DNA of 64,000 nt, taken from NCBI GenBank assembly GCA_032164295.1, contig JAJHTX010000011.1, forward strand, positions 930,001-994,000, read 5' to 3'. Under the pieces are notes generated by a model, which saw only the letters and a list, made by a program, of their open reading frames with translations, made no database searches and had not been told where the DNA came from. This DNA comes from Inonotus obliquus (lineage: Eukaryota; Basidiomycota; Agaricomycetes; Hymenochaetales; Hymenochaetaceae). Below are positions 1-64,000 of this stretch, piece after piece (positions within the stretch are counted from its first letter, which is position 1; every line of letters starts with the position of its first letter). A program made the position numbers and the translations under genes.

Positions 1-1205
1 ACTGACAATCAAATGGATGAGCATAAAGAATGTGTGTGAGTATGCGATGTACTGACTGCGAAGCTCGGCTTCCGACAAAGCTGCAGAAGCATCTGCAGTA
101 ACGTTTTCCGGGTACTGCTCTATAAGATTTTGAATGTAGTCAACTCCGGCATCCTGGATTTCAGAGGCGGTGTTTCCTTCCGTTGTTTCTGACCATGTCC
201 GGTTATTCTACGTCTCAATAGAAAGCTAGTGCACGCACCACTAGATCTCGAGCGCCTATCATCAACCACCAAATAATCCGTTTTCTTCAAATCCAACGAA
301 ACACCATACCCAGAAAGACAACTCTTTCCCGACTTCTCAAGCTTGTCCGAAGGTTTATGACGAAACACGTATTCCACGCGCGGTTGCGGTGAGGACGCGA
401 GTTTATAAAGGTAAGAATGTAATTCGCGGAAATTGGACGAGGAAGGGGTCGCGTAAAAGATTGCCGTTCGCGGAGGTGGATCTAGCTCCCGAAAAGGATC
501 AGGGAGGACGTGGTCGAATGAGAGAAGCTTAGGTCGAAGGTATGTTCTTGCAAAGTAAATATGTTAGATGTTAACATCTAATATTGAAAAGTCAAGCTGT
601 GTAGACGTACATGTTGGAAACCTGGCTCGACGCATCAATAGTTTCGTGTCCAGCAAGTCTTGCCAAAGTATCCACATCGCACACCCACTCTCCATACCAA
701 TCAACCCACGACCCACACCCATTCTCCTTCCCAATTCCCATTCCATTCCTACCATCTTCACCATTCTCACCAACAAAACGCATCTGGTCCTCATAAAACT
801 GATAAAACGCCTGAACCTTAGGCGCAGCCGCATGAAGCGCAATCTGCAGTTGCACAGATTCATAAGCTCCAGGTTCTTGGAAGAACCCTAATAACGAGGC
901 AGTTTGCAAAGTAGCTTGGTGAATAGCTTCCGGAGAGAGTTTATCTAGTGCAGGGAGAGATTCCGAATTCACGAGTGCATCTAGTAACGGAAAGAAAGCC
1001 GTAGGTTCTTCTGTTGATACCGACTCTCTAACATACAAGTTTCAGAGAGTGCTTAGTATGTAGGAATTTGGTTTACTCACATTGCTTCAAGCAGTAAAGG
1101 TATCGTCGGCCAGGACGTCCACAGACTAACTCGCACTGGAGGCGAGGCTGCTATACATCCTGCAAAGCCCAGCCAAAGCAGCCTCCTCAATTTTGTTCTT
1201 GCCAT
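1..1205 (-). CDS. UDP-glucose:glycoprotein glucosyltransferase, N-terminal part (runs off left edge)
   Basis: This is the 5' end of an ER-lumenal folding sensor that re-glucosylates unfolded N-glycoproteins in the calnexin cycle. The model is complement of <1-188, 239-546, 611-1027 and 1081-1205, with GT-AG introns of 50, 64 and 53 nt and consistent phases. The start at 1205 (MARTKLRRLLWLGF...) gives a typical signal peptide ending near CIAASPP. After it come family hallmarks: SPPVRVSLWTSWPTIPLLLE, the block FFPLLDALVNSESLPALD, CGSWVDWYGEWVCDV, and in exon 3 RVEYVFRH and SGYGVSLDLKKTDYLVVDDR. These belong to the thioredoxin-like N-terminal sensor region. The glucosyltransferase domain would lie outside the window. 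An alternative start nine bases upstream (MRSMARTK) cannot be excluded. Confidence 0.9.
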
Positions 1206-1818
1206 AGATCGCATAGGCAGAAATAGATGTCCAACAAGCGTAAATAAAATGTAAATCAAAGCATGGATAAAGCTTGAAGATGAGGTTGACGTGGTCTGTA
1301 CGTGGCAAAGCAAATCCAGTCGCGACCGCGTTTTGCGCGTCAAGGTAACTGAATTTGATCGACGTTACTAAACCAGGTAAATGCTAAATTATACTGATGC
1401 ATTTTGCGAAACTCTATTCTACGTACGAATGCGACAGCAACCAGATATCCGTAAAGTAACAACCCTCAAATGTAAGAGAAAAAGGAGCGTGAAATGGTCA
1501 CCCAATAAGGCCCAACGAAACCGAAAGCAAACACGAAAGTAATGAGTGTGGAAGCAATGCTTATCGCTGCCTGTGTACCACATCGATGGCAACTGGATCC
1601 AGCGAATCTCGAGCATTGGGAGCGAGAAAAGAAACAAGCCAGACAGAGATGCAAGGATACCTAATGAGTGTGCTTGGAATACAGTGGTGGCAATGAAAAG
1701 AGCAGAACGAGCAGCAAAGTCCGAAATGGATAAGGTAATATGAATATTGACTAGGTATGCACAGCGAAGTGGAACGAAGGAAGGAAGGAAGGAAGGAAGT
1801 GCAGGGAAAGGAGATAAT
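1206..1818. other. Intergenic region between UGGT and PIP5K; no gene resolved
   Basis: This 0.6 kb interval holds the UGGT promoter and the PIP5K 3' flank. On the minus strand two overlapping frames (about 1466-1750) encode hydrophobic stretches such as FVFAFGFVGPYWVTI. I could not join them into a convincing gene with good splice sites and I recognise no family. A short GGAA repeat run lies at 1775-1798. Confidence 0.4.
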
Positions 1819-4437
1819 TTATTCGGGCTTGAATCTCTCGGCGCCACCTCCCCCGCGCATTACTGATGTTAAGAAATCGAAAAAGCGGTTGCCATATTCT
1901 TCTGGAGGGACTGGACTGATCTTATGCTATAGATATGAAGAAGAGTGAGACTTCGTTGTTGAAAAGCATACAGTAACGATGCTTACTCGATCTGCAGACA
2001 ATCCTTTCCACAGATGCTCTGCACGCTTCAGCGTATTATACGGCGTAAGGATATCGATAATACCAAGGTAGTATATCGATTCCAAAGAATGGTTTAATTC
2101 GTCTGTTGCTTGTAACCCGCCCTCATCCTGATAGAATAGAAATTGTTGGCGGTCACCCGTGTCTTCCTCAGGTAAATTCAAGGCTTTGGAAGTCCCTAAT
2201 CCCTCCGGCGCCGACGTTCGCATTGCTCTGCGCATGGCGATGGCTTCGGGCGATAATCCCTTCAGGGACGTAGGCTTTCGTGTGACAAGGGGCAAAGGAG
2301 GTGGCTGGAGTCCATGACGTTAAATCGCCGTCCGAACTTCAATATTGACTTAATACTTACAGAGAAGACCTTCAATGTCTTTTTCCGCACCATGTCCTTG
2401 TTACCCCTCTGCATATTATGTATCCCAACCAGCAAACTGTAATCCATCACGTTGAGTCGTTTTAGTAACTCAGAGTCACGTCGAAGTTGCTCTGTCAGGA
2501 GCGCCCGCTTCTCTGGTCCGAATTCAAGTGATTTCCCCCGCTTTATCCAGTTCATGTCCTTCAGCACCGCTCTTGGATTTTTCTCCGCCTTCTCTTCGGA
2601 ATACTCTCGCCCAACTGTTGAGCCCTTCAAATCATACGTCTCATGGACATCCTTATGCGGTGGGAAAAGGTTGTTCATGATAACAAAGTGGATTTTTCGG
2701 CCCCGAGGGAGCTTGACTCGGTGAAGTCCATAAAAGCGTGAAAGGAGGGTATGCGGATTTAACTTGACATGCTCGTAGTACTCCTTTAGGATCTTTCGAA
2801 GGAACTTGTGCTCGGTATGATGAATTGTCTTGATGATAAAACGGTAGTCGCGAGAGAAGTAGAAGAAGGAACCCGATTTCCCCGGAGATCCTAATTCTGA
2901 GAGGATATACTTGGCGGTAAGGGAGAGCAAGTAGTCGGCGGGGTCAATGCCAAAGTACGTTTCCCGTAGTTCACGAAAAACCCATGGTGCGTAGTCCTTG
3001 AATTTGAAATCATACTTTGCCGACGGAGTCAACTCATTTCCTACGCTACATCATATAATGTCAGTCATGGAAATCAACTTTCCGAACCCTCGCACTCACA
3101 TATCAAATGAAAATTTATGTCGAGCCGAAAAGTCTTCGTCTGTGAGCGGACGCTTGAGTTTTGCTTGACATCGTGATACCTGAGGATATGTTCATGATAG
3201 TTTTTAACAAGCGACGCAAAAAACCCACCGCTACTCGAATGCCCGTCAACATGTTGTACATGAGCACATAATTCACATGGTCCTCTCCAATTATTTTCCC
3301 AACCATAACCTTGGTCTCATCCGCAGCTTTGTTCAGAGCCGCCATTTCCGCTTCCTGTTGTTCCTGTTGTCTTTTCTTGGCAGTACGCTCACGTCGAATC
3401 TGATCCGCTTGAGCCAGGATGTCTGAGTCTAATTCGCCAAACCCAAGAGTACCGTCCGGGTTAGGTGTAAGGCCGAGCATCTGGGCACGCGCGGCTGAAT
3501 GGGCAGCAGTGTATGCATCGGTGTCATCAACTGTATGTCCCGGTTGATGTGGCAGATGCCCGTGGTGATGCGCCTGTATGGGCGAATGTGATGGACGTGA
3601 AGTGACCAAGAATCCTGTCGATCCAGTAGTATTTCGACGGGCTGGCCGATGACTGCCTAGCGGAGGCGGTTGTAAATGACCGTCGATGCTGACGTGAGAA
3701 CTCTTAGTACCGTGCCCGCCTACAGGGGCAGACGCAAATGTAGGTTTTTCATATGTAGTGGGGCGACTTCTCTCATCTGTGGGTACTGTGCGTAATGACG
3801 AAGTCGCGATAGACGTCGCGCCCGTACCAGAGGTGGTACGGGACGAGATACGTGTTTCCATCGATGGCCGTTGCCGTACTATATCATTTGATGGACCTGA
3901 AGTAGACGCGTCAAACGAACGAGTTTGCGCCGAACGTGTACTTGAGCCTGCTTGGGGTTGGGAATATTCTGAGCGTGAGAAGCCAAGTTTGGGTGATGGT
4001 GAACGCTCCGTCACAGAGAAGTCATCGTCGCGTTCGACGCTCGGTGGTGGTGACGGCGGTGGCGGTCCAGCAGCCATAACCTCAGGTTCGCTCGTAATGA
4101 CACGTGCTAAAGTCTTCCCAGCGCGAGTGACTATCGTGTCAGGAGGCGCTTCAACGCTCTCCGCCTGAACCTTGACAACGTGCACCTCCTGGTTGCCTTG
4201 TGATAGCAAGTGCATCGGATTAGCTTCCGAAGCATCACCCTTCCTCCCCGCAGCACCTATCGTATGTATTGACCCCGTCGAGGCTGTCAGGTTCATCGAC
4301 GAGTGGTCTGTCGAGTTGTTGGACAAAGCGGTATGGAAGGAAGAAGCGACCGAGCCGGACACGTTTGAAGTTCTACGCGAGTCGATTAAGTCTGGCACAG
4401 GAGACGCTCTGGATGGGCCTGCTACGGCAGCGGCCAT
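1819..4437 (-). CDS. MSS4: Phosphatidylinositol 4-phosphate 5-kinase (Mss4 type)
   Basis: This kinase makes PI(4,5)P2 from PI4P at the plasma membrane and acts in actin organisation and cell-wall signalling. Five exons can be placed from consensus splice sites: 4437-3229, 3179-3100, 3045-2361, 2304-1987 and 1926-1819. They sum to 2400 nt, i.e. 799 aa. The first ~370 residues are low-complexity and rich in Ser, Thr and Pro. The kinase region follows: [51 protein letters not shown], the NNLFPP and [12 protein letters not shown] segments, the diagnostic [10 protein letters not shown] motif, then [12 protein letters not shown] and the C-terminal [14 protein letters not shown]. All key family motifs are present and the frame is open throughout, so it looks functional. 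Confidence 0.95.
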
Positions 4438-5080
4438 GCGATGTACGCGAGACTATTGGAGTGTAGATGAGATAAAGGAGCGTCTTGTTGCGGCGAGGTG
4501 ATTGTTTGCTTTTAAGTTGGTTATAATTTGTTGGTGGATGGATATGTGACGAAAGGTGGAGGCAGTGTCACAATGCAATGATATATCCGCGCCGCGCCAA
4601 CACCTGATTCCTTGCCGACAGTCAGGTACCAACGTGGCCCTTTTGTTCTTTGTGACACTATGAAAGACGCCAACAGGATATGCGTAAGTAAATGAACTCT
4701 CGTTTTGCAATTGAAGCCTACTCGAAAGAACTGAGAAAAATATAAACTACACGTCCATTTAACCCTAGCCGGCCCTCAAGCCCACCGAAAGGATTGGACC
4801 GGCATCTCGGCAATTCGCCCACATCTTTATTTTTGTCAAATTAATATTTACTACCCTTTTTCGTCCGCAGCACCACACTTTGAGATCATAGCATTACATA
4901 ACAAAAATAGCAACTTTGAGACATTTGCGTGATTGTATTTACATGTTAAGTCCATATGCAGATTATTGTAGCAATGACAATGCGGAAACAAAACTAAAAA
5001 TGACTCATGTTGTAAAAGAGACGTGAATAAGAACAAAGGCCCATCTGATCATCCTTTGATCAAATCCTTCCTCCCAAGCA
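4438..5080. promoter_or_regulatory. Upstream region of PIP5K / downstream of separase
   Basis: This 640 bp gap separates two genes transcribed in the same direction (-). It should contain the PIP5K promoter and 5'UTR and the separase 3' end. No convincing coding sequence was seen. Short ORFs here are unremarkable, and I could not assign a TATA box or specific factor sites. Confidence 0.4.
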
Positions 5081-8000
5081 TTATAGATAAAAAGGTATAC
5101 CGTAAACCACTACTGCCGCACCGGTCAGATACTTCAATTTACACGCATCTCGACTCTGAGCAACCGCCGCGACGATGGACACCTTGCCGTCTTTGATACC
5201 GCGTTTCCCCTTCCGCCATTGTCCAACTTCCTCAGGCTCCAGCCTCAGCTTGGTGAACACAGACTGAGCAAACTTGTCTATGTCCCGGTCTGTTACGTCC
5301 CACAGGTTTGCGACTAAACAGGGACATCCAGCAATCATATAATTGTTTGGAGTGCCAATACGGTCGAAATCGCCCATGTCCTTCAAGGCGCCGGATGAAC
5401 AGCCCCAAAGCATGGTGGCGGCGCATCGCTGAAGATGTCGTATCCTATGAGACCGTGCGTACTGTTCTGCCCCACCATGTCCGAAGTATCTATAAACACA
5501 TCAGCTATTATGCACCTAGAAAGAAGCAATGGTATGTACTCACACGACGAGATCTTTACGAGACAGTGCATTGAGGAACTGTTGCTCGCTAGGTTCTTTT
5601 CCAACGACACCCTCCCAGCCAACCTTCCTAAGATCATTCACCCAACCCTTGAAACGACCTTCAGTCCCAGCCAAATCACCACCTGGATTGAGCAGGTAGT
5701 ATCCTTTCGAGGGATCAACAACTACACGGTCAACCCGTTCTTCCGCTTCTGTCGAACCATCATCAGGGTCTAGAGGAAGTCCACGTTGAGATCTCGCCCA
5801 CGCTAGCCTATCTGTGATAAATGAGATGCTCGGAACTCTGCTAACGCTATGTCCCCGTAATACCGGTAACGACTCCCACGGTAAACCCTGCACGTTCTTA
5901 TCTAGAACAAGGAACGTGTGCGCATCAGGTTCTGGGACGATGTGCCTGCCGTCTCTTGAGTGAAACTCCTCAAGCGCCGATCGTAGGTCGATAACAACGA
6001 GGTCTATGTCTACCTCCGCCACGGCGACCGGTAGACCGTGAAAATGATATAGGTCGAGCACGAAGTAGATAAGGTCCTGCAGTTCTTCGTCCCTGCTGGT
6101 AGGGGGAAGAGCGGCGAAGATCTCGAGAAGAGCCGTATCAAGCTGCATCTTGGCTCTCCTGCTCTTCTTCTCGTGAGAACCGAGTATCGCCTTGAAAACT
6201 CTCTCGAGACGTAACCGCAGATTGTTGATCGCGTCGGGTGATACGCGCATGGGTTGGCTTAGTATAGCCTGTGTGAGTTTCGTTAGGGGTTGCACAGCGC
6301 CGTTTTCAAGGACGCTTACCTTGAAAGCGCCCAACCAGCAAAACTCGATGTTCTCGACCAGGTCTTTCATCCTCTGATCGAGTTGCTTGCGCGAATCCCA
6401 CCAGGCGATCTTCGCCTCTTTATCGTCCGGTTTGATCTGCGAGGCTCCTCGGACCCCTTCATCCTTCAATTTGATGATATCCGTTAGCTCATACATGGCA
6501 TTGTCAAAGCTGAAATGCCCCTGCTCCTCATCTTCCCCGCGATCTTTGAGTGGTACGCAAAATACCATTGACTCTTTGTTGGGTCGCTGGCGGGATAGGA
6601 GAAGAGCATGTTTATCCTCCGTGAGAGTGATAGTAATGACCATCCAATTCTCCGGAAGACCGTCTACCTCGGACTTGGTATCCTCGGGCTGCACGAAAGC
6701 TTCAGCTTGATACCTTTTCAGAATATAGTCCCAATATTCCCGTAGTTTAGTATCGTCAAGGGTGCGGCATTCGTCGTCATCATTGTCTGATAGGTCATCA
6801 AATATTCCTCTGCTCTTTGGCTTTGCTTTGCGCCGCTGAGCAATGGGAGAACCGTCGAATGGCCACCGCATATCATCTTGAGCCAGTGGATTGGGAAATT
6901 TGAACGAAATAGCATCAGCCAGTTCCCTTCTGACCGTAATACCGCATGCCATGTCTATGAAATTGATTTTTTCAGCTTCAGGCAAATGAAACACAATCAG
7001 TGAAAAGCAATTACCTAGCAGATGCGATGCAAATCCCGAGCTGTTTTCATAAGTGATGCCTACAGACGCTTGGTATGTGCTAATGAGCGCCTCGGCAACA
7101 GCTGCCGATCGTACGTTGACTACACTGTCCCTTTTTGAGAATCTTGACAGATCCGAAATATAGTGCTCATCGGCTTGTCCGAGCGCATCAAGAATGTCCT
7201 GGGCAGGAGAGGACATCGGTGATTTTTCGCTGGACATGCCGGTGGGTAAAGCAATCGCTACATTAGTGCAGCATTGTATTAGATTTAGATTATTGTATCG
7301 GATAATCAGGGGGCGAAACCTACTTGATTCTGCCAAAGAACTCAACGACATGTCGGCACGGAACCTCTCATGGATATCATACAAAGCCAACTGCCCTAAC
7401 ACGGCATTGACTTGCATCTGGTGCGGCAAATGAGCGGGAGTCCTGATAATGTTGTTACCGGCATACCTCCGCGGGGGGTTGTTCAGCAACTGCGAACAGT
7501 TTCTCGAGAAGGTTCTCATATTTCTCTCCCAGGATATCTCGCAATAGCCACACTACACAAATAAGATCAAAATTAATAGTGTTGGAAGATGTGGCAGCGA
7601 GTACTCACCTTGTTGCCTCATGATTTTCGCCTGTAGGACCGGAACAAAGGCTTCCACAGATTCAGACTTTGATGGAAGAAGTTTGTCAAATGACTCCGAC
7701 GATTTCTTTACAACTTCCAAAAGCTTTTCGGCCTCATCAAACTCAACTCGAGCATCCGATTCTTGCGAACAACGTAGCAATTGTTCTCCAGTGGCACGTC
7801 GCACGTCAACCTCATATAGACTTCCGCTTTGTACCAATTTCTTCGCTTCCTCCAACACGGACTTAGCAGACTCCGCGTCTCCAAGGGACATCTGTAGTTC
7901 CGATTTTTGCAGTAGTGCTCTTGTTGTCATAGCCGAGCAGCCCAGGATCTGAGCCAATTCTTCCGCCTGTTGCCCAAAATACTCCGCTTCGCGCACGGAT

Positions 8001-11000
8001 CCACGAACAGCATACGCATTTGCAAGGGCAAGCTGCGTCTCGAGCAACGCGTTTGCAATTCGCCATTCCAGACCATCAAGATGCACACCGGGTGGCGGTA
8101 TTCTGGTTGCATTTGTCTTACCATCCCCACTGGGTCCACTAGATCCTGGCAGTGCCTCTTTGACGTCTGACATAGCAAAGGGATCAGGTGAGTTGTCGGG
8201 CTTCCGAGTAGGATTCAATCTTGCTAGCGTGTCGGTAGCCCTATTCAGCAAGCGGAGAGTCTGTAGTAACGATTTGAGCGCAGCTGCGGGTTCATTCTAC
8301 AAACTATCATCAGAATTATGGATAGAAATAGAAACAGAACCTACTTGCTTTCGCATCCTGAATAGCGGCGAAGACACTTGAGGCAAGAGCAATTCTCTCC
8401 AGAGTCACAGCTCGGGAGCGGATACGTGAAAGTGCTGAAACTCCCTTCCCACTGTTCTCGTCCGGTAAATCCTGAGCCAACCGAAATGCATCTTCATACA
8501 CCGAGGAACTGAGAATTGACATCTGGTGAGTAATACTGAAGCACACCTGTAAGATGTAGCGTACCCTTCAGAAACGTCCGCATTGAGTGACAATACCTCT
8601 GCATATCTAAGCAGGACAAGAATGGCTGAAGAGCTCGGTAAAGCCGATTCTCGCACTTCAGTCGCCACTGGAGCAAGTACCTCGGATGCGAGTGAGAGCT
8701 TGCCGAGTTTCGACAACAGGTGTGCCAACATCGACGTTGCGCGGAGAAATACTAGGAGCAATCAGCTTCTGGATAACAAAGGAAGTCCGGCTTGCCCATA
8801 CCTTCGTTCTTCGGTCCACAGAGTTTTTTCACGAGCTGACGTACGTAGACTAATAATCTGATATTCAACAGAACAAAACCCGACAGATCGAGTAGCTCTG
8901 CGACCATAACTGTGTGATATGAGAGGTTCAGATATTTTTCGTTCCCATGCCATTAAATGAACACATACGTAAAAGCTCTGCTAGAGATGTTCTTTCTGAT
9001 ATGCTCAATTCTTTGCTGACGACTTCAAAAGCATCCTTTGAGACGGCTAAGTAGGCATCTTGGTCCGTGAGAAGCTCAAATGCGAAGGGTGGATATATAT
9101 TGCGTACGCTCAGTTTTCGATGCCACCGGAGGGCAACGGGCGGAGGCCGATCGCACGTTCCTGGGTTTTGACGAGGACGTAGCAGCTGGTCGATTTGTTC
9201 TAGAAACAGGCTTGCCAGCTGCTGTCGCCCCGGGTACTCCCCTTCGGCCCCGTACCACATTCTGCCCTTTCACATCAGTCTGCTTTCTGGGACCAGCAAC
9301 GACTGACTCGAGAGTATTAAGCGCCTGTTGCAATCGCTTAGAAACACGCTCCGCCGACTCTCCGGAACGATGTGCGTGCAGGATGGTCCAAAAGGACACT
9401 ATCGCGCGGTAGTACAACCGCAAGTGGGTGAACGCATCATCTTCACCGGAGTTCGCCTTTCAATACCGATCAATTAGATAAGCGCTGTTGGAGACAAAGA
9501 AGCACAAACCTTTTCCGATAAGAGAACTTCTGTTTCTTGGAGAATATTTTCCGGACGGAACTCAGTCAAGGGCGGATCCCCGTCAGCGCCGTGGTAAGTG
9601 TGCTGCAAGAGAAGCGCGAAAGTTCGCGCACGTCTAATGGGAAAGCGTGCAGCCTCGTATACGTTCAATATATCAACGAAGAGTGAACTAACGGCAGCGC
9701 GAATGTGAGGTTTGGAGCGATCCGACAGGGAGGCTAGTTGGCGAATGAGTATAGATCCAATGATCGTCGCGGGCACACCGCGAGCCTCCAAAGGCTTCAG
9801 CAGCGAAATCTCCGTGGCATCCAGTCGTAATTCCGAAACCGCGAGATGCGTGACTCGGTCAATCGCGTTCACGAGTGATGCCGGTGTCTGCAACTCGTAC
9901 GAGACGTCAGGTCCTTGCGACCCGTCATCTTCAAACGGGTACGTGACGACGCCCTGCACGAATGAATTGTGCGCGAGTCGCCGGTCTCCGGTCTTAATAC
10001 AGCATACACCGAGTAACTCCCAGCGCCTGTACACCTGAGCTCGGTGCGTTCGCCAGGCATCAAGATCTTTGTCAGACCCAGATGAGGTTTCACCGGACCG
10101 TGCCTCGGAATAGTTCTCGCTCGCGCGATTTGACAGGGAACATGCTTGAGTTAGGAAGCGGATTGCGAACCCGTGGCGCTCTGCTTTGTATAACGTACCA
10201 GCGAGATTTGCAAATGCTCCTGATAGACACCGCAAGCAATTTGCAGCTGCTCGCTTTTCCTCAGAGCTATCTGATGAGGTGCGCTCAATAAGACGTATGC
10301 CTCTAGCGAGGTAGTCGTATGCTTTGTCGCATGAGTCCGCGCGCTGAGGGTTGAAGGTAGTAGTTGCAAGCTGAAACAACGAATCAAGCCCTGATATTGT
10401 CGCGTCCGTACGCTCATTACCTGCTACAAGGTTGTCGACAAGATATTCAAGGAACTCGATTATTTCCGAGAGCGCTTGGACTACTGATGTTTCCAATATC
10501 GAGCCACTTTCGTATCGGGATAGGGCAGTGCCACAGGCCTTGCGGCACTTTTCCATGCATCGCCAGAGTTTCCGATCCAGCGAGACTCCACGTAGTAATG
10601 ATGCTCGCAGGCATTGTATGTCGGAGCACGCTAGTTCAGTCCTGGAGCTTATAGAGACGCCATCTTCGCCATGCTGCTCCAAGGCAACGGTCAGTTGTGT
10701 AAGAGTCGTGCAGGCCTTCGAAATGAGCTGGGTGATGTCGCTTGAAGAAGAGGCAGCATTACGAATGTATGATGCTACAGCTTCCAGAGCATGCATGTCT
10801 CCCGCCTTTCGATTTATGAATAGAAGCTTGAATATACCGGAATACAAAACTTACTCGTTTTGCAAGAGCGAGCCAATACTCGCAAAATGCAATCCATCCT
10901 TTACCCTCTCGTCGTCCGCCCGCAGACTTATCGATACCTGCAAAACAGGCAAGCAATGCCACTACTTTCTCAGTTTCCTTCTCCCTCGCTGTCTGATCGC

Positions 11001-11871
11001 GAGCGTACAACGCCGCGTACTTGAGGCATTGCTCCCAAAACGGTGTCACGTCTAATTCGTTGGAGAGAAGGAGTATGCGCAGGGCATGAAACCGGACCTT
11101 TAGCACATGCAAAGGCGGGGTGTGTGGTATCGAGAAGGTACTCGTAAGGGACGTGTATGCTCGTTTAAAGAGAGTGTCGAGGCATTTCCTATCCAGCGCG
11201 GTTAGGAACACGGCCCATGACCTCAATGATATAGGCCCGTCGAGTACTTCGCAGAAGTCATCAAATAGGTTTGGTTTCGTCGATACGATGTGCGTGACAA
11301 CGGAGAGGGAGTGGCTCAGATATATTTGAATGGAGGTCTGGATCGATGGATCAGGCGTAGAAGTAGGTAGTGGTAGCTGGAGGAGATCGATAGGTTTTGT
11401 GCCAAGAGATAAAACTTGCTCATGGTTGTACAGCGACGGAAGGTGAATTCGAACGTCTTCCAAGATATCAAGTGCTGAATTCTGCACATTCAGCGCAAGA
11501 AGCTTCCCAACCATGCAGAGTGCAGCACGCTCTGTATCAATGAGTTGAGGATCGAGCTTCCTCAGCATGTTCAAAGCTGCGCGGCCGGCCGTGGCGGTCG
11601 ATGAGACGGATGAAGTTGAAATGTTCCCCCGACTTCCTGCTGGTACCGCTAAGCTTTGGAGGACATTGTTAATGCTCTTCATCGCTGCCGCCCTGCTCTC
11701 TTCCGGAGACCTCGTTGTTTTTGTCGACTGAGTAGTCTTCGTGCCTTTTCGTGCGCGCGTGCCGGCGGTTGAACCATCTGTAAGCTTGAGTCTTGATCCC
11801 AGGTTCGAAGCAAGTCGGTCCATTTCATTTGTTCGCGCTGTCAGAGGTTTCTTTGCCCGTATGGTCGCCAT
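5081..11871 (-). CDS. ESP1: Separase (cohesin-cleaving cysteine protease, peptidase family C50)
   Basis: Separase cleaves the kleisin subunit of cohesin at anaphase onset and is held in check by securin. The gene is long and multi-exon. The likely start is 11871 (MATIRAKKPLTARTNEMDRL); an upstream in-frame Met at 12006 is less likely. The middle (about 10850-7550) is a divergent helical, TPR-like region. The C-terminal protease domain is clear: HTFLVLDKNVQGLPWES, SVSRVPSISF, YYLLNPGGDLAGTE, then VYFGHGGAEQY with the catalytic His codon at 5479-5477, and MLWGCSSGALKDMG with the catalytic Cys at 5401-5399, followed by NYMIAGCPCLVANLWDVTDRDID. The intron just before the His motif (near 5490-5545) splices cleanly from ..KDLV into VYFGHGG. 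The exact borders of the middle exons were not all resolved. Confidence 0.92.
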
Positions 11872-13441
11872 GGTGGAATGGTGTTTGTATTCTGGTGGCT
11901 GAACACTTGATGTGGAGGTTGAAACGTGACCGCGTCCCCGAAGTTTACGTGTTGTTTGATTGCTGACTAATACAGAAGCCTTACCATTTGCTTGGTTTCG
12001 CCTCACTTTGCTGCTTTCTCACGCCGTCTTTTCAATCCGAGCTTACCTCATGTTCGCACTGGGTGTAGAGAAACTTCCGAGTGTGTTGTGCATCACTCGA
12101 TACCCGGCGGGAAGGGGACCATCTCGAGCCGCTGTTCAGATTGGACCTGATCACCGTGCAACCCTGATTCATGAAGCAAGACTACCTGCGTTGACCTTTG
12201 GAGAAGTTGCTTGATGAAAACGTGGAGGATACGGTGAGTTTCTTGTTGCTCCAGTTTAACTCCCGTCGTAGACCAGTTGATGTACAATTGACTTTCCACA
12301 CGTGCTTGCTGGATGCTTCAGTTTCTCTAGAAGGTGACTCTCTTTTTGACTAAACTAACAACTTGAACGTCGTTCCCGCGTTCCGGCTATCTGCAATGCG
12401 ATTTCCTTGATTCGGTGCTTCGTGATGAATACGGTCTGCTCCCAGTTGCTTATAGTGTTATATCTGTTGTTACGGGGTGTGCTTGATCTCCCAAAACTAC
12501 AGCGATATCAATCCGCAATCTGTGAATTTATGCAATCAGTGATCAGATCTTCTGCGACTAGAAGAGAATTGAGGTGGGTCATGTTCCCGACTTCATATTG
12601 ACCCAGACTAACGGATAGTCTGTTCGTGTAGGTTTGATGTAAAGCTGGTCTCGGGCGGCATCACTTTTAATCTGCGAATACTCTGCGACAAAGTTCAGTA
12701 TGCACTAATTCGGGTGGATGCGTCTGAACTTGACGTCAGTGCCGTGTACTTTGCAATGTTTTTTTTTGGTTTGATTTACCAGAATTATTGGCGTAGCGCT
12801 GGAAGCGGCAGTGCGGCGTCAAAAGGAAGATTACATTCCAATAATGTGTCTCATGTTTCTAGCCTAGCAAACGGGGCCGTGCTTCTAGTTTTGATGAACA
12901 TGGCGTCGGTCATCTTCTAGGCATTCAAACGTATCCCTGCAAAGCAAAGCTGGCATCTCGACAACGAACCATGTTTTCGATTCATTCCGTTTCTCGCCCT
13001 CAGTTGGCTCCGAACTCAAAGTCTGTACTGTAACGTACCCTCCGCGTTGAACAAAGACGTGACAGTTGCATATGTGACTAGCACCATCGGTCAGCCGGCT
13101 TACATCCCCGCGACTTCTCTTGTATTTTTTTCCAATACCAGTTTCACAGCCCCTTCGCGCATGTGACCTGCTGCACCGCTCTCGTTGCTGACCGAATCCG
13201 AAACCCGAGCTAGGAGCCAATCGAGTTTGTGGCACTGCGTCGGTGCAGCTTAGCTCCCTACACTATCTCCTTTTTTCTGGTTTCGACAGCCAGTGCCATG
13301 GCTTATCACTGTTTGGATCAAAGTGACGAAGGTACACTGAATGTACACAATTTGCAAGGCACGAGCTCTTAGTATATAACGTCGAGCCAGCTGAGCCACC
13401 GATGTTCCAGCAAGTAGCCCTCCTTCCCGTGGATTGCAAGC
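11872..13441. other. Divergent intergenic region between separase and the Zn2Cys6 gene
   Basis: This 1.57 kb region separates two genes transcribed away from each other, so it should carry both promoters. Several short ORFs occur on both strands, none with recognisable motifs or credible splicing. No tRNA or repeat was recognised. Confidence 0.4.
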
Positions 13442-14375
13442 ATGTCACCAAAAATCAGAGGTTCTACACGAGGCGCGAAGAGCACCGGCAACAGCTCGCT
13501 ATACATGGTCCTCAAAGTCGCCAACGGGGAGCTCACGGAGTTAACCTCTCAAGTTCGTCCAGGAAGCAGCGAGCAGCTTTACGCTATCACTTCAAGGGAC
13601 TCGCGATTCGAACCTAGTCCGAGTGGATCACGTAGAAACATTGCTCGAACGCAGAAGCCTTGCGGAGAATGCTCTTCCTCAAAAAGCAAGGTTTGTATAT
13701 GCCATTCGAAGCTCGTGATCGGCATAGCTCTAATCTGATTTATTCATTTTCGGCATTCTTGTATAAAGTGCCAGCCGTTATCCGACAATCCGTCTCTCTG
13801 CGTCCGCTGCAAAGCGAGAAATCTGCCCAAATGTCCACCGCATATACCATGGGCAGAGCGGAAAGCGCGACCGCAGCAACGACAGCAGGTTGACAACTCC
13901 CAGGTACGACCACTACATATGGCGTGGAACTCATTCTAATGACATCTTGCAGCCTGGACCAAGCATGCAGCTTTCTCCTCCTTTACCCGAGCAAATCATA
14001 TCATTGCCGCTTTCTTTCCCCCATTCTTCGTCTCACCATGACGAGTCATACGCTCTCCAAATAGGAGAACAACCGTCTGTACAATATCTTGATGGATATG
14101 TAGCACCTCAACAATATTACTGCGACATGATGAGCTCTGGAGAAGGACTGCAATATTACCCTCAGGATCAAAGTGGAGTCTACGGACCCGTTCATTCGCA
14201 AATGGAGTCGTGAGTGAAAAATGTGCGTGTTCCTGACGGCGGCTAACTCTCGGACCGTTTCGTCTTTAGTCAATGGTACCAGAGCTTTCCCCACGATCCA
14301 TCCGCGGGTCAAGTAGGAATACCCGGCGCCGATGGCACCTTACCCGCTCAATATTACAATTACGGACCTTGCTAG
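13442..14375 (+). CDS. Small Zn(2)Cys(6) binuclear-cluster protein, putative transcription factor
   Basis: Four exons (13442-13690, 13769-13903, 13953-14209, 14270-14375) total 747 nt and give a 248-residue protein; all junctions are GT-AG and in phase. Exons 1 and 2 together build the fungal Zn cluster: PCGECSSSKSK, then CQPL...LCVRCKARNLPKC. The spacing is C-x2-C-x6-C-x9-C-x2-C-x7-C, as expected for DNA-binding domains of the Gal4 class. The intron splits the cluster just before the third Cys. The C-terminal half is rich in Pro, Tyr, Gln and Ser and could be an activation region. There is no fungal-specific TF middle homology domain, which is short for the class. The target is unknown. Confidence 0.72.
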
Positions 14376-14568
14376 CATACGCTAAAAATGAGACAAATGG
14401 ACTCTTTCATTACCAAAGACACTTGCATTTTTACATTTGATGGCTGGTAAACCGCACATTGTCGTTCATGACCATAGCCTCTGACATCCAATCCGATCAA
14501 TTCGTTTATCTTGGACTAAACACAACAAGGACATCTGTATATTATTGTTAATATGTAACAGTATATGT

Positions 14569-15620
14569 TCATACGTCGATCTTGTATTTTGGGCGTTGTA
14601 GCGCTTTGTTCACCCAACCTTCACTAGGGCGGGGGAAGAGCTCACGCTCATAGAAGAAGTGGGGAGTCTCCTGTATTTGGCAATATCCGAAATACAAGAA
14701 GTAGAGATTACAATCAGCTTCCATACCGGCGCCAGTGGACTCTGCCGAGGTGCCAGCGAAAAGTAGATTTCTCCGAGGTCGCCGCCCAAAGCTTGGGTGG
14801 AAATTATCAAATGCGTAAAAAAAGGTGAGCCGATAAGCGGCCTGTTCACCTTTCGAATTGACATGGCACTGCTATTGATTTCCGTTTGTGATAGTGTTTC
14901 AATGCTATCACTAGTATGTCCTTGTAGAGGATAAAGCAATAGCCAGAATAGGTTAATGAGCTCATTGTATAATGCGGGATGCAAAAACCAGGCTGAAAGG
15001 AATTCAAATCGATGAATACCATCAAATCCGATAAGACTTGAGACTCAAGCATGAAAGTTACTTACCCACGCAGCAAAAGCGCGTAAAACGAGGTCCTGTA
15101 CTGTAAGATCTAACAAGATAAATCAACTTCTTGGCAAAAAAGACTGGGTGAAGCGAGGTGAAGCGGAAATCCTCAAAGTCCGTCTGTCCGTCATTATTGT
15201 TTCCGATTTCTCCGTTTATCTCGTGTCTTGATTCTCTTGGAAGTACTGGTACTGTATCGTAATTTCCGACCCAGTTCAACCGTGGCCAACAGTATCGATA
15301 AAACTCTGATTGACCCGTAATTTACACACGTCCTTCATGGTAGGATATAAATAGCTATAACCCACCATATAGCCACCTTTCGGGTCAACGCGTCAGATTC
15401 AATACGCAATATAGAAAAGCCTGGGAAGTCGTTATGAAATTCTATTGGATCTGGAGGAATACGGATCTCAGGTTCGAGCAGGAATCTCGGTAGGCTTTGA
15501 TTGAAGTTTTGAAACCAAGTGCTCTGAGCGAAATTACCGTATATCCGACTGCTTTGCACGCACAACTTGTAAGTGGAAATGGGCTGGGCTTTTCCAAGCA
15601 AGATGGTTGCTGTAAATTAG
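14569..15620 (-). CDS. Probable unrecognised multi-exon gene (hypothetical)
   Basis: I do not recognise this protein. Three exon-like stretches on the minus strand look coding. One spans about 15600-15380 (LPRFLLEPEIRIPPDPIEF...). A second runs from about 15325 to 15064 (FYRYCWPRLNWVGNYDTV...FCCV) and ends at a strong GTAAGT donor. The third starts after a CCTTTCAG acceptor near 14999 and continues the frame (AWFLHPALYNELINLFW). A further 3' part ending at a stop at 14571-14569 (FYERELFPRPSEGWVNKAL) may belong to it. The first and last junctions are uncertain, so this could also be a decayed gene. Confidence 0.35.
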
Positions 15621-17222
15621 TCTAGTAGAGGATTAGAATTAGAACGAAAACGAAGAGAGTGAGAGAACAAGTTTATCTTTGTTTTGTTTACTGAGTCTCG
15701 TTCGGTGTTCCCTCCCTATTATGGAATCTGATCTACCTATAGTCCAAGAAAGGTAGTCGTTTCTCATCCCCTTCAGACTGATAGGGCAACTTTGAATGAA
15801 TGTTGTTGAACACCGACCCGATGACCTCCGAACGAAATCAAAAAATCAAAAAAGACTCGATCGCATTGCTGTGGCTCTTCTTGCTCTTGCACAATTATCT
15901 CCGGATCCAACGGTGAAAAAGTCGGTACGGCCGTTTGGCATGTTTCACCGTTACTTAGCTCCCTCCGTGTCCGTGTCCGAAGTGACTTGGAGGCGGATTT
16001 GGGGCGTTAAAACTTGACTTGTAACTTGCAATTGTCTCCGACGACTCTCTCCTCAGGTCGAAGATTGTGTGAGAGCTAAGGTTAACTCGGTGGGCTGTTA
16101 TCTCCCACATGGTGATCTGTACCTACGAGCCCGAGTCCGATTTTCCGGAGGCCGTCGTACCGATAACCACTCGGGGTGGAGAGTCGGACCTGATTTTCTC
16201 TCAATGGAAAGGAAGGAGGTATGAGTGAGAATTCGGTGGTGATTACATTTCTCACTATCAACTCCTGCTAGAGGATGAGTTGACTCATGAGTCTTAACAG
16301 TTACGACCATCTCAGACTCGACAAGCTATAATTACACGTCTTAACAAGGATTTAGCAAGTAAGTGGCATGATACGGCATTTTCATATCCTCAAGTAATAA
16401 TACCCTTGAAGTTTCCCTGTAGGAACTCCGCAAAAGTGATTCACCATTTAGTGTTGGATCATTCGCGGATGAGCCATCTGTTTACCATTGGCACGGTTCC
16501 CTCCACAAGTCACATGCTAGTTCGTGAGCCTTCAGAAGCGAAACTATTCCAATCATCTACTACGATGGAGCAATTGGTTGAAGAATCTCTATCCCCCTCG
16601 GCTTCAACTGAAGCGTAGGCGCGGCAATGGCAGGATACAAGAGCTATGCAATTACTGGGTAAGCCTGCTCAGTACTACAGAGCTTTCATGATCTTTGATG
16701 GTAACACCTGTACTCTTATCAGGCTGTTGCTGATGCAGTTGTCGTCGTCGCAGGGCGTGGAAGTGGCACGACTCGCTGCCGATGCAAACAAGCAACTTTA
16801 TGTACACAAATGCAGCTCGTCTACTACGCAACATCTTTTCTTATCAGCAGCAGTAATTGTTGGCACTACCTGCAACTTGCGAGTACTACTAGTTCTCGTA
16901 AAATCAGGATCCGTATCCCGTCTCGCTCAGGAAATCAGTCTCCAGTGTCCCAAGGGTCCCAGTGGCGAGGCCTCCCGTGCTTAATCTCTACATGGCGGTG
17001 GCGTTCAACCAGCGCGGCGCCTCGCAATGCACGTTATCTAACTTTGCATCTGTCACTGTCACAGACGTTGACATATTAGCAATGTGCTTAAAAGCTGGTA
17101 GATGCTATGGCGCCACTTTGCATCACGCTACAAGCCATAATAAATGCCCTCCCTTGGTCCCAGGTATGCGTCTATCCAATAACAACGTACACTCCAGACA
17201 CCTTTACTCTACCGCTGCTTTC
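15621..17222. other. No gene recognised
   Basis: This 1.6 kb stretch has several overlapping short ORFs on the plus strand (16406-16618, 16646-16984, 16962-17252). Their frames could not be joined into a credible gene and no domain was recognised. It may hold the 5' part of the tandem-exon gene that follows. Confidence 0.3.
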
Positions 17223-18637
17223 CATGACATCATCGTCCCAAACGAAAGCTGAATGGGGACGGGAAAGAGGAGAAAGTGAAATAATGGAAGATGACTTGGA
17301 ACGTCTTCATCTTCAGGCAGCCCTTGACTGTCCGTAATTATCCCAGTTTCTCCTACTTTGAATAGCGGGCTAACAGACCACTTCAGATGCTCAACGTTTC
17401 AATTTGGTCCCCATAAAGAAAGATAATCCGGGATCTGACCGCGGAGAATTCGAGCGTGGATTTCAAACCAAAGAGAAACCCGTCGAGGATGTGATATTAT
17501 TTAAAGGCAGGACGAAGTATGAAGCTTCTGAATAGCTCTTCGAATGGATACTCAATAGATACTGTCATTTTGTCCTCATGCGTGAATGTCTGTATCATCT
17601 CAGTTTCTTCTAATTTAAATAAGAGTTAACATACCACTTCAGATGCTAAAAGCAAAAGCTATGAGGTTGACATTTCTCTCAAGCGCGGCCGCGGCGACAA
17701 ATTCGTGTTTTCATTACAGGACCAAGGCCGGGAGATGCAGGATGCGAGGGGGGAAGACCCTACAATGGCGACAGCTATTGAAAAACTCTGCAGTCGGATA
17801 TTCAAGAAACCTCTTATTGGCCACATCCATGCTTGTCTGTATCATCTCGGTTCCTCCTAATTTGAATAAGGGTTAACATACCACTTCAGACGCTAAACGC
17901 AAATGCCATAAGCTTGATATCTCTCTCGAGCCCAACGGATGTTTCGTGTTTTCATTTCATAACCGAGACGTCGGGGAAGTGAAGCGTTTGAGTGGACGAA
18001 GTGCTCAAATGGCGAATGCTATTGATGAGCTCTTCAAATGGGTACTCCATAACGACGTCTATCATAGCTTCATCAGTGAATGTCTGTATCATCTCAATTT
18101 CTCCTAATTTGAACAAGGGTTAACATACCACTTCAGATGCTAACCGCAAAGGCTATAAGCCTGTAATTTACTCTTACACCGATGGAAATTTCGTGTTTTC
18201 ATTAAAGGACCAAGCCGGCCAGGAAGTGGCGAAGGGGGAAGACAGAAAATGTGAGAAAGCTATTAAAGAGCTCTTCAATCGGGTACTCCATATGAACGTC
18301 TATTTTAGCTTCATCAGTGAATGTCTGTATCATCTCAATTACTCCTGATCTGAATAACGGTTAACATACCACTTCAGATGCTAACCGCAATGACTATAAG
18401 CCTGTAATTTACTCTTACACCGATGGAAATTTCGTGTTTTCATTACAGAACCAAGCCGGCGAGGACGTGGCGAGGGGGAAAGACAGTGAATGGGAGAAAG
18501 CTATTGAAAAGCTCTTCGATCAGGTAAACTACAAGGAAACTAGTGAAATGGCTAAGGACAAAAGACTGTGGCGTAGTGTTGATAAGCTGCCAGGGGGGCT
18601 AGGACATGTGAAGGATAATTTCGATCCCAACAAGTGA
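17223..18637 (+). CDS. Unknown gene with five tandem copies of one exon (possible mutually exclusive exons or decay)
   Basis: A candidate first exon begins at 17223 (MTSSSQTKAEWGRERGESE...) and runs to about 17329. After it come five related exon-intron units whose exons start after the acceptor CACTTCAG at 17387, 17643, 17890, 18137 and 18378. The last copy reads on to a stop at 18635-18637 (...GGLGHVKDNFDPNK). Copies 4 and 5 encode nearly the same peptide (ANRKGYKPVIYSYTDGNFVF); copy 1 has a stop and a lost donor. Copies 3-5 are 152, 146 and 146 nt long to their donors, all of the form 3n+2, so they cannot be chained in one frame. The protein family is not recognised. The start exon and its weak donor are tentative. 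Confidence 0.4.
17340..18523 (+). repeat. Tandem array of five exon+intron units, about 245 bp each
   Basis: Unit spacing, measured between equivalent acceptor sites, is 256, 247, 247 and 241 bp. Both the exon-like part (about 150 nt) and the intron-like part (about 95 nt, ending TAACATACCACTTCAG) are repeated. Similarity rises to the right: units 4 and 5 are nearly identical, while unit 1 is strongly diverged. This suggests growth of the array by unequal crossing-over at its right end. Confidence 0.85.
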
Positions 18638-19138
18638 TTAAATTAGATACATTTCTGCCCCTGTCATACACATGGTTGATAAGGCTTGCATCACATAATA
18701 CTATAATTGCATGGGGTGCACTAGTAGTAGTAAGAGCTGCCCACATAAACGTAAATCACAGTCTGCGCATACAGGAGAGTCTGGAAAATAAGCTCGAAAG
18801 AAATATTTCACGATCCCACTCCATCCCTTGGCGACCCAGTGGTAGTACTATGTAGTAGCCCTCGTTCTCCTAATTACCAAATATTAATCGGAGATGTTGA
18901 ACTCAGATTTCAGAACGGCCGGGCTCTCCAATCGTCTGTAGACCTCCCCCTCCCGTGAATATTTACCACTCGTACCTAGGCTTGTGATGTTTGAAAAATC
19001 AGGCCTAGGTTAAATAGCACTGATTTGCGACAGCACCTGCAGGCAGCCAGAGGACCAAGAACTTGAACAGCTGGACCCCGGTGCAGACAGAAAGGTGCCC
19101 GACCGATACCTCGGCCTCTTTTGCATCTCATTAGGCCT
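18638..19138. other. No gene recognised; flank of the LINE 3' end
   Basis: This 0.5 kb AT-rich stretch contains no convincing ORF. It separates the tandem-exon gene from the LINE tail. I looked for a LINE target-site duplication here and did not find a convincing one. Confidence 0.4.
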
Positions 19139-19160
19139 TTTTATTATTATTATTATTATG
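19139..19160 (-). repeat. LINE 3' tail, (TAA)n microsatellite
   Basis: On the minus strand the element ends in a short run of AAT/TAA repeats followed by AAAAAGG. Simple-repeat tails are typical of I/Tad-clade LINEs and mark the 3' end made by target-primed reverse transcription. Confidence 0.7.
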
Positions 19161-19565
19161 TATTTATTACGCGCGTCAGTAATTCTAGTTACAAGTGCGC
19201 GGCAGACAAAATCTACGTGGTGGTGTGAACTCTAAGAGTGGTGAAGTAAGAAAAGCAGAGAAAAAGGTAGTAGTATGGTGCTCCAAAGAAAGGACTAAAG
19301 GGCGCGACACTGGGGAGGTAGGGGAATTAGAAGGGGTAACAGAAACTAACTTAGAATTTATATACTATAGACTTAGATAGCCTAATAAAGTTATTTACGA
19401 AAAATGCCCGTTTCGGACGTGTTTGTTTAGGGCCGGTCATAATCATATAAACATACGACTTAGAGGAAAATAGGAAAATAAGGAAATAAGGGAAACAGGT
19501 AAGATAGGAGTGTGGAGGGGATAGTATTAACGGGGGGAAAGGAAACATAACCGAGTCATAAACAA

Positions 19566-20090
19566 TTAAGAATCTGACCTTGTGAGTTGCCGTGCCCATT
19601 CCAGAGGTGTCTCCGCCTCTGGTCCCAGTTCCTCTTGAGCGTAGTTGCGTGCGATCCCTAAGTCTATGTGGTCATCGCAGGTGTCCAGGCCCTCTTCTTC
19701 CATCTGCGTGTACGCCGAGGCTATAGCCTCGGCGGAGGCTCGGTCCGTGATGAAGAAAGGTGTGGTTTCCTTCAGCCAGTCCGCAAGGGGTCCGAGGTTT
19801 CTATCCTCGGCCCATTCGGTGTAGTGTGCAGGCGGGCGCGTGGTGGCCGGCCAGTTTAGCGTCCTAGCCAGGACCTCGCATCCGCCAAGTATGTGAGCTG
19901 GGGATTGTACTGGCCACGGGGGGTGGTTGTGCCAGCGACAATGGATGGTAATGCCGCGTTGTAGGCGGTACTCCCTGGGGAGCCGCTTGAAGAAGCCGCC
20001 AAACGGGCCTGCGTTGCATAGTACTTGGGCGACGCGAGCGATGTCCTTTCGGCGTCGGGCGATGAATGTGCGAGAACGCGGCCGGTATTA
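19566..20090 (-). pseudogene. LINE ORF2, C-terminal fragment
   Basis: This is the last ~170 codons of ORF2, downstream of RNase H, with stop TAA at 19568-19566. The frame is open (RRRKDIARVAQVLCNAGPFG..., a Cys/His segment around CRWHNHPPWP...HILGGCE, then EEELGPEAETPLEWARQLTR with small variation). The CHC-like segment resembles the region that follows RNase H in Tad1-like elements. It is cut off from the rest of ORF2 by the insertion at 20091-21776; rejoining across the shared CCGGTATTA keeps the frame but passes one TAA codon. Confidence 0.75.
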
Positions 20091-21776
20091 GAAATACCTG
20101 ATGAGGGGGGTACGATTTAGATGCGTTGGGAGGGCCGGTACGTGGCGGTACTAAGTCGTACAGTCACAGACAAGTCGTCAAGAGAGAATAGTAGGGCCTG
20201 GCTGGATTGATGAGTACAGGAGACTATAGGTGACCGCTCAAGAGGAGAGGTATCAGGAGACGATCAATACCGAGACGAATCCGTCGATACCGAGTCGTCT
20301 GGTGTCCGGTATTACGGTAGAGAGAACGAAGCAGTAGAGGAAGCGAGCTGAGGAGGTGTTTTTGATAGGACTGGTCGTGAGACGAGAGACGAGGGCGACG
20401 AAGACGAGAACGACGACTACCGGTATCGATACCGGTGACTACGAGACGAGACGAACGAACGGGGACTTGAACGGGATGAGCAAAACCCGGACCTTCACTC
20501 TGGAAGTTCCTCTCAGATTAGCTGGTTTGCTACAGTAGAACATGCAGGCTATAAATACCATAATACCGTAGCCATTCAAGATACCAAATGGGGGGTTTTT
20601 ACAAGTCGAATCGTACCGTAATCCGGTACAAGAAATGGAACATAAGGTCGAATTGAATGTAAAATTACAATCAGGGGAAACATAAGATGATGAATGAATA
20701 AGAAGTTTTATCAGGGGGTAGCTAAGAATAGGGTGGGACGAGACAAGAACCCAATGAAAACTCACGACGAGTGATACCGAGGTAGGGCGGCAATACCGAC
20801 GTCGACCAGCGCTAAATTAAGGACGTGTCTCAAGCTACCGCATGGGCGCTCCTGGCGATGTCCCTGTCGTAGGAGAAGCACGTCATCCTGATTTACCTTT
20901 GTTCCGGTATCATGATCCGTGCGGCGTCAGTCTGGGCATCTACCGATCGATCGGACGGCGTGCTCCGATGTTGACGTGTCGGTACAACCCAACCTTGGAA
21001 ATGGGGTACTCTACCGTTCGGTACCAATCAGTACCCTGGACTCGTCCCTGAGCATCGCTCTAGCCCCTCGATATCGACCGGTACGCGTCGCCTGACTCGA
21101 CTGGGCATTGCTTGGCTTCCCCTCCGAGTCGGATCAATGGCCTCCTCCGAGATCGAAGCAGCGTACGGTGGACTTGATTCATTTCCCAACCTTCCTCTCG
21201 ACGTAGATCTCCGATGGCGTGGTCTCGACCTAGCACACGTAACGAACTCCGGTACCGGAGCGGACCATCGGTATCAACACCGGTATCGTCGGTATCGATG
21301 CATGGTGGTTCGGAAGGGCATACTGTCGGGCTTGGAACCTCGACCATGATCCAACTCTTCGCAGCAACGTATGGCAGACCGAGTGCAGCTTTGTGAGCCT
21401 TTTTCTATGGTATGGGCTGTCGAGGGCGTAGTATCGACTAGGTGTGGAGTATTAAGCGTCGGTATCAGGACGGGTGGACGGTACGGTATCGGTATCATCG
21501 GTATCGAAGTCTGGTGGTTCGGTACTATGATGGAAGACGGGCGTAGGGATTGGTGATTCGGTATTGGCGCAGAAGTGGACCAGTTCTCAATCGCTCTCAG
21601 CCTTGTCGAATCGCAGAAGCCTCGTACTCTGTTGGAACCGCAGGCGTAGATAGGACGGCAGAAGTACCGTGGTCCGAAGAGAAGTAAGAAGCGGTAGAAT
21701 CGCAGAAGTATTGTTAATTGGAAGAAGCGGTAGAATCGCAGAATTAAGCCCATATCGATCGTAGCCTCCGGTATTA
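20091..21776. mobile_element. GGTAC/GGTATC-rich insertion in the LINE, probable solo LTR or small non-autonomous element
   Basis: The 1.69 kb insertion is bounded by the 9-bp direct repeat CCGGTATTA (20082-20090 and 21768-21776). It contains no meaningful ORF. It is crowded with GGTAC, CGGTATCG and CCGGTACC-type motifs, the same bias as the gag-only LTR element 430 bp away, so the two are probably related. True termini and orientation are uncertain because part of the 9-bp repeat may belong to the element. A TAGAATCGCAGAA motif recurs near 21600-21745. Confidence 0.65.
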
Positions 21777-22203
21777 CTCTTTAGCGAGCTTCAGTAGTTT
21801 TCTGGGTTTCCTCAAGGCAGGGCCATTGATGCTGAGGTACTGTGGTCTGTTGTCTGTGGAACGGCTGATCTCGCCGTTCCAGGAGGATAGGAGTTTGTCG
21901 ACTGCCTTCTCTAGTAGAGCGGCAATGGAGGGGAGTTTGCTCGTTGGGGGGAGGTTCGCCGCTTCCTTTGCCAACCTGTCTGCCAACTCACTGCCGCTGA
22001 TGCCCGCGTGGCCGGGGCACCAGTGGAAGTGGATATGCACGGTTGGTAAGGCGTCGAGCAGGGTCTGAGTTCCCTTCCTCCATTCCTGGAGTCGATGCGC
22101 ACCTGGTGCGCTTTGCCATGTCTCGAGGAGTTTGAGGGCCGGTAGTGAGTCTGAGAGGAAGTGTATTTCCCTCGGGGGTGTGTCTGAGGTGGGGAGATGG
22201 CGC
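21777..22203 (-). pseudogene. LINE ORF2, second half of the RNase H domain
   Basis: The fragment contains the RNase H strand IHFLSDSLPALKLLETW and the HWCPGHAGISGSELADRLAK motif. The gag-only LTR element separates it from the first half of RNase H (28016 upward), and the insertion at 20091-21776 separates it from the ORF2 C-terminus. Joining it to 28016 after deleting the LTR element and one GCGC gives an uninterrupted TWTARHLPTSDTPPREIHFL. Confidence 0.9.
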
Positions 22204-23573
22204 TAAATGTGCGAGATCGCGTCCAGTACCGGAGGTACCGAGACGAGGGGTGTATGGTTTTAAGTGGGGGAGGGCTAATATGTGCCGGTACTTAACCAGT
22301 ACGGTCACGGTACTTGTTGTCTATGAAAAGGGGGAGTGAATGGATGGGCCAGAAGCAAAGAGTATATGATTCTGGTATGAAAAGGACAGTTTTGAACGTG
22401 GGAAAAACTTCGGTACAGGTCGGTATGGGAGAGAACGTAGCAAAACAAGAGTCTAATACCGTGGGAAAAACGTCGGTACAGGTCGGTACAGAAAGAAAGG
22501 GGTCGGTACCGTGGGAAAAATGTCGGTACAGGTCGGTACTTGAACGAACAGGTTCGGTATGTGCAGAAACGTTGTAAAACAAAAGCTCAGTACAGAAACG
22601 AAAGGTGGATGTGCAGAATTCAAAGGATAACAAAACGTCGGTACCGTGGGAAAAACGTCGGTACACGTCGGTACTGCAAGAAAACAACTGGCACGGGGTG
22701 GTATAGCAAGAAACTGAATGGGAGAGACTGGTGGATGAAGGTGTCGACTGGACTGGGAAGCAAACCTGAGCCCTCACACAGGAGGCTAACTCTGAAGGTT
22801 CACTTGAGACGGAACTGGGATGGGACTGGGACAAAGCTTGAGATGAGACTGAGATGGAACTGAGAAGGGGGTGAGGAAACCCGAGCCCTCACGTTAGAGG
22901 CTAGCTCCTAAGATTATCTGGAGAGCTACTACGTACAGGAGGAGATATTTATACTACTGTACTGTAGTTAGCTTATAAATCCAAAAGGAGAAAGTAGAAA
23001 GGAAGATCAAAACAAAGAAAAGTCTGAATAAAAATGTAACAAGGAAAGTGAACATTGCAGCGCCATCAGGGGGACAACAAGAAAGGGTTAGGGAGGACAA
23101 GATACCAATGAAAACGTAGCATATAGTACCCCTGGATGAAAAGTCCTCAGGACAAGAGATATGCGCCCCTGCTGATTGATACCGACACGTTCCTGGTGGT
23201 ACCGGACCTGAAAACCTTAATGGATACTGACCCTGAGCTTCCCCAAAGAACCGGCATGCATAGTCCAACCATCAGGAATGAATACCAGAGAGGAAGACAT
23301 CTGATCCATGTCATGAGAGCATGTCGAATTGTCAAATTGTCTCGGTACCGGGTTTCTCGGCACTCGGTACTCTCGGTATTCTCGGTACCGGGTTTCTTGG
23401 CGCTCGGTACCAGTACTCTCGGCGTTCGGTATCTTGAGAAATGGGACCGACGTTTTCTCTAGGTGTGCTGGTGGATACTGGAAGGTGTAGATGGGACTGT
23501 ACCGTAGCATGGGGTAAGCATAGAATGGGATACCGGGCTTGATACCGAGCTCAGCTGCACGTAGTTCTCTTCA
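22204..23573 (-). repeat. 3' LTR of the gag-only element
   Basis: 1370 bp, matching 26646-28015. In element orientation it begins TGAAGAGAAC and ends CACATTTA. It holds a tandem array (plus strand about 22395-22675) of roughly 29-bp units built on GTGGGAAAAACGTCGGTAC, and a second cluster of CGGTACCGGGTTTC-type repeats at 23340-23430. The polypurine tract next to it is weak (GTGCCCGGGAGA). Confidence 0.9.
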
Positions 23574-23947
23574 TCTCCCGGGCACTTTAAATAGTGACTG
23601 TCCTCAGTCATCCTCCATAGCCAAGGTGCATCGGTAACGTGAGGCGGCACAAGGAGAGGTAAACCAAAGAGTCCTTTCTCCAACCCAATCCATCATCGAG
23701 TCGACTCGGCATCTCCGGTACCAGTGATTAGTAAGCTTCGGTACCGGGAGTGGTAGTGGAATGCAACTGCAGTGTCATCGAATAGGAACCAATACCGAAA
23801 TTCGAACAAAGGATAGAAGAACGTGAATAAGTGAGACAGTGGAAGAATGTATAAGATAATTTGAGAATGGGATGAGGGTATAGGTACAGAAGGTAAAACA
23901 ATCAAATACCGACCGTGCAAACGGGTTTCAGAAGTAGAAGTTCAAAA

Positions 23948-26374
23948 TTATCCATAATCAGAAAGGAGAGGGTGGAATAGAAGAAAGAATAGCTGGGAAA
24001 GGAGTAGCAACCAGTCCACAGCCATACCGAGGTATGTTCCACCATTGATACCATAGCCCCGTCCGGTACCGAGCTTATGTAAGTGGTACCGAGGCGGTAC
24101 TGAGAACAGGAGAGAGTCTTGCGCAGTACTCTGGTACCGGTAGTTGCTGCGAGCCGTCGCTAGTTGCTTGCCTGGGTCGGCAGGGAACGTCTGGCTGAGT
24201 TGTCCTAAAATGAGCAAGCCATAGTCGTCCTTGAACCATAGTCCATCACGTGTACCAGATACCGACGACCCCTTGGTGCTTGTAGAATTTACGGTCGCCA
24301 CGTTTCTCAACTCGAGAGCCCTTACTGAAGTACCGGAAATGCTTCGATGGGTCGTAGAATGAGTTCCAAGAGCTGCTGCCACCACTGAACGAACTACCGA
24401 GCCAATACCAGGGGGTTGGTACCGATGCCGAGAGAAAAGTACCGGTACCGGTACCGGAAATCGATCGAATAAGCCAAAACGTGCAACTTCTCCAATACCG
24501 ATAGAAGCTCGACTAGTTCCAGTAGATGTCGTACAGCTGACCTGAGACTCCTGAGCTGAATTCTGCCTGACACCATAGTCCAAATGGCTGGCGTCTACCG
24601 ACTCGATGTGGCTGTGCCCGGTACCGAGAGGCTGGGGAATCCCGGGTGACGAGACTCGCATGGGGGAGCAACCAATAAACGCCTTTCGAAATTCATATAC
24701 CGGATCCAAAACCTGAGGATGAGCACCGACTAGACAAAAGATTGACATGGGGGCCTTCCTAGCTATCCCAACGACTGGGAGAATGGGTACCGAAGATTCT
24801 GGAGCATGTACTGGGGCCTCGACGATTGCACTCTGCACTGGAACGATTGGTACCGGGGACTTGACAATTTCATCTGGCACCAGAATAACTGGTACCGGAG
24901 CCACCAATGACACTAACGAGTCATCAGCTGGATCCATATCCTGACTGATACCAGGGTCCGGTATGTGGCTGTGCACCTCAAGTCCGATTGATACTCGATG
25001 CTCGTCCACCAGACGTATGCCTTCTAGACACTGCATTACTTCCTGACCTAACACGTCTCCTCCTGCAACCGAATCCGCTGGTCCTTCTTCAACTAACGAC
25101 CTGGAGCTGAGTACCGGGAGATCTTCTTCCTTCTCTGACGGCTCTCCTGCTGTCTCGGTACCAACTGTATACGCACTCCTGGGACCTCCACACTCAACTG
25201 AAACCAACTCGCTCATCTGCCTTCTAAGCTCCTGCGACAACGCCAACAACTCGCGTTGAGATACCGTAAGCCCAGATCCAAGAGGCTGATCTACCGGGGC
25301 CAGTACCGGAGACTTCCAGCCAGCTACCGAGGGCTCGTACACATCTTCTTTGGGTTTCGGGAGTGGGTCCGGCATTGCTAAGACTCTGCTGGGAGACGTG
25401 TCCTCCATATAGTAGTACTCCGGTATGGATGATCTCTCGGCGCTCCGGTACTCCCTCCTGCGTGCTTCCTCTGCCTTCCTTTGAGCCTCCTCAAGCAGAA
25501 TCTCCAACCTAATGACCTCCTGATCATCTCCTACCTCCTCTGCAATTCTCTGCCTTGCAACTGGGGACTCTCGGCGTTGCTGGATCGGTACCGAGACTGA
25601 TACCGGAGGTGAATGGGCCACAACTACGTTTACCGAAGGCAACTCCAATGGTTCCAGTAACAACTGCTGCTCCTGCTCCAGTTCCTCTACCTGTAACTGA
25701 AGGACCTGCAACGTCTTCCAGAGTGTACCAAGCTCCGGCTTCTCCTCGACTGGCTGCGACTCAGCATTATGTAATCCGGTACGAGGTGATTCATTGAAAA
25801 AGTCGGTACCGAGAACGTAATCAGCATGCTTATGGATCTGCTCCACTGTATATGTCGTTCCAGGCTGGGGATCGGCTTCTTTTGTCTCGAGACGTAAACG
25901 AATGCGATCCCGAAGGCTACCGGTGAATACTGAGAAGTAGTACTGGGCTGCTTCCTCTACCAAGAGGGTACCGAGACTCTTCAGATAGCTCCAATGCACG
26001 AAAAATTCGTTCCGGTACTGGGCCAGATCGAGTCGTGTCTTGATCCCTTCGCATCTCCAGAACTCTACAAGCTGAGCAACATCTTCTCGAGTATACCGGG
26101 CTCCTTCAGACAAAATTGGGTAAAACGACTTGATAGCTGCTTTGGCCTTCGACCAATTGGTAGCGGTATCTGACGCATCTGGTGAGGTCTTCCAAAGCTC
26201 GGCTACGGTGTGAGATGCATAGTATCCAGCATACCAAATCGTCTGGGCTGGGTCTAGGTTGTATTCAGCAGCTAGGTACTCTATGTCTTCAAGGTACCGG
26301 GGCAGTTCTCGTGGTTCGGTACCATCGAACGAAGGAGTGTCTTCGGTTCCGCGTCTGGGAGGACGTGTGACCAT
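23948..26374 (-). CDS. Gag-like protein of the non-autonomous LTR element
   Basis: An intact 808-codon ORF. The N-terminal ~270 residues (from PSFDGTEPRELPRYLEDIEY to HADYVLGTDFF) are helical and resemble the capsid region of the Gag of element D (TFTGHFSEVKAFLDYYEQL...). The rest is Pro/Ser/Val-rich low complexity. There is no CCHC zinc knuckle and no protease motif. The protein is probably a structural particle component. The coding sequence itself is full of GGTAC and GGTACC, which biases it to Val, Pro and Gly-Thr dipeptides. Confidence 0.8.
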   Translation of the reverse strand: MVTRPPRRGTEDTPSFDGTEPRELPRYLEDIEYLAAEYNLDPAQTIWYAGYYASHTVAELWKTSPDASDTATNWSKAKAAIKSFYPILSEGARYTREDVAQLVEFWRCEGIKTRLDLAQYRNEFFVHWSYLKSLGTLLVEEAAQYYFSVFTGSLRDRIRLRLETKEADPQPGTTYTVEQIHKHADYVLGTDFFNESPRTGLHNAESQPVEEKPELGTLWKTLQVLQLQVEELEQEQQLLLEPLELPSVNVVVAHSPPVSVSVPIQQRRESPVARQRIAEEVGDDQEVIRLEILLEEAQRKAEEARRREYRSAERSSIPEYYYMEDTSPSRVLAMPDPLPKPKEDVYEPSVAGWKSPVLAPVDQPLGSGLTVSQRELLALSQELRRQMSELVSVECGGPRSAYTVGTETAGEPSEKEEDLPVLSSRSLVEEGPADSVAGGDVLGQEVMQCLEGIRLVDEHRVSIGLEVHSHIPDPGISQDMDPADDSLVSLVAPVPVILVPDEIVKSPVPIVPVQSAIVEAPVHAPESSVPILPVVGIARKAPMSIFCLVGAHPQVLDPVYEFRKAFIGCSPMRVSSPGIPQPLGTGHSHIESVDASHLDYGVRQNSAQESQVSCTTSTGTSRASIGIGEVARFGLFDRFPVPVPVLFSRHRYQPPGIGSVVRSVVAAALGTHSTTHRSISGTSVRALELRNVATVNSTSTKGSSVSGTRDGLWFKDDYGLLILGQLSQTFPADPGKQLATARSNYRYQSTAQDSLLFSVPPRYHLHKLGTGRGYGINGGTYLGMAVDWLLLLSQLFFLLFHPLLSDYG

Positions 26375-26625
26375 CTTGCTAGAATCGAATTACTTCTCGA
26401 TGGGACTGTAGTGGTAATAAAATTAACTGAAAGGGGGAATGAACTAATGGCTGGGGGACTGCGAAATGATGATAAAGGTGGAAGCTACTCTCCGGTACCG
26501 AGGTACCGGTCTGCCGAGACTTTTACTGAGATGAAACTGGACAAAGCAAACTGTCGGTATTGAAAGGGAATGAAAGAGGAGTAGTCAGAATAATCAATTA
26601 GACAACAAGACACCTTGAAAACCCT

Positions 26626-26643
26626 CCCTCGCGGTGGGCTCCA
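26626..26643 (-). promoter_or_regulatory. Candidate primer-binding site of the gag-only element
   Basis: Two bases (TC) after the 5' LTR end, the minus strand reads TGGAGCCCACCGCGAGGG. The leading TGG would pair with a tRNA 3'-CCA end. The position supports the LTR border at 26646. The priming tRNA was not identified. Confidence 0.6.
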
Positions 26644-26645
26644 GA

Positions 26646-28015
26646 TAAATGTGCGAGATCGCGTCCAGTACCGGAGGTACCGAGACGAGGGGTGTATGGT
26701 TTTAAGTGGGGGAGGGCTAATATGTGCCGGTACTTAACCAGTACGGTCACGGTACTTGTTGTCTATGAAAAGGGGGAGTGAATGGATGGGCCAGAAGCAA
26801 AGAGTATATGATTCTGGTATGAAAAGGACAGTTTTGAACGTGGGAAAAACTTCGGTACAGGTCGGTATGGGAGAGAACGTAGCAAAACAAGAGTCTAATA
26901 CCGTGGGAAAAACGTCGGTACAGGTCGGTACAGAAAGAAAGGGGTCGGTACCGTGGGAAAAATGTCGGTACAGGTCGGTACTTGAACGAACAGGTTCGGT
27001 ATGTGCAGAAACGTTGTAAAACAAAAGCTCAGTACAGAAACGAAAGGTGGATGTGCAGAATTCAAAGGATAACAAAACGTCGGTACCGTGGGAAAAACGT
27101 CGGTACACGTCGGTACTGCAAGAAAACAACTGGCACGGGGTGGTATAGCAAGAAACTGAATGGGAGAGACTGGTGGATGAAGGTGTCGACTGGACTGGGA
27201 AGCAAACCTGAGCCCTCACACAGGAGGCTAACTCTGAAGGTTCACTTGAGACGGAACTGGGATGGGACTGGGACAAAGCTTGAGATGAGACTGAGATGGA
27301 ACTGAGAAGGGGGTGAGGAAACCCGAGCCCTCACGTTAGAGGCTAGCTCCTAAGATTATCTGGAGAGCTACTACGTACAGGAGGAGATATTTATACTACT
27401 GTACTGTAGTTAGCTTATAAATCCAAAAGGAGAAAGTAGAAAGGAAGATCAAAACAAAGAAAAGTCTGAATAAAAATGTAACAAGGAAAGTGAACATTGC
27501 AGCGCCATCAGGGGGACAACAAGAAAGGGTTAGGGAGGACAAGATACCAATGAAAACGTAGCATATAGTACCCCTGGATGAAAAGTCCTCAGGACAAGAG
27601 ATATGCGCCCCTGCTGATTGATACCGACACGTTCCTGGTGGTACCGGACCTGAAAACCTTAATGGATACTGACCCTGAGCTTCCCCAAAGAACCGGCATG
27701 CATAGTCCAACCATCAGGAATGAATACCAGAGAGGAAGACATCTGATCCATGTCATGAGAGCATGTCGAATTGTCAAATTGTCTCGGTACCGGGTTTCTC
27801 GGCACTCGGTACTCTCGGTATTCTCGGTACCGGGTTTCTTGGCGCTCGGTACCAGTACTCTCGGCGTTCGGTATCTTGAGAAATGGGACCGACGTTTTCT
27901 CTAGGTGTGCTGGTGGATACTGGAAGGTGTAGATGGGACTGTACCGTAGCATGGGGTAAGCATAGAATGGGATACCGGGCTTGATACCGAGCTCAGCTGC
28001 ACGTAGTTCTCTTCA
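26646..28015 (-). repeat. 5' LTR of the gag-only element
   Basis: Same 1370 bp as the 3' LTR at 22204-23573. It contains the promoter of the element. It directly abuts the LINE RNase H sequence at GCGC 28016-28019. Confidence 0.9.
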
Positions 28016-31000
28016 GCGCGCTGTCCAGGTTGGCGCAGTTGCCAGTGCCATGATCTCGCAGTCCGTGGCGGTGGTTAGAGCGGCTGCTGCCATCTGTCTT
28101 GTGGCGATGGTGCTGCCGCCGTAAAGGATAACTGAGGAGGCGCCCGCTTTGCAGCGTGCCTGTGTTGTTTTCACTGAGCCGTCCGTGAAGACTAACAGGC
28201 GGCTAGTGTCACCGGACAGATCCAACGCTGCTTGAATGTATTCCTGGCGCGCGTCGGAGTCTGTCGGTGTGGGTGGTGTGTGGAAGTGCACTCGTCCTTC
28301 AGAGAAGGCCAGAGGTTCTTCCCAGGGGGCATGCGTGTATGCGGGAACTGGTTGGGCATTCGGCACTCGGTCTCTAAAAGAAAATGAAATTACACTATTT
28401 CTATTACCTATATGTTTTTTACGAAGAGAGGAAAGTGGCCTTAGCCCATGGTTATGTGGTGTACGGTAGTGTCTGAGGGCGGCTTTAGTTTTCAAAAGTT
28501 CTAGAGAAAATTTAAGGGGAGGGAGAGAAATAAGGAAATTTGTAGTAATACTGTTTGCGCCGCGGTAGACCCCAAGGATCCACCTCGTGGCGCTGTCTTG
28601 TACTTTCTGGAGGGAGGCGACAATCGTCTTTTGACGACTGCCGTGGTACCATACCGTTGATCCCCAGGTGAGGATGGATTGTACGCAGGCAATGTATAGC
28701 CTGCAGAGTAGTTCAGGGGACATCCCCCTCTGGGTGTTGGCGATGAGGCGCATAGCAGCTAGGGTGGAGAAGGCTTTGGCCTTCATTCTCACTGTATGTT
28801 CCCTGAAGTTGAGGTGCGGGTCGAACCAGATGCCGAGCCAGCGCATAGGGTATTGGGGCTTGACCGTTGCATCCTCCAGTGTGACGACTAAGTCGGCCCC
28901 GTCTGGAGTGATGTCCCATTGTTGCCTGAAGTGGATGACGTCTGACTTCTCCGCCTCAATGTCCATGTTGCAGCTGCGGAGTCTGTCTCGGAGGAGTTTG
29001 CATGCCTTCGCCAGTACACAGCAGTTTTTGGCGTAGTCGCTAGACCAGGTTACCAGTAGGTGGTCGTCCACGTATGCTATGATTTCCGTCCTTGCGACTC
29101 GACGTGCGGCTTCTAGGGCTTCTCTGGCGTAGATGGTGGCTAGGATGGGGGAGATGGGGGAGCCCTGTGGTGTTCCTACATCGGGTTTGGGCTGGGGTTC
29201 AAGAGTGATGCCGTCGAAGGACAGGGCTACTTCCCTCTTCGTTATGAAGGAGTAGATCCATGCATTCGTGTCCGTCGGGCAGCCTAGGGAGTCCAGGGTT
29301 TCCCTCAGCTTGATGGGTTCGACCTTGTCGAAGAAACCTTGAATGTCGACCGCTAGGGCCGAGCACTTCAGGTTCCTCCTCCATGCCGTTTCCACTAGGT
29401 TAGTCAGTGAGAGGGCCGCGTCGTGGATGGCATGGCCCTGGCATCCGCCGAATTGATTCGGTGGTAGCTATTTCTCTGTGTTCGCCAGGAATTGCAGACG
29501 GTTAGCTATCATCTTCTCCATGATTTTACCGAGCATCTCCTCCAGTGTGATTGGTCTGTAGGACCTTGGCGCGAAAGGATCCTTCTTGTTGGGTTTGCGA
29601 ATCATTACCACCTTCGCCGCCCGCCATGTTTTCGGGTGGTGCCCTAGACGCAAGCAGTTGTTGAAGAGTGAGAGAAACTCGTTAGGCAGTTCCGCCAGCA
29701 GCCACTTGAGTGGGCGGTAGCCTATTTCTGAGAGGCTAGGAGCGGAGAGGTTGGACGTGTGACGAATTGCGTCCATCATCTCCTTCCTAGTGAAGGGATG
29801 TGACCGCCGCTCGCTGTTGTTGTCGCGGGTGTTGGTTGGAGGTGGGGGGTCCGCTTGTGTGGGTGGGAAGTAGGTCTGGCGGAACAGTTCACCTTTCTCC
29901 ATGTCTGTTCATGTGAAGCCGTCCCTGGTCCTGAGCGACGGTATTGGCGTGGGGCGGATGCCCCTGCCTACCTTCGCCCAGTTCCAAACGTTGTATTGGT
30001 TAGTATTAGAGACTTTTTCTTCGTAGAACTCCCTTTTTGCCTTCCGAATCGAGGCGTTCAGGCCGGCGGCCTTAGCGTTTCATTCGGAAGGGGGGCACTC
30101 TCGCAGATTGTTTAGGGCCTGGCGGCAATGGTCATTCCACCATTCCACCGTTTTGAGTTTGGTAGGTTTTGCGGGGTGCAGCTGCAAGGCCGCTTCCCGC
30201 ATCACCTTTGTGAGTCTTTCGACCCTGGAGTCTAGTTCCTCCGCGTCCTCTGCAGGTCGCGCGAGGAGTCTGACTGTAGCCGGCATCACTATGTCGAGCC
30301 AATCCTTCTTCTTCGACTCGTCTAGTGGTGGCCTGGATTCTGGCGCGTCAGGGAGGTCCAGTTGGAGGGACCATTTGAGTAGGGCGTGGTCAGAGAGTCT
30401 GGTGTATTCCACTACATAGGAGTCGCGGATCTGTGTGGCGTCCGTTGTTGTTGGTACCCATATCATGTCGATTAGGCTGTTCGCCTCCCTGCGCGTTGGA
30501 GTGTCTGGGTTGAAGGCTGGTTGGAGGGCGTTCTCTTGGAAGAAGTCGTCCAGTTTCTTGCTTTGTCGGTCCCGGTACAGTCGGACCGGTAGGGAGGTCC
30601 AGCTGTCCCTCGTACGGTTGAAGTCTCCTGCAAAGATGGTTTGAGAGGCTAGGCTAAAGGGGAGGCTATAGAGGAAGGTTTCCCCAGAGTACGCCTCAGG
30701 GTGGTTATCCCTGCGTCTGGAGTCTGGTGGTTGGCAGCCGTAGAAGTTGCAGATATTAGTACCTTGTATTTGGATGGTTAGCACGTCAGTGCCGTGAGAG
30801 AGTGGTCCCACTATCGTCCATCCTGACGAGGGGAGGAGTTTGGATACTAGAGTGGCCACCCTTGGGCGGTCCTTTGGAGCGCCCAGAGGTAGGCAGGCGG
30901 TGTATCCCAGGAGGTTGGGCAGGCCATAGACCTCCTCTCCCTCTTTGTCTATTAGGGATGGAGTGATGCCGATTCGGTACCACGGTGGTTCTTGAATTAG

Positions 31001-31105
31001 TATTAGTAGGGGTCTATGATTAATTGGGATTTGGTCGAAGTTAGCAATGAGTTGCTCCATGGCGGCTCTGTGCCGCCCTACATTCCACTGGTAGATCCAC
31101 ACCAT
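28016..31105 (-). pseudogene. LINE ORF2: AP endonuclease, reverse transcriptase, first half of RNase H
   Basis: The start ATG at 31105 overlaps the ORF1 stop as TAATG. Endonuclease motifs come first (IYQWNVGR, ILIQEPPW, FAGDFNRTR, SLIDMIWV, LSDHALLKW). The reverse transcriptase follows, with SYRPITLEEMLGKIMEKM, LAVDIQGFFDKV, GTPQGSPISPILATIY and the active site AYVDDHLL, and then RNase H begins at RLLVFTDGSVK. Three in-frame stops kill it: TGA at 30082-30080, TGA at 29911-29909 and TAG at 29470-29468. Otherwise one frame runs the whole length. The two TGA codons are consistent with CGA-to-TGA transitions. Confidence 0.92.
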
Positions 31106-32758
31106 TACAAATCTTCTTCGCTCATTTCGATTTCGGAGCCAGGTTCGCTAGCTGAGGAGGTGATGATAAGAGGCGCCGTAGATTGGTACTTTTTGTGTCT
31201 GGGGCACGTAGGGTCTGTGGCCGAGTGGCGCCCTAGGCAGTTATGGCAGAGTTTAGGGTGGGGACAGTCTGTGCTGGCAGGTATGCCTTCACTCGCGCAG
31301 AGTCTGCACTTAGCGCGGTGGTCCTCTGTCCTGTGATTCAGGTTGCAGTGTGCGCATAGGGGGTTTCGTTTGCAGCCTTTAGCTACGTGTCCCAGTGCTT
31401 GGCACTTAGTGCATTGTGTGAAGGGGGGGGCGAGGGTGTCTGTACGACAGCCTCAGCCTCCTCCCGAATAGGTAGACGAGCGGCTTATTCATAAGTCGCT
31501 CGCGGACGTCCCCCTTGGGGTTGTCGAAGGTAATGGAGATTGGGCATGTGAGCAGAGCGCGCTCACCTTGCTCCGCCAGCCGTTCCGGTCTGGCGGTGTA
31601 GTAGGGAGTCGTCGCTAGTTTAATGTGTTGAAGGATGGGGTTGGCTCTCAGCTCCGCCAAGACCTCGTCCTGAGTGAAAGCCTGGTCCTTTGTGTTGAAG
31701 CGCACAAGTACCATGGATATGTTGAGTGTAGCGCACGGGACAACCCTGCACGCCTCGACTTCAGAGGTAGTGTTGACCAGCCGGCTTGCAATGGCCTGTG
31801 CCTGGAGGTCGATTTGTTCGGTGACGCCGTTGCCTGCCGCAAAGGTAATGATGGCATGCCCCTTGGGATTCCATCTGGCGGCTAGAACGCAAAGCTTGCT
31901 GGCCGTTGGCAGAGACTGCACGATGTCTCTGGCGGCTTTGCTGAGTAGGTAGTCGGTGGGGCGGTTGTTGGCCAGGATTGGGGGGTTGTAAGTGATTACC
32001 AGGGTGGGGTCCTTTGCCTTGGTGGTGATTGGGGGGAGTTTCCTGCGCTTTGGCGCATTCGGTTCCGGGGATGGGGGTGGATTGGTTGGGTGGTTGGTGG
32101 ATGGTGCGGCTGTGGCTGTGCTGGCAGCTTGGGCATATGTCATCCCCGTCGTCGTCGCCGCTGCTGGTGCTTGTGGTGGTGTTGTCCCCGTGTTGTGAGT
32201 TCTGGGGAGCGGCCTAGTGTTCTAGGTTGGCCGGGTTTGTTGTTGTTGTTGGAGGCCCGCGAACTTGTTGTTGAGGGTCTGAATTTCTGCTGACAAGCAT
32301 GCCAAGGCCGCCTCGATGGGAGCGCTAGCTCCTGTCTGCCGGCTTTGTTGGGCCTGGTTCATCAGTTGTGCGAGTGGTAGGAAGTCTCCGCCCCCTTCAG
32401 AATTGTAGCCGGCTTTAGCGTGTGCTAGTACCGCCTGGGCTAATGTGTCTCCTCTCCCCAGCTTTGTCAACTCATGAATCGTATTTATCGCCAAAGCGAG
32501 TGTAGATCCAATGAGTTTCCCCATCGCCGCAATAACCTCCTCTTCCGAGGGCGCGGTTTTGAGCTGGAGCTCCACCTTATCTTTTATAGCTTCCAGTGCT
32601 GGACCGAAACACAAAAGGGGCGTTACGGCTCTGCATTCGTGGACATTGTCCAGGCCCCTGGTAGCGGGTCGACGGGGCGAGAGTATCTTGGACAACGGTC
32701 GTTTCTGACCTCGCCGGGGAGCAGGAGTATCTATCACTAGGGGGCTGGGGAATCGCAC
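31105..32758 (-). pseudogene. LINE ORF1, gag-like protein with CCHC zinc knuckles
   Basis: The reading frame begins near 32758 (MRFPSPLVIDTPAPRRGQ). It meets an in-frame TAG at 32224-32222 and continues in the same frame through KRRKLPPITTKAKDPTLVIT. It is shifted by one base at an 8-base G run (31423-31430, plus strand). Past that point it resumes with nucleic-acid-binding knuckles (CTKCQALGHVAKGC, CAHCNLNHRTEDHRAKC, CHNCLGRHSATDPTC) and ends EMSEEDL at 31105. The function would be RNA binding in the LINE RNP. Two lesions make it inactive, unless the G-run shift is a sequencing error. Confidence 0.85.
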
Positions 32759-32792
32759 GCCGAAGACTTGGTCGCTCCATAAGGAGGGACAG

Positions 32793-33468
32793 TGTTAGGA
32801 CTTGAACTTTTCCTTCTTGCTCTGCTTACTTAATTCCTTATTTGTCATCTTCCTTTTCCGTATATGCTTACTCATCCTTATTATTCATCTTGCTTAGTCG
32901 CTCTTTACCGGAACGTTCTGTAATATTCTATTTTCCTTTCTTACTAATATTCTTCTTAGAGTAATATCTTCCCACATCTGGTGTGTATATAAGTAGATAG
33001 TCTGACTCATTTGTACCCCGTCTCACTATTCTTCTTACCACCACCATCCCTTAGGTAGTTACTCATTGTTTATACTAACTTAAATAAATCTTCTTACCAC
33101 CACCATCCCTTAGCCTGCGTGATCGTCTCCGTCGTTGTACAAGTCTTCGATGTTTGAGGCAGCGTACCCTAAGCTCTGGTGTGAGAGACCCCGACTCCGT
33201 TCAAGTACCCCCGAACCCATCGTTTCGCATAACATAATAGTGAGACCCACGTACCAGGACCATTCAGTGACCTCTGAGTTACCCAGACCTTGCTGTTCCC
33301 TCCTGCAGTCTCCTGTTGACGTCGAGTACCACCCGACGAACACGAGTTCTTACACACCCGGTTTCTACCGAGATAACAACAACCGGCCCGGAGACTGTCA
33401 AAGTTTCAGTGTAATTCCGATCCGTTACAACCCTTAACCCGAAGTCACCCTGGCGCTCATCGTTACCA
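32793..33468 (+). repeat. 5' LTR of element B
   Basis: It starts TGTTAGGACTTGAAC and most plausibly ends ...CGTTACCA just before TC-TGGTGCCGAGG (primer site). It has a good TATA box (TGTATATAAGTAG, about 32979-32991). A sequence containing CTTCTTACCACCACCATCCC is present twice near 33033 and 33090. The partner LTR is not in the window, so the 3' border is inferred from the PBS only. Confidence 0.65.
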
Positions 33469-33470
33469 TC

Positions 33471-33487
33471 TGGTGCCGAGGAAACGT
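33471..33487 (+). promoter_or_regulatory. Candidate primer-binding site of element B
   Basis: TGGTGCCGAGGAAACG starts two bases (TC) after the predicted LTR end. The same TC spacer plus TGG is seen in element C and in the gag-only element. Confidence 0.5.
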
Positions 33488-33627
33488 CATTTACACCAAG
33501 GAATTCCTACACGTTCATAGTGCCCCGGGTTTCTCCATTGTCTTTCCTGCCTGGATCTTCCGTGTTGTAGTAAGGCTTACAGACTGTTAGAAAGGTAGTA
33601 TTATCCATCATTAATAAGCCAATAACT

Positions 33628-34398
33628 ATGAGCGTCCTACGTTGGATACAAGAGCGGTTAGCGGCAGTAATACAGGTACTAGAACAGCCCATCGTTCCCC
33701 CGACACCGCGAAGCAATATACTACGATGTTGCAACACGTGCCGCCCAGCTAAAGAACTAGCTGGAGGACTGATGCGAGAATTAATCAGAGAGATCACGTA
33801 CGGAGACATAATGAACGGACAAGCCGACATAATGATACGACGTCGATTTGTAGAACTAACCTACGACCCTAACCAACAAATGCAAAAGGCTTATGAAAGG
33901 GAGATACGAGTATTATCCTACGACGCCGGATACTTTGTAATGATGATCGGAATACGAAACGTAGCACAGGAAGGAAGACACGAACGATGCGACGCAGCTA
34001 TAGTAGATGTCGACATTGCTTACAAGCGAGACCAAACCGGAACGAATGAGAGGACTGCATATGCTTGGGGGCATTGGATAATGAATTACATAAGTCGAGG
34101 ATTACCTTATGGATATACCATAATGGAAACAAAGGTAGAACAGTACGGCGGAGTAATACACCTACAAGGAGTACAAGGGATAAACCTACAACGCGCCAGG
34201 ACAACACCAGGATATACACGAGTGCAAACTATTCGAAACTGGCTGACTGTACCACGACCGATCCTACCAATACCAACGAGACCCGAAATACAAGAACAGA
34301 TGACTCAGCAATTACCTAGAATAGCTGAATTGGATCAAGTGCCGTTACCTACACAAGGATCAAACCTATCTACAAGATGGTACCGCCCACTACACTAA
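33628..34398 (+). CDS. LTR-encoded 256-aa ORF, 5' LTR copy
   Basis: Same sequence as the 3' LTR copy at 43463-44233, starting MSVLRWIQERLAAVIQVLE. It lies upstream of the LTR TATA box, so the element's own genomic transcript from this LTR would not include this copy. It could only be expressed from an upstream promoter. See the 3' copy for description. Confidence 0.6.
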   Translation: MSVLRWIQERLAAVIQVLEQPIVPPTPRSNILRCCNTCRPAKELAGGLMRELIREITYGDIMNGQADIMIRRRFVELTYDPNQQMQKAYEREIRVLSYDAGYFVMMIGIRNVAQEGRHERCDAAIVDVDIAYKRDQTGTNERTAYAWGHWIMNYISRGLPYGYTIMETKVEQYGGVIHLQGVQGINLQRARTTPGYTRVQTIRNWLTVPRPILPIPTRPEIQEQMTQQLPRIAELDQVPLPTQGSNLSTRWYRPLH

Positions 34399-34545
34399 AC
34401 TAATCAAAGAGAGGCTAGTAACACAGAGGTAGTGAAATAAGGAAGGAAGTAAAGAGAAAGCACGGACCAGGTATCATAAAGGAAGAAACAGATAAATGCC
34501 ATAAACAGTAAGTAACAAGGTAGTAACGTCACACATGTAAATTAG

Positions 34546-34554
34546 TATATAAGG
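34546..34554 (+). promoter_or_regulatory. TATA box of the element C LTR
   Basis: TATATAAGG, about 490 bp before the LTR end, is the only strong TATA element in the LTR. It predicts transcription starting near 34575-34585. The last ATG before gag is at 34535, just upstream of it; none follows until 37128. The same site is at 44381-44389 in the 3' LTR. Confidence 0.65.
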
Positions 34555-35050
34555 AGGCCATCGTAGAGCCGACCTAGCAGTTTAATCCAAGTCAAGGGAC
34601 CCTACCATAAGTCCCTAAGTTAAATCGTAACATCAATTACTTGCGAGCCAGTAAATTACCAGTAGCGACACGGCTGAACTAAACCGATTGTGTGAAATCG
34701 AAGTGAAGCTAAAAATACGGATTGCAACTAGATTGTTCTCCCTATTGTCCGCACGGTACGAGCTACTCACAACGTAGTGCGATTCCCGATATTCCCTGAT
34801 CGTGAATAACAATCAGTATAACAATCGCGTCTTCACGCCGACTTAATACTGTACGATTATAGTATCAGGTTCAACTGCAATATTAGTTAGTTGCTGGTTG
34901 TTTCAGATCGGATCAGCTACACAGTCCACTAAGGTGATTAGCAATTCCATAACCAGTATTGTAGAATTTGGATTAACCCCTCAGACCGAGGAATAAGCCA
35001 GATTGGTCCGTCGATCAAGAATCAACGAACCCTCCACGGAGATAAACATC

Positions 35051-35068
35051 TGGATTAAACTCCCTTCT
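35051..35068 (+). promoter_or_regulatory. Candidate primer-binding site of element C
   Basis: TGGATTAAACTCCCTTCT begins two bases (TC) after the 5' LTR. The tRNA was not identified. Confidence 0.55.
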
Positions 35069-35150
35069 TGGCAAGCTTAAAGGAACAAGCGCAGACTACT
35101 GCCAATAAAGGTAATTGTGATAGCACGAACTAGTCATTCAAATAGACTGA

Positions 35151-35540
35151 TTGAATAATTCCCTTATCCGATCAGTAGGCCACCTGGAACGGCAAATAGA
35201 CATCAGTAACAACCACCGAAACCTAGAACCACAGGTCGGGTTAACATTGGAGCGTACAAAACAAACGCAGGAACGAGAACAAGGAGCGCCGAAGGATATA
35301 GACGCGTGGAAGCTAATAGCGAGGCAACCAATTTGGCAAGATCTCTACTGGGATCATTTCAAGACAGGGAGGGTTATAGGCAAGGTATCACCTACACCAC
35401 ACGAGAGTGTATTTAAGAGAGCGCTAGAAAACGGAGGAGGAACGTTATACTCCGCGCAAGCACACGCCAACCTATTACACCGAATACTACTAGCCCTACT
35501 CAACGGAAAGAAAGAGAAAGCAAAAGCAAGTAAAGTATAA
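35151..35540 (+). CDS. Element C ORFa, methionine-free leader ORF
   Basis: A 129-codon frame opens immediately after a TGA at 35148-35150 and contains no ATG in any position; the first possible near-cognate start is TTG at 35151. The predicted peptide is hydrophilic with a Trp-rich centre (DAWKLIARQPIWQDLYWDHF) and a Lys-rich tail (NGKKEKAKASK). No family was recognised. Translation would need a non-AUG start, an upstream exon, or an internal mechanism. It could be non-coding leader that happens to be open, but length and composition match its neighbours. Confidence 0.45.
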   Translation: MNNSLIRSVGHLERQIDISNNHRNLEPQVGLTLERTKQTQEREQGAPKDIDAWKLIARQPIWQDLYWDHFKTGRVIGKVSPTPHESVFKRALENGGGTLYSAQAHANLLHRILLALLNGKKEKAKASKV

Positions 35541-35575
35541 GCACAAAGTCAAATATATAATTAAATATAACTATA

Positions 35576-36175
35576 GTGGCTTACGAAGGAATATACGCGG
35601 GGCTGGTTACAGTATTCATATTTGGTACGATCTACTATAGGACAGCGATCGCAAGTGCGCTCAGACGAGGAACAAGACTACTTCAATACCTGTCTATTTA
35701 CGAACCCTACGCAACGCAGTGGGGGATATATCACTACTCAACTGCCATTGGAACGCAAGTGGACCGATTGGCCGGAAGGATCGAACTAATCCTCAACACA
35801 CAGGCTGAAAAGGATCAAGCATTGGGAGTGTACCTAGACCATCAGTTCAAACAACATATCGAGAAACATAGCCGCTGGCACAGGAGTAACGACGAGGCAC
35901 ACCATATCACCAGAACGTTAGTAAGGTACAACCAGACAGAGCTAGGCATCCTCAGGACAATAACGAGAGAAGTACAACACACCTTCGAGACGCTACAGCG
36001 AAGACAAGAAGAGCATATAGAGCGGTGGACTGCCCGAGAACACCGAGACGCCGAATTTCAGCGCGAACTATTAGATAAAGTAAGCCGCATCGAGACAAAC
36101 TTCCTACGCCTAAGGAATCAAGTGTCGGATATCAGAGTCGCACTCGCCGCGTGGGAAGGAGAAGAAAGACAGTGA
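35576..36175 (+). CDS. Element C ORFb, methionine-free membrane/coiled-coil ORF
   Basis: About 199 codons, open from 35561, without any ATG; GTG at 35576 is the first near-cognate start. The N-terminus has a hydrophobic segment (YAGLVTVFIFGTIYY) that could span a membrane. The remainder is helical and charged and looks like a coiled coil (TLQRRQEEHIERWTAREHRD, LLDKVSRIETNFLRLRNQ). It ends at a single TGA (36173-36175), after which the same frame remains open as ORFc. That raises the possibility of readthrough. Function unknown. Confidence 0.5.
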   Translation: MAYEGIYAGLVTVFIFGTIYYRTAIASALRRGTRLLQYLSIYEPYATQWGIYHYSTAIGTQVDRLAGRIELILNTQAEKDQALGVYLDHQFKQHIEKHSRWHRSNDEAHHITRTLVRYNQTELGILRTITREVQHTFETLQRRQEEHIERWTAREHRDAEFQRELLDKVSRIETNFLRLRNQVSDIRVALAAWEGEERQ

Positions 36176-37174
36176 GAGGAAACGGAAATCCAACAAGACT
36201 GGAACACCGTCGGATCGTTATTAGGAGACGATCAAGATCAACCAACGCCGGAACTAACTCAGTCCGAAGCCAGTTGGGAATCACCGAACGAATCGGAGCA
36301 GAACGGAGGAGAGTGGGGAACAGGGAGCCGTTGGGCAAATTCAGAACCAAACGGGTTTGGGGACTTCAACGGAGACGAAAGTTACAGGCACCCAGACTCG
36401 CCAATTCCCACTATTCCAGACGAGGAACCGGAAGAAGGAGAGATACAACTACACGTAGTCGACTTCAGGGCCCAGACGGAAAACGAAAGTGAGAACCTAA
36501 CTACAATCACGGAGGAAGAAGAAGGCATTAACCAAGAAAGTAGTACCTCCAGGGTTACACTTGATAACGGGAGAAGACTACCAAGCGGCATTAACGTTAC
36601 TCGAGATCAGACAGGGAACGTCCGCATAGACCTGCGAGGATTGGCTAGGTTAAATATAAACGAAATAGTCGAGGAAGTAATTACAGAGCTACAAGAAGAA
36701 CTAAAACCGACAAACGAACAAATCCCAACAATAACCATTAGTCGCAAATATCATCGAAAAGCAGATCAGGACAGAATAGCTAAAGAAATCATAGGTCGAA
36801 TCCGAGAACAAAGGGAAGCGAACAATAGGAAAGAAGAAACCAGAGAAGTCCAGAAAACCGAACGAGAACAGGGGATAATTGAAGAGGTAGAAACGAGGGG
36901 AAGGTTGGTGTTGTATTATTCCCCAGGATCCACGACCAGTGGCAATTCAGAAGAATTCTCCAGCCCATTCAGCGACGTTAGTCAAACCCACAGTAGCAAC
37001 ACTACAGAGGACGAATACCTAGAAGACAATTATCGAAGGCATTTAGCGTTACTAGAATTCGACCCAGCGGAACTCGAAATCTCGGAACAAGAACTTAGAG
37101 ACCGGTTGACTTGGGATTCAAGCGAAGATGACGAGCCTACAAATGAGTATGTCGCAGAAACCACCGAAGTTTAG
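36176..37174 (+). CDS. Element C ORFc, acidic methionine-free ORF in frame with ORFb
   Basis: This frame stays open for 332 codons after the ORFb TGA and has no in-frame ATG. The first half is acidic and Asn/Ser/Trp-rich (DWNTVGSLLGDDQDQPTPEL). The second half is Glu/Arg-rich and helical (EIVEEVITELQEELKPTNEQ). It overlaps the gag ATG at 37128 by 47 nt in another frame. If ORFb is read through, the joint product would be about 530 aa. An open frame of this length, next to ORFb and without Met, is unlikely to be chance. Confidence 0.5.
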   Translation, partial: EETEIQQDWNTVGSLLGDDQDQPTPELTQSEASWESPNESEQNGGEWGTGSRWANSEPNGFGDFNGDESYRHPDSPIPTIPDEEPEEGEIQLHVVDFRAQTENESENLTTITEEEEGINQESSTSRVTLDNGRRLPSGINVTRDQTGNVRIDLRGLARLNINEIVEEVITELQEELKPTNEQIPTITISRKYHRKADQDRIAKEIIGRIREQREANNRKEETREVQKTEREQGIIEEVETRGRLVLYYSPGSTTSGNSEEFSSPFSDVSQTHSSNTTEDEYLEDNYRRHLALLEFDPAELEISEQELRDRLTWDSSEDDEPTNEYVAETTEV

Positions 37175-38066
37175 AGGAAGAGATAAGGAGAACGTGGATG
37201 TATTTATAAATAAAATGATTAGTAATTTTGCATGGATGGATGCGCAAAATCAGAGCAACAAACAAGCGGCACTAACAGATAGTAACAAAGCCTATATCAT
37301 GTGCCAATGCATGGAAGAAAAGGCTGCCACGTGGGTAAGCACAGCGTTAAAAACAAATCCGCTAGATATGATAGGAAAAGGGCAAGTATGGGAAACGTTT
37401 GAAGAATTCTTGACCTACATAAGGAGTAACCATAAACAATACTACGACCCTGTAGAAGACGCAACGAATAAATTAGTAAATATTGTACAAGAAGGCTCCA
37501 TATTGCAGTACAATAGCGATTTCGGAAAGATAGTATCAGAATTAGATAAGGCAGTATGGCCGGATAAGGCACTTACAGTATTATACAGAAGAGGGATGAA
37601 AGATTATATTTATGCGCAATTAGCAGGACAAACGGAAAGCGCGAAATGGACGCTAGCAAACTGGATGAGCCGAGCAGTAGCACTAGAAGGCGCAAGATAT
37701 GGCGCCAAGGCAAGAACTAAGACCTTCACGAGCAACTGGGAAAAACCCCAGAGGAGAAAAGACGATGTAGTCCCAATGGACGTAGACGTACGAAAATTCA
37801 GGAAGAGGACTAATAAAGGAAAACCCAGGTACCGGAGTAACCAAAAACCGAAGAGTACGACGGGTTGTTACAGATGTGGTAAACCAGGTCACATTGCCAG
37901 AGAATGCAGAGTGAAACCACGAGAAGGAAAACCTCCGAGTAGACCGGGCTATCAAAAATTCAAGAGAAGATTGATAGGAGAAGAATCGGAATATGAAGGC
38001 TCCAACGAAGCTAGCGATAACGAGAAAGAAAGAGAACCTAAAGAGGATTTTCAAGAAAGCGACTGA
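37128..38066 (+). CDS. Element C Gag
   Basis: A 312-residue capsid/nucleocapsid protein. Its ATG at 37128 is the first ATG in the predicted genomic RNA, about 2.55 kb from the cap site. The capsid part contains KAATWVSTAL and EDATNKLVNIVQ-type helices. A single CCHC knuckle (CYRCGKPGHIAREC) lies near residue 250, followed by a basic then acidic tail. It ends at TGA 38064-38066. The in-register heptamer G-GAT-TTT at 38045-38051 precedes the stop and leads to pol in the -1 frame. Confidence 0.9.
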   Translation: MTSLQMSMSQKPPKFRGRDKENVDVFINKMISNFAWMDAQNQSNKQAALTDSNKAYIMCQCMEEKAATWVSTALKTNPLDMIGKGQVWETFEEFLTYIRSNHKQYYDPVEDATNKLVNIVQEGSILQYNSDFGKIVSELDKAVWPDKALTVLYRRGMKDYIYAQLAGQTESAKWTLANWMSRAVALEGARYGAKARTKTFTSNWEKPQRRKDDVVPMDVDVRKFRKRTNKGKPRYRSNQKPKSTTGCYRCGKPGHIARECRVKPREGKPPSRPGYQKFKRRLIGEESEYEGSNEASDNEKEREPKEDFQESD

Positions 38067-41000
38067 TCGAATCGGCTGATCAGCGCGCAAGAAGAGGGAC
38101 CATAACGAAACCAGAAGGAAGATGGTCGCGGGTAAAAGCGAAATGGAAACGCCGATGGACGACCCCGGTAAAACCAAATACTGATCATCCAAAACTGAGG
38201 ATATACCTCAGTCAGGGGGGAAAGAGAAACCTACCAATAACAGCAATGATCGACTCAGGATCAGTATTAACAACGATTAGTCCTAATACCGTCAAACGAT
38301 ATGGACTAGATACAATAAAGAAACAGAATCCTGCCCAAATTAGAAACGCAGATGGAACGTTAACGAATAACGGGTGGAAGGAAAGCGTTAGAGCATGGGT
38401 GGATACCGGAGCATCAAGAGGAAATATGGAACTCGCAGTAGTAGAAACTACAGGAGACAAATTTTTATTAGGAAATGATTGGATAGCTAACTATAAGCCA
38501 GTCATAAACTGGGAAACGGGTAAGGTAACAACTAGATTTGGGGAAGCCAAATTGTTAGGAACTCGGAATATGATAACGATGGAAAGAATGGCTCGATATC
38601 AACAGAAAAGAAGAAGAAAATCCCGTAAAATTAGATCTCCACTGCGAAGAGACTCCGAAGAAGGGTCCGAATCCGAAGGAGACACGGGATTAACAATAAG
38701 GTGGAATACCATGGGAAAGGCAAGCTTAGGGAATTTACCGACACCACCACCAAGGTCCGTACAAACCGCGGTGATTGTGGTGCCTCCAGAAGGAATACGG
38801 CCAACCACACTAACGCCTAAGGATGTCACAGTATTGCCAGCACCAGTAATGCAGTATAGGGAGTCGCAAGAAGGAATCGAATCCGACCCAGAGGAAGTCG
38901 AAGAAGTAGAAGAAACTACGGAAGAAAGGGACGAATTCCAAGAACAAATCTTGAGAAACTTTGGGAAATTAGCTGAAGAACTGCAAAGACTAGAGGAAAC
39001 AAATCTCGAAGACCCGCCGAGATCACCAGAAAGAACGGAAATAGCACTCCCAAGCATAGAACAAATAATATCCGGGGAAACACCGAGTAAAAGATTACCA
39101 CCGCAACCACCGCCAAAGATGCACCAAGTAGGACAAGGCGGAAGTAGAATAACTAGAGAGAGGAAAACGAGTTACCAAAAGGCCCGGGAAAACAAAACTA
39201 AATCAGAAGAGGTGGTATACGACCGAAACATGAGAATAACTGTACAAGTAAACGATCAAAAACCCCAAAACCGAGATTATAGCCGAAACAGCAGGATGAA
39301 AAAGGAAAGGACCGAGCAGGAAACAACCGCAATTAAGAAATTAAATAAGTATAGTAGTATGGCACAAAAGTACTCCCAGGAAAAAGCAAGGGAACAAGGA
39401 CGATCACAAATAGGAACGACTAAGCATTGGAAATCCTTGGTGCCTAAGGAGCTATGGGATTTCGGGGAAATATTTAGTGAGAACAATTCAAAACGACTAC
39501 CGAAGCACAATCAATGGGATATGAAAATAGTGTTTAAGGAAGGACAAGAACCAACAGCGAAACGAACCATTTATCCGCTAACGCCACTAGAACAAAAGGC
39601 AGTGGAAGAATTCATAGAAGACAATTTGGCAAAAGGATGGATCAGGAGATCCACTTCAAAGTACGCGATGCCGGTATTCTTCGTCGGAAAGAAGGATGCA
39701 GGAGCAAGAATGGTAATAGATTACCGACCAGTAAATGCAGTTTGTGAAGTAGATCAATACCCGATACCCATTATGTACACGCTACCCGACAATTTGGGAA
39801 AGGCCAAATGGTTCACCACGCTAGACCTTCGATCAGGATACAATAACATACGAATCCAAGAAGGAGACGAACATAAGGCCGCATTCCGAACACATAAAGG
39901 AGTATTTGAACCATTGGTAATGCAATTCGGAATGATGAATTCACCAGCAGTCTTTCAACGAGCTATGAACGAACTATTCGGAGATATGTTGAACCATGGA
40001 GTGATGATTTATCTAGATGACATCATTATCTATGCTGAAACGAAAGAAGAGCTGTTACAAAAGACGAGGAAGGTACTAGCCCGAATACGAAGAGCAGACT
40101 TCTATCTGAAACCGGAAAAATGCTTCTTTAACAAGCAAGAATTAGACTACTTAGGATTCATAGTAAATAAGGACGGATTAAAAATGGACCCGTACAAGCT
40201 CAAAGCAATAGAAGAATGGCCAGTACCGCAAAACAAACGAGATATAAAGAAGTTTACAGGATTTTGTAATTTCTATAGGAAATTTGTCAAGGACTATGCA
40301 GCAATAGCAAGGCCGATGAAGAAACTAGAATCCAAAAAACAAGCCTTTGTATGGGGAGAAGAGCAACAAAGGTCGTTTGAAGCCCTGAAAAAGGCCGTAA
40401 TCACAGGACCAATACTAAGAAGACCAGACTATGACAAAGCCTTCGTAGTAGAAACAGATGCATCGGACTATGGCATGGGAGCAGTATTATCACAAGAACA
40501 CGAAGGAAAACTGCATCCTATTGCCTATCTCACAAGATCCTTTACAACAACTGAAAGGAACTGGCCAGTATCCGAAAAGGAACTGTACGCAATTGTAATC
40601 GCCCTAACTACTTGGAGACACCATTTAGAAGGAGCGAAACATACTATCCTGGTACTATGCGACGTGTTGAACCTGAAGACCTTCATGAAAGCGCAACGAG
40701 TCGGACGAAAACAGGCCCGATGGGTCACGGACGTACTAAGTAGATATCAGTTCAAAATCGATTATCGACCAGGAAGCAAGAACACGAGAGCCGATGCGCT
40801 ATCCAGGAGATCAGGATATGACGAAGGAAAGAATGATAACAAGGACGTGATCGTATTACCAAGCGAGAGATTCGTCAACCCCAAAATATTTGATCGACAA
40901 GCTAGAAACAGCACAAGCGAGGGAATGGTACCGCCAAACGATAAATTAATACCCGGACAGGACCGGAAAAGGGATGTATTATATACCTTCCACGACTCAC

Positions 41001-42607
41001 CAATGAGCGGACATCCAGGAACAGACAAGACGATAGCAGCAATAGAAGAAATCTATTGGTGGCCGGACATGAAGGAAGAAATTAAGGAATATGTTGCCTC
41101 ATGCCACATTTGTCAAAAGAACAAACCTAGGAGGGGACGAACACAACCACCACTGAAACCATTGGAAATACCAACGGGACCATGGAAACATATCACCATG
41201 GATTTCATTACAGGACTTCCAGAAAGCGAGGGCTATGATGCGGTGCTAGTGGTAGTAGACCGGTTTTCAAAAATAGCAACGTTTATTCCCTGTACTAAAG
41301 AAACAGACAGTAAGAAAACAGCGAAGATGCTATTGGACCACGTATTCACGAAACACGGACTACCAGAAAGAATTACTAGCGACAGAGGCCCACAGTTTAC
41401 AAGCAACTTTACACAAGAAGTATATAAAGCCATGAATATTGACAATGCGCTTAGCACGGCACATCACCCACAAACAGATGGGCAAAGCGAAAGAGTAAAC
41501 CAGGAACTAGAACAATACTTAAGGCATTACGTAAACACAGCGCAAGACAACTGGGCGCAGTACATCCACATGGCAGAGTTTGCTTATAATAATAGAATAC
41601 ACGCAGCAATAAAGAAGTCACCATTTGAACTCCTTTATGGAAGGAAATTGGAAATATTGCCCATGGGGCAAGCGAACGCACCAGACGCACAAGAATATAT
41701 TAAAAAGGTATGGGAGGTACAGAAACAAGCAGAACAAGCGCTGATGGCGTCAAATGAACAGATGAAGAGATACACCGATAAACACAGGAGAGCAGAATTA
41801 GAATTCAAGGTGGGAGATAAGGTAATGATAGACGCTAGAAACTACAATATAGTAGTACCCAGCCGAAAGATAGGGCCGAAGAATTTAGGACCATACCGGA
41901 TAATCAAACAACATGGGCCATTAAATTATGAACTAGAATTACCAAAGAAGATGCGCATACATCCAGTATTGTATGCAGGCAATCTTATTAAATATCAAGA
42001 TAGAATAGTAGATGACACCACGGAAGACCAAGAAGTACCTTCGAATCCAGTCGTTGTAGAGGACGACGAATACGAAGTAGAGAGAGTACTAAATTCAAGG
42101 AAAACAGGACGGAAATATTACTTCTTAATAAATTGGAAGGGATACGGGGCAGAACACGACTCATGGGAGCCATTAGGGAACCTAGGAAACGCCACGGAAA
42201 AGATCGAGGAATACTATCAGAAACACCCACAAGCGGAGAAACCAAATTACATCGACGGATGGATTAGAAGGAATAACGAAAACGAAGAGAAAGGAAAGCG
42301 AACAGCCAGGAGAAGGATGATAAGTACCAGGAACCCGATAAAAATAAAGGATTTCGCGTATGACGAAAACAACCCATTACACACCAATCCTAGTGGTTCA
42401 TCGAGAACGGATAATCTAGAAGAAACATACCAGAGAGCCAAAAGCCCACTATCCAAGGAACAACATTGGGAGGAAGACGACGACAACATCAGGATGGATC
42501 CTGATCATGCCATAGAAGGAGATAAGGACGGAGGCCGCATCCGGCAAAGAAGTAGACGGTTAACGAAGCGGAAACCTACGGGTTCACACGAGGAACAGAG
42601 TATATAA
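38042..42607 (+). CDS. Element C Pol: protease, RT, RNase H, integrase, chromodomain
   Basis: The frame is open from 38042, overlapping the end of gag; the first in-frame ATG (38246) lies inside the protease motif, so expression by -1 frameshifting is expected. Domains: aspartic protease (IDSGSVLTTISP, LLGNDWI); reverse transcriptase (MVIDYRPVNAV, TTLDLRSGYNNIRI, active site YLDD near 40010-40021); RNase H (VVETDASDYGMGAVL, ADALSRR); integrase with HHCC finger (about 41000-41115) and catalytic D, D, E near 41200, 41381 and 41487; GPY-type module; chromodomain from about 42068 (EYEVERVLNSRKTGRKYYF, INWKGYGAEHDSWEP). A basic tail of ~120 residues follows. No inactivating change was seen. Confidence 0.93.
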   Translation, partial: RGFSRKRLIESADQRARRGTITKPEGRWSRVKAKWKRRWTTPVKPNTDHPKLRIYLSQGGKRNLPITAMIDSGSVLTTISPNTVKRYGLDTIKKQNPAQIRNADGTLTNNGWKESVRAWVDTGASRGNMELAVVETTGDKFLLGNDWIANYKPVINWETGKVTTRFGEAKLLGTRNMITMERMARYQQKRRRKSRKIRSPLRRDSEEGSESEGDTGLTIRWNTMGKASLGNLPTPPPRSVQTAVIVVPPEGIRPTTLTPKDVTVLPAPVMQYRESQEGIESDPEEVEEVEETTEERDEFQEQILRNFGKLAEELQRLEETNLEDPPRSPERTEIALPSIEQIISGETPSKRLPPQPPPKMHQVGQGGSRITRERKTSYQKARENKTKSEEVVYDRNMRITVQVNDQKPQNRDYSRNSRMKKERTEQETTAIKKLNKYSSMAQKYSQEKAREQGRSQIGTTKHWKSLVPKELWDFGEIFSENNSKRLPKHNQWDMKIVFKEGQEPTAKRTIYPLTPLEQKAVEEFIEDNLAKGWIRRSTSKYAMPVFFVGKKDAGARMVIDYRPVNAVCEVDQYPIPIMYTLPDNLGKAKWFTTLDLRSGYNNIRIQEGDEHKAAFRTHKGVFEPLVMQFGMMNSPAVFQRAMNELFGDMLNHGVMIYLDDIIIYAETKEELLQKTRKVLARIRRADFYLKPEKCFFNKQELDYLGFIVNKDGLKMDPYKLKAIEEWPVPQNKRDIKKFTGFCNFYRKFVKDYAAIARPMKKLESKKQAFVWGEEQQRSFEALKKAVITGPILRRPDYDKAFVVETDASDYGMGAVLSQEHEGKLHPIAYLTRSFTTTERNWPVSEKELYAIVIALTTWRHHLEGAKHTILVLCDVLNLKTFMKAQRVGRKQARWVTDVLSRYQFKIDYRPGSKNTRADALSRRSGYDEGKNDNKDVIVLPSERFVNPKIFDRQARNSTSEGMVPPNDKLIPGQDRKRDVLYTFHDSPMSGHPGTDKTIAAIEEIYWWPDMKEEIKEYVASCHICQKNKPRRGRTQPPLKPLEIPTGPWKHITMDFITGLPESEGYDAVLVVVDRFSKIATFIPCTKETDSKKTAKMLLDHVFTKHGLPERITSDRGPQFTSNFTQEVYKAMNIDNALSTAHHPQTDGQSERVNQELEQYLRHYVNTAQDNWAQYIHMAEFAYNNRIHAAIKKSPFELLYGRKLEILPMGQANAPDAQEYIKKVWEVQKQAEQALMASNEQMKRYTDKHRRAELEFKVGDKVMIDARNYNIVVPSRKIGPKNLGPYRIIKQHGPLNYELELPKKMRIHPVLYAGNLIKYQDRIVDDTTEDQEVPSNPVVVEDDEYEVERVLNSRKTGRKYYFLINWKGYGAEHDSWEPLGNLGNATEKIEEYYQKHPQAEKPNYIDGWIRRNNENEEKGKRTARRRMISTRNPIKIKDFAYDENNPLHTNPSGSSRTDNLEETYQRAKSPLSKEQHWEEDDDNIRMDPDHAIEGDKDGGRIRQRSRRLTKRKPTGSHEEQSI

Positions 42608-42701
42608 AGAAAAGAGTCGCCGACGAGATACCAGTATCCTTATCAATTCCTTTCACCACCGCCATCAAAACCCTAAACACGAGTACCAACGCCGAACGAA
42701 A

Positions 42702-42875
42702 ATGTCGAAAACCGTAGAACTTGTACTCGCGATAGTAGCGTTTGGATTGGTAATCATGATGAGTCTGATAATACAATGGAGAATGCAATTTTGGATATGG
42801 AGACAGGTGCGCAATCATTACAATAGAGAGATAGCAACCGTTAACCAGCTATCAGGAATTGAATCACCCGCCTGA
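42702..42875 (+). CDS. Element C ORFd, 57-aa single-pass membrane peptide
   Basis: It starts at the ATG at 42702, 95 nt after the pol stop (MSKTVELVLAIVAFGLVIMM). One strong transmembrane segment is followed by an aromatic/basic stretch (WRMQFWIWRQVRNHYN) and a short tail. It overlaps ORFe in the +1 frame over 42835-42875. Size and layout recall small viral membrane proteins (viroporin-like), but this is inference only. Confidence 0.5.
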   Translation: MSKTVELVLAIVAFGLVIMMSLIIQWRMQFWIWRQVRNHYNREIATVNQLSGIESPA

Positions 42876-43332
42876 AGAAGGCGTAGACCAAAACCCGATA
42901 GCGTTTGCGCACGGAGATGAAGATGAAGATGAAGATGAAGATGAAGATGACGATTACATCCCGATGCCGTTCATCCCCTGGCCAACCGAACAACAGATGG
43001 CGCAAGAAGGAGAACTATGGGCAAACGTAACAGCGCCCTCAAATGAAGATTGGGGAGACATCTCTACGTGGGGAGCAAACTGGCCAGCAGCGAACGACCC
43101 AGCACACTGGGATCACGAAACGTTCTGGACCGACGACGAATTTATTTTCGATAACTGGACGCCGGAACAATTAAACGAGATCTACGAGATAAGAAGGACC
43201 GCGAGAGAACAAATGAGAAACGAGTTAGTAAATCGAGCAGCGCTGGAGAGAGCGCTAGAAGAAGAACAGAACGCAGACGACGAAATATGGGTGGACATTC
43301 AGTTATGGTCGTCAAATGTAGAAGAATTTTAG
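42835..43332 (+). CDS. Element C ORFe, acidic protein
   Basis: The frame opens at 42835 inside ORFd. The first ATG is only at 42964; before that comes TTG at 42859 and an Asp/Glu repeat encoded by GATGAA triplets (about 42916-42950). The body is strongly acidic and Trp-rich (EDWGDISTWGANWPAANDP) with a helical C-terminus. It may be translated from 42964, from a non-AUG start, or as a +1 fusion to ORFd that would give a membrane-anchored acidic protein. Confidence 0.45.
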   Translation, partial: QPLTSYQELNHPPEEGVDQNPIAFAHGDEDEDEDEDEDDDYIPMPFIPWPTEQQMAQEGELWANVTAPSNEDWGDISTWGANWPAANDPAHWDHETFWTDDEFIFDNWTPEQLNEIYEIRRTAREQMRNELVNRAALERALEEEQNADDEIWVDIQLWSSNVEEF

Positions 43333-43339
43333 CTCAAAA

Positions 43340-44233
43340 ATGGGCTTAAGAATTATGAATAAAGAATATGTGTCATGCATTCCTTATGATTATGTCAGAT
43401 GCATTCCTAGAAGGGGGAGTGTTAGAAAGGTAGTATTATCCATCATTAATAAGCCAATAACTATGAGCGTCCTACGTTGGATACAAGAGCGGTTAGCGGC
43501 AGTAATACAGGTACTAGAACAGCCCATCGTTCCCCCGACACCGCGAAGCAATATACTACGATGTTGCAACACGTGCCGCCCAGCTAAAGAACTAGCTGGA
43601 GGACTGATGCGAGAATTAATCAGAGAGATCACGTACGGAGACATAATGAACGGACAAGCCGACATAATGATACGACGTCGATTTGTAGAACTAACCTACG
43701 ACCCTAACCAACAAATGCAAAAGGCTTATGAAAGGGAGATACGAGTATTATCCTACGACGCCGGATACTTTGTAATGATGATCGGAATACGAAACGTAGC
43801 ACAGGAAGGAAGACACGAACGATGCGACGCAGCTATAGTAGATGTCGACATTGCTTACAAGCGAGACCAAACCGGAACGAATGAGAGGACTGCATATGCT
43901 TGGGGGCATTGGATAATGAATTACATAAGTCGAGGATTACCTTATGGATATACCATAATGGAAACAAAGGTAGAACAGTACGGCGGAGTAATACACCTAC
44001 AAGGAGTACAAGGGATAAACCTACAACGCGCCAGGACAACACCAGGATATACACGAGTGCAAACTATTCGAAACTGGCTGACTGTACCACGACCGATCCT
44101 ACCAATACCAACGAGACCCGAAATACAAGAACAGATGACTCAGCAATTACCTAGAATAGCTGAATTGGATCAAGTGCCGTTACCTACACAAGGATCAAAC
44201 CTATCTACAAGATGGTACCGCCCACTACACTAA
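43340..44233 (+). CDS. Element C ORFf, U3-crossing accessory protein (nef/sag-like position)
   Basis: A 297-codon ORF starts 8 nt after ORFe (MGLRIMNKEYVSCIPYDYVR), reads across the polypurine tract and LTR border, and continues for 813 nt inside U3. The conserved LTR part includes NILRCCNTCRPAKELAGG, ITYGDIMNGQADIMIRRRF and YAWGHWIMNYISRG. It ends ahead of the LTR TATA box. No homologous family is recognised. The frame survives intact although U3 must also act as promoter, which suggests selection for the protein. Position resembles that of lentiviral nef and MMTV sag; no sequence relation is claimed. Confidence 0.6.
   Translation: MGLRIMNKEYVSCIPYDYVRCIPRRGSVRKVVLSIINKPITMSVLRWIQERLAAVIQVLEQPIVPPTPRSNILRCCNTCRPAKELAGGLMRELIREITYGDIMNGQADIMIRRRFVELTYDPNQQMQKAYEREIRVLSYDAGYFVMMIGIRNVAQEGRHERCDAAIVDVDIAYKRDQTGTNERTAYAWGHWIMNYISRGLPYGYTIMETKVEQYGGVIHLQGVQGINLQRARTTPGYTRVQTIRNWLTVPRPILPIPTRPEIQEQMTQQLPRIAELDQVPLPTQGSNLSTRWYRPLH
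43409..43419 (+). promoter_or_regulatory. Polypurine tract of element C
   Basis: AGAAGGGGGAG lies immediately before the 3' LTR start TGTTAG. It would prime plus-strand synthesis and is at the same time inside the coding frame of ORFf. Confidence 0.8.
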
Positions 44234-44883
44234 ACTAATCAAAGAGAGGCTAGTAACACAGAGGTAGTGAAATAAGGAAGGAAGTAAAGAGAAAGCACGG
44301 ACCAGGTATCATAAAGGAAGAAACAGATAAATGCCATAAACAGTAAGTAACAAGGTAGTAACGTCACACATGTAAATTAGTATATAAGGAGGCCATCGTA
44401 GAGCCGACCTAGCAGTTTAATCCAAGTCAAGGGACCCTACCATAAGTCCCTAAGTTAAATCGTAACATCAATTACTTGCGAGCCAGTAAATTACCAGTAG
44501 CGACACGGCTGAACTAAACCGATTGTGTGAAATCGAAGTGAAGCTAAAAATACGGATTGCAACTAGATTGTTCTCCCTATTGTCCGCACGGTACGAGCTA
44601 CTCACAACGTAGTGCGATTCCCGATATTCCCTGATCGTGAATAACAATCAGTATAACAATCGCGTCTTCACGCCGACTTAATACTGTACGATTATAGTAT
44701 CAGGTTCAACTGCAATATTAGTTAGTTGCTGGTTGTTTCAGATCGGATCAGCTACACAGTCCACTAAGGTGATTAGCAATTCCATAACCAGTATTGTAGA
44801 ATTTGGATTAACCCCTCAGACCGAGGAATAAGCCAGATTGGTCCGTCGATCAAGAATCAACGAACCCTCCACGGAGATAAACA
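43420..44883 (+). repeat. 3' LTR of element C
   Basis: 1464 bp, matching 33585-35048. Followed directly by the CAGAC target duplication and the leader of element B. Confidence 0.95.
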
Positions 44884-45112
44884 CAGACGGCTTGCCGACA
44901 AACTTACGTCAGCGCCTAGACCCATTACCCGTACCCCCTCCTCGTCGTTAAACGTTGTCGAGAACTCATCATCGACGTGCCTTACTACTAGACGCTGTGG
45001 AGAGAGACGTAGACAAACTATTTGTTCAGACTCAACCACGTCGCCTCCGTCCCCCACTCCGACGTCAAGAAGCGACTCGGACGTATCCTCTCTAGAGACT
45101 CCTGTACTACGA

Positions 45113-46267
45113 ATGTCAGGTGGACAAGGACAACAACCAGTACCCCCTCCTGTTCCTCCTAGAGCACCAACCCCTCCGATGGCACAAGGTTTCAATCAGA
45201 CACAGATGCAGCAGTTTGCGCAGATGTTCGCGTTGGCCCTGGGGCAGATGCCGCAACCTGCAGCCCCCCCAGCCCCACCACCAAAGACTCGTGCAAAAGA
45301 ACCGAGCGAGTTTGATGGCAGCAACTACAAGGACTTCAAACGCGAGTATACCCTTTGCTTTGAGTCTGATCCAAGGTCGTTTCCAACAGGCAAGAGCAAG
45401 ATCTTCTTCGTTCTTTCGTATATGAGAGGAGGAGCGGCCAGCACATGGGCTCAGAACTACGTCGATGCGAACCAAGCGAATGGTATTCCAGATGACTGGG
45501 CCGCCTTCCAAACAACCCTAGATAAGTCGTTCAACGATCCGAACAAGAAAGAGAAGGCGCTGGAGGATCTTAGGTGCCTGACTCAAGGGAAGATGACAGC
45601 CGACGAATTCTTCGTCAAGCTCGATATTAAGCGACAGGCAGCTGGTATTATGGATGCACTGCATGATGGTATCCTTATCGATCGCTTGAAATATGCACTG
45701 AACCTAGAGGTTGTCAAGGGAGTCATGCGCTCAGCCACCGTCCCTACCACCTATGATGGCTGGAAGGCCAAAGCGATAGACGTCGATAGGATCGAGCAAC
45801 AGTTGCGTCGTGTTTCTACAACTAGGACAGGTCCTCCCCGCTTGAACTGGCCAAACCAAACCCAAACGAGGAACCCACCCCAAGTCCAACAGCCACAGCA
45901 ACGTCAGCAGCAGGTCCCTCCAGTTCAGCGTGATCATCAGGGAGTAGGACCAGGAACTCACCCTGGGATGGGCATACCTATGGACATCGTTGTCGAACGA
46001 GCAAAGAGGAGCTTTAACTGCTGGGCCTGTGGAACACCAGGACACATCGCAGCCAAATGCCCTAGGAAGGAGCAGATTGTGCGGGCAACAATAACGGCAT
46101 GGGAACCAGAGATGCGCCAGCTCTTTGCAGACGAACTGGGAAGAATGAAGGAGAGTGCCTTTCAATCGATCGACCAAGGTCCCGAGGAGCTGCGAGTGAT
46201 GCAAGCTGATGCAGAGGAGGTCGATGAAGAAAGGGGAGTGGAGGATTTTATCAAGGACCAGGAGTAG
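45113..46267 (+). CDS. Element B Gag
   Basis: 384 residues beginning MSGGQGQQPVPPPVPPRAP. A Pro/Gln-rich N-terminus is followed by a typical Ty3/gypsy capsid segment (PSEFDGSNYKDFKREYTL, SYMRGGAASTWAQNYVD, FNDPNKKEKALEDLRCLTQG), a Gln-rich linker and one CCHC knuckle (CWACGTPGHIAAKC). The frame is intact. Near the end GAG-GAT-TTT places a GGATTTT heptamer at 46243-46249 in slippery register, and the pol frame (-1) is open through it, as in element C. Confidence 0.85.
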   Translation: MSGGQGQQPVPPPVPPRAPTPPMAQGFNQTQMQQFAQMFALALGQMPQPAAPPAPPPKTRAKEPSEFDGSNYKDFKREYTLCFESDPRSFPTGKSKIFFVLSYMRGGAASTWAQNYVDANQANGIPDDWAAFQTTLDKSFNDPNKKEKALEDLRCLTQGKMTADEFFVKLDIKRQAAGIMDALHDGILIDRLKYALNLEVVKGVMRSATVPTTYDGWKAKAIDVDRIEQQLRRVSTTRTGPPRLNWPNQTQTRNPPQVQQPQQRQQQVPPVQRDHQGVGPGTHPGMGIPMDIVVERAKRSFNCWACGTPGHIAAKCPRKEQIVRATITAWEPEMRQLFADELGRMKESAFQSIDQGPEELRVMQADAEEVDEERGVEDFIKDQE

Positions 46268-48948
46268 TCGTCGGGACGACTGGTCAAACTTCACAAGATT
46301 TCGTTTTGTCGCACGTATTCCATAACTCATCGTCTGTATACTACATTAGAGATTTGAAACACGATGACGCTGCACCCTACTACAAAATCTTGACCGACGT
46401 GATACCAACAAGAGCAGAAGAAGATCTGACAGAAGATGATGTGGAGGTCTTTGAAGAAGCTTACTTCCGGGCACACCCACAATTTATACGAGGATCAAAT
46501 GGGCGTCAATTGGAGATAGAGGTGATCTTATCCATGGTCAGCCTGCCTAGATATGAGGGGGACTTCTTAGAGAAAGCGTGAGCTCTAGTCGACTCGGGAT
46601 GCACCGGCTCCTGTATCGATGAGGAATTTGTGCTCAAGCATGATCTTCCCAGGATCAGGTACATACGTCCTATGATGGTCTTCAATGCGGACGGAACTCT
46701 CAATACAGGAGGGATGATGATGCACTATGTTGAGCTGGAAATGGTTTTTGGACAACACACTGAAGCGATTCGCCTAGCCGTTACTCGCTTGGCTCACTGC
46801 GACATCTTCCTAGGACATGACTGGCTTACAAAGCACAATCCGGAGATAGATTGGACTACGGGGAAGATTGAGTTTACACGTTGCCCCCTTGGCTGTCAGC
46901 AGAATTGAATCCCGGAGGCAACTGCAGTCGTGCATAATCGTATGACCGCATCTGATCGAGCTTGGCCGACTTACCTCGATGATTTTGAGGACGTATTCAG
47001 TGAAGAGAGCTTTGAAAAGCTTCCCGAACATCGCCCTTGGGATCATGCAATAGATCTAAAGCCGGATTTTAAGCCTAACGATTGCAAGGTGTACCCTTTG
47101 AACCCGAAGGAGCAAGCGGCGCTGAAGGATTTCATCGAAGAAAACTTAGCCTCTGGACGAATCTGTGAATCAAAGTCACCAATGGCATCGCCCTTCTTCT
47201 TCATCAAAAAGGAAGACGGCTCTCTCCATGCAATCCAAGATTATCGAAAGCTTAACGAGGGAACAGTCAAAAACAAATACCCTCTCCCGCTCATTCAAGA
47301 ACTAATTGATAAAGTCAAGGAGGCGAGGATATTCACCAAACTAGACGTACGTTGGGGGTACTACAACATACGTATTCGAGAAGGAGATGAGTGGAAGGCT
47401 GCCTTTCGGACGAACCTAGGCTTATTCGAACCTACAGTTATGTTCTTTGGGTTAACCAATGCACCAGCTACGTTTCAAGGCTTTATGAACGACATCTTCA
47501 GGGACTTAATACACGAAGGAAGAATCATCATTTACCTTGACGACATTCTGATATTCTCCACCAACAACACCGAGCATCATCAGCTGGTACGGGAAGTGTT
47601 CAAACGACTTCGTGATAATCGCTTGTTCCTTAAGCCACAGAAATGCGAATTCGAGGTCGACCGAGTCAAATACCTAGGACATATTATTGGGTGTGGAGAG
47701 CTCAAGATAGATCTGAAGAAAAGCGAAGTGGTGAGGAACTGGCCGGTGCCGAAGAATGTTACGGAGCTACAAAGGGTCTTAGGTTTCGGAAACTGGTTGC
47801 GACGATTCATCAAGGACTATAGTCAAGTCGTCAAGCCTCTAACGTCGTTGACAGGCAAGGCGGAGTGGAAGTGGGGAAGGGAACAGCGGGAGGCATTCGA
47901 AGGATTAAAGGAGCGCTTATGTAGTCCACCTGTGCTTGCTATCCCAAGTCACGATCAACCTTATTGAGTGGAAGCCGACTCATCAAACTACGCTACAGGA
48001 GCAGTCTTGCTACAGCAACAGGAGGATGGCAAGTGGAAACCAGTGGCGTATCGATCGGCGGCACTCAGTGATGCGGAACGGAACTATGAGATCTATGACA
48101 AAGAGATGTTGGCAATTGTTGAAGCACTTCGAGACTGGCAACAGTACCTTTTGGGCGCTAAACATCGCTTTAAAGTCTGGTCGGATCATCTGAATCTCAT
48201 GTACTTTAAGGAGGCGCACAAGCTCAATTACCGCCAAGCACGTTGGAGAACGGAGCTAGCCGAATTCGACTTCGTATTAGTGCACAAACCAGGAACGTCA
48301 ATGGGAAAGGCTGATTTATTATCACGGCGAGCAGGGTTTGATGAAGACAAGGAGGATAATAAGGACATCGTCTTTATCAAAGAAGAATGGCTAGTTCGGG
48401 CCCTCACCACTGGTGATCTGACGACTCTGAGGAAAAAGATTAAGGAAGCACAGGAGGGTCTGCCGAGGGAGGAAGTGCCAAGAGGAGCAACGACGGAAGG
48501 CGGGATGCTGCAGAAGGATGGAAGGATCTTTGTGCCGGATGAGATGCAAGACAAGGTCTTCCAGGTTTGTCATGACTCACCATGGGCAGGACATCCGGGT
48601 TCATCAAAGACGGTTGAACTGGTCAGACGTGATTTCTGGTGGCCAACGATGTTTACAGATGTTAGAAGCTACGTACGAGGATATGACAAGTGCCAACGGA
48701 CGAAAGCAGTCAGAACGGCGAAACGACGTGTCTTACACCCAAATGAGATACCCGAGGCACCTTGGCAAGTGGTTACAGTAGACCTGATTGGGGAACTTCT
48801 GGAGTCGAGCGGACACAATGCGATCTGCGTCATAGTGGATAGGTTCAGTAAACAGATGCATGCGATTCCGACAACGACAAAGTTGACCTCAGAAGGGATG
48901 GCAAAAATCTATCGGGATCACGTCTTCAGGCTTCATGGACTACCGCGG
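46250..48948 (+). pseudogene. Element B Pol, 5' part: protease, RT, RNase H, integrase to catalytic core
   Basis: The -1 frame after gag continues through protease (ALVDSGCTGSCID, FLGHDWLTKHNPEIDW), reverse transcriptase (AIQDYRKLNEGTVKNKYP, YLDDILIF), RNase H (VEADSSNYATGAVLLQQQ, KADLLSRRAG) and integrase (HDSPWAGHPGSSKTVELV, YDKCQRTK). It is broken by three in-frame TGA stops at 46579-46581, 46906-46908 and 47965-47967; each fits an ancestral CGA. At 48948, after HVFRLHGLPR, it is cut by element D and resumes at 63145. Confidence 0.9.
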
Positions 48949-50711
48949 TGTCAGGCCAGGATATTGCCTGGACATAAACAATCGTAATATTGGCACGCTT
49001 TACACTATCGGAAGCAAGAACATAGTAGGACATCAGAAAGGATAAACAAGAAATATCGGACGTCGCAGTAACTCGTAATTCTGCACACAAGTTAGCAAAT
49101 CGAAAGCCAATGGAAAGTGCCAAGCTTACTATCAAGCGTTGAGCACAACTCGTCTAGTAACAAGCACCGGTACCCACTCGACCCACTCCTCCTCGATCAT
49201 GATAGTCGTCTCCACAAATACTCTTCGTGCTATTAAGCATAAAGATCGCAAAGTGTCGAGAAAGTAACTCACTGAATCGGGTTAGAGGAAGCGCGACGAT
49301 ACACAAAAGTCAGCCTGAGAAGTTCAGAAGCGTGGCAGAGCAGATGGTGAAGTCGTGCACGAAGTCGTGAAGGTGGCATTAGAACAAAGAATTGCAGAAA
49401 AGGAACTCGAGCGGCGATAGATAAACAAACCATTCTTTATATGATCACGCTCTAGAAGCAGAAATGAAGGTTCAAGAACCACCGGTTGCACCATTCATTT
49501 GGTCTTATCTGAGAAGCCATCCGATACATCGCTCTGGAAAAACCAAAGACCACAGTCCAGATACCAAAAACCAAATAAGCCCAAACTGGGTAATCGATTA
49601 TATCATCCATCAGGTCATCGATTATATCATCCATCAAGTAATCGATTATATCATTCATTAGGTCATCAATTATCTCATCCATCAAGTAATCGATTATATC
49701 ATCCATTAGGTCATTCATCAAGTCATCGATTAGATCATCGATCAGGTCATCACCTTGAACCATATTCTGGACTCATCAATTGATTCATTGATGGCACATC
49801 ATTCATCAAGTAACTCATTGATGCGCATCATTCATCAAATAACTCATTGATGCACAGCATCTATCAAGTAATTCATTGATGCACAGCATTCATCAAATCA
49901 TGCATTGATGCACATCACTCATCAATTAATTCATTGATGCGCATCATTCATCAAATAACTCATTGATACATTGATACATATCACTTGATTTGGAGTATTT
50001 GATGCATAGCTTTGGAAGGAGATATCAAATTTTGATGATGTGGTTGATGCAGATCTATTTTTAGCTTATGCTGTGGATTATGTAAATTGGTCTTGGAATT
50101 AGTATTTAAGGACCAGCATGTAGCCCCCCAGAGGAGCATAGAATTAACTCCCCATAGAATAACTCACCAGAGTTCTCCCCCAGAACAAGACAAGCTCACA
50201 TCACTCTGTGACCCCTTGTCACACTATTTGCAAGTCAAGTCAAGGTTTCGTCGCATACAGTTGACCACAGCTCAAGACTGGGTAACTGCATTGCTCAAGG
50301 ACTAGTTTGGTACTAGTCAAAGGTATTGTATTGCCTCTGTTCCAATTGGACATTGGTGATAAACCCCTCTCAAAGTTGATATCTGATATCTCGAGACTTC
50401 GAGTGTGTGTGTCCCTCTAGACATTGACATCTATTCTGCATAGCTTGTCATTGCCTACCTCGGTGTGGACAATTTAATTGCTCCTCACCCACGGTGACCT
50501 ATCACTCGCTTTCAAAAGAATTGGATAAAGACTCATCTCTCACTCACTCTACATCTCTACTTGAACTCGAATCCCTCAACCCTCCAACTACAACAAGTTG
50601 CCCATAGCTTCAACGAACAACTGGGAAGACTACCCGCCTAGATAATTAGACCGGTTGACTCAGTGGGAGTGTACTTGGTTATTCAACAGCCAATACCATC
50701 CCAGCACGACA
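48949..50711 (+). repeat. 5' LTR of element D
   Basis: 1763 bp, matching 61378-63140. A TATA-like TATTTAAG lies at 50103-50110. U3 holds the tandem subrepeats listed separately. It abuts GCGG in the element B integrase. Confidence 0.95.
49590..49985 (+). repeat. Tandem subrepeats in U3 of the element D LTR
   Basis: Two adjacent arrays. At 49590-49760 there are units of about 18-27 bp around ATCGATTATATCATCCATCA. At 49785-49985 there are units of about 35 bp around AACTCATTGATGC and CATTCATCAA. Such arrays in U3 often act as enhancers. The same arrays occur in the 3' LTR at about 62019-62414. ORFs across them are only translations of the repeat. Confidence 0.8.
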
Positions 50712-50716
50712 AAACT

Positions 50717-50733
50717 TGGTGACCACCGCAGGG
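50717..50733 (+). promoter_or_regulatory. Candidate primer-binding site of element D
   Basis: TGGTGACCACCGCAGGG begins five bases after the 5' LTR. The leading TGG fits pairing to a tRNA CCA end. Confidence 0.55.
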
Positions 50734-50836
50734 CAGCTATTCGATAGTTGTGGTTGTAACCATATCAAGTTTTACCATCATCGCTCATCGATCAGAGCAA
50801 AGAAGAATTTTTCGCTAAGTCATTTGCATTGTTATC

Positions 50837-53800
50837 ATGACCACTGACAGTGCTACACAGACTACCAATCATGAGGAAGAAGTTCCCTCGACCAATCAGA
50901 CATCGTTATCGGTTCTAGATATGCCATACTCGACCTCGAAGAATGCTCCCAAGACATTCACGGGACATTTCTCAGAAGTCAAGGCCTTTCTAGATTATTA
51001 TGAACAATTGTGTTCTAAGTACAATGTCACGCTTGACACAGACAAGTGCAAGACCATCACTCGATACTGCTCGAGGCAGGTAATCCAGGTGATCGAAGGT
51101 CTTAATGATTTCGCTATACCCAATTGGAAGAATCTCAAGACTCAACTGCTGAGGCTGTTCGATGCCCAGCTCAATGAGAAGAGATATACAAAGATGGATC
51201 TCAAGAGATTCATGTACGCTAATCGAGACTCGAGAGTCAAGAGCTGGAAACAATTCACGCAGTATTCCAGAGAGTTTACCAAGATAGGAGGATGGCTATT
51301 CGCTCACAAGAAAATAACCAAGGAGGAACAGGCTACCTATTTTTGGAATGGACTTGATGACTACACTCGAGCACACCTAGAGAATCGACTCTTACTAAAG
51401 GATCCAGACCATGACATGGCTGAACCTTTCGATTTGGAGCAGATATGGAATGCTGCAGAGTCAATGTTGAATGCAGACAGGTTCGACATAATTGATGGGG
51501 AGGAAAAGAAGGAAACTCCAAACCCATTCAGAGATGAACCTGAAGATGACCTCGGAAGTAATGAGAAGGAAGATGAGGATGAGGTCAAGATCGTATCCGA
51601 TAGGATAAGGGAAACTCAGTCTCCAAAGATCGGCAAGACTGATTCGAAGTTGAGAAGAGCTCAGGATAGGGTGAAGAAGACAGAACCTGATGAGGTAGAG
51701 AAGCTGATCGAACAAATGTCGAAGCTCTCCATATCAGATTCGAAGTATGGTCTTTTGTACTACAAGGCAGTCAAACTCGACCCTTTAGTTGCACAAGCCA
51801 TTCGTTCTCCAGATCTTAGGTCCAATAATCGTGTTGAGACTCAGCCAGATCAAGAGAAGAATAAACCTCGAGGTGGAAACATCGAGAGAGCTCCCTATCG
51901 TAATTGTTTTGGATGTGGACAAATGGGACATGGACTTCGAACATGTTCAGAGGTGAAGAACATTGTTTCCCAAGGAATTGCCAAGTTTGATAACTCAGGG
52001 AAACTTTGCATGGGAAATGGAGAAGTGATCAGGCAAGCATTTGGAGAATCATTAGTCCAAGCTGCTAAACGCCAACACTCAGCAGAAAGCAAGGTCAACT
52101 TTATCACATGTCAATCCTCATCGGAAACTAGCGAGACATTATATGCGCACCCAGAAGAAGATGAGATTGGATATCCGATAACTCGTTCTCAGAAGACAAC
52201 CAATCACAAGCGCAAGGATGTAATGGAAAGACCCATTCAGTCAAGACCATCAAGGAGAGCAGAACCAGAAGTTGTCATCGATCGTATACCTCGAAAGTCG
52301 CAAGCAGAGACAATCAGTCCACCAGCCAAGACTCAGCCAAGTGTCAAAGATATCACTATGACTAATGAGCAGTTGGTACAGAAGATTGACCCAAGGAATA
52401 GTTCGAGAGTATCAACTAGCAAAGAAGAACCTACGGGAGACAAGTCGCAAACAGCACATCGTACACCACGCCAGTCGGAGATGTCAGCCAGTGTTAATCT
52501 TCAGACAGTCGCTGACAAAATCCTTTCCCAGGATCAACTTATCTCAACTCGAGATCTTCTTGGAGCTTCTCCCGGATTAGCCTGGATCATCGCTGATAAG
52601 CTTCAGTACAAGACCATCAAACCCGCTCCAGAAATGATAATGAGAGCCAATATTGTTGAAGAAGATTCAGAGAATAATTCAGAAGCATTCTGGACTCGAC
52701 CAGTGATTGCCAAGACTCATGGCAGACTTATTCGATTAACAGTCAATTGCGGAGGACATGACATCAATGCTATTCTCGATACTGGATCGCAAATGAACAT
52801 CTGTCATAGTCGATTCGCACAGCTCATCCAAAGACCCATTGACAAAACTCAGAAAATGAATATGAACGATGCTAATGGAGGACAAGGAATGTTAGAAGGA
52901 TTACTCACAGGAGTTCGACTTGACATTGGAAGCATCATTACCATAGGCAACATCTATGTTGGAAGCCAGGTTCCATTCGACTTACTGCTTGGAAGACCAT
53001 GGCAGAGAGGAAACCTTATCTCCATCGATGAACGGCCTAATGGCACCTATCTCCAATTCAAGGACCCTGAAGATCCAACTCGATCAAAGACTAGATATGA
53101 GATGCTAGTAACTCCTGATGGAAGCAATGAGTCATGGGACTATGATCCATCAACATGGTTCGCTGCTCAACCTGATATCGATGATCAGGATGATTACCAA
53201 GCTCTATTTGAGAAGTTCACTCAGACAAGAGAGAAGGCATTGGAAGAAGTTCGAAATGAAGAAGGGACTGCATATACCGCATTTTCAGTTCCACCCTCAT
53301 CAACTCAATGTATTGTCAAGGAATGGGAAATCGAAACAGGAGAAAGATCAGTGCCAAGGAATTTGATATTGATAGAGGATGAAGAAGACAGAGAAAAAAA
53401 AGAAGCTCAAAGTGACTCAGAATTACCTAATATCAGGATCTATCGAAAGCGAATGAGAGGCTCAGGAGAAACAGACAGCCTAGAGTCACTTACGGCTCCA
53501 AAGAAACCAAAGTTCAGTCAAGAGTCGGATTATGAGAGTGACCAACGTGATCCTCAGACCATGAGGATGAAGCCAGACCAGCCATCACAAAGTGTGCATG
53601 AGCATGGAATGACTAAGAAGGAAGAATTACGAGATTCAGATGATGAAATATCAAGTATATTGAGTGTCGGAAGTGAAGGATACTCAAAACACCATCATTA
53701 TGGACAAGAAGCTAGCACGTCACAGCCATTCCCAACACTAATGATGTCGAAGAAGGACATCATAGTTAGGAATGATGAAGAAGAACTCTATTCCTCCAAG

Positions 53801-56623
53801 GAAATGGAGTCGGATCACTATGAAAACGAGATCAATCCATTATTAAATGCACTATTTTCGGATTTTCACGAAATCGGCTCACCTCATACAGCCTCAGGGA
53901 CCCTCCAGGTAGTCCACAATGACAGGGAATCACTCTGTGAGGAATATCTAGCAGGAAACCAGAGGGGGGAAGCCTACAAGCATAAAGGGAAGAAGTCAGT
54001 ACAGCCGAAAATGCATAAATCTCCGAAATCTCATATCTCCGCGAGTTCAGTTCCGATCACCGTCATTGAACCGCCGTTGGAAAGCCGTGATCCGTCCGAT
54101 CATTCCAAGCCATCATACAATCTGCACGGTGCAGATCCGACAAAGTTACGGAAGAAACCGCGTCGGAGAAAAAGGAAGCTCAAAGTTAGCATTGCTGAAC
54201 GACCGATGGACGGATTTGCGCAATCAAGTAGCCGATCCGATAGCTCTCGACGAGAAGATTCCAACGATATCACAAGGAAGAGAAACGAACGACACCCGGT
54301 CAAGTTATGGCCTAATCTAGTAAATCCGAAAAATGCGACTCAGATATGGAACAGACAGCATGGAAATAGGACTCACATGCTACAACCAGACCCATTTCAC
54401 AGGAAGGGAGGTCGACACAAACAGAACAAGCCTAGAATCACCAAGAACGACCAAGAAATGAAGGAGATATGGCCAAAATCAAAACGAGAGGTTTTTGACC
54501 ATAAAAGACCTTCAAGTAGCAAGGAAAGCAGCATTGACAGACCCCCAAAGACCATGCGAATGTCAAGTACACCCATGCAGACAGTGGCACAAGGAAAGAG
54601 ATCAGTAATTGAGAAGGGAAATTCAGAGTTTGTGAACACACACCTGTGTAACACTCCCTATCAGACCCAACATCGCAATCCGACATCACTGAACGCACCA
54701 AACCACACGTATGATACACCGATCGAAAGCCCTTGTCAGCGCGAATCAAACGAGCCTAAGATGACGAAGATCGGTGGAGATTTGACCGAGATGCAGGGAG
54801 GTGAACGACGACACAGATATGGTGATGTGGCACATCCCCACACCTTCCCCAGCCCACAGACGAATGCACTAGACCTCAGAGACGCCCAGGGCAGTAGGTT
54901 AGTGCATGAAGTCGACGATAGACACCAGAAACTCACAGGAGACGCAAGAGAACACCTCAAAGACAGCCCAGAAGCTCAGAACCACTCAAACCCCAAATCC
55001 GACTTTCTTGTCTCCTCTAGCACGCAAATAACAGTTGCAGACCAACCAGATGGTTGTGAAGGAAGTGCTGAGGATGCAGATGACGATTCTATAATCATAA
55101 GAATCAGAATTAATAGGCGGAACAGAAAGGAAAGCTTACCAGAGGTGATAGATGCACGGAAAGATAAGAATGCAGTGCACATGGCCGGAAACCTTCCCCA
55201 AGACATTGCAAACAAAAATGACGGTCCGAAGCGCAGTACACAGACTGAGGACAAGGCCAGGATGACAGCAAGCCAAGGATGGAGACCAGTTATTAAGGAG
55301 AAAATGAGTATGCTGTCGTTTTTTGTCAATACTCTAGTTTTGGTGATACTGTGCATTCAACTCACGAAAGCAAGCCCTCTACCACTCCAAATGTCCTCTA
55401 ACGACCCATCCACCCTCTTGACACCCCCTAATACCCCTCAGACTCTCTCGGAGACGGTTAATGTCGAAGAATTGGTGGAAATTTTCGAATGTATGAAAGT
55501 AGGAGAGCCAGATTCAGTGATGATAGAAGGAAGAATTGCTACGTTGACAAGCCAGACCCCAGACGGCACAGAAACCCATACCATTCTACACCCACACGTA
55601 GACGTCCTACCTCCAGACCAAGTAGAGACTGCTGACCAGCTGCTGGATGCCCTTTGCACCAGAATGGTCCCAGCACTTCGACTCCCTACCTCAGACTTCG
55701 CATACTACATGCAGAAAGTGCACGACAGCTCCATGAACAAGACCGGTACTCTTCTTCTGTCACCCCGGGGCATCAAATGGACACCAATTGAACCTGTTGA
55801 CACTGAAGATGGTATCAGCACTGCACGATTTTTGGAAGGACAAGCTGTACCGTATAAAGGAACAGTATTGAGGTTGGATCAGTTTGAAGCACGAGTACGC
55901 AGGTCCATCAGCACACTGCCTATCCAACACCAGATGGGCTCCTACCTTCTTTATGCTCCGTTGGCCCAGTACAGTGACTGGCCCCTTCGTGATGAAATCA
56001 CTCAGCTCTGGATACACCTTATCGACCTCCACCTTCAGCTTTCACTTGCAGATTGTGCCTGTAACGGAAGATATTGGGCTTTGATGCCACCAGAGATGTT
56101 AGAAGAGTTGTCGAAAGAATGGGAGAGAGTGAAGAAAATGCTGGTGGAGTACGCAACCAAGTTGCTAGAACATGACTACAGCTCCGAGCTCATGGAACCT
56201 ATGACCAGGATGGAGATGCACCGGGATGGAACCACTTCTCTCCATATGTGCCGACGTTTTCACATTGTTGCTCGAGACCTGGAATTGTACATTCCTGCTC
56301 CGTTGAAGGGATGCCAGATCCTCAGAGAAGAAGAATACCTATGGTTAGTCTGTCTCAACGAAGCCATTGCCCACGCACATGACCTATGCAAGGAGAGTTA
56401 CACTATTGGACCACACCTTTCTTATGACCCAATTACGGAGTTGATAGATGAGATTGCTCATGCCAGGTTGCCAGAAGAAGATTGGGAGGTACTTCCTCAA
56501 CCAGTAACGCTACGCAACAACAGAGATGGAGCAACATCACCTGACTCACTAGGGTATGAAAGTGGAATCAGTTCCAATGCAGATGAGTGGAACCTCTCTT
56601 CCTCTGATATTAGTCCTTTTTAA
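50837..56623 (+). CDS. Element D Gag-protease with a ~1100-residue C-terminal extension
   Basis: 1928 residues. Capsid-like helices fill residues 30-215 (KTFTGHFSEVKAFLDYYEQL). A CCHC knuckle (CFGCGQMGHGLRTC) is near residue 357. A retropepsin-like protease has ILDTGSQMNICHSRF with its Asp near residue 648, then FDLLLGRPWQRGN. After it come about 750 residues of Ser/Pro/Lys-rich, charged low-complexity sequence. At residue 1490 (nt 55304) an internal Met begins a signal-peptide-like stretch (MSMLSFFVNTLVLVILCIQL, then TKASPLP). A folded-looking region of ~400 residues with several Cys, Trp and conserved-looking helices follows to the end. I recognise no family for it. It could be part of the polyprotein or a separate env-like product. 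Confidence 0.85.
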   Translation: MTTDSATQTTNHEEEVPSTNQTSLSVLDMPYSTSKNAPKTFTGHFSEVKAFLDYYEQLCSKYNVTLDTDKCKTITRYCSRQVIQVIEGLNDFAIPNWKNLKTQLLRLFDAQLNEKRYTKMDLKRFMYANRDSRVKSWKQFTQYSREFTKIGGWLFAHKKITKEEQATYFWNGLDDYTRAHLENRLLLKDPDHDMAEPFDLEQIWNAAESMLNADRFDIIDGEEKKETPNPFRDEPEDDLGSNEKEDEDEVKIVSDRIRETQSPKIGKTDSKLRRAQDRVKKTEPDEVEKLIEQMSKLSISDSKYGLLYYKAVKLDPLVAQAIRSPDLRSNNRVETQPDQEKNKPRGGNIERAPYRNCFGCGQMGHGLRTCSEVKNIVSQGIAKFDNSGKLCMGNGEVIRQAFGESLVQAAKRQHSAESKVNFITCQSSSETSETLYAHPEEDEIGYPITRSQKTTNHKRKDVMERPIQSRPSRRAEPEVVIDRIPRKSQAETISPPAKTQPSVKDITMTNEQLVQKIDPRNSSRVSTSKEEPTGDKSQTAHRTPRQSEMSASVNLQTVADKILSQDQLISTRDLLGASPGLAWIIADKLQYKTIKPAPEMIMRANIVEEDSENNSEAFWTRPVIAKTHGRLIRLTVNCGGHDINAILDTGSQMNICHSRFAQLIQRPIDKTQKMNMNDANGGQGMLEGLLTGVRLDIGSIITIGNIYVGSQVPFDLLLGRPWQRGNLISIDERPNGTYLQFKDPEDPTRSKTRYEMLVTPDGSNESWDYDPSTWFAAQPDIDDQDDYQALFEKFTQTREKALEEVRNEEGTAYTAFSVPPSSTQCIVKEWEIETGERSVPRNLILIEDEEDREKKEAQSDSELPNIRIYRKRMRGSGETDSLESLTAPKKPKFSQESDYESDQRDPQTMRMKPDQPSQSVHEHGMTKKEELRDSDDEISSILSVGSEGYSKHHHYGQEASTSQPFPTLMMSKKDIIVRNDEEELYSSKEMESDHYENEINPLLNALFSDFHEIGSPHTASGTLQVVHNDRESLCEEYLAGNQRGEAYKHKGKKSVQPKMHKSPKSHISASSVPITVIEPPLESRDPSDHSKPSYNLHGADPTKLRKKPRRRKRKLKVSIAERPMDGFAQSSSRSDSSRREDSNDITRKRNERHPVKLWPNLVNPKNATQIWNRQHGNRTHMLQPDPFHRKGGRHKQNKPRITKNDQEMKEIWPKSKREVFDHKRPSSSKESSIDRPPKTMRMSSTPMQTVAQGKRSVIEKGNSEFVNTHLCNTPYQTQHRNPTSLNAPNHTYDTPIESPCQRESNEPKMTKIGGDLTEMQGGERRHRYGDVAHPHTFPSPQTNALDLRDAQGSRLVHEVDDRHQKLTGDAREHLKDSPEAQNHSNPKSDFLVSSSTQITVADQPDGCEGSAEDADDDSIIIRIRINRRNRKESLPEVIDARKDKNAVHMAGNLPQDIANKNDGPKRSTQTEDKARMTASQGWRPVIKEKMSMLSFFVNTLVLVILCIQLTKASPLPLQMSSNDPSTLLTPPNTPQTLSETVNVEELVEIFECMKVGEPDSVMIEGRIATLTSQTPDGTETHTILHPHVDVLPPDQVETADQLLDALCTRMVPALRLPTSDFAYYMQKVHDSSMNKTGTLLLSPRGIKWTPIEPVDTEDGISTARFLEGQAVPYKGTVLRLDQFEARVRRSISTLPIQHQMGSYLLYAPLAQYSDWPLRDEITQLWIHLIDLHLQLSLADCACNGRYWALMPPEMLEELSKEWERVKKMLVEYATKLLEHDYSSELMEPMTRMEMHRDGTTSLHMCRRFHIVARDLELYIPAPLKGCQILREEEYLWLVCLNEAIAHAHDLCKESYTIGPHLSYDPITELIDEIAHARLPEEDWEVLPQPVTLRNNRDGATSPDSLGYESGISSNADEWNLSSSDISPF

Positions 56624-57043
56624 TTGCGCCGGTGCTCACTCATTTTCAATGCTCATTTCTCCATTTATTTCAATTTGGGAATTGGCCTTTCGACTCAGCC
56701 TCTACCCACCTACTATGTCTAAATTTGGAAATTTGCCATTTATTTCTGACTCATAATTTTCAAATGCGCAATCACCCCTCACTCAATGTTTCTATTTATT
56801 TATTGATCAACCCCCACTTTATTCATAATTTCTTTTCATCACCAATCAACCCCCACTTAAATAAATGGTACAAAATTAGTTGTTTTGAAGTATTGGACAT
56901 TCTGACTTTCGTATTATGGTTCTCACTCTCAGATAAATTAGGAAAAATTATTTTATTTATTTTTCTGATATTTTTCAAGTCTGGAATTAGGATAGGATCA
57001 ATCTCTCTTAGGACTTTCAGACATTTTTTATTATTTCAGGATC
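56614..57043 (+). other. T-rich junction between the two element D ORFs (frameshift linker or intron)
   Basis: The pol frame (-1 relative to ORF1) opens at 56614, ten bases inside the end of ORF1 (AGT-CCT-TTT-TAA), and stays open through ~410 nt of very T-rich sequence before recognisable Pol begins. The segment ends with a textbook acceptor (TTTTTTATTATTTCAG, about 57026-57041) just before GATCTTTGGACC. So it may be an intron joining the two ORFs, or a coding linker reached by -1 slippage. Confidence 0.5.
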
Positions 57044-60000
57044 TTTGGACCCGAGTCGAGTCTCACGATTTAACTTTCGCAAATCGGGAGAAGGAGTTCA
57101 GAGAAAATAACTTTCAAGGAAATGAGCATCGGCAAGGCAAAGTATTTATGGCAAGGATAGGAGAACTCGAAGAAAGGAAAGGGATGATGAAAGAAAGTTT
57201 TACAGCATACAAGCGAGTGGATAGGAAAGTCAAACCAATTCCAGGAATATTTCCTGAAGATGCACGGGTCACTCAACAGTTTCCAGAAGATCCACTACTC
57301 ACGTTACCTAATCTTCCAATGCACCCACCAGAATTTGAACCTTCGGAAAGGTTGACATTGGAAAGGCTAAAAGAATTGCACATCAACGATGATGGATTCT
57401 TATGGCCTGAGGAAGAAAAATTATTCACACATATATTCAAGATCAATGAACGGACTCTAGCCTTTGAAGAAACACATCAAGGAACGTTCCGAGAAGACTA
57501 CTTCTCACCATACATTATTCCTGTAATCCCACATATCCCATGGGAGCACAAGAATATTCCAATCCCACCTGCCGCTAAGGATGAAATTATTCGAATGTTG
57601 AAAGAGAAGATCAAGGCAGGAGTATATGAACCAAGCCAGGCATCATATCGATCTCGATGGTTCAGTGTAGCCAAGAAGAATGGAAAGCTCAGAATTGTGC
57701 ATGACCTTCAAGTCCTAAATGCAGTAACAATTCGAGATGCAGGTTTACCACCAGTGTTGGATGACTTCGTGGAACCTTTTGCAGGACGATCATGTTATAC
57801 GGTTTTCGATCTATTTTGGGGATTTGATGCTCGAAAATTAGCACCTGAAAGTCGCGATCTAACTTCGTTTTATACACCATTGGGCCTATTGCGAATCACA
57901 TCCATGCCAATGGGATTCACAAACTCGCCTGCAGAATTTCAGAAATGTATGGTGTTTATTCTTCAACAAGAGATCCCCGATATTGCCAATATCTTTATCG
58001 ACGATTTACCTATCAAAGGACCTACCAGCATGTACCTTAAGGAAGATGGAAACCCGGAGACATTAGCTGAAAACTCTGGAATTCGCCGATTTATTTGGGA
58101 ACATGCAAATGATGTGCATAGAATAATGCATCGAGTAGAACATGCAGGAGCTACATTCTCGCCCAAGAAGACTCAGGTAGCAAGGCCTGAAGTAACCATC
58201 GTAGGACAAAAATGTACTCCAGAAGGACGGTTACCTGATGACAGCAAAGTACAGAAGATTCTAACATGGCCACCATTGACAACTGTCAAAGAAGTCCGTG
58301 GATTTCTAGGTCTATGCGGCACTGTTCGCATATGGATCCAGAATTATTCAGCAATAGCAAGGCCACTAACTGAGCTTACAAGAAGCACAATAGAGTTCGT
58401 ATGGGATGAGCGAAGACAACAAGCCTTCAATGCTATGAAGAAGCTAATAACCTCAGCTCCAGCATTACATCCAATCGACTATAACTCAGAACTACCCGTG
58501 GTATTATCTGTGGACTCAAGCATTATCGCAGTAGGGTTTATTCTATCCCAAGAAGATGAAAGTGGAAGGAGAAGACCAGCGCGATATGGATCTCTACCAA
58601 TGAATGAACGGGAATCGAGATATTCGCAACCCAAACTAGAGCTTTATGGACTCTTCAGAGCTCTACGCCATTATCGTCTTTACATATTTGGAGTCAAGAA
58701 TCTTCAAGTTGAAGTGGATGCAAAGTATATTAAAGGAATGCTCAATGAGCCGGACTTACAACCTAATGCGACTATAAATCGATGGATCCAAGGAATATTA
58801 TTATTCGACTTTAAACTGATACATGTATCAGCGACTCGGTTTAAAGGGCCAGATGGTCTTTCTCGAAGAATACCATTAGAGGAAGATTTTGAAGAATTTG
58901 ACGATGAATTCCTGGACGAGATCGCATTAATGGTTACTGGTGTACCATTCGGTTCTACCAATGAAGAAGAACATTCGTCATTTACTATCTCCACAAAGGA
59001 TCAAGATAAAAATCTTTTAGAGATATTCCGATTTTTGGTTACTCTCAAAATACCAGAATTCACTCGAGTGGAGGATAGGAAGAGATTCTTGAAGAAAGCA
59101 TCGCATTTCTACACACAAGACAAGACTATGTACAAGAAAGGAAGAGATAATCCTCTCAAAGTTATCTTTGATCTAGAGGAAAGATTCGAGATCATGGTAA
59201 AGGCACATGAAGAACTTGGACATAGAGGAGAATTCGCTACCTATGAACTTCTCAGACGGAGATTCTATTGGCCATTCATGAGATCACATGTGAAACATCA
59301 TGTACAATCGTGTAATGAATGCCAAATTCGAAGCACTAAGAAGGTGGAAATTCCTCTCATTATGTCAACCCCGGCAACAATCTTTGTGAAGATACATGTC
59401 GACGTAATGAACATGCCTGTAGCAAAAGGATTCAGGTATATTGTAGCAGCAAGAGATGACCTAACTCGAGCTAGCGAGGGTCGTGCATTGAAAAAATCAA
59501 ATGCAGCAGCCTTAGCTAAGTTCTTTTGGGAAGATATCTTATGCCGGTACGGAGCAGTTGGAAGGGTAGTAACAGACAATGGACCTGAGGTGAAGGGAGC
59601 ATTTACCAAGTTGATGAATCGATATGGAATCCCTCAAGTAAAAATCTCAGCATACAACTCAAAAGCCAATGGAGTAGTCGAAAGAAGTCATGCTATAATC
59701 CGAGAATCGATTGTCAAGGCATGTGAAGGTCAGATCGTATCATGGCCTAACAAAGTACATACTGCCTTCTTCGCAGACAAGATCACGATAACTCGCTCGA
59801 CTGGATTCAGTCCATTCTTTCTACTTCATGGTGTCGAACCAGTACTACCTCTCGATTTATTTGAAGCTACATTTCTAGTACAAGGATTCACAGACAATAT
59901 GTCGACAGAAGACCTTTTGGCTCTGCGAATTCGACAGCTGGAGAAGAGAGAGGAAGACTTGGAACAAGCAGCTAAGACATTAACAGAAATGCGGTTCAAG

Positions 60001-60386
60001 TCAAAAGAGCATTTTGAGCGACGATTTGCCAAAAGACTCAGTACTCATCAATTCGAGCCAGGAGATTTTGTACTAATGAGAAACACACAAGTCGAAAAGG
60101 AAATGAATCGAAAGACCAAACCTCGATACTTAGGACCATTGGTCGTAATTCGCCATACTCAGGGAGGAGCATATGACCTTCGAGAAGTAAATGGAGGAGT
60201 GCGACGGAATAAGGTATCAGCATTCAGACTTGTCCCATATATCGCACGAGATAAGGAGGCATTACAGAAACTGCTAATGGAATGGAAGGAGGATAGTTCA
60301 GAATTGCGCAAAGAAGAAAAGAAGAAGAAGGAACAGAATCAGTTGCGCACTGTAGATGAGGAAGAAGCGGAGTCATTTGAAGGAAG

Positions 60387-60418
<32 letters not shown>

Positions 60419-60438
60419 CAGAGGAAGAAGTCGATTGA
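56632..60438 (+). CDS. Element D Pol: reverse transcriptase, RNase H, integrase
   Basis: The first ~137 codons are T-rich and may not be protein (see junction). Recognisable Pol starts near 57044 (DLWTRVESHDLTFANREKEF). RT motifs: GVYEPSQASYRSRWF, LRIVHDLQVLNAV, CYTVFDLFWGFDARK, SMPMGFTNSPAEFQKCM and active site FIDDLPIKG near 57995. RNase H: VVLSVDSSIIAVGFILSQ to GPDGLSRR. Integrase: HHCC finger (HEELGHRGEFATYELL...HHVQSCNECQ), then HVDVMNM, VTDNGPEV and NGVVERSHA with the catalytic D, D, E. The C-terminus has a GPY-like module (KPRYLGPLVVI) and an acidic Asp run. There is no chromodomain. The start codon at 56632 is GTG, so independent initiation is unlikely. Confidence 0.9.
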
Positions 60439-61167
60439 ATCAAGAAAGTTGAAGAAGGATCAATGGCATATGCAGTAACGGGAGTGTTAGTTGCATCGAG
60501 CATGGACAAATACTCGAAAGAAGGAAGCGTCTCAGGAGTGAAATAGGAAGCCAGTAAATAACGGGTCTCGGAAAGGTTCGATAACATGAAAGTGCGAGCA
60601 GAAGGATCATTCTCCCATCGAAGGAGCTTGAACAAAACCTCAGACTCTCCTTTGGTGACCGGTTGAGTAGAAGAAGTGCGCGGATAACCTAGACGGGCGT
60701 GGAAACCAAGGCTACAGCCATGTATATGCATGCAGCGGGCACGGTTCTATAAGCAAAGAATTAGAAGAAAGAGCAAGTAAGATCAACGCAATTTGACTAC
60801 TCACAATGAGCTGAACCTGGACGATGCGAACCGGACAATTTTCGGCATGAGTGCCAAACCCACACGTTTCAAGACATGCACATTGACAGAAGGGAGAAAA
60901 AAGATTGACTCGAAGACAGAAGAAGTAAAACAGGTCGGTGAGAGAAGGAGGTGGACAGTCGAAGATCCAGTAGTACATCATTGACTCAAAGCTACAGGTA
61001 CGGACATATTGGAAAGGGCGCCCACCCGGATCAACTTCGGCAACATAGATTGCAGAGAGAATATCATTATCAGAGGTCGATAGAACAAATTGAGAAGTAG
61101 GAAGCCCAGTTCGATGCCAGTCGAAAAGATTAGGCGCAGCGAAGAAGGAAGAGAGTATAAAGGACAT
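60339..61167 (-). CDS. Spliced antisense ORF inside element D, 256 aa, unknown function
   Basis: On the strand opposite to pol, exon 1 is 61167-60805 (MSFILSSFFAAPNLFDWHRT...) and exon 2 is 60746-60339. The 58-nt intron has a consensus donor GTGAGT and acceptor CTTATAG, and the frame is kept (VQVQLI joins NRARC). Exon lengths of 363 and 408 nt give 256 residues. The protein has a Cys-rich middle (CQCACLETCGFGTHAENC) and a Ser-rich tail that is antisense to the Asp-rich end of integrase. The last 100 nt overlap pol. The stop is at 60341-60339. Its promoter would lie in or near the 3' LTR. No family was recognised. Confidence 0.65.
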
Positions 61168-61377
61168 AGTGAGCGGCGAAGAAAGGAGTCAACAGTGAAC
61201 TCACTCGAAGGCGCAAACATTTGAGAAGATCGCTTATATAAGAAGAACAAGGCACAGAAGAAGCAGCGAGCTAATATATCAATATTCTTTCAGAATAATC
61301 GGATATCAGCTCTTTAGGAGGATTTGTTTTAGGAAGTTTGCAACTGGGGACAGTTGATATTTCAAGTGTTGGGCGGA

Positions 61378-63140
61378 TGTCAGGCCAGGATATTGCCTGG
61401 ACATAAACAATCGTAATATTGGCACGCTTTACACTATCGGAAGCAAGAACATAGTAGGACATCAGAAAGGATAAACAAGAAATATCGGACGTCGCAGTAA
61501 CTCGTAATTCTGCACACAAGTTAGCAAATCGAAAGCCAATGGAAAGTGCCAAGCTTACTATCAAGCGTTGAGCACAACTCGTCTAGTAACAAGCACCGGT
61601 ACCCACTCGACCCACTCCTCCTCGATCATGATAGTCGTCTCCACAAATACTCTTCGTGCTATTAAGCATAAAGATCGCAAAGTGTCGAGAAAGTAACTCA
61701 CTGAATCGGGTTAGAGGAAGCGCGACGATACACAAAAGTCAGCCTGAGAAGTTCAGAAGCGTGGCAGAGCAGATGGTGAAGTCGTGCACGAAGTCGTGAA
61801 GGTGGCATTAGAACAAAGAATTGCAGAAAAGGAACTCGAGCGGCGATAGATAAACAAACCATTCTTTATATGATCACGCTCTAGAAGCAGAAATGAAGGT
61901 TCAAGAACCACCGGTTGCACCATTCATTTGGTCTTATCTGAGAAGCCATCCGATACATCGCTCTGGAAAAACCAAAGACCACAGTCCAGATACCAAAAAC
62001 CAAATAAGCCCAAACTGGGTAATCGATTATATCATCCATCAGGTCATCGATTATATCATCCATCAAGTAATCGATTATATCATTCATTAGGTCATCAATT
62101 ATCTCATCCATCAAGTAATCGATTATATCATCCATTAGGTCATTCATCAAGTCATCGATTAGATCATCGATCAGGTCATCACCTTGAACCATATTCTGGA
62201 CTCATCAATTGATTCATTGATGGCACATCATTCATCAAGTAACTCATTGATGCGCATCATTCATCAAATAACTCATTGATGCACAGCATCTATCAAGTAA
62301 TTCATTGATGCACAGCATTCATCAAATCATGCATTGATGCACATCACTCATCAATTAATTCATTGATGCGCATCATTCATCAAATAACTCATTGATACAT
62401 TGATACATATCACTTGATTTGGAGTATTTGATGCATAGCTTTGGAAGGAGATATCAAATTTTGATGATGTGGTTGATGCAGATCTATTTTTAGCTTATGC
62501 TGTGGATTATGTAAATTGGTCTTGGAATTAGTATTTAAGGACCAGCATGTAGCCCCCCAGAGGAGCATAGAATTAACTCCCCATAGAATAACTCACCAGA
62601 GTTCTCCCCCAGAACAAGACAAGCTCACATCACTCTGTGACCCCTTGTCACACTATTTGCAAGTCAAGTCAAGGTTTCGTCGCATACAGTTGACCACAGC
62701 TCAAGACTGGGTAACTGCATTGCTCAAGGACTAGTTTGGTACTAGTCAAAGGTATTGTATTGCCTCTGTTCCAATTGGACATTGGTGATAAACCCCTCTC
62801 AAAGTTGATATCTGATATCTCGAGACTTCGAGTGTGTGTGTCCCTCTAGACATTGACATCTATTCTGCATAGCTTGTCATTGCCTACCTCGGTGTGGACA
62901 ATTTAATTGCTCCTCACCCACGGTGACCTATCACTCGCTTTCAAAAGAATTGGATAAAGACTCATCTCTCACTCACTCTACATCTCTACTTGAACTCGAA
63001 TCCCTCAACCCTCCAACTACAACAAGTTGCCCATAGCTTCAACGAACAACTGGGAAGACTACCCGCCTAGATAATTAGACCGGTTGACTCAGTGGGAGTG
63101 TACTTGGTTATTCAACAGCCAATACCATCCCAGCACGACA
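61378..63140 (+). repeat. 3' LTR of element D
   Basis: 1763 bp, matching 48949-50711, preceded by a modest purine tract (GGGCGGA) and followed by GCGG and the rest of the element B integrase. Confidence 0.95.
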
Positions 63141-64000
63141 GCGGAAGATCATCCATGATCGGGGAATTCAGTTCGAGGCAAAAATGATGAAGAAATTGTA
63201 CAAGTTACTACGCATCCAAGGAAATCCGTCGACAGCATATCACCCCCAGACGGATGGACAGACAGAGCGAGTAAACCAGGAACTTGAACAATATCTTCAC
63301 CTGTACGTCAACCACAGGCAATCGGATTGGGTCGACTGGCTTCCTCTCGCGGAGTTTGCATACAACAACAGAGAGCACTCTGCGACAAAACTTTCCCCAT
63401 TCTTCGTTAACACGGGCATGCATCCGACGGGCTTCACAGATGTTGTGACATCATCTTCCAACTACTCCGCAGAAGACTTCGCTAAACATATCAAGGAAGT
63501 ACATGAGATAGCTCAGAAGAATCTCAAACAGGCGGCAGAAGACATGAAGAGGTTCCATGACAGACATGCGGGTGCATCTGTGGAGTATAGGCAGGGTGAC
63601 AAGGTTTTCCGAGATGGATGTAACCTTAAGACATCCAGACCGACAGCTAAACTCGAGGACAAGTGGTTTGGACCATACGAGGTGGTCAAAAAGGTTGGAG
63701 CTAGTGCTTATCGTCTCAAACTCCCCCGTTCGTGGAAGAAAGTACACCCCGTGTTCAACGAAGCATTACTTAAACCCGCAATCGAACTGGTCTTTGAGTC
63801 TCAGAAACACCCGCCGCCGAAACCTCCTATGATCATCGACAATGAAGAAGAGTATGAAGTTGAAGAGATACTGGATTCGCGTATCCATCGCCGAAAGCTT
63901 CAGTTCTTGGTCAAATGGGAAGGATACAAAGACCCAACATGGCAGCCCAAAGAAGATTTGACAAATGCTGAAGAGACAATTGAAGAGTTTTATGACAAAC
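63141..64000 (+). pseudogene. Element B Pol, 3' part: integrase C-terminus and chromodomain (runs off right edge)
   Basis: Resumes the B integrase after element D: KIIHDRGIQFEAKMMKK (second catalytic Asp), STAYHPQTDGQTERVNQELE (catalytic Glu), the GPY module (DKWFGPYEVVKKVG, KKVHPVFNEALLKP), then a chromodomain (EEYEVEEILDSRIHRRKLQF, VKWEGYKDPTWQP) near 63850-64000. The frame is open to the window edge. The chromodomain likely steered B to marked heterochromatin. It is classed as pseudogene because the upstream part of pol has stops and D splits it. Confidence 0.9.

Follow-up and report, generated by a model that had tools for sequence, protein, structure and literature searches.

We find that a chromovirus in the genome of the fungus Inonotus obliquus avoids AUG in every reading frame of its RNA upstream of gag, and there alone, a pattern that goes beyond avoidance of methionine, while substitution patterns and homology indicate that the same leader encodes two real proteins under purifying selection. 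The joint reading that we favour, with a probability of roughly 0.7, is that RNA from the LTR TATA box would be scanned over about 2.5 kb to gag and that AUGs have been purged from this stretch though it holds two genes. The element lies in the window analysed here, a 64-kb stretch of DNA (positions 930,001–994,000 of contig JAJHTX010000011.1), and its relatives were sought in the 36-Mb genome (30 contigs). It is a complete LTR retrotransposon at 33585–44883 (Table 1), in which Pfam matches above cut-off include, in order, PF13975, PF00078, PF17917, PF00665 and PF00385. From the domain content of gag and pol, with protease, reverse transcriptase, RNase H and integrase in that order followed by a C-terminal chromodomain, and from LTRs that begin with TG and end with CA, the element is therefore a chromovirus, a member of the group described as holding most fungal Gypsy elements (PMC3248453).

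Table 1 Features of the element and its leader (positions in the window)
Feature	Position	Strand	Description
5′ LTR	33585..35048	+	TG...CA; 1464/1464 nt same as 3′ LTR; element flanked by 5-nt target duplication CAGAC
ATG-free leader	34538..37127	+	R-U5, primer-binding region, ORFa, ORFbc
TATA box	34546..34552	+	identified by eye; 11 nt after last upstream ATG (34535)
Conserved non-coding block	35111..35175	+	between LTR and ORFa; GTAAYTGTG ... CTGAT ... AG; possible 5′-UTR intron
ORFa	35151..35540	+	129 codons between stops; Met-free; pN/pS 0.145; homologous to second family from near 35190
Candidate 47-nt intron	35530..35576	+	removal would place A 35529 before TG 35577, giving an AUG in the ORFbc frame
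ORFbc (earlier ORFb and ORFc)	35561..37174	+	one frame, split in window copy by private stop at 36173
ATAGTGGCTTAC	35573..35584	+	ORFbc start region; identical in window family, L035 and L036; candidate AUA/GUG start with G at +4, or 3′ splice site
gag	37128..38066	+	Ty3 capsid, CCHC zinc knuckle; first AUG of unspliced RNA
pol	38042..42607	+	protease, RT, RNase H, integrase, chromodomain
Post-pol ORF	42702..43332	+	two parts; hydrophobic N-terminus; possible short intron 42807–42855
3′ LTR	43420..44883	+	U3 encodes conserved 256-aa protein, ATG 43463 to stop 44233

An earlier note on this DNA, made from the letters alone, had claimed that no ATG separates the one at 34535 from the gag start at 37128 and that tens would be expected by chance. 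Both claims hold. The sense strand of the 2,590 nt between them contains no ATG, whereas 1,000 dinucleotide-preserving shuffles average 23.5 and never fall below 12, and ATG is the only trinucleotide missing from the stretch. The next-longest ATG gap on the sense strand of the whole window is only 743 nt, and the reverse strand of the desert is ordinary, with 27 occurrences of CAT. A search of the genome recovered at least 14 full-length leaders of the same family and at least four pieces, the latter apparently from two interrupted copies. Nine of the 14 full-length leaders have no ATG and the remaining five carry a single ATG, placed differently in each; three of the four pieces are likewise free of ATG and the fourth has one. 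A compositional accident or hypermutation of one copy is virtually excluded, being contradicted by the shuffles, by the 14 copies and by the diverged family described below.

The leader nevertheless codes for protein: the earlier note described three methionine-free frames of 129, 199 and 332 codons, and these frames exist, although the second measures 204 codons from stop to stop (35561–36175) and is continuous with the third (332 codons, 36176–37174). Both parts lack methionine in the window copy. We rejected ORFb and ORFc as separate genes, as they share a frame and the stop at 36173 occurs in the window copy only; in all 13 other full copies the combined frame, ORFbc, is open over 534–537 codons, and in 12 of these it is free of methionine. 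ORFbc ends inside gag, overlapping its start by 47 nt with the ORFbc stop included. Pooled over the 14 full copies, with the four pieces set aside, pN/pS values of 0.145 (ORFa), 0.057 (ORFb) and 0.155 (ORFc) mark the leader frames as being under purifying selection; gag gives 0.046, and the other two frames give values from 0.7 to 16. Homologues of both proteins are present in a second family, 30% identical for ORFa and 33% for ORFbc over the alignments. Low pN/pS and these homologues together support a leader that codes for two proteins; the further part of the earlier claim, translation from non-AUG starts, fares less well: the leader is not depleted of near-cognate codons in good context, and at least in the second family a consensus intron could supply ORFbc with an AUG. 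In both families ORFbc is acidic overall (pI 4.8 and 4.3) and has a hydrophobic stretch near its N terminus (best 19-residue mean 1.86 and 2.26). Searches gave the two proteins no name: Pfam matched neither ORFa nor ORFb and matched ORFc only below threshold, the best 7,987 candidates by word sharing included none at E ≤ 0.001 when scored against ORFbc, the sequences of solved structures included none at E ≤ 0.1, and one scan of viral contigs gave 91 pattern matches of which none was confirmed.

Codon shuffles that preserve the encoded protein separate avoidance of AUG from avoidance of methionine. In ORFbc of the full copy L010, out-of-frame ATGs number 0 compared with 9.7 expected, and in ORFa of the window family 0 compared with 1.9 (P 0.05, weak taken alone); the second family has 1 compared with 7.4 in ORFbc and 0 compared with 2.9 in ORFa (P 0.006). 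The same procedure detected no ATG depletion in gag, pol, the parts of the post-pol ORF (which contain methionines and served as a control) or the U3 ORF of the window element, or in gag, pol or the U3 ORF of the second family. Because out-of-frame ATGs are depleted in the leader and normal elsewhere in the element, what is avoided is AUG and not merely methionine. The near-cognate codons CUG, GUG, UUG and ACG are not depleted in the leaders of either family, even where a purine stands at −3 and a G at +4; apparently, ribosomes start at them so seldom that they can be tolerated.

Two further families in the same genome extend the pattern. The second is represented by L035, whose gag is 55% identical to that of the window element, and by L036, which is 90% identical to L035. 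The L035 leader spans about 2.6 kb from TATA box to gag and contains two ATGs: one at 2324 that is missing from L036 and from the window family, and one at 4063 that is shared with L036 and opens a short, out-of-frame stretch within ORFbc. L036 has decayed, its gag and pol being broken by stops, and its eight leader ATGs are what would be expected once selection ends. The third family, whose gag is 24% identical to the window gag, was examined at seven of the 16 loci among the matches listed at 23–24% (L040, L041 and L071–L075), which show a CCHC knuckle in gag and a protease. It resembles the window element in having an AUG-poor leader and a long selected ORF (pN/pS 0.076) that extends 47 nt into gag, as far as ORFbc does, and differs in that this ORF has an AUG of its own. 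That AUG lies in weak context (TATATGC), is kept in all seven copies and opens a 293-codon ORF that is intact in six; the gag AUG that follows is in strong context (ACAATGG). Two of the seven copies have one extra ATG each, and two of the seven stretches stop short of the leader start. Comparison of the third-family leader protein with ORFbc found no similarity. This family looks like an alternative state of the same arrangement, in which the leader gene would be served by a genomic but weak AUG.

These comparisons bear on where the RNA begins and how gag is reached. The last upstream ATG lies 11, 11 and 12 nt before the TATA box in the window, second and third families, respectively, and scanning from an LTR start site predicts just such a desert, with its upstream edge at the LTR TATA box in each of the three. 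We suggest that genomic RNA begins just past the TATA box, that the whole leader lies within the mRNA, and that ribosomes most likely scan all of it, some 2.5 kb, to a gag AUG that would be the first AUG of unspliced RNA. Selection would then remove leader AUGs in all frames despite the presence of ORFa (about 115–130 codons) and ORFbc (about 530 codons). The computed results behind this proposal are the AUG desert, its persistence in the copies and nearly so in a diverged family, the coding selection and the normal frequency of AUG elsewhere; counting against it are the out-of-frame AUG that the second family retains at 4063 of L035 and the length of the scan, as the longest precedent found, in the parts of the literature source drawn on, is 900 nt. 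The earlier note had proposed selection against upstream AUGs so that scanning ribosomes reach gag, and the absence of ATG from all frames alongside normal internal controls supports this, as do the like pattern in the diverged family and the single weak AUG of the third.

Under the scanning proposal the leader proteins themselves still require starts. ORFa would have to begin at a non-AUG codon or as part of a fusion, and ORFbc could begin at the conserved ATAGTGG either from GUG or AUA or from an AUG made by splicing; we regard the two routes for ORFbc as about equally likely, with a slight preference for the splice-made AUG in the second family. A splice-gated AUG, to which we give a little under even odds, would arise by removal of an intron of 47–48 nt and would let splicing decide whether Gag-Pol or a membrane-anchored leader protein is made. 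In L035, nucleotides 3193–3240 (48 nt) read GTAAGG...CTAAT...GATAG, and their removal joins an A to TGG, leaving an AUG in the ORFbc frame in strong context; the decayed L036 retains both donor and branch consensus. The exon-final A is present in both families, and the resulting AUG would have G at −3 and G at +4. The pattern A/GTRAG..CTRAY..YAG/TG has a single match in the second-family leader, and that match falls exactly on the ORFbc start; of 500 shuffles, 0.4% contain one or more matches, a frequency for a pattern devised after the site was seen, and relaxing the signals raises the fraction to 6% or 27%. Signals in the window family are weak: its candidate intron begins with a poor donor and lacks a consensus branch site, and the strict pattern is missing from the leader, where a looser one matches once, off-site, at 35654–35721. 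Among the 16 places found in the genome, none was a copy lacking the candidate intron.

Host introns provide a standard for these signals. Of 13 short stretches taken from between actin and tubulin matches, six had their intron ends read by eye. These introns measure 52–69 nt, and the shorter length of the candidate introns counts against the splice-gated start; their donors are GTGAGT, GTACGT, GTATGT or GTATGC, the majority have a CTRAY-like branch site, and the acceptors are mostly TATAG, TGTAG or GCAG. On this by-eye reading the host signals appear fungus-like, and acceptors of the TATAG and TGTAG type favour the splice-gated start, as does a possible second intron in the post-pol ORF. There, L038 has a 47-nt stretch reading GTGAGT...CTAAT...ATAG and the window element a 49-nt counterpart with weaker signals at 42807–42855; the two lie at matching places and taking them out leaves the frame open in both families, so the element may use splicing elsewhere, in its post-pol ORF. 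A start codon made by splicing has an established counterpart in EBNA-LP of Epstein–Barr virus, whose AUG is created by an alternative splice junction, according to the portion of the account used here (PMC12451641). The likeness is confined to a start codon that is missing from the genome and made by splicing, which is one of the devices proposed for ORFbc; the device is established in the virus, would be conjectural in ORFbc, and the two systems are otherwise unrelated. The full form of the idea, in which the tiny intron makes the only AUG and the splicing-gated start codon chooses between Gag-Pol, from unspliced RNA, and membrane-anchored ORFbc, from spliced RNA, is a tentative one that we would put below an even bet. 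Splicing also leaves ORFa unexplained: no source of an AUG and no splice yielding one was found for it, so the leader cannot be accounted for by splicing alone. In the window-family fold, ATAGTGG could pair with a CTACTAT about 60 nt downstream, a predicted helix that is missing from the second-family fold.

Leaky scanning alone, in the manner of a tungrovirus, would dispense with splicing: ORFa and ORFbc would start at near-cognate codons, GUG or AUA in the case of ORFbc, and most ribosomes would pass on to gag. We consider this plausible, if somewhat short of an even chance. It fits the identity of ATAGTGGCTTAC in the window family, L035 and L036, where the GUG of ATAGTGG has A at −3 and G at +4, and it fits ORFa, which is without an AUG in any case. 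Against it, neither family purges its leader of CUG, GUG, UUG and ACG in good context, which suggests that near-cognates are poorly read; the in-frame near-cognates shared by both families near the ORFa start, AUA and AUC/AUU, lie inside the conserved block and lack the full context of a purine at −3 and G at +4; and the consensus intron of the second family would have to be a coincidence.

The earlier note had drawn a parallel to leaky scanning in rice tungro bacilliform virus, which is apt and supplies a precedent for an AUU start combined with AUG-free ORFs. In the parts of the tungrovirus account used here (PMC5902531), leader-side ORFs lack internal AUGs, the polyprotein AUG is reached by scanning and the first ORF starts at AUU; the AUG-free span is 900 nt, ORF II has its own AUG, and a shunt over a leader with short ORFs comes first. 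The window element, too, has upstream coding ORFs devoid of internal AUGs, and as far as its nucleotides can tell the chromovirus leader resembles tungrovirus leaky scanning in principle: both are reverse-transcribing elements with an AUG-less first ORF. Set against the same account, the chromovirus stretch of about 2,550 nt is almost three times longer, neither of its leader ORFs has an AUG comparable to that of ORF II, and no short ORFs for a shunt precede them, as the leader is without any AUG. Host and element class also differ, and in the chromovirus a splice-made AUG is possible.

It is improbable that gag is reached without scanning the leader, through an IRES, a shunt, or termination and reinitiation after ORFbc. 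Reinitiation is compatible with the position of the ORFbc end, 47 nt into gag in the window element and, in the second family, 23 nt short of it, and R-U5 is slightly more stable than its shuffles (five windows); yet none of the three calls for AUG-free frames over 2.5 kb. Structure in the leader ORFs does not exceed that in gag or pol, and a pararetroviral shunt of the Caulimoviridae type needs a short AUG-started ORF before a stable hairpin, whereas this leader has no AUG at all. An IRES or shunt as the sole route was rejected. A start site near gag, or removal of the leader as an intron, would place the leader outside the gag mRNA, and we rejected an internal promoter or leader-wide intron as very improbable because either leaves the loss of AUG without a reason and because all three families show the desert starting at the TATA box of the LTR.

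Additional ORFs as such have precedents in related elements. Plant LTR retrotransposons carry them between pol and the 3′ LTR (PMC7264820), and fungal Gypsy elements have been annotated with an 'add. ORF' of unknown function (PMC2864245). The window element shares with these the combination of gag-pol with extra ORFs, one of them a membrane-like ORF after pol; in the plant elements the additional ORFs follow pol, and the portions of that source drawn on here describe no AUG-free leader. Searches of titles and abstract openings in the open-licence literature, several of them with narrow terms, found no chromovirus with an AUG-free coding leader. If scanned as proposed, about 2.5 kb of coding RNA purged of AUG, and not of CUG, GUG or ACG, would put to a natural test the distance that eukaryotic ribosomes can scan and the strictness with which they pass over near-cognate codons, and the window and third families would offer a two-state comparison inside one genome, no AUG versus one weak AUG. 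The two selected methionine-free proteins add to the coding capacity of a chromovirus, and gene finders that require ATG would probably miss them.

The conserved U3 protein yielded no match at E ≤ 0.001 in the PDB and one metagenomic relative in a protein search, and its predicted fold is of low confidence (pLDDT 57). The element has inserted directly before gag of another retroelement, an ORF at 44777–46267 with a Retrotrans_gag match above cut-off.

The U3 region of each LTR of the chromovirus encodes a conserved protein whose counterpart in the second family, a diverged relative in the same genome, shares 45% identity. Matches to this protein number 125 in the genome, well above the number of full element copies, and solo LTRs presumably therefore carry its sequence too. 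A Pfam search with the U3 protein returned no matches, a protein search recovered one relative, of metagenomic origin, and structure prediction did not yield a confident fold.

Features of the chromovirus, its neighbour and the third-family leader
Feature	Position	Strand	Remark
U3 ORF, 256-aa conserved protein	33628-34398 and 43463-44233		one per LTR
ATTTGGATTAACCCCTC	34966-34982		in U5; identical in window family and second family
CATCTGGATTAAACTCCCTT	35047-35066		at LTR end; identical in window family and second family
Non-coding block	35104-35180		strongly conserved; between primer-binding region and ORFa
Post-pol ORF	42702-43332		hydrophobic N-terminus
ORFs neighbouring the element	30080-32794	minus	
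Third-family leader ORF	L040:2830-3735		weak AUG

The U5 and LTR-end motifs resemble one another and may have a role in priming. Intron-like signals (GTAAYTGTG, CTGAT and AG) lie within the non-coding block. Across codons 1-80 of the methionine-free leader frame ORFbc (35573-35812), the two families use the same codon at 28 of 36 identical amino acids, compared with roughly half in pol; one other 40-codon stretch of ORFbc reaches the level of the first 80 codons. This initial segment may be constrained at the RNA level.

In the third family, distant elements of the same genome, the leader ORF overlaps the gag start by 47 nt, apparently representing a second kind of leaky-scanning leader within one genome. 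Downstream of pol, the post-pol product shares its acidic character with ORFbc, and its ORF may contain a short intron at a corresponding position in two families. The nearby minus-strand ORFs, one of which matches endonucleases of the endonuclease-reverse transcriptase type (PF14529, PF03372), are likely to be a LINE.
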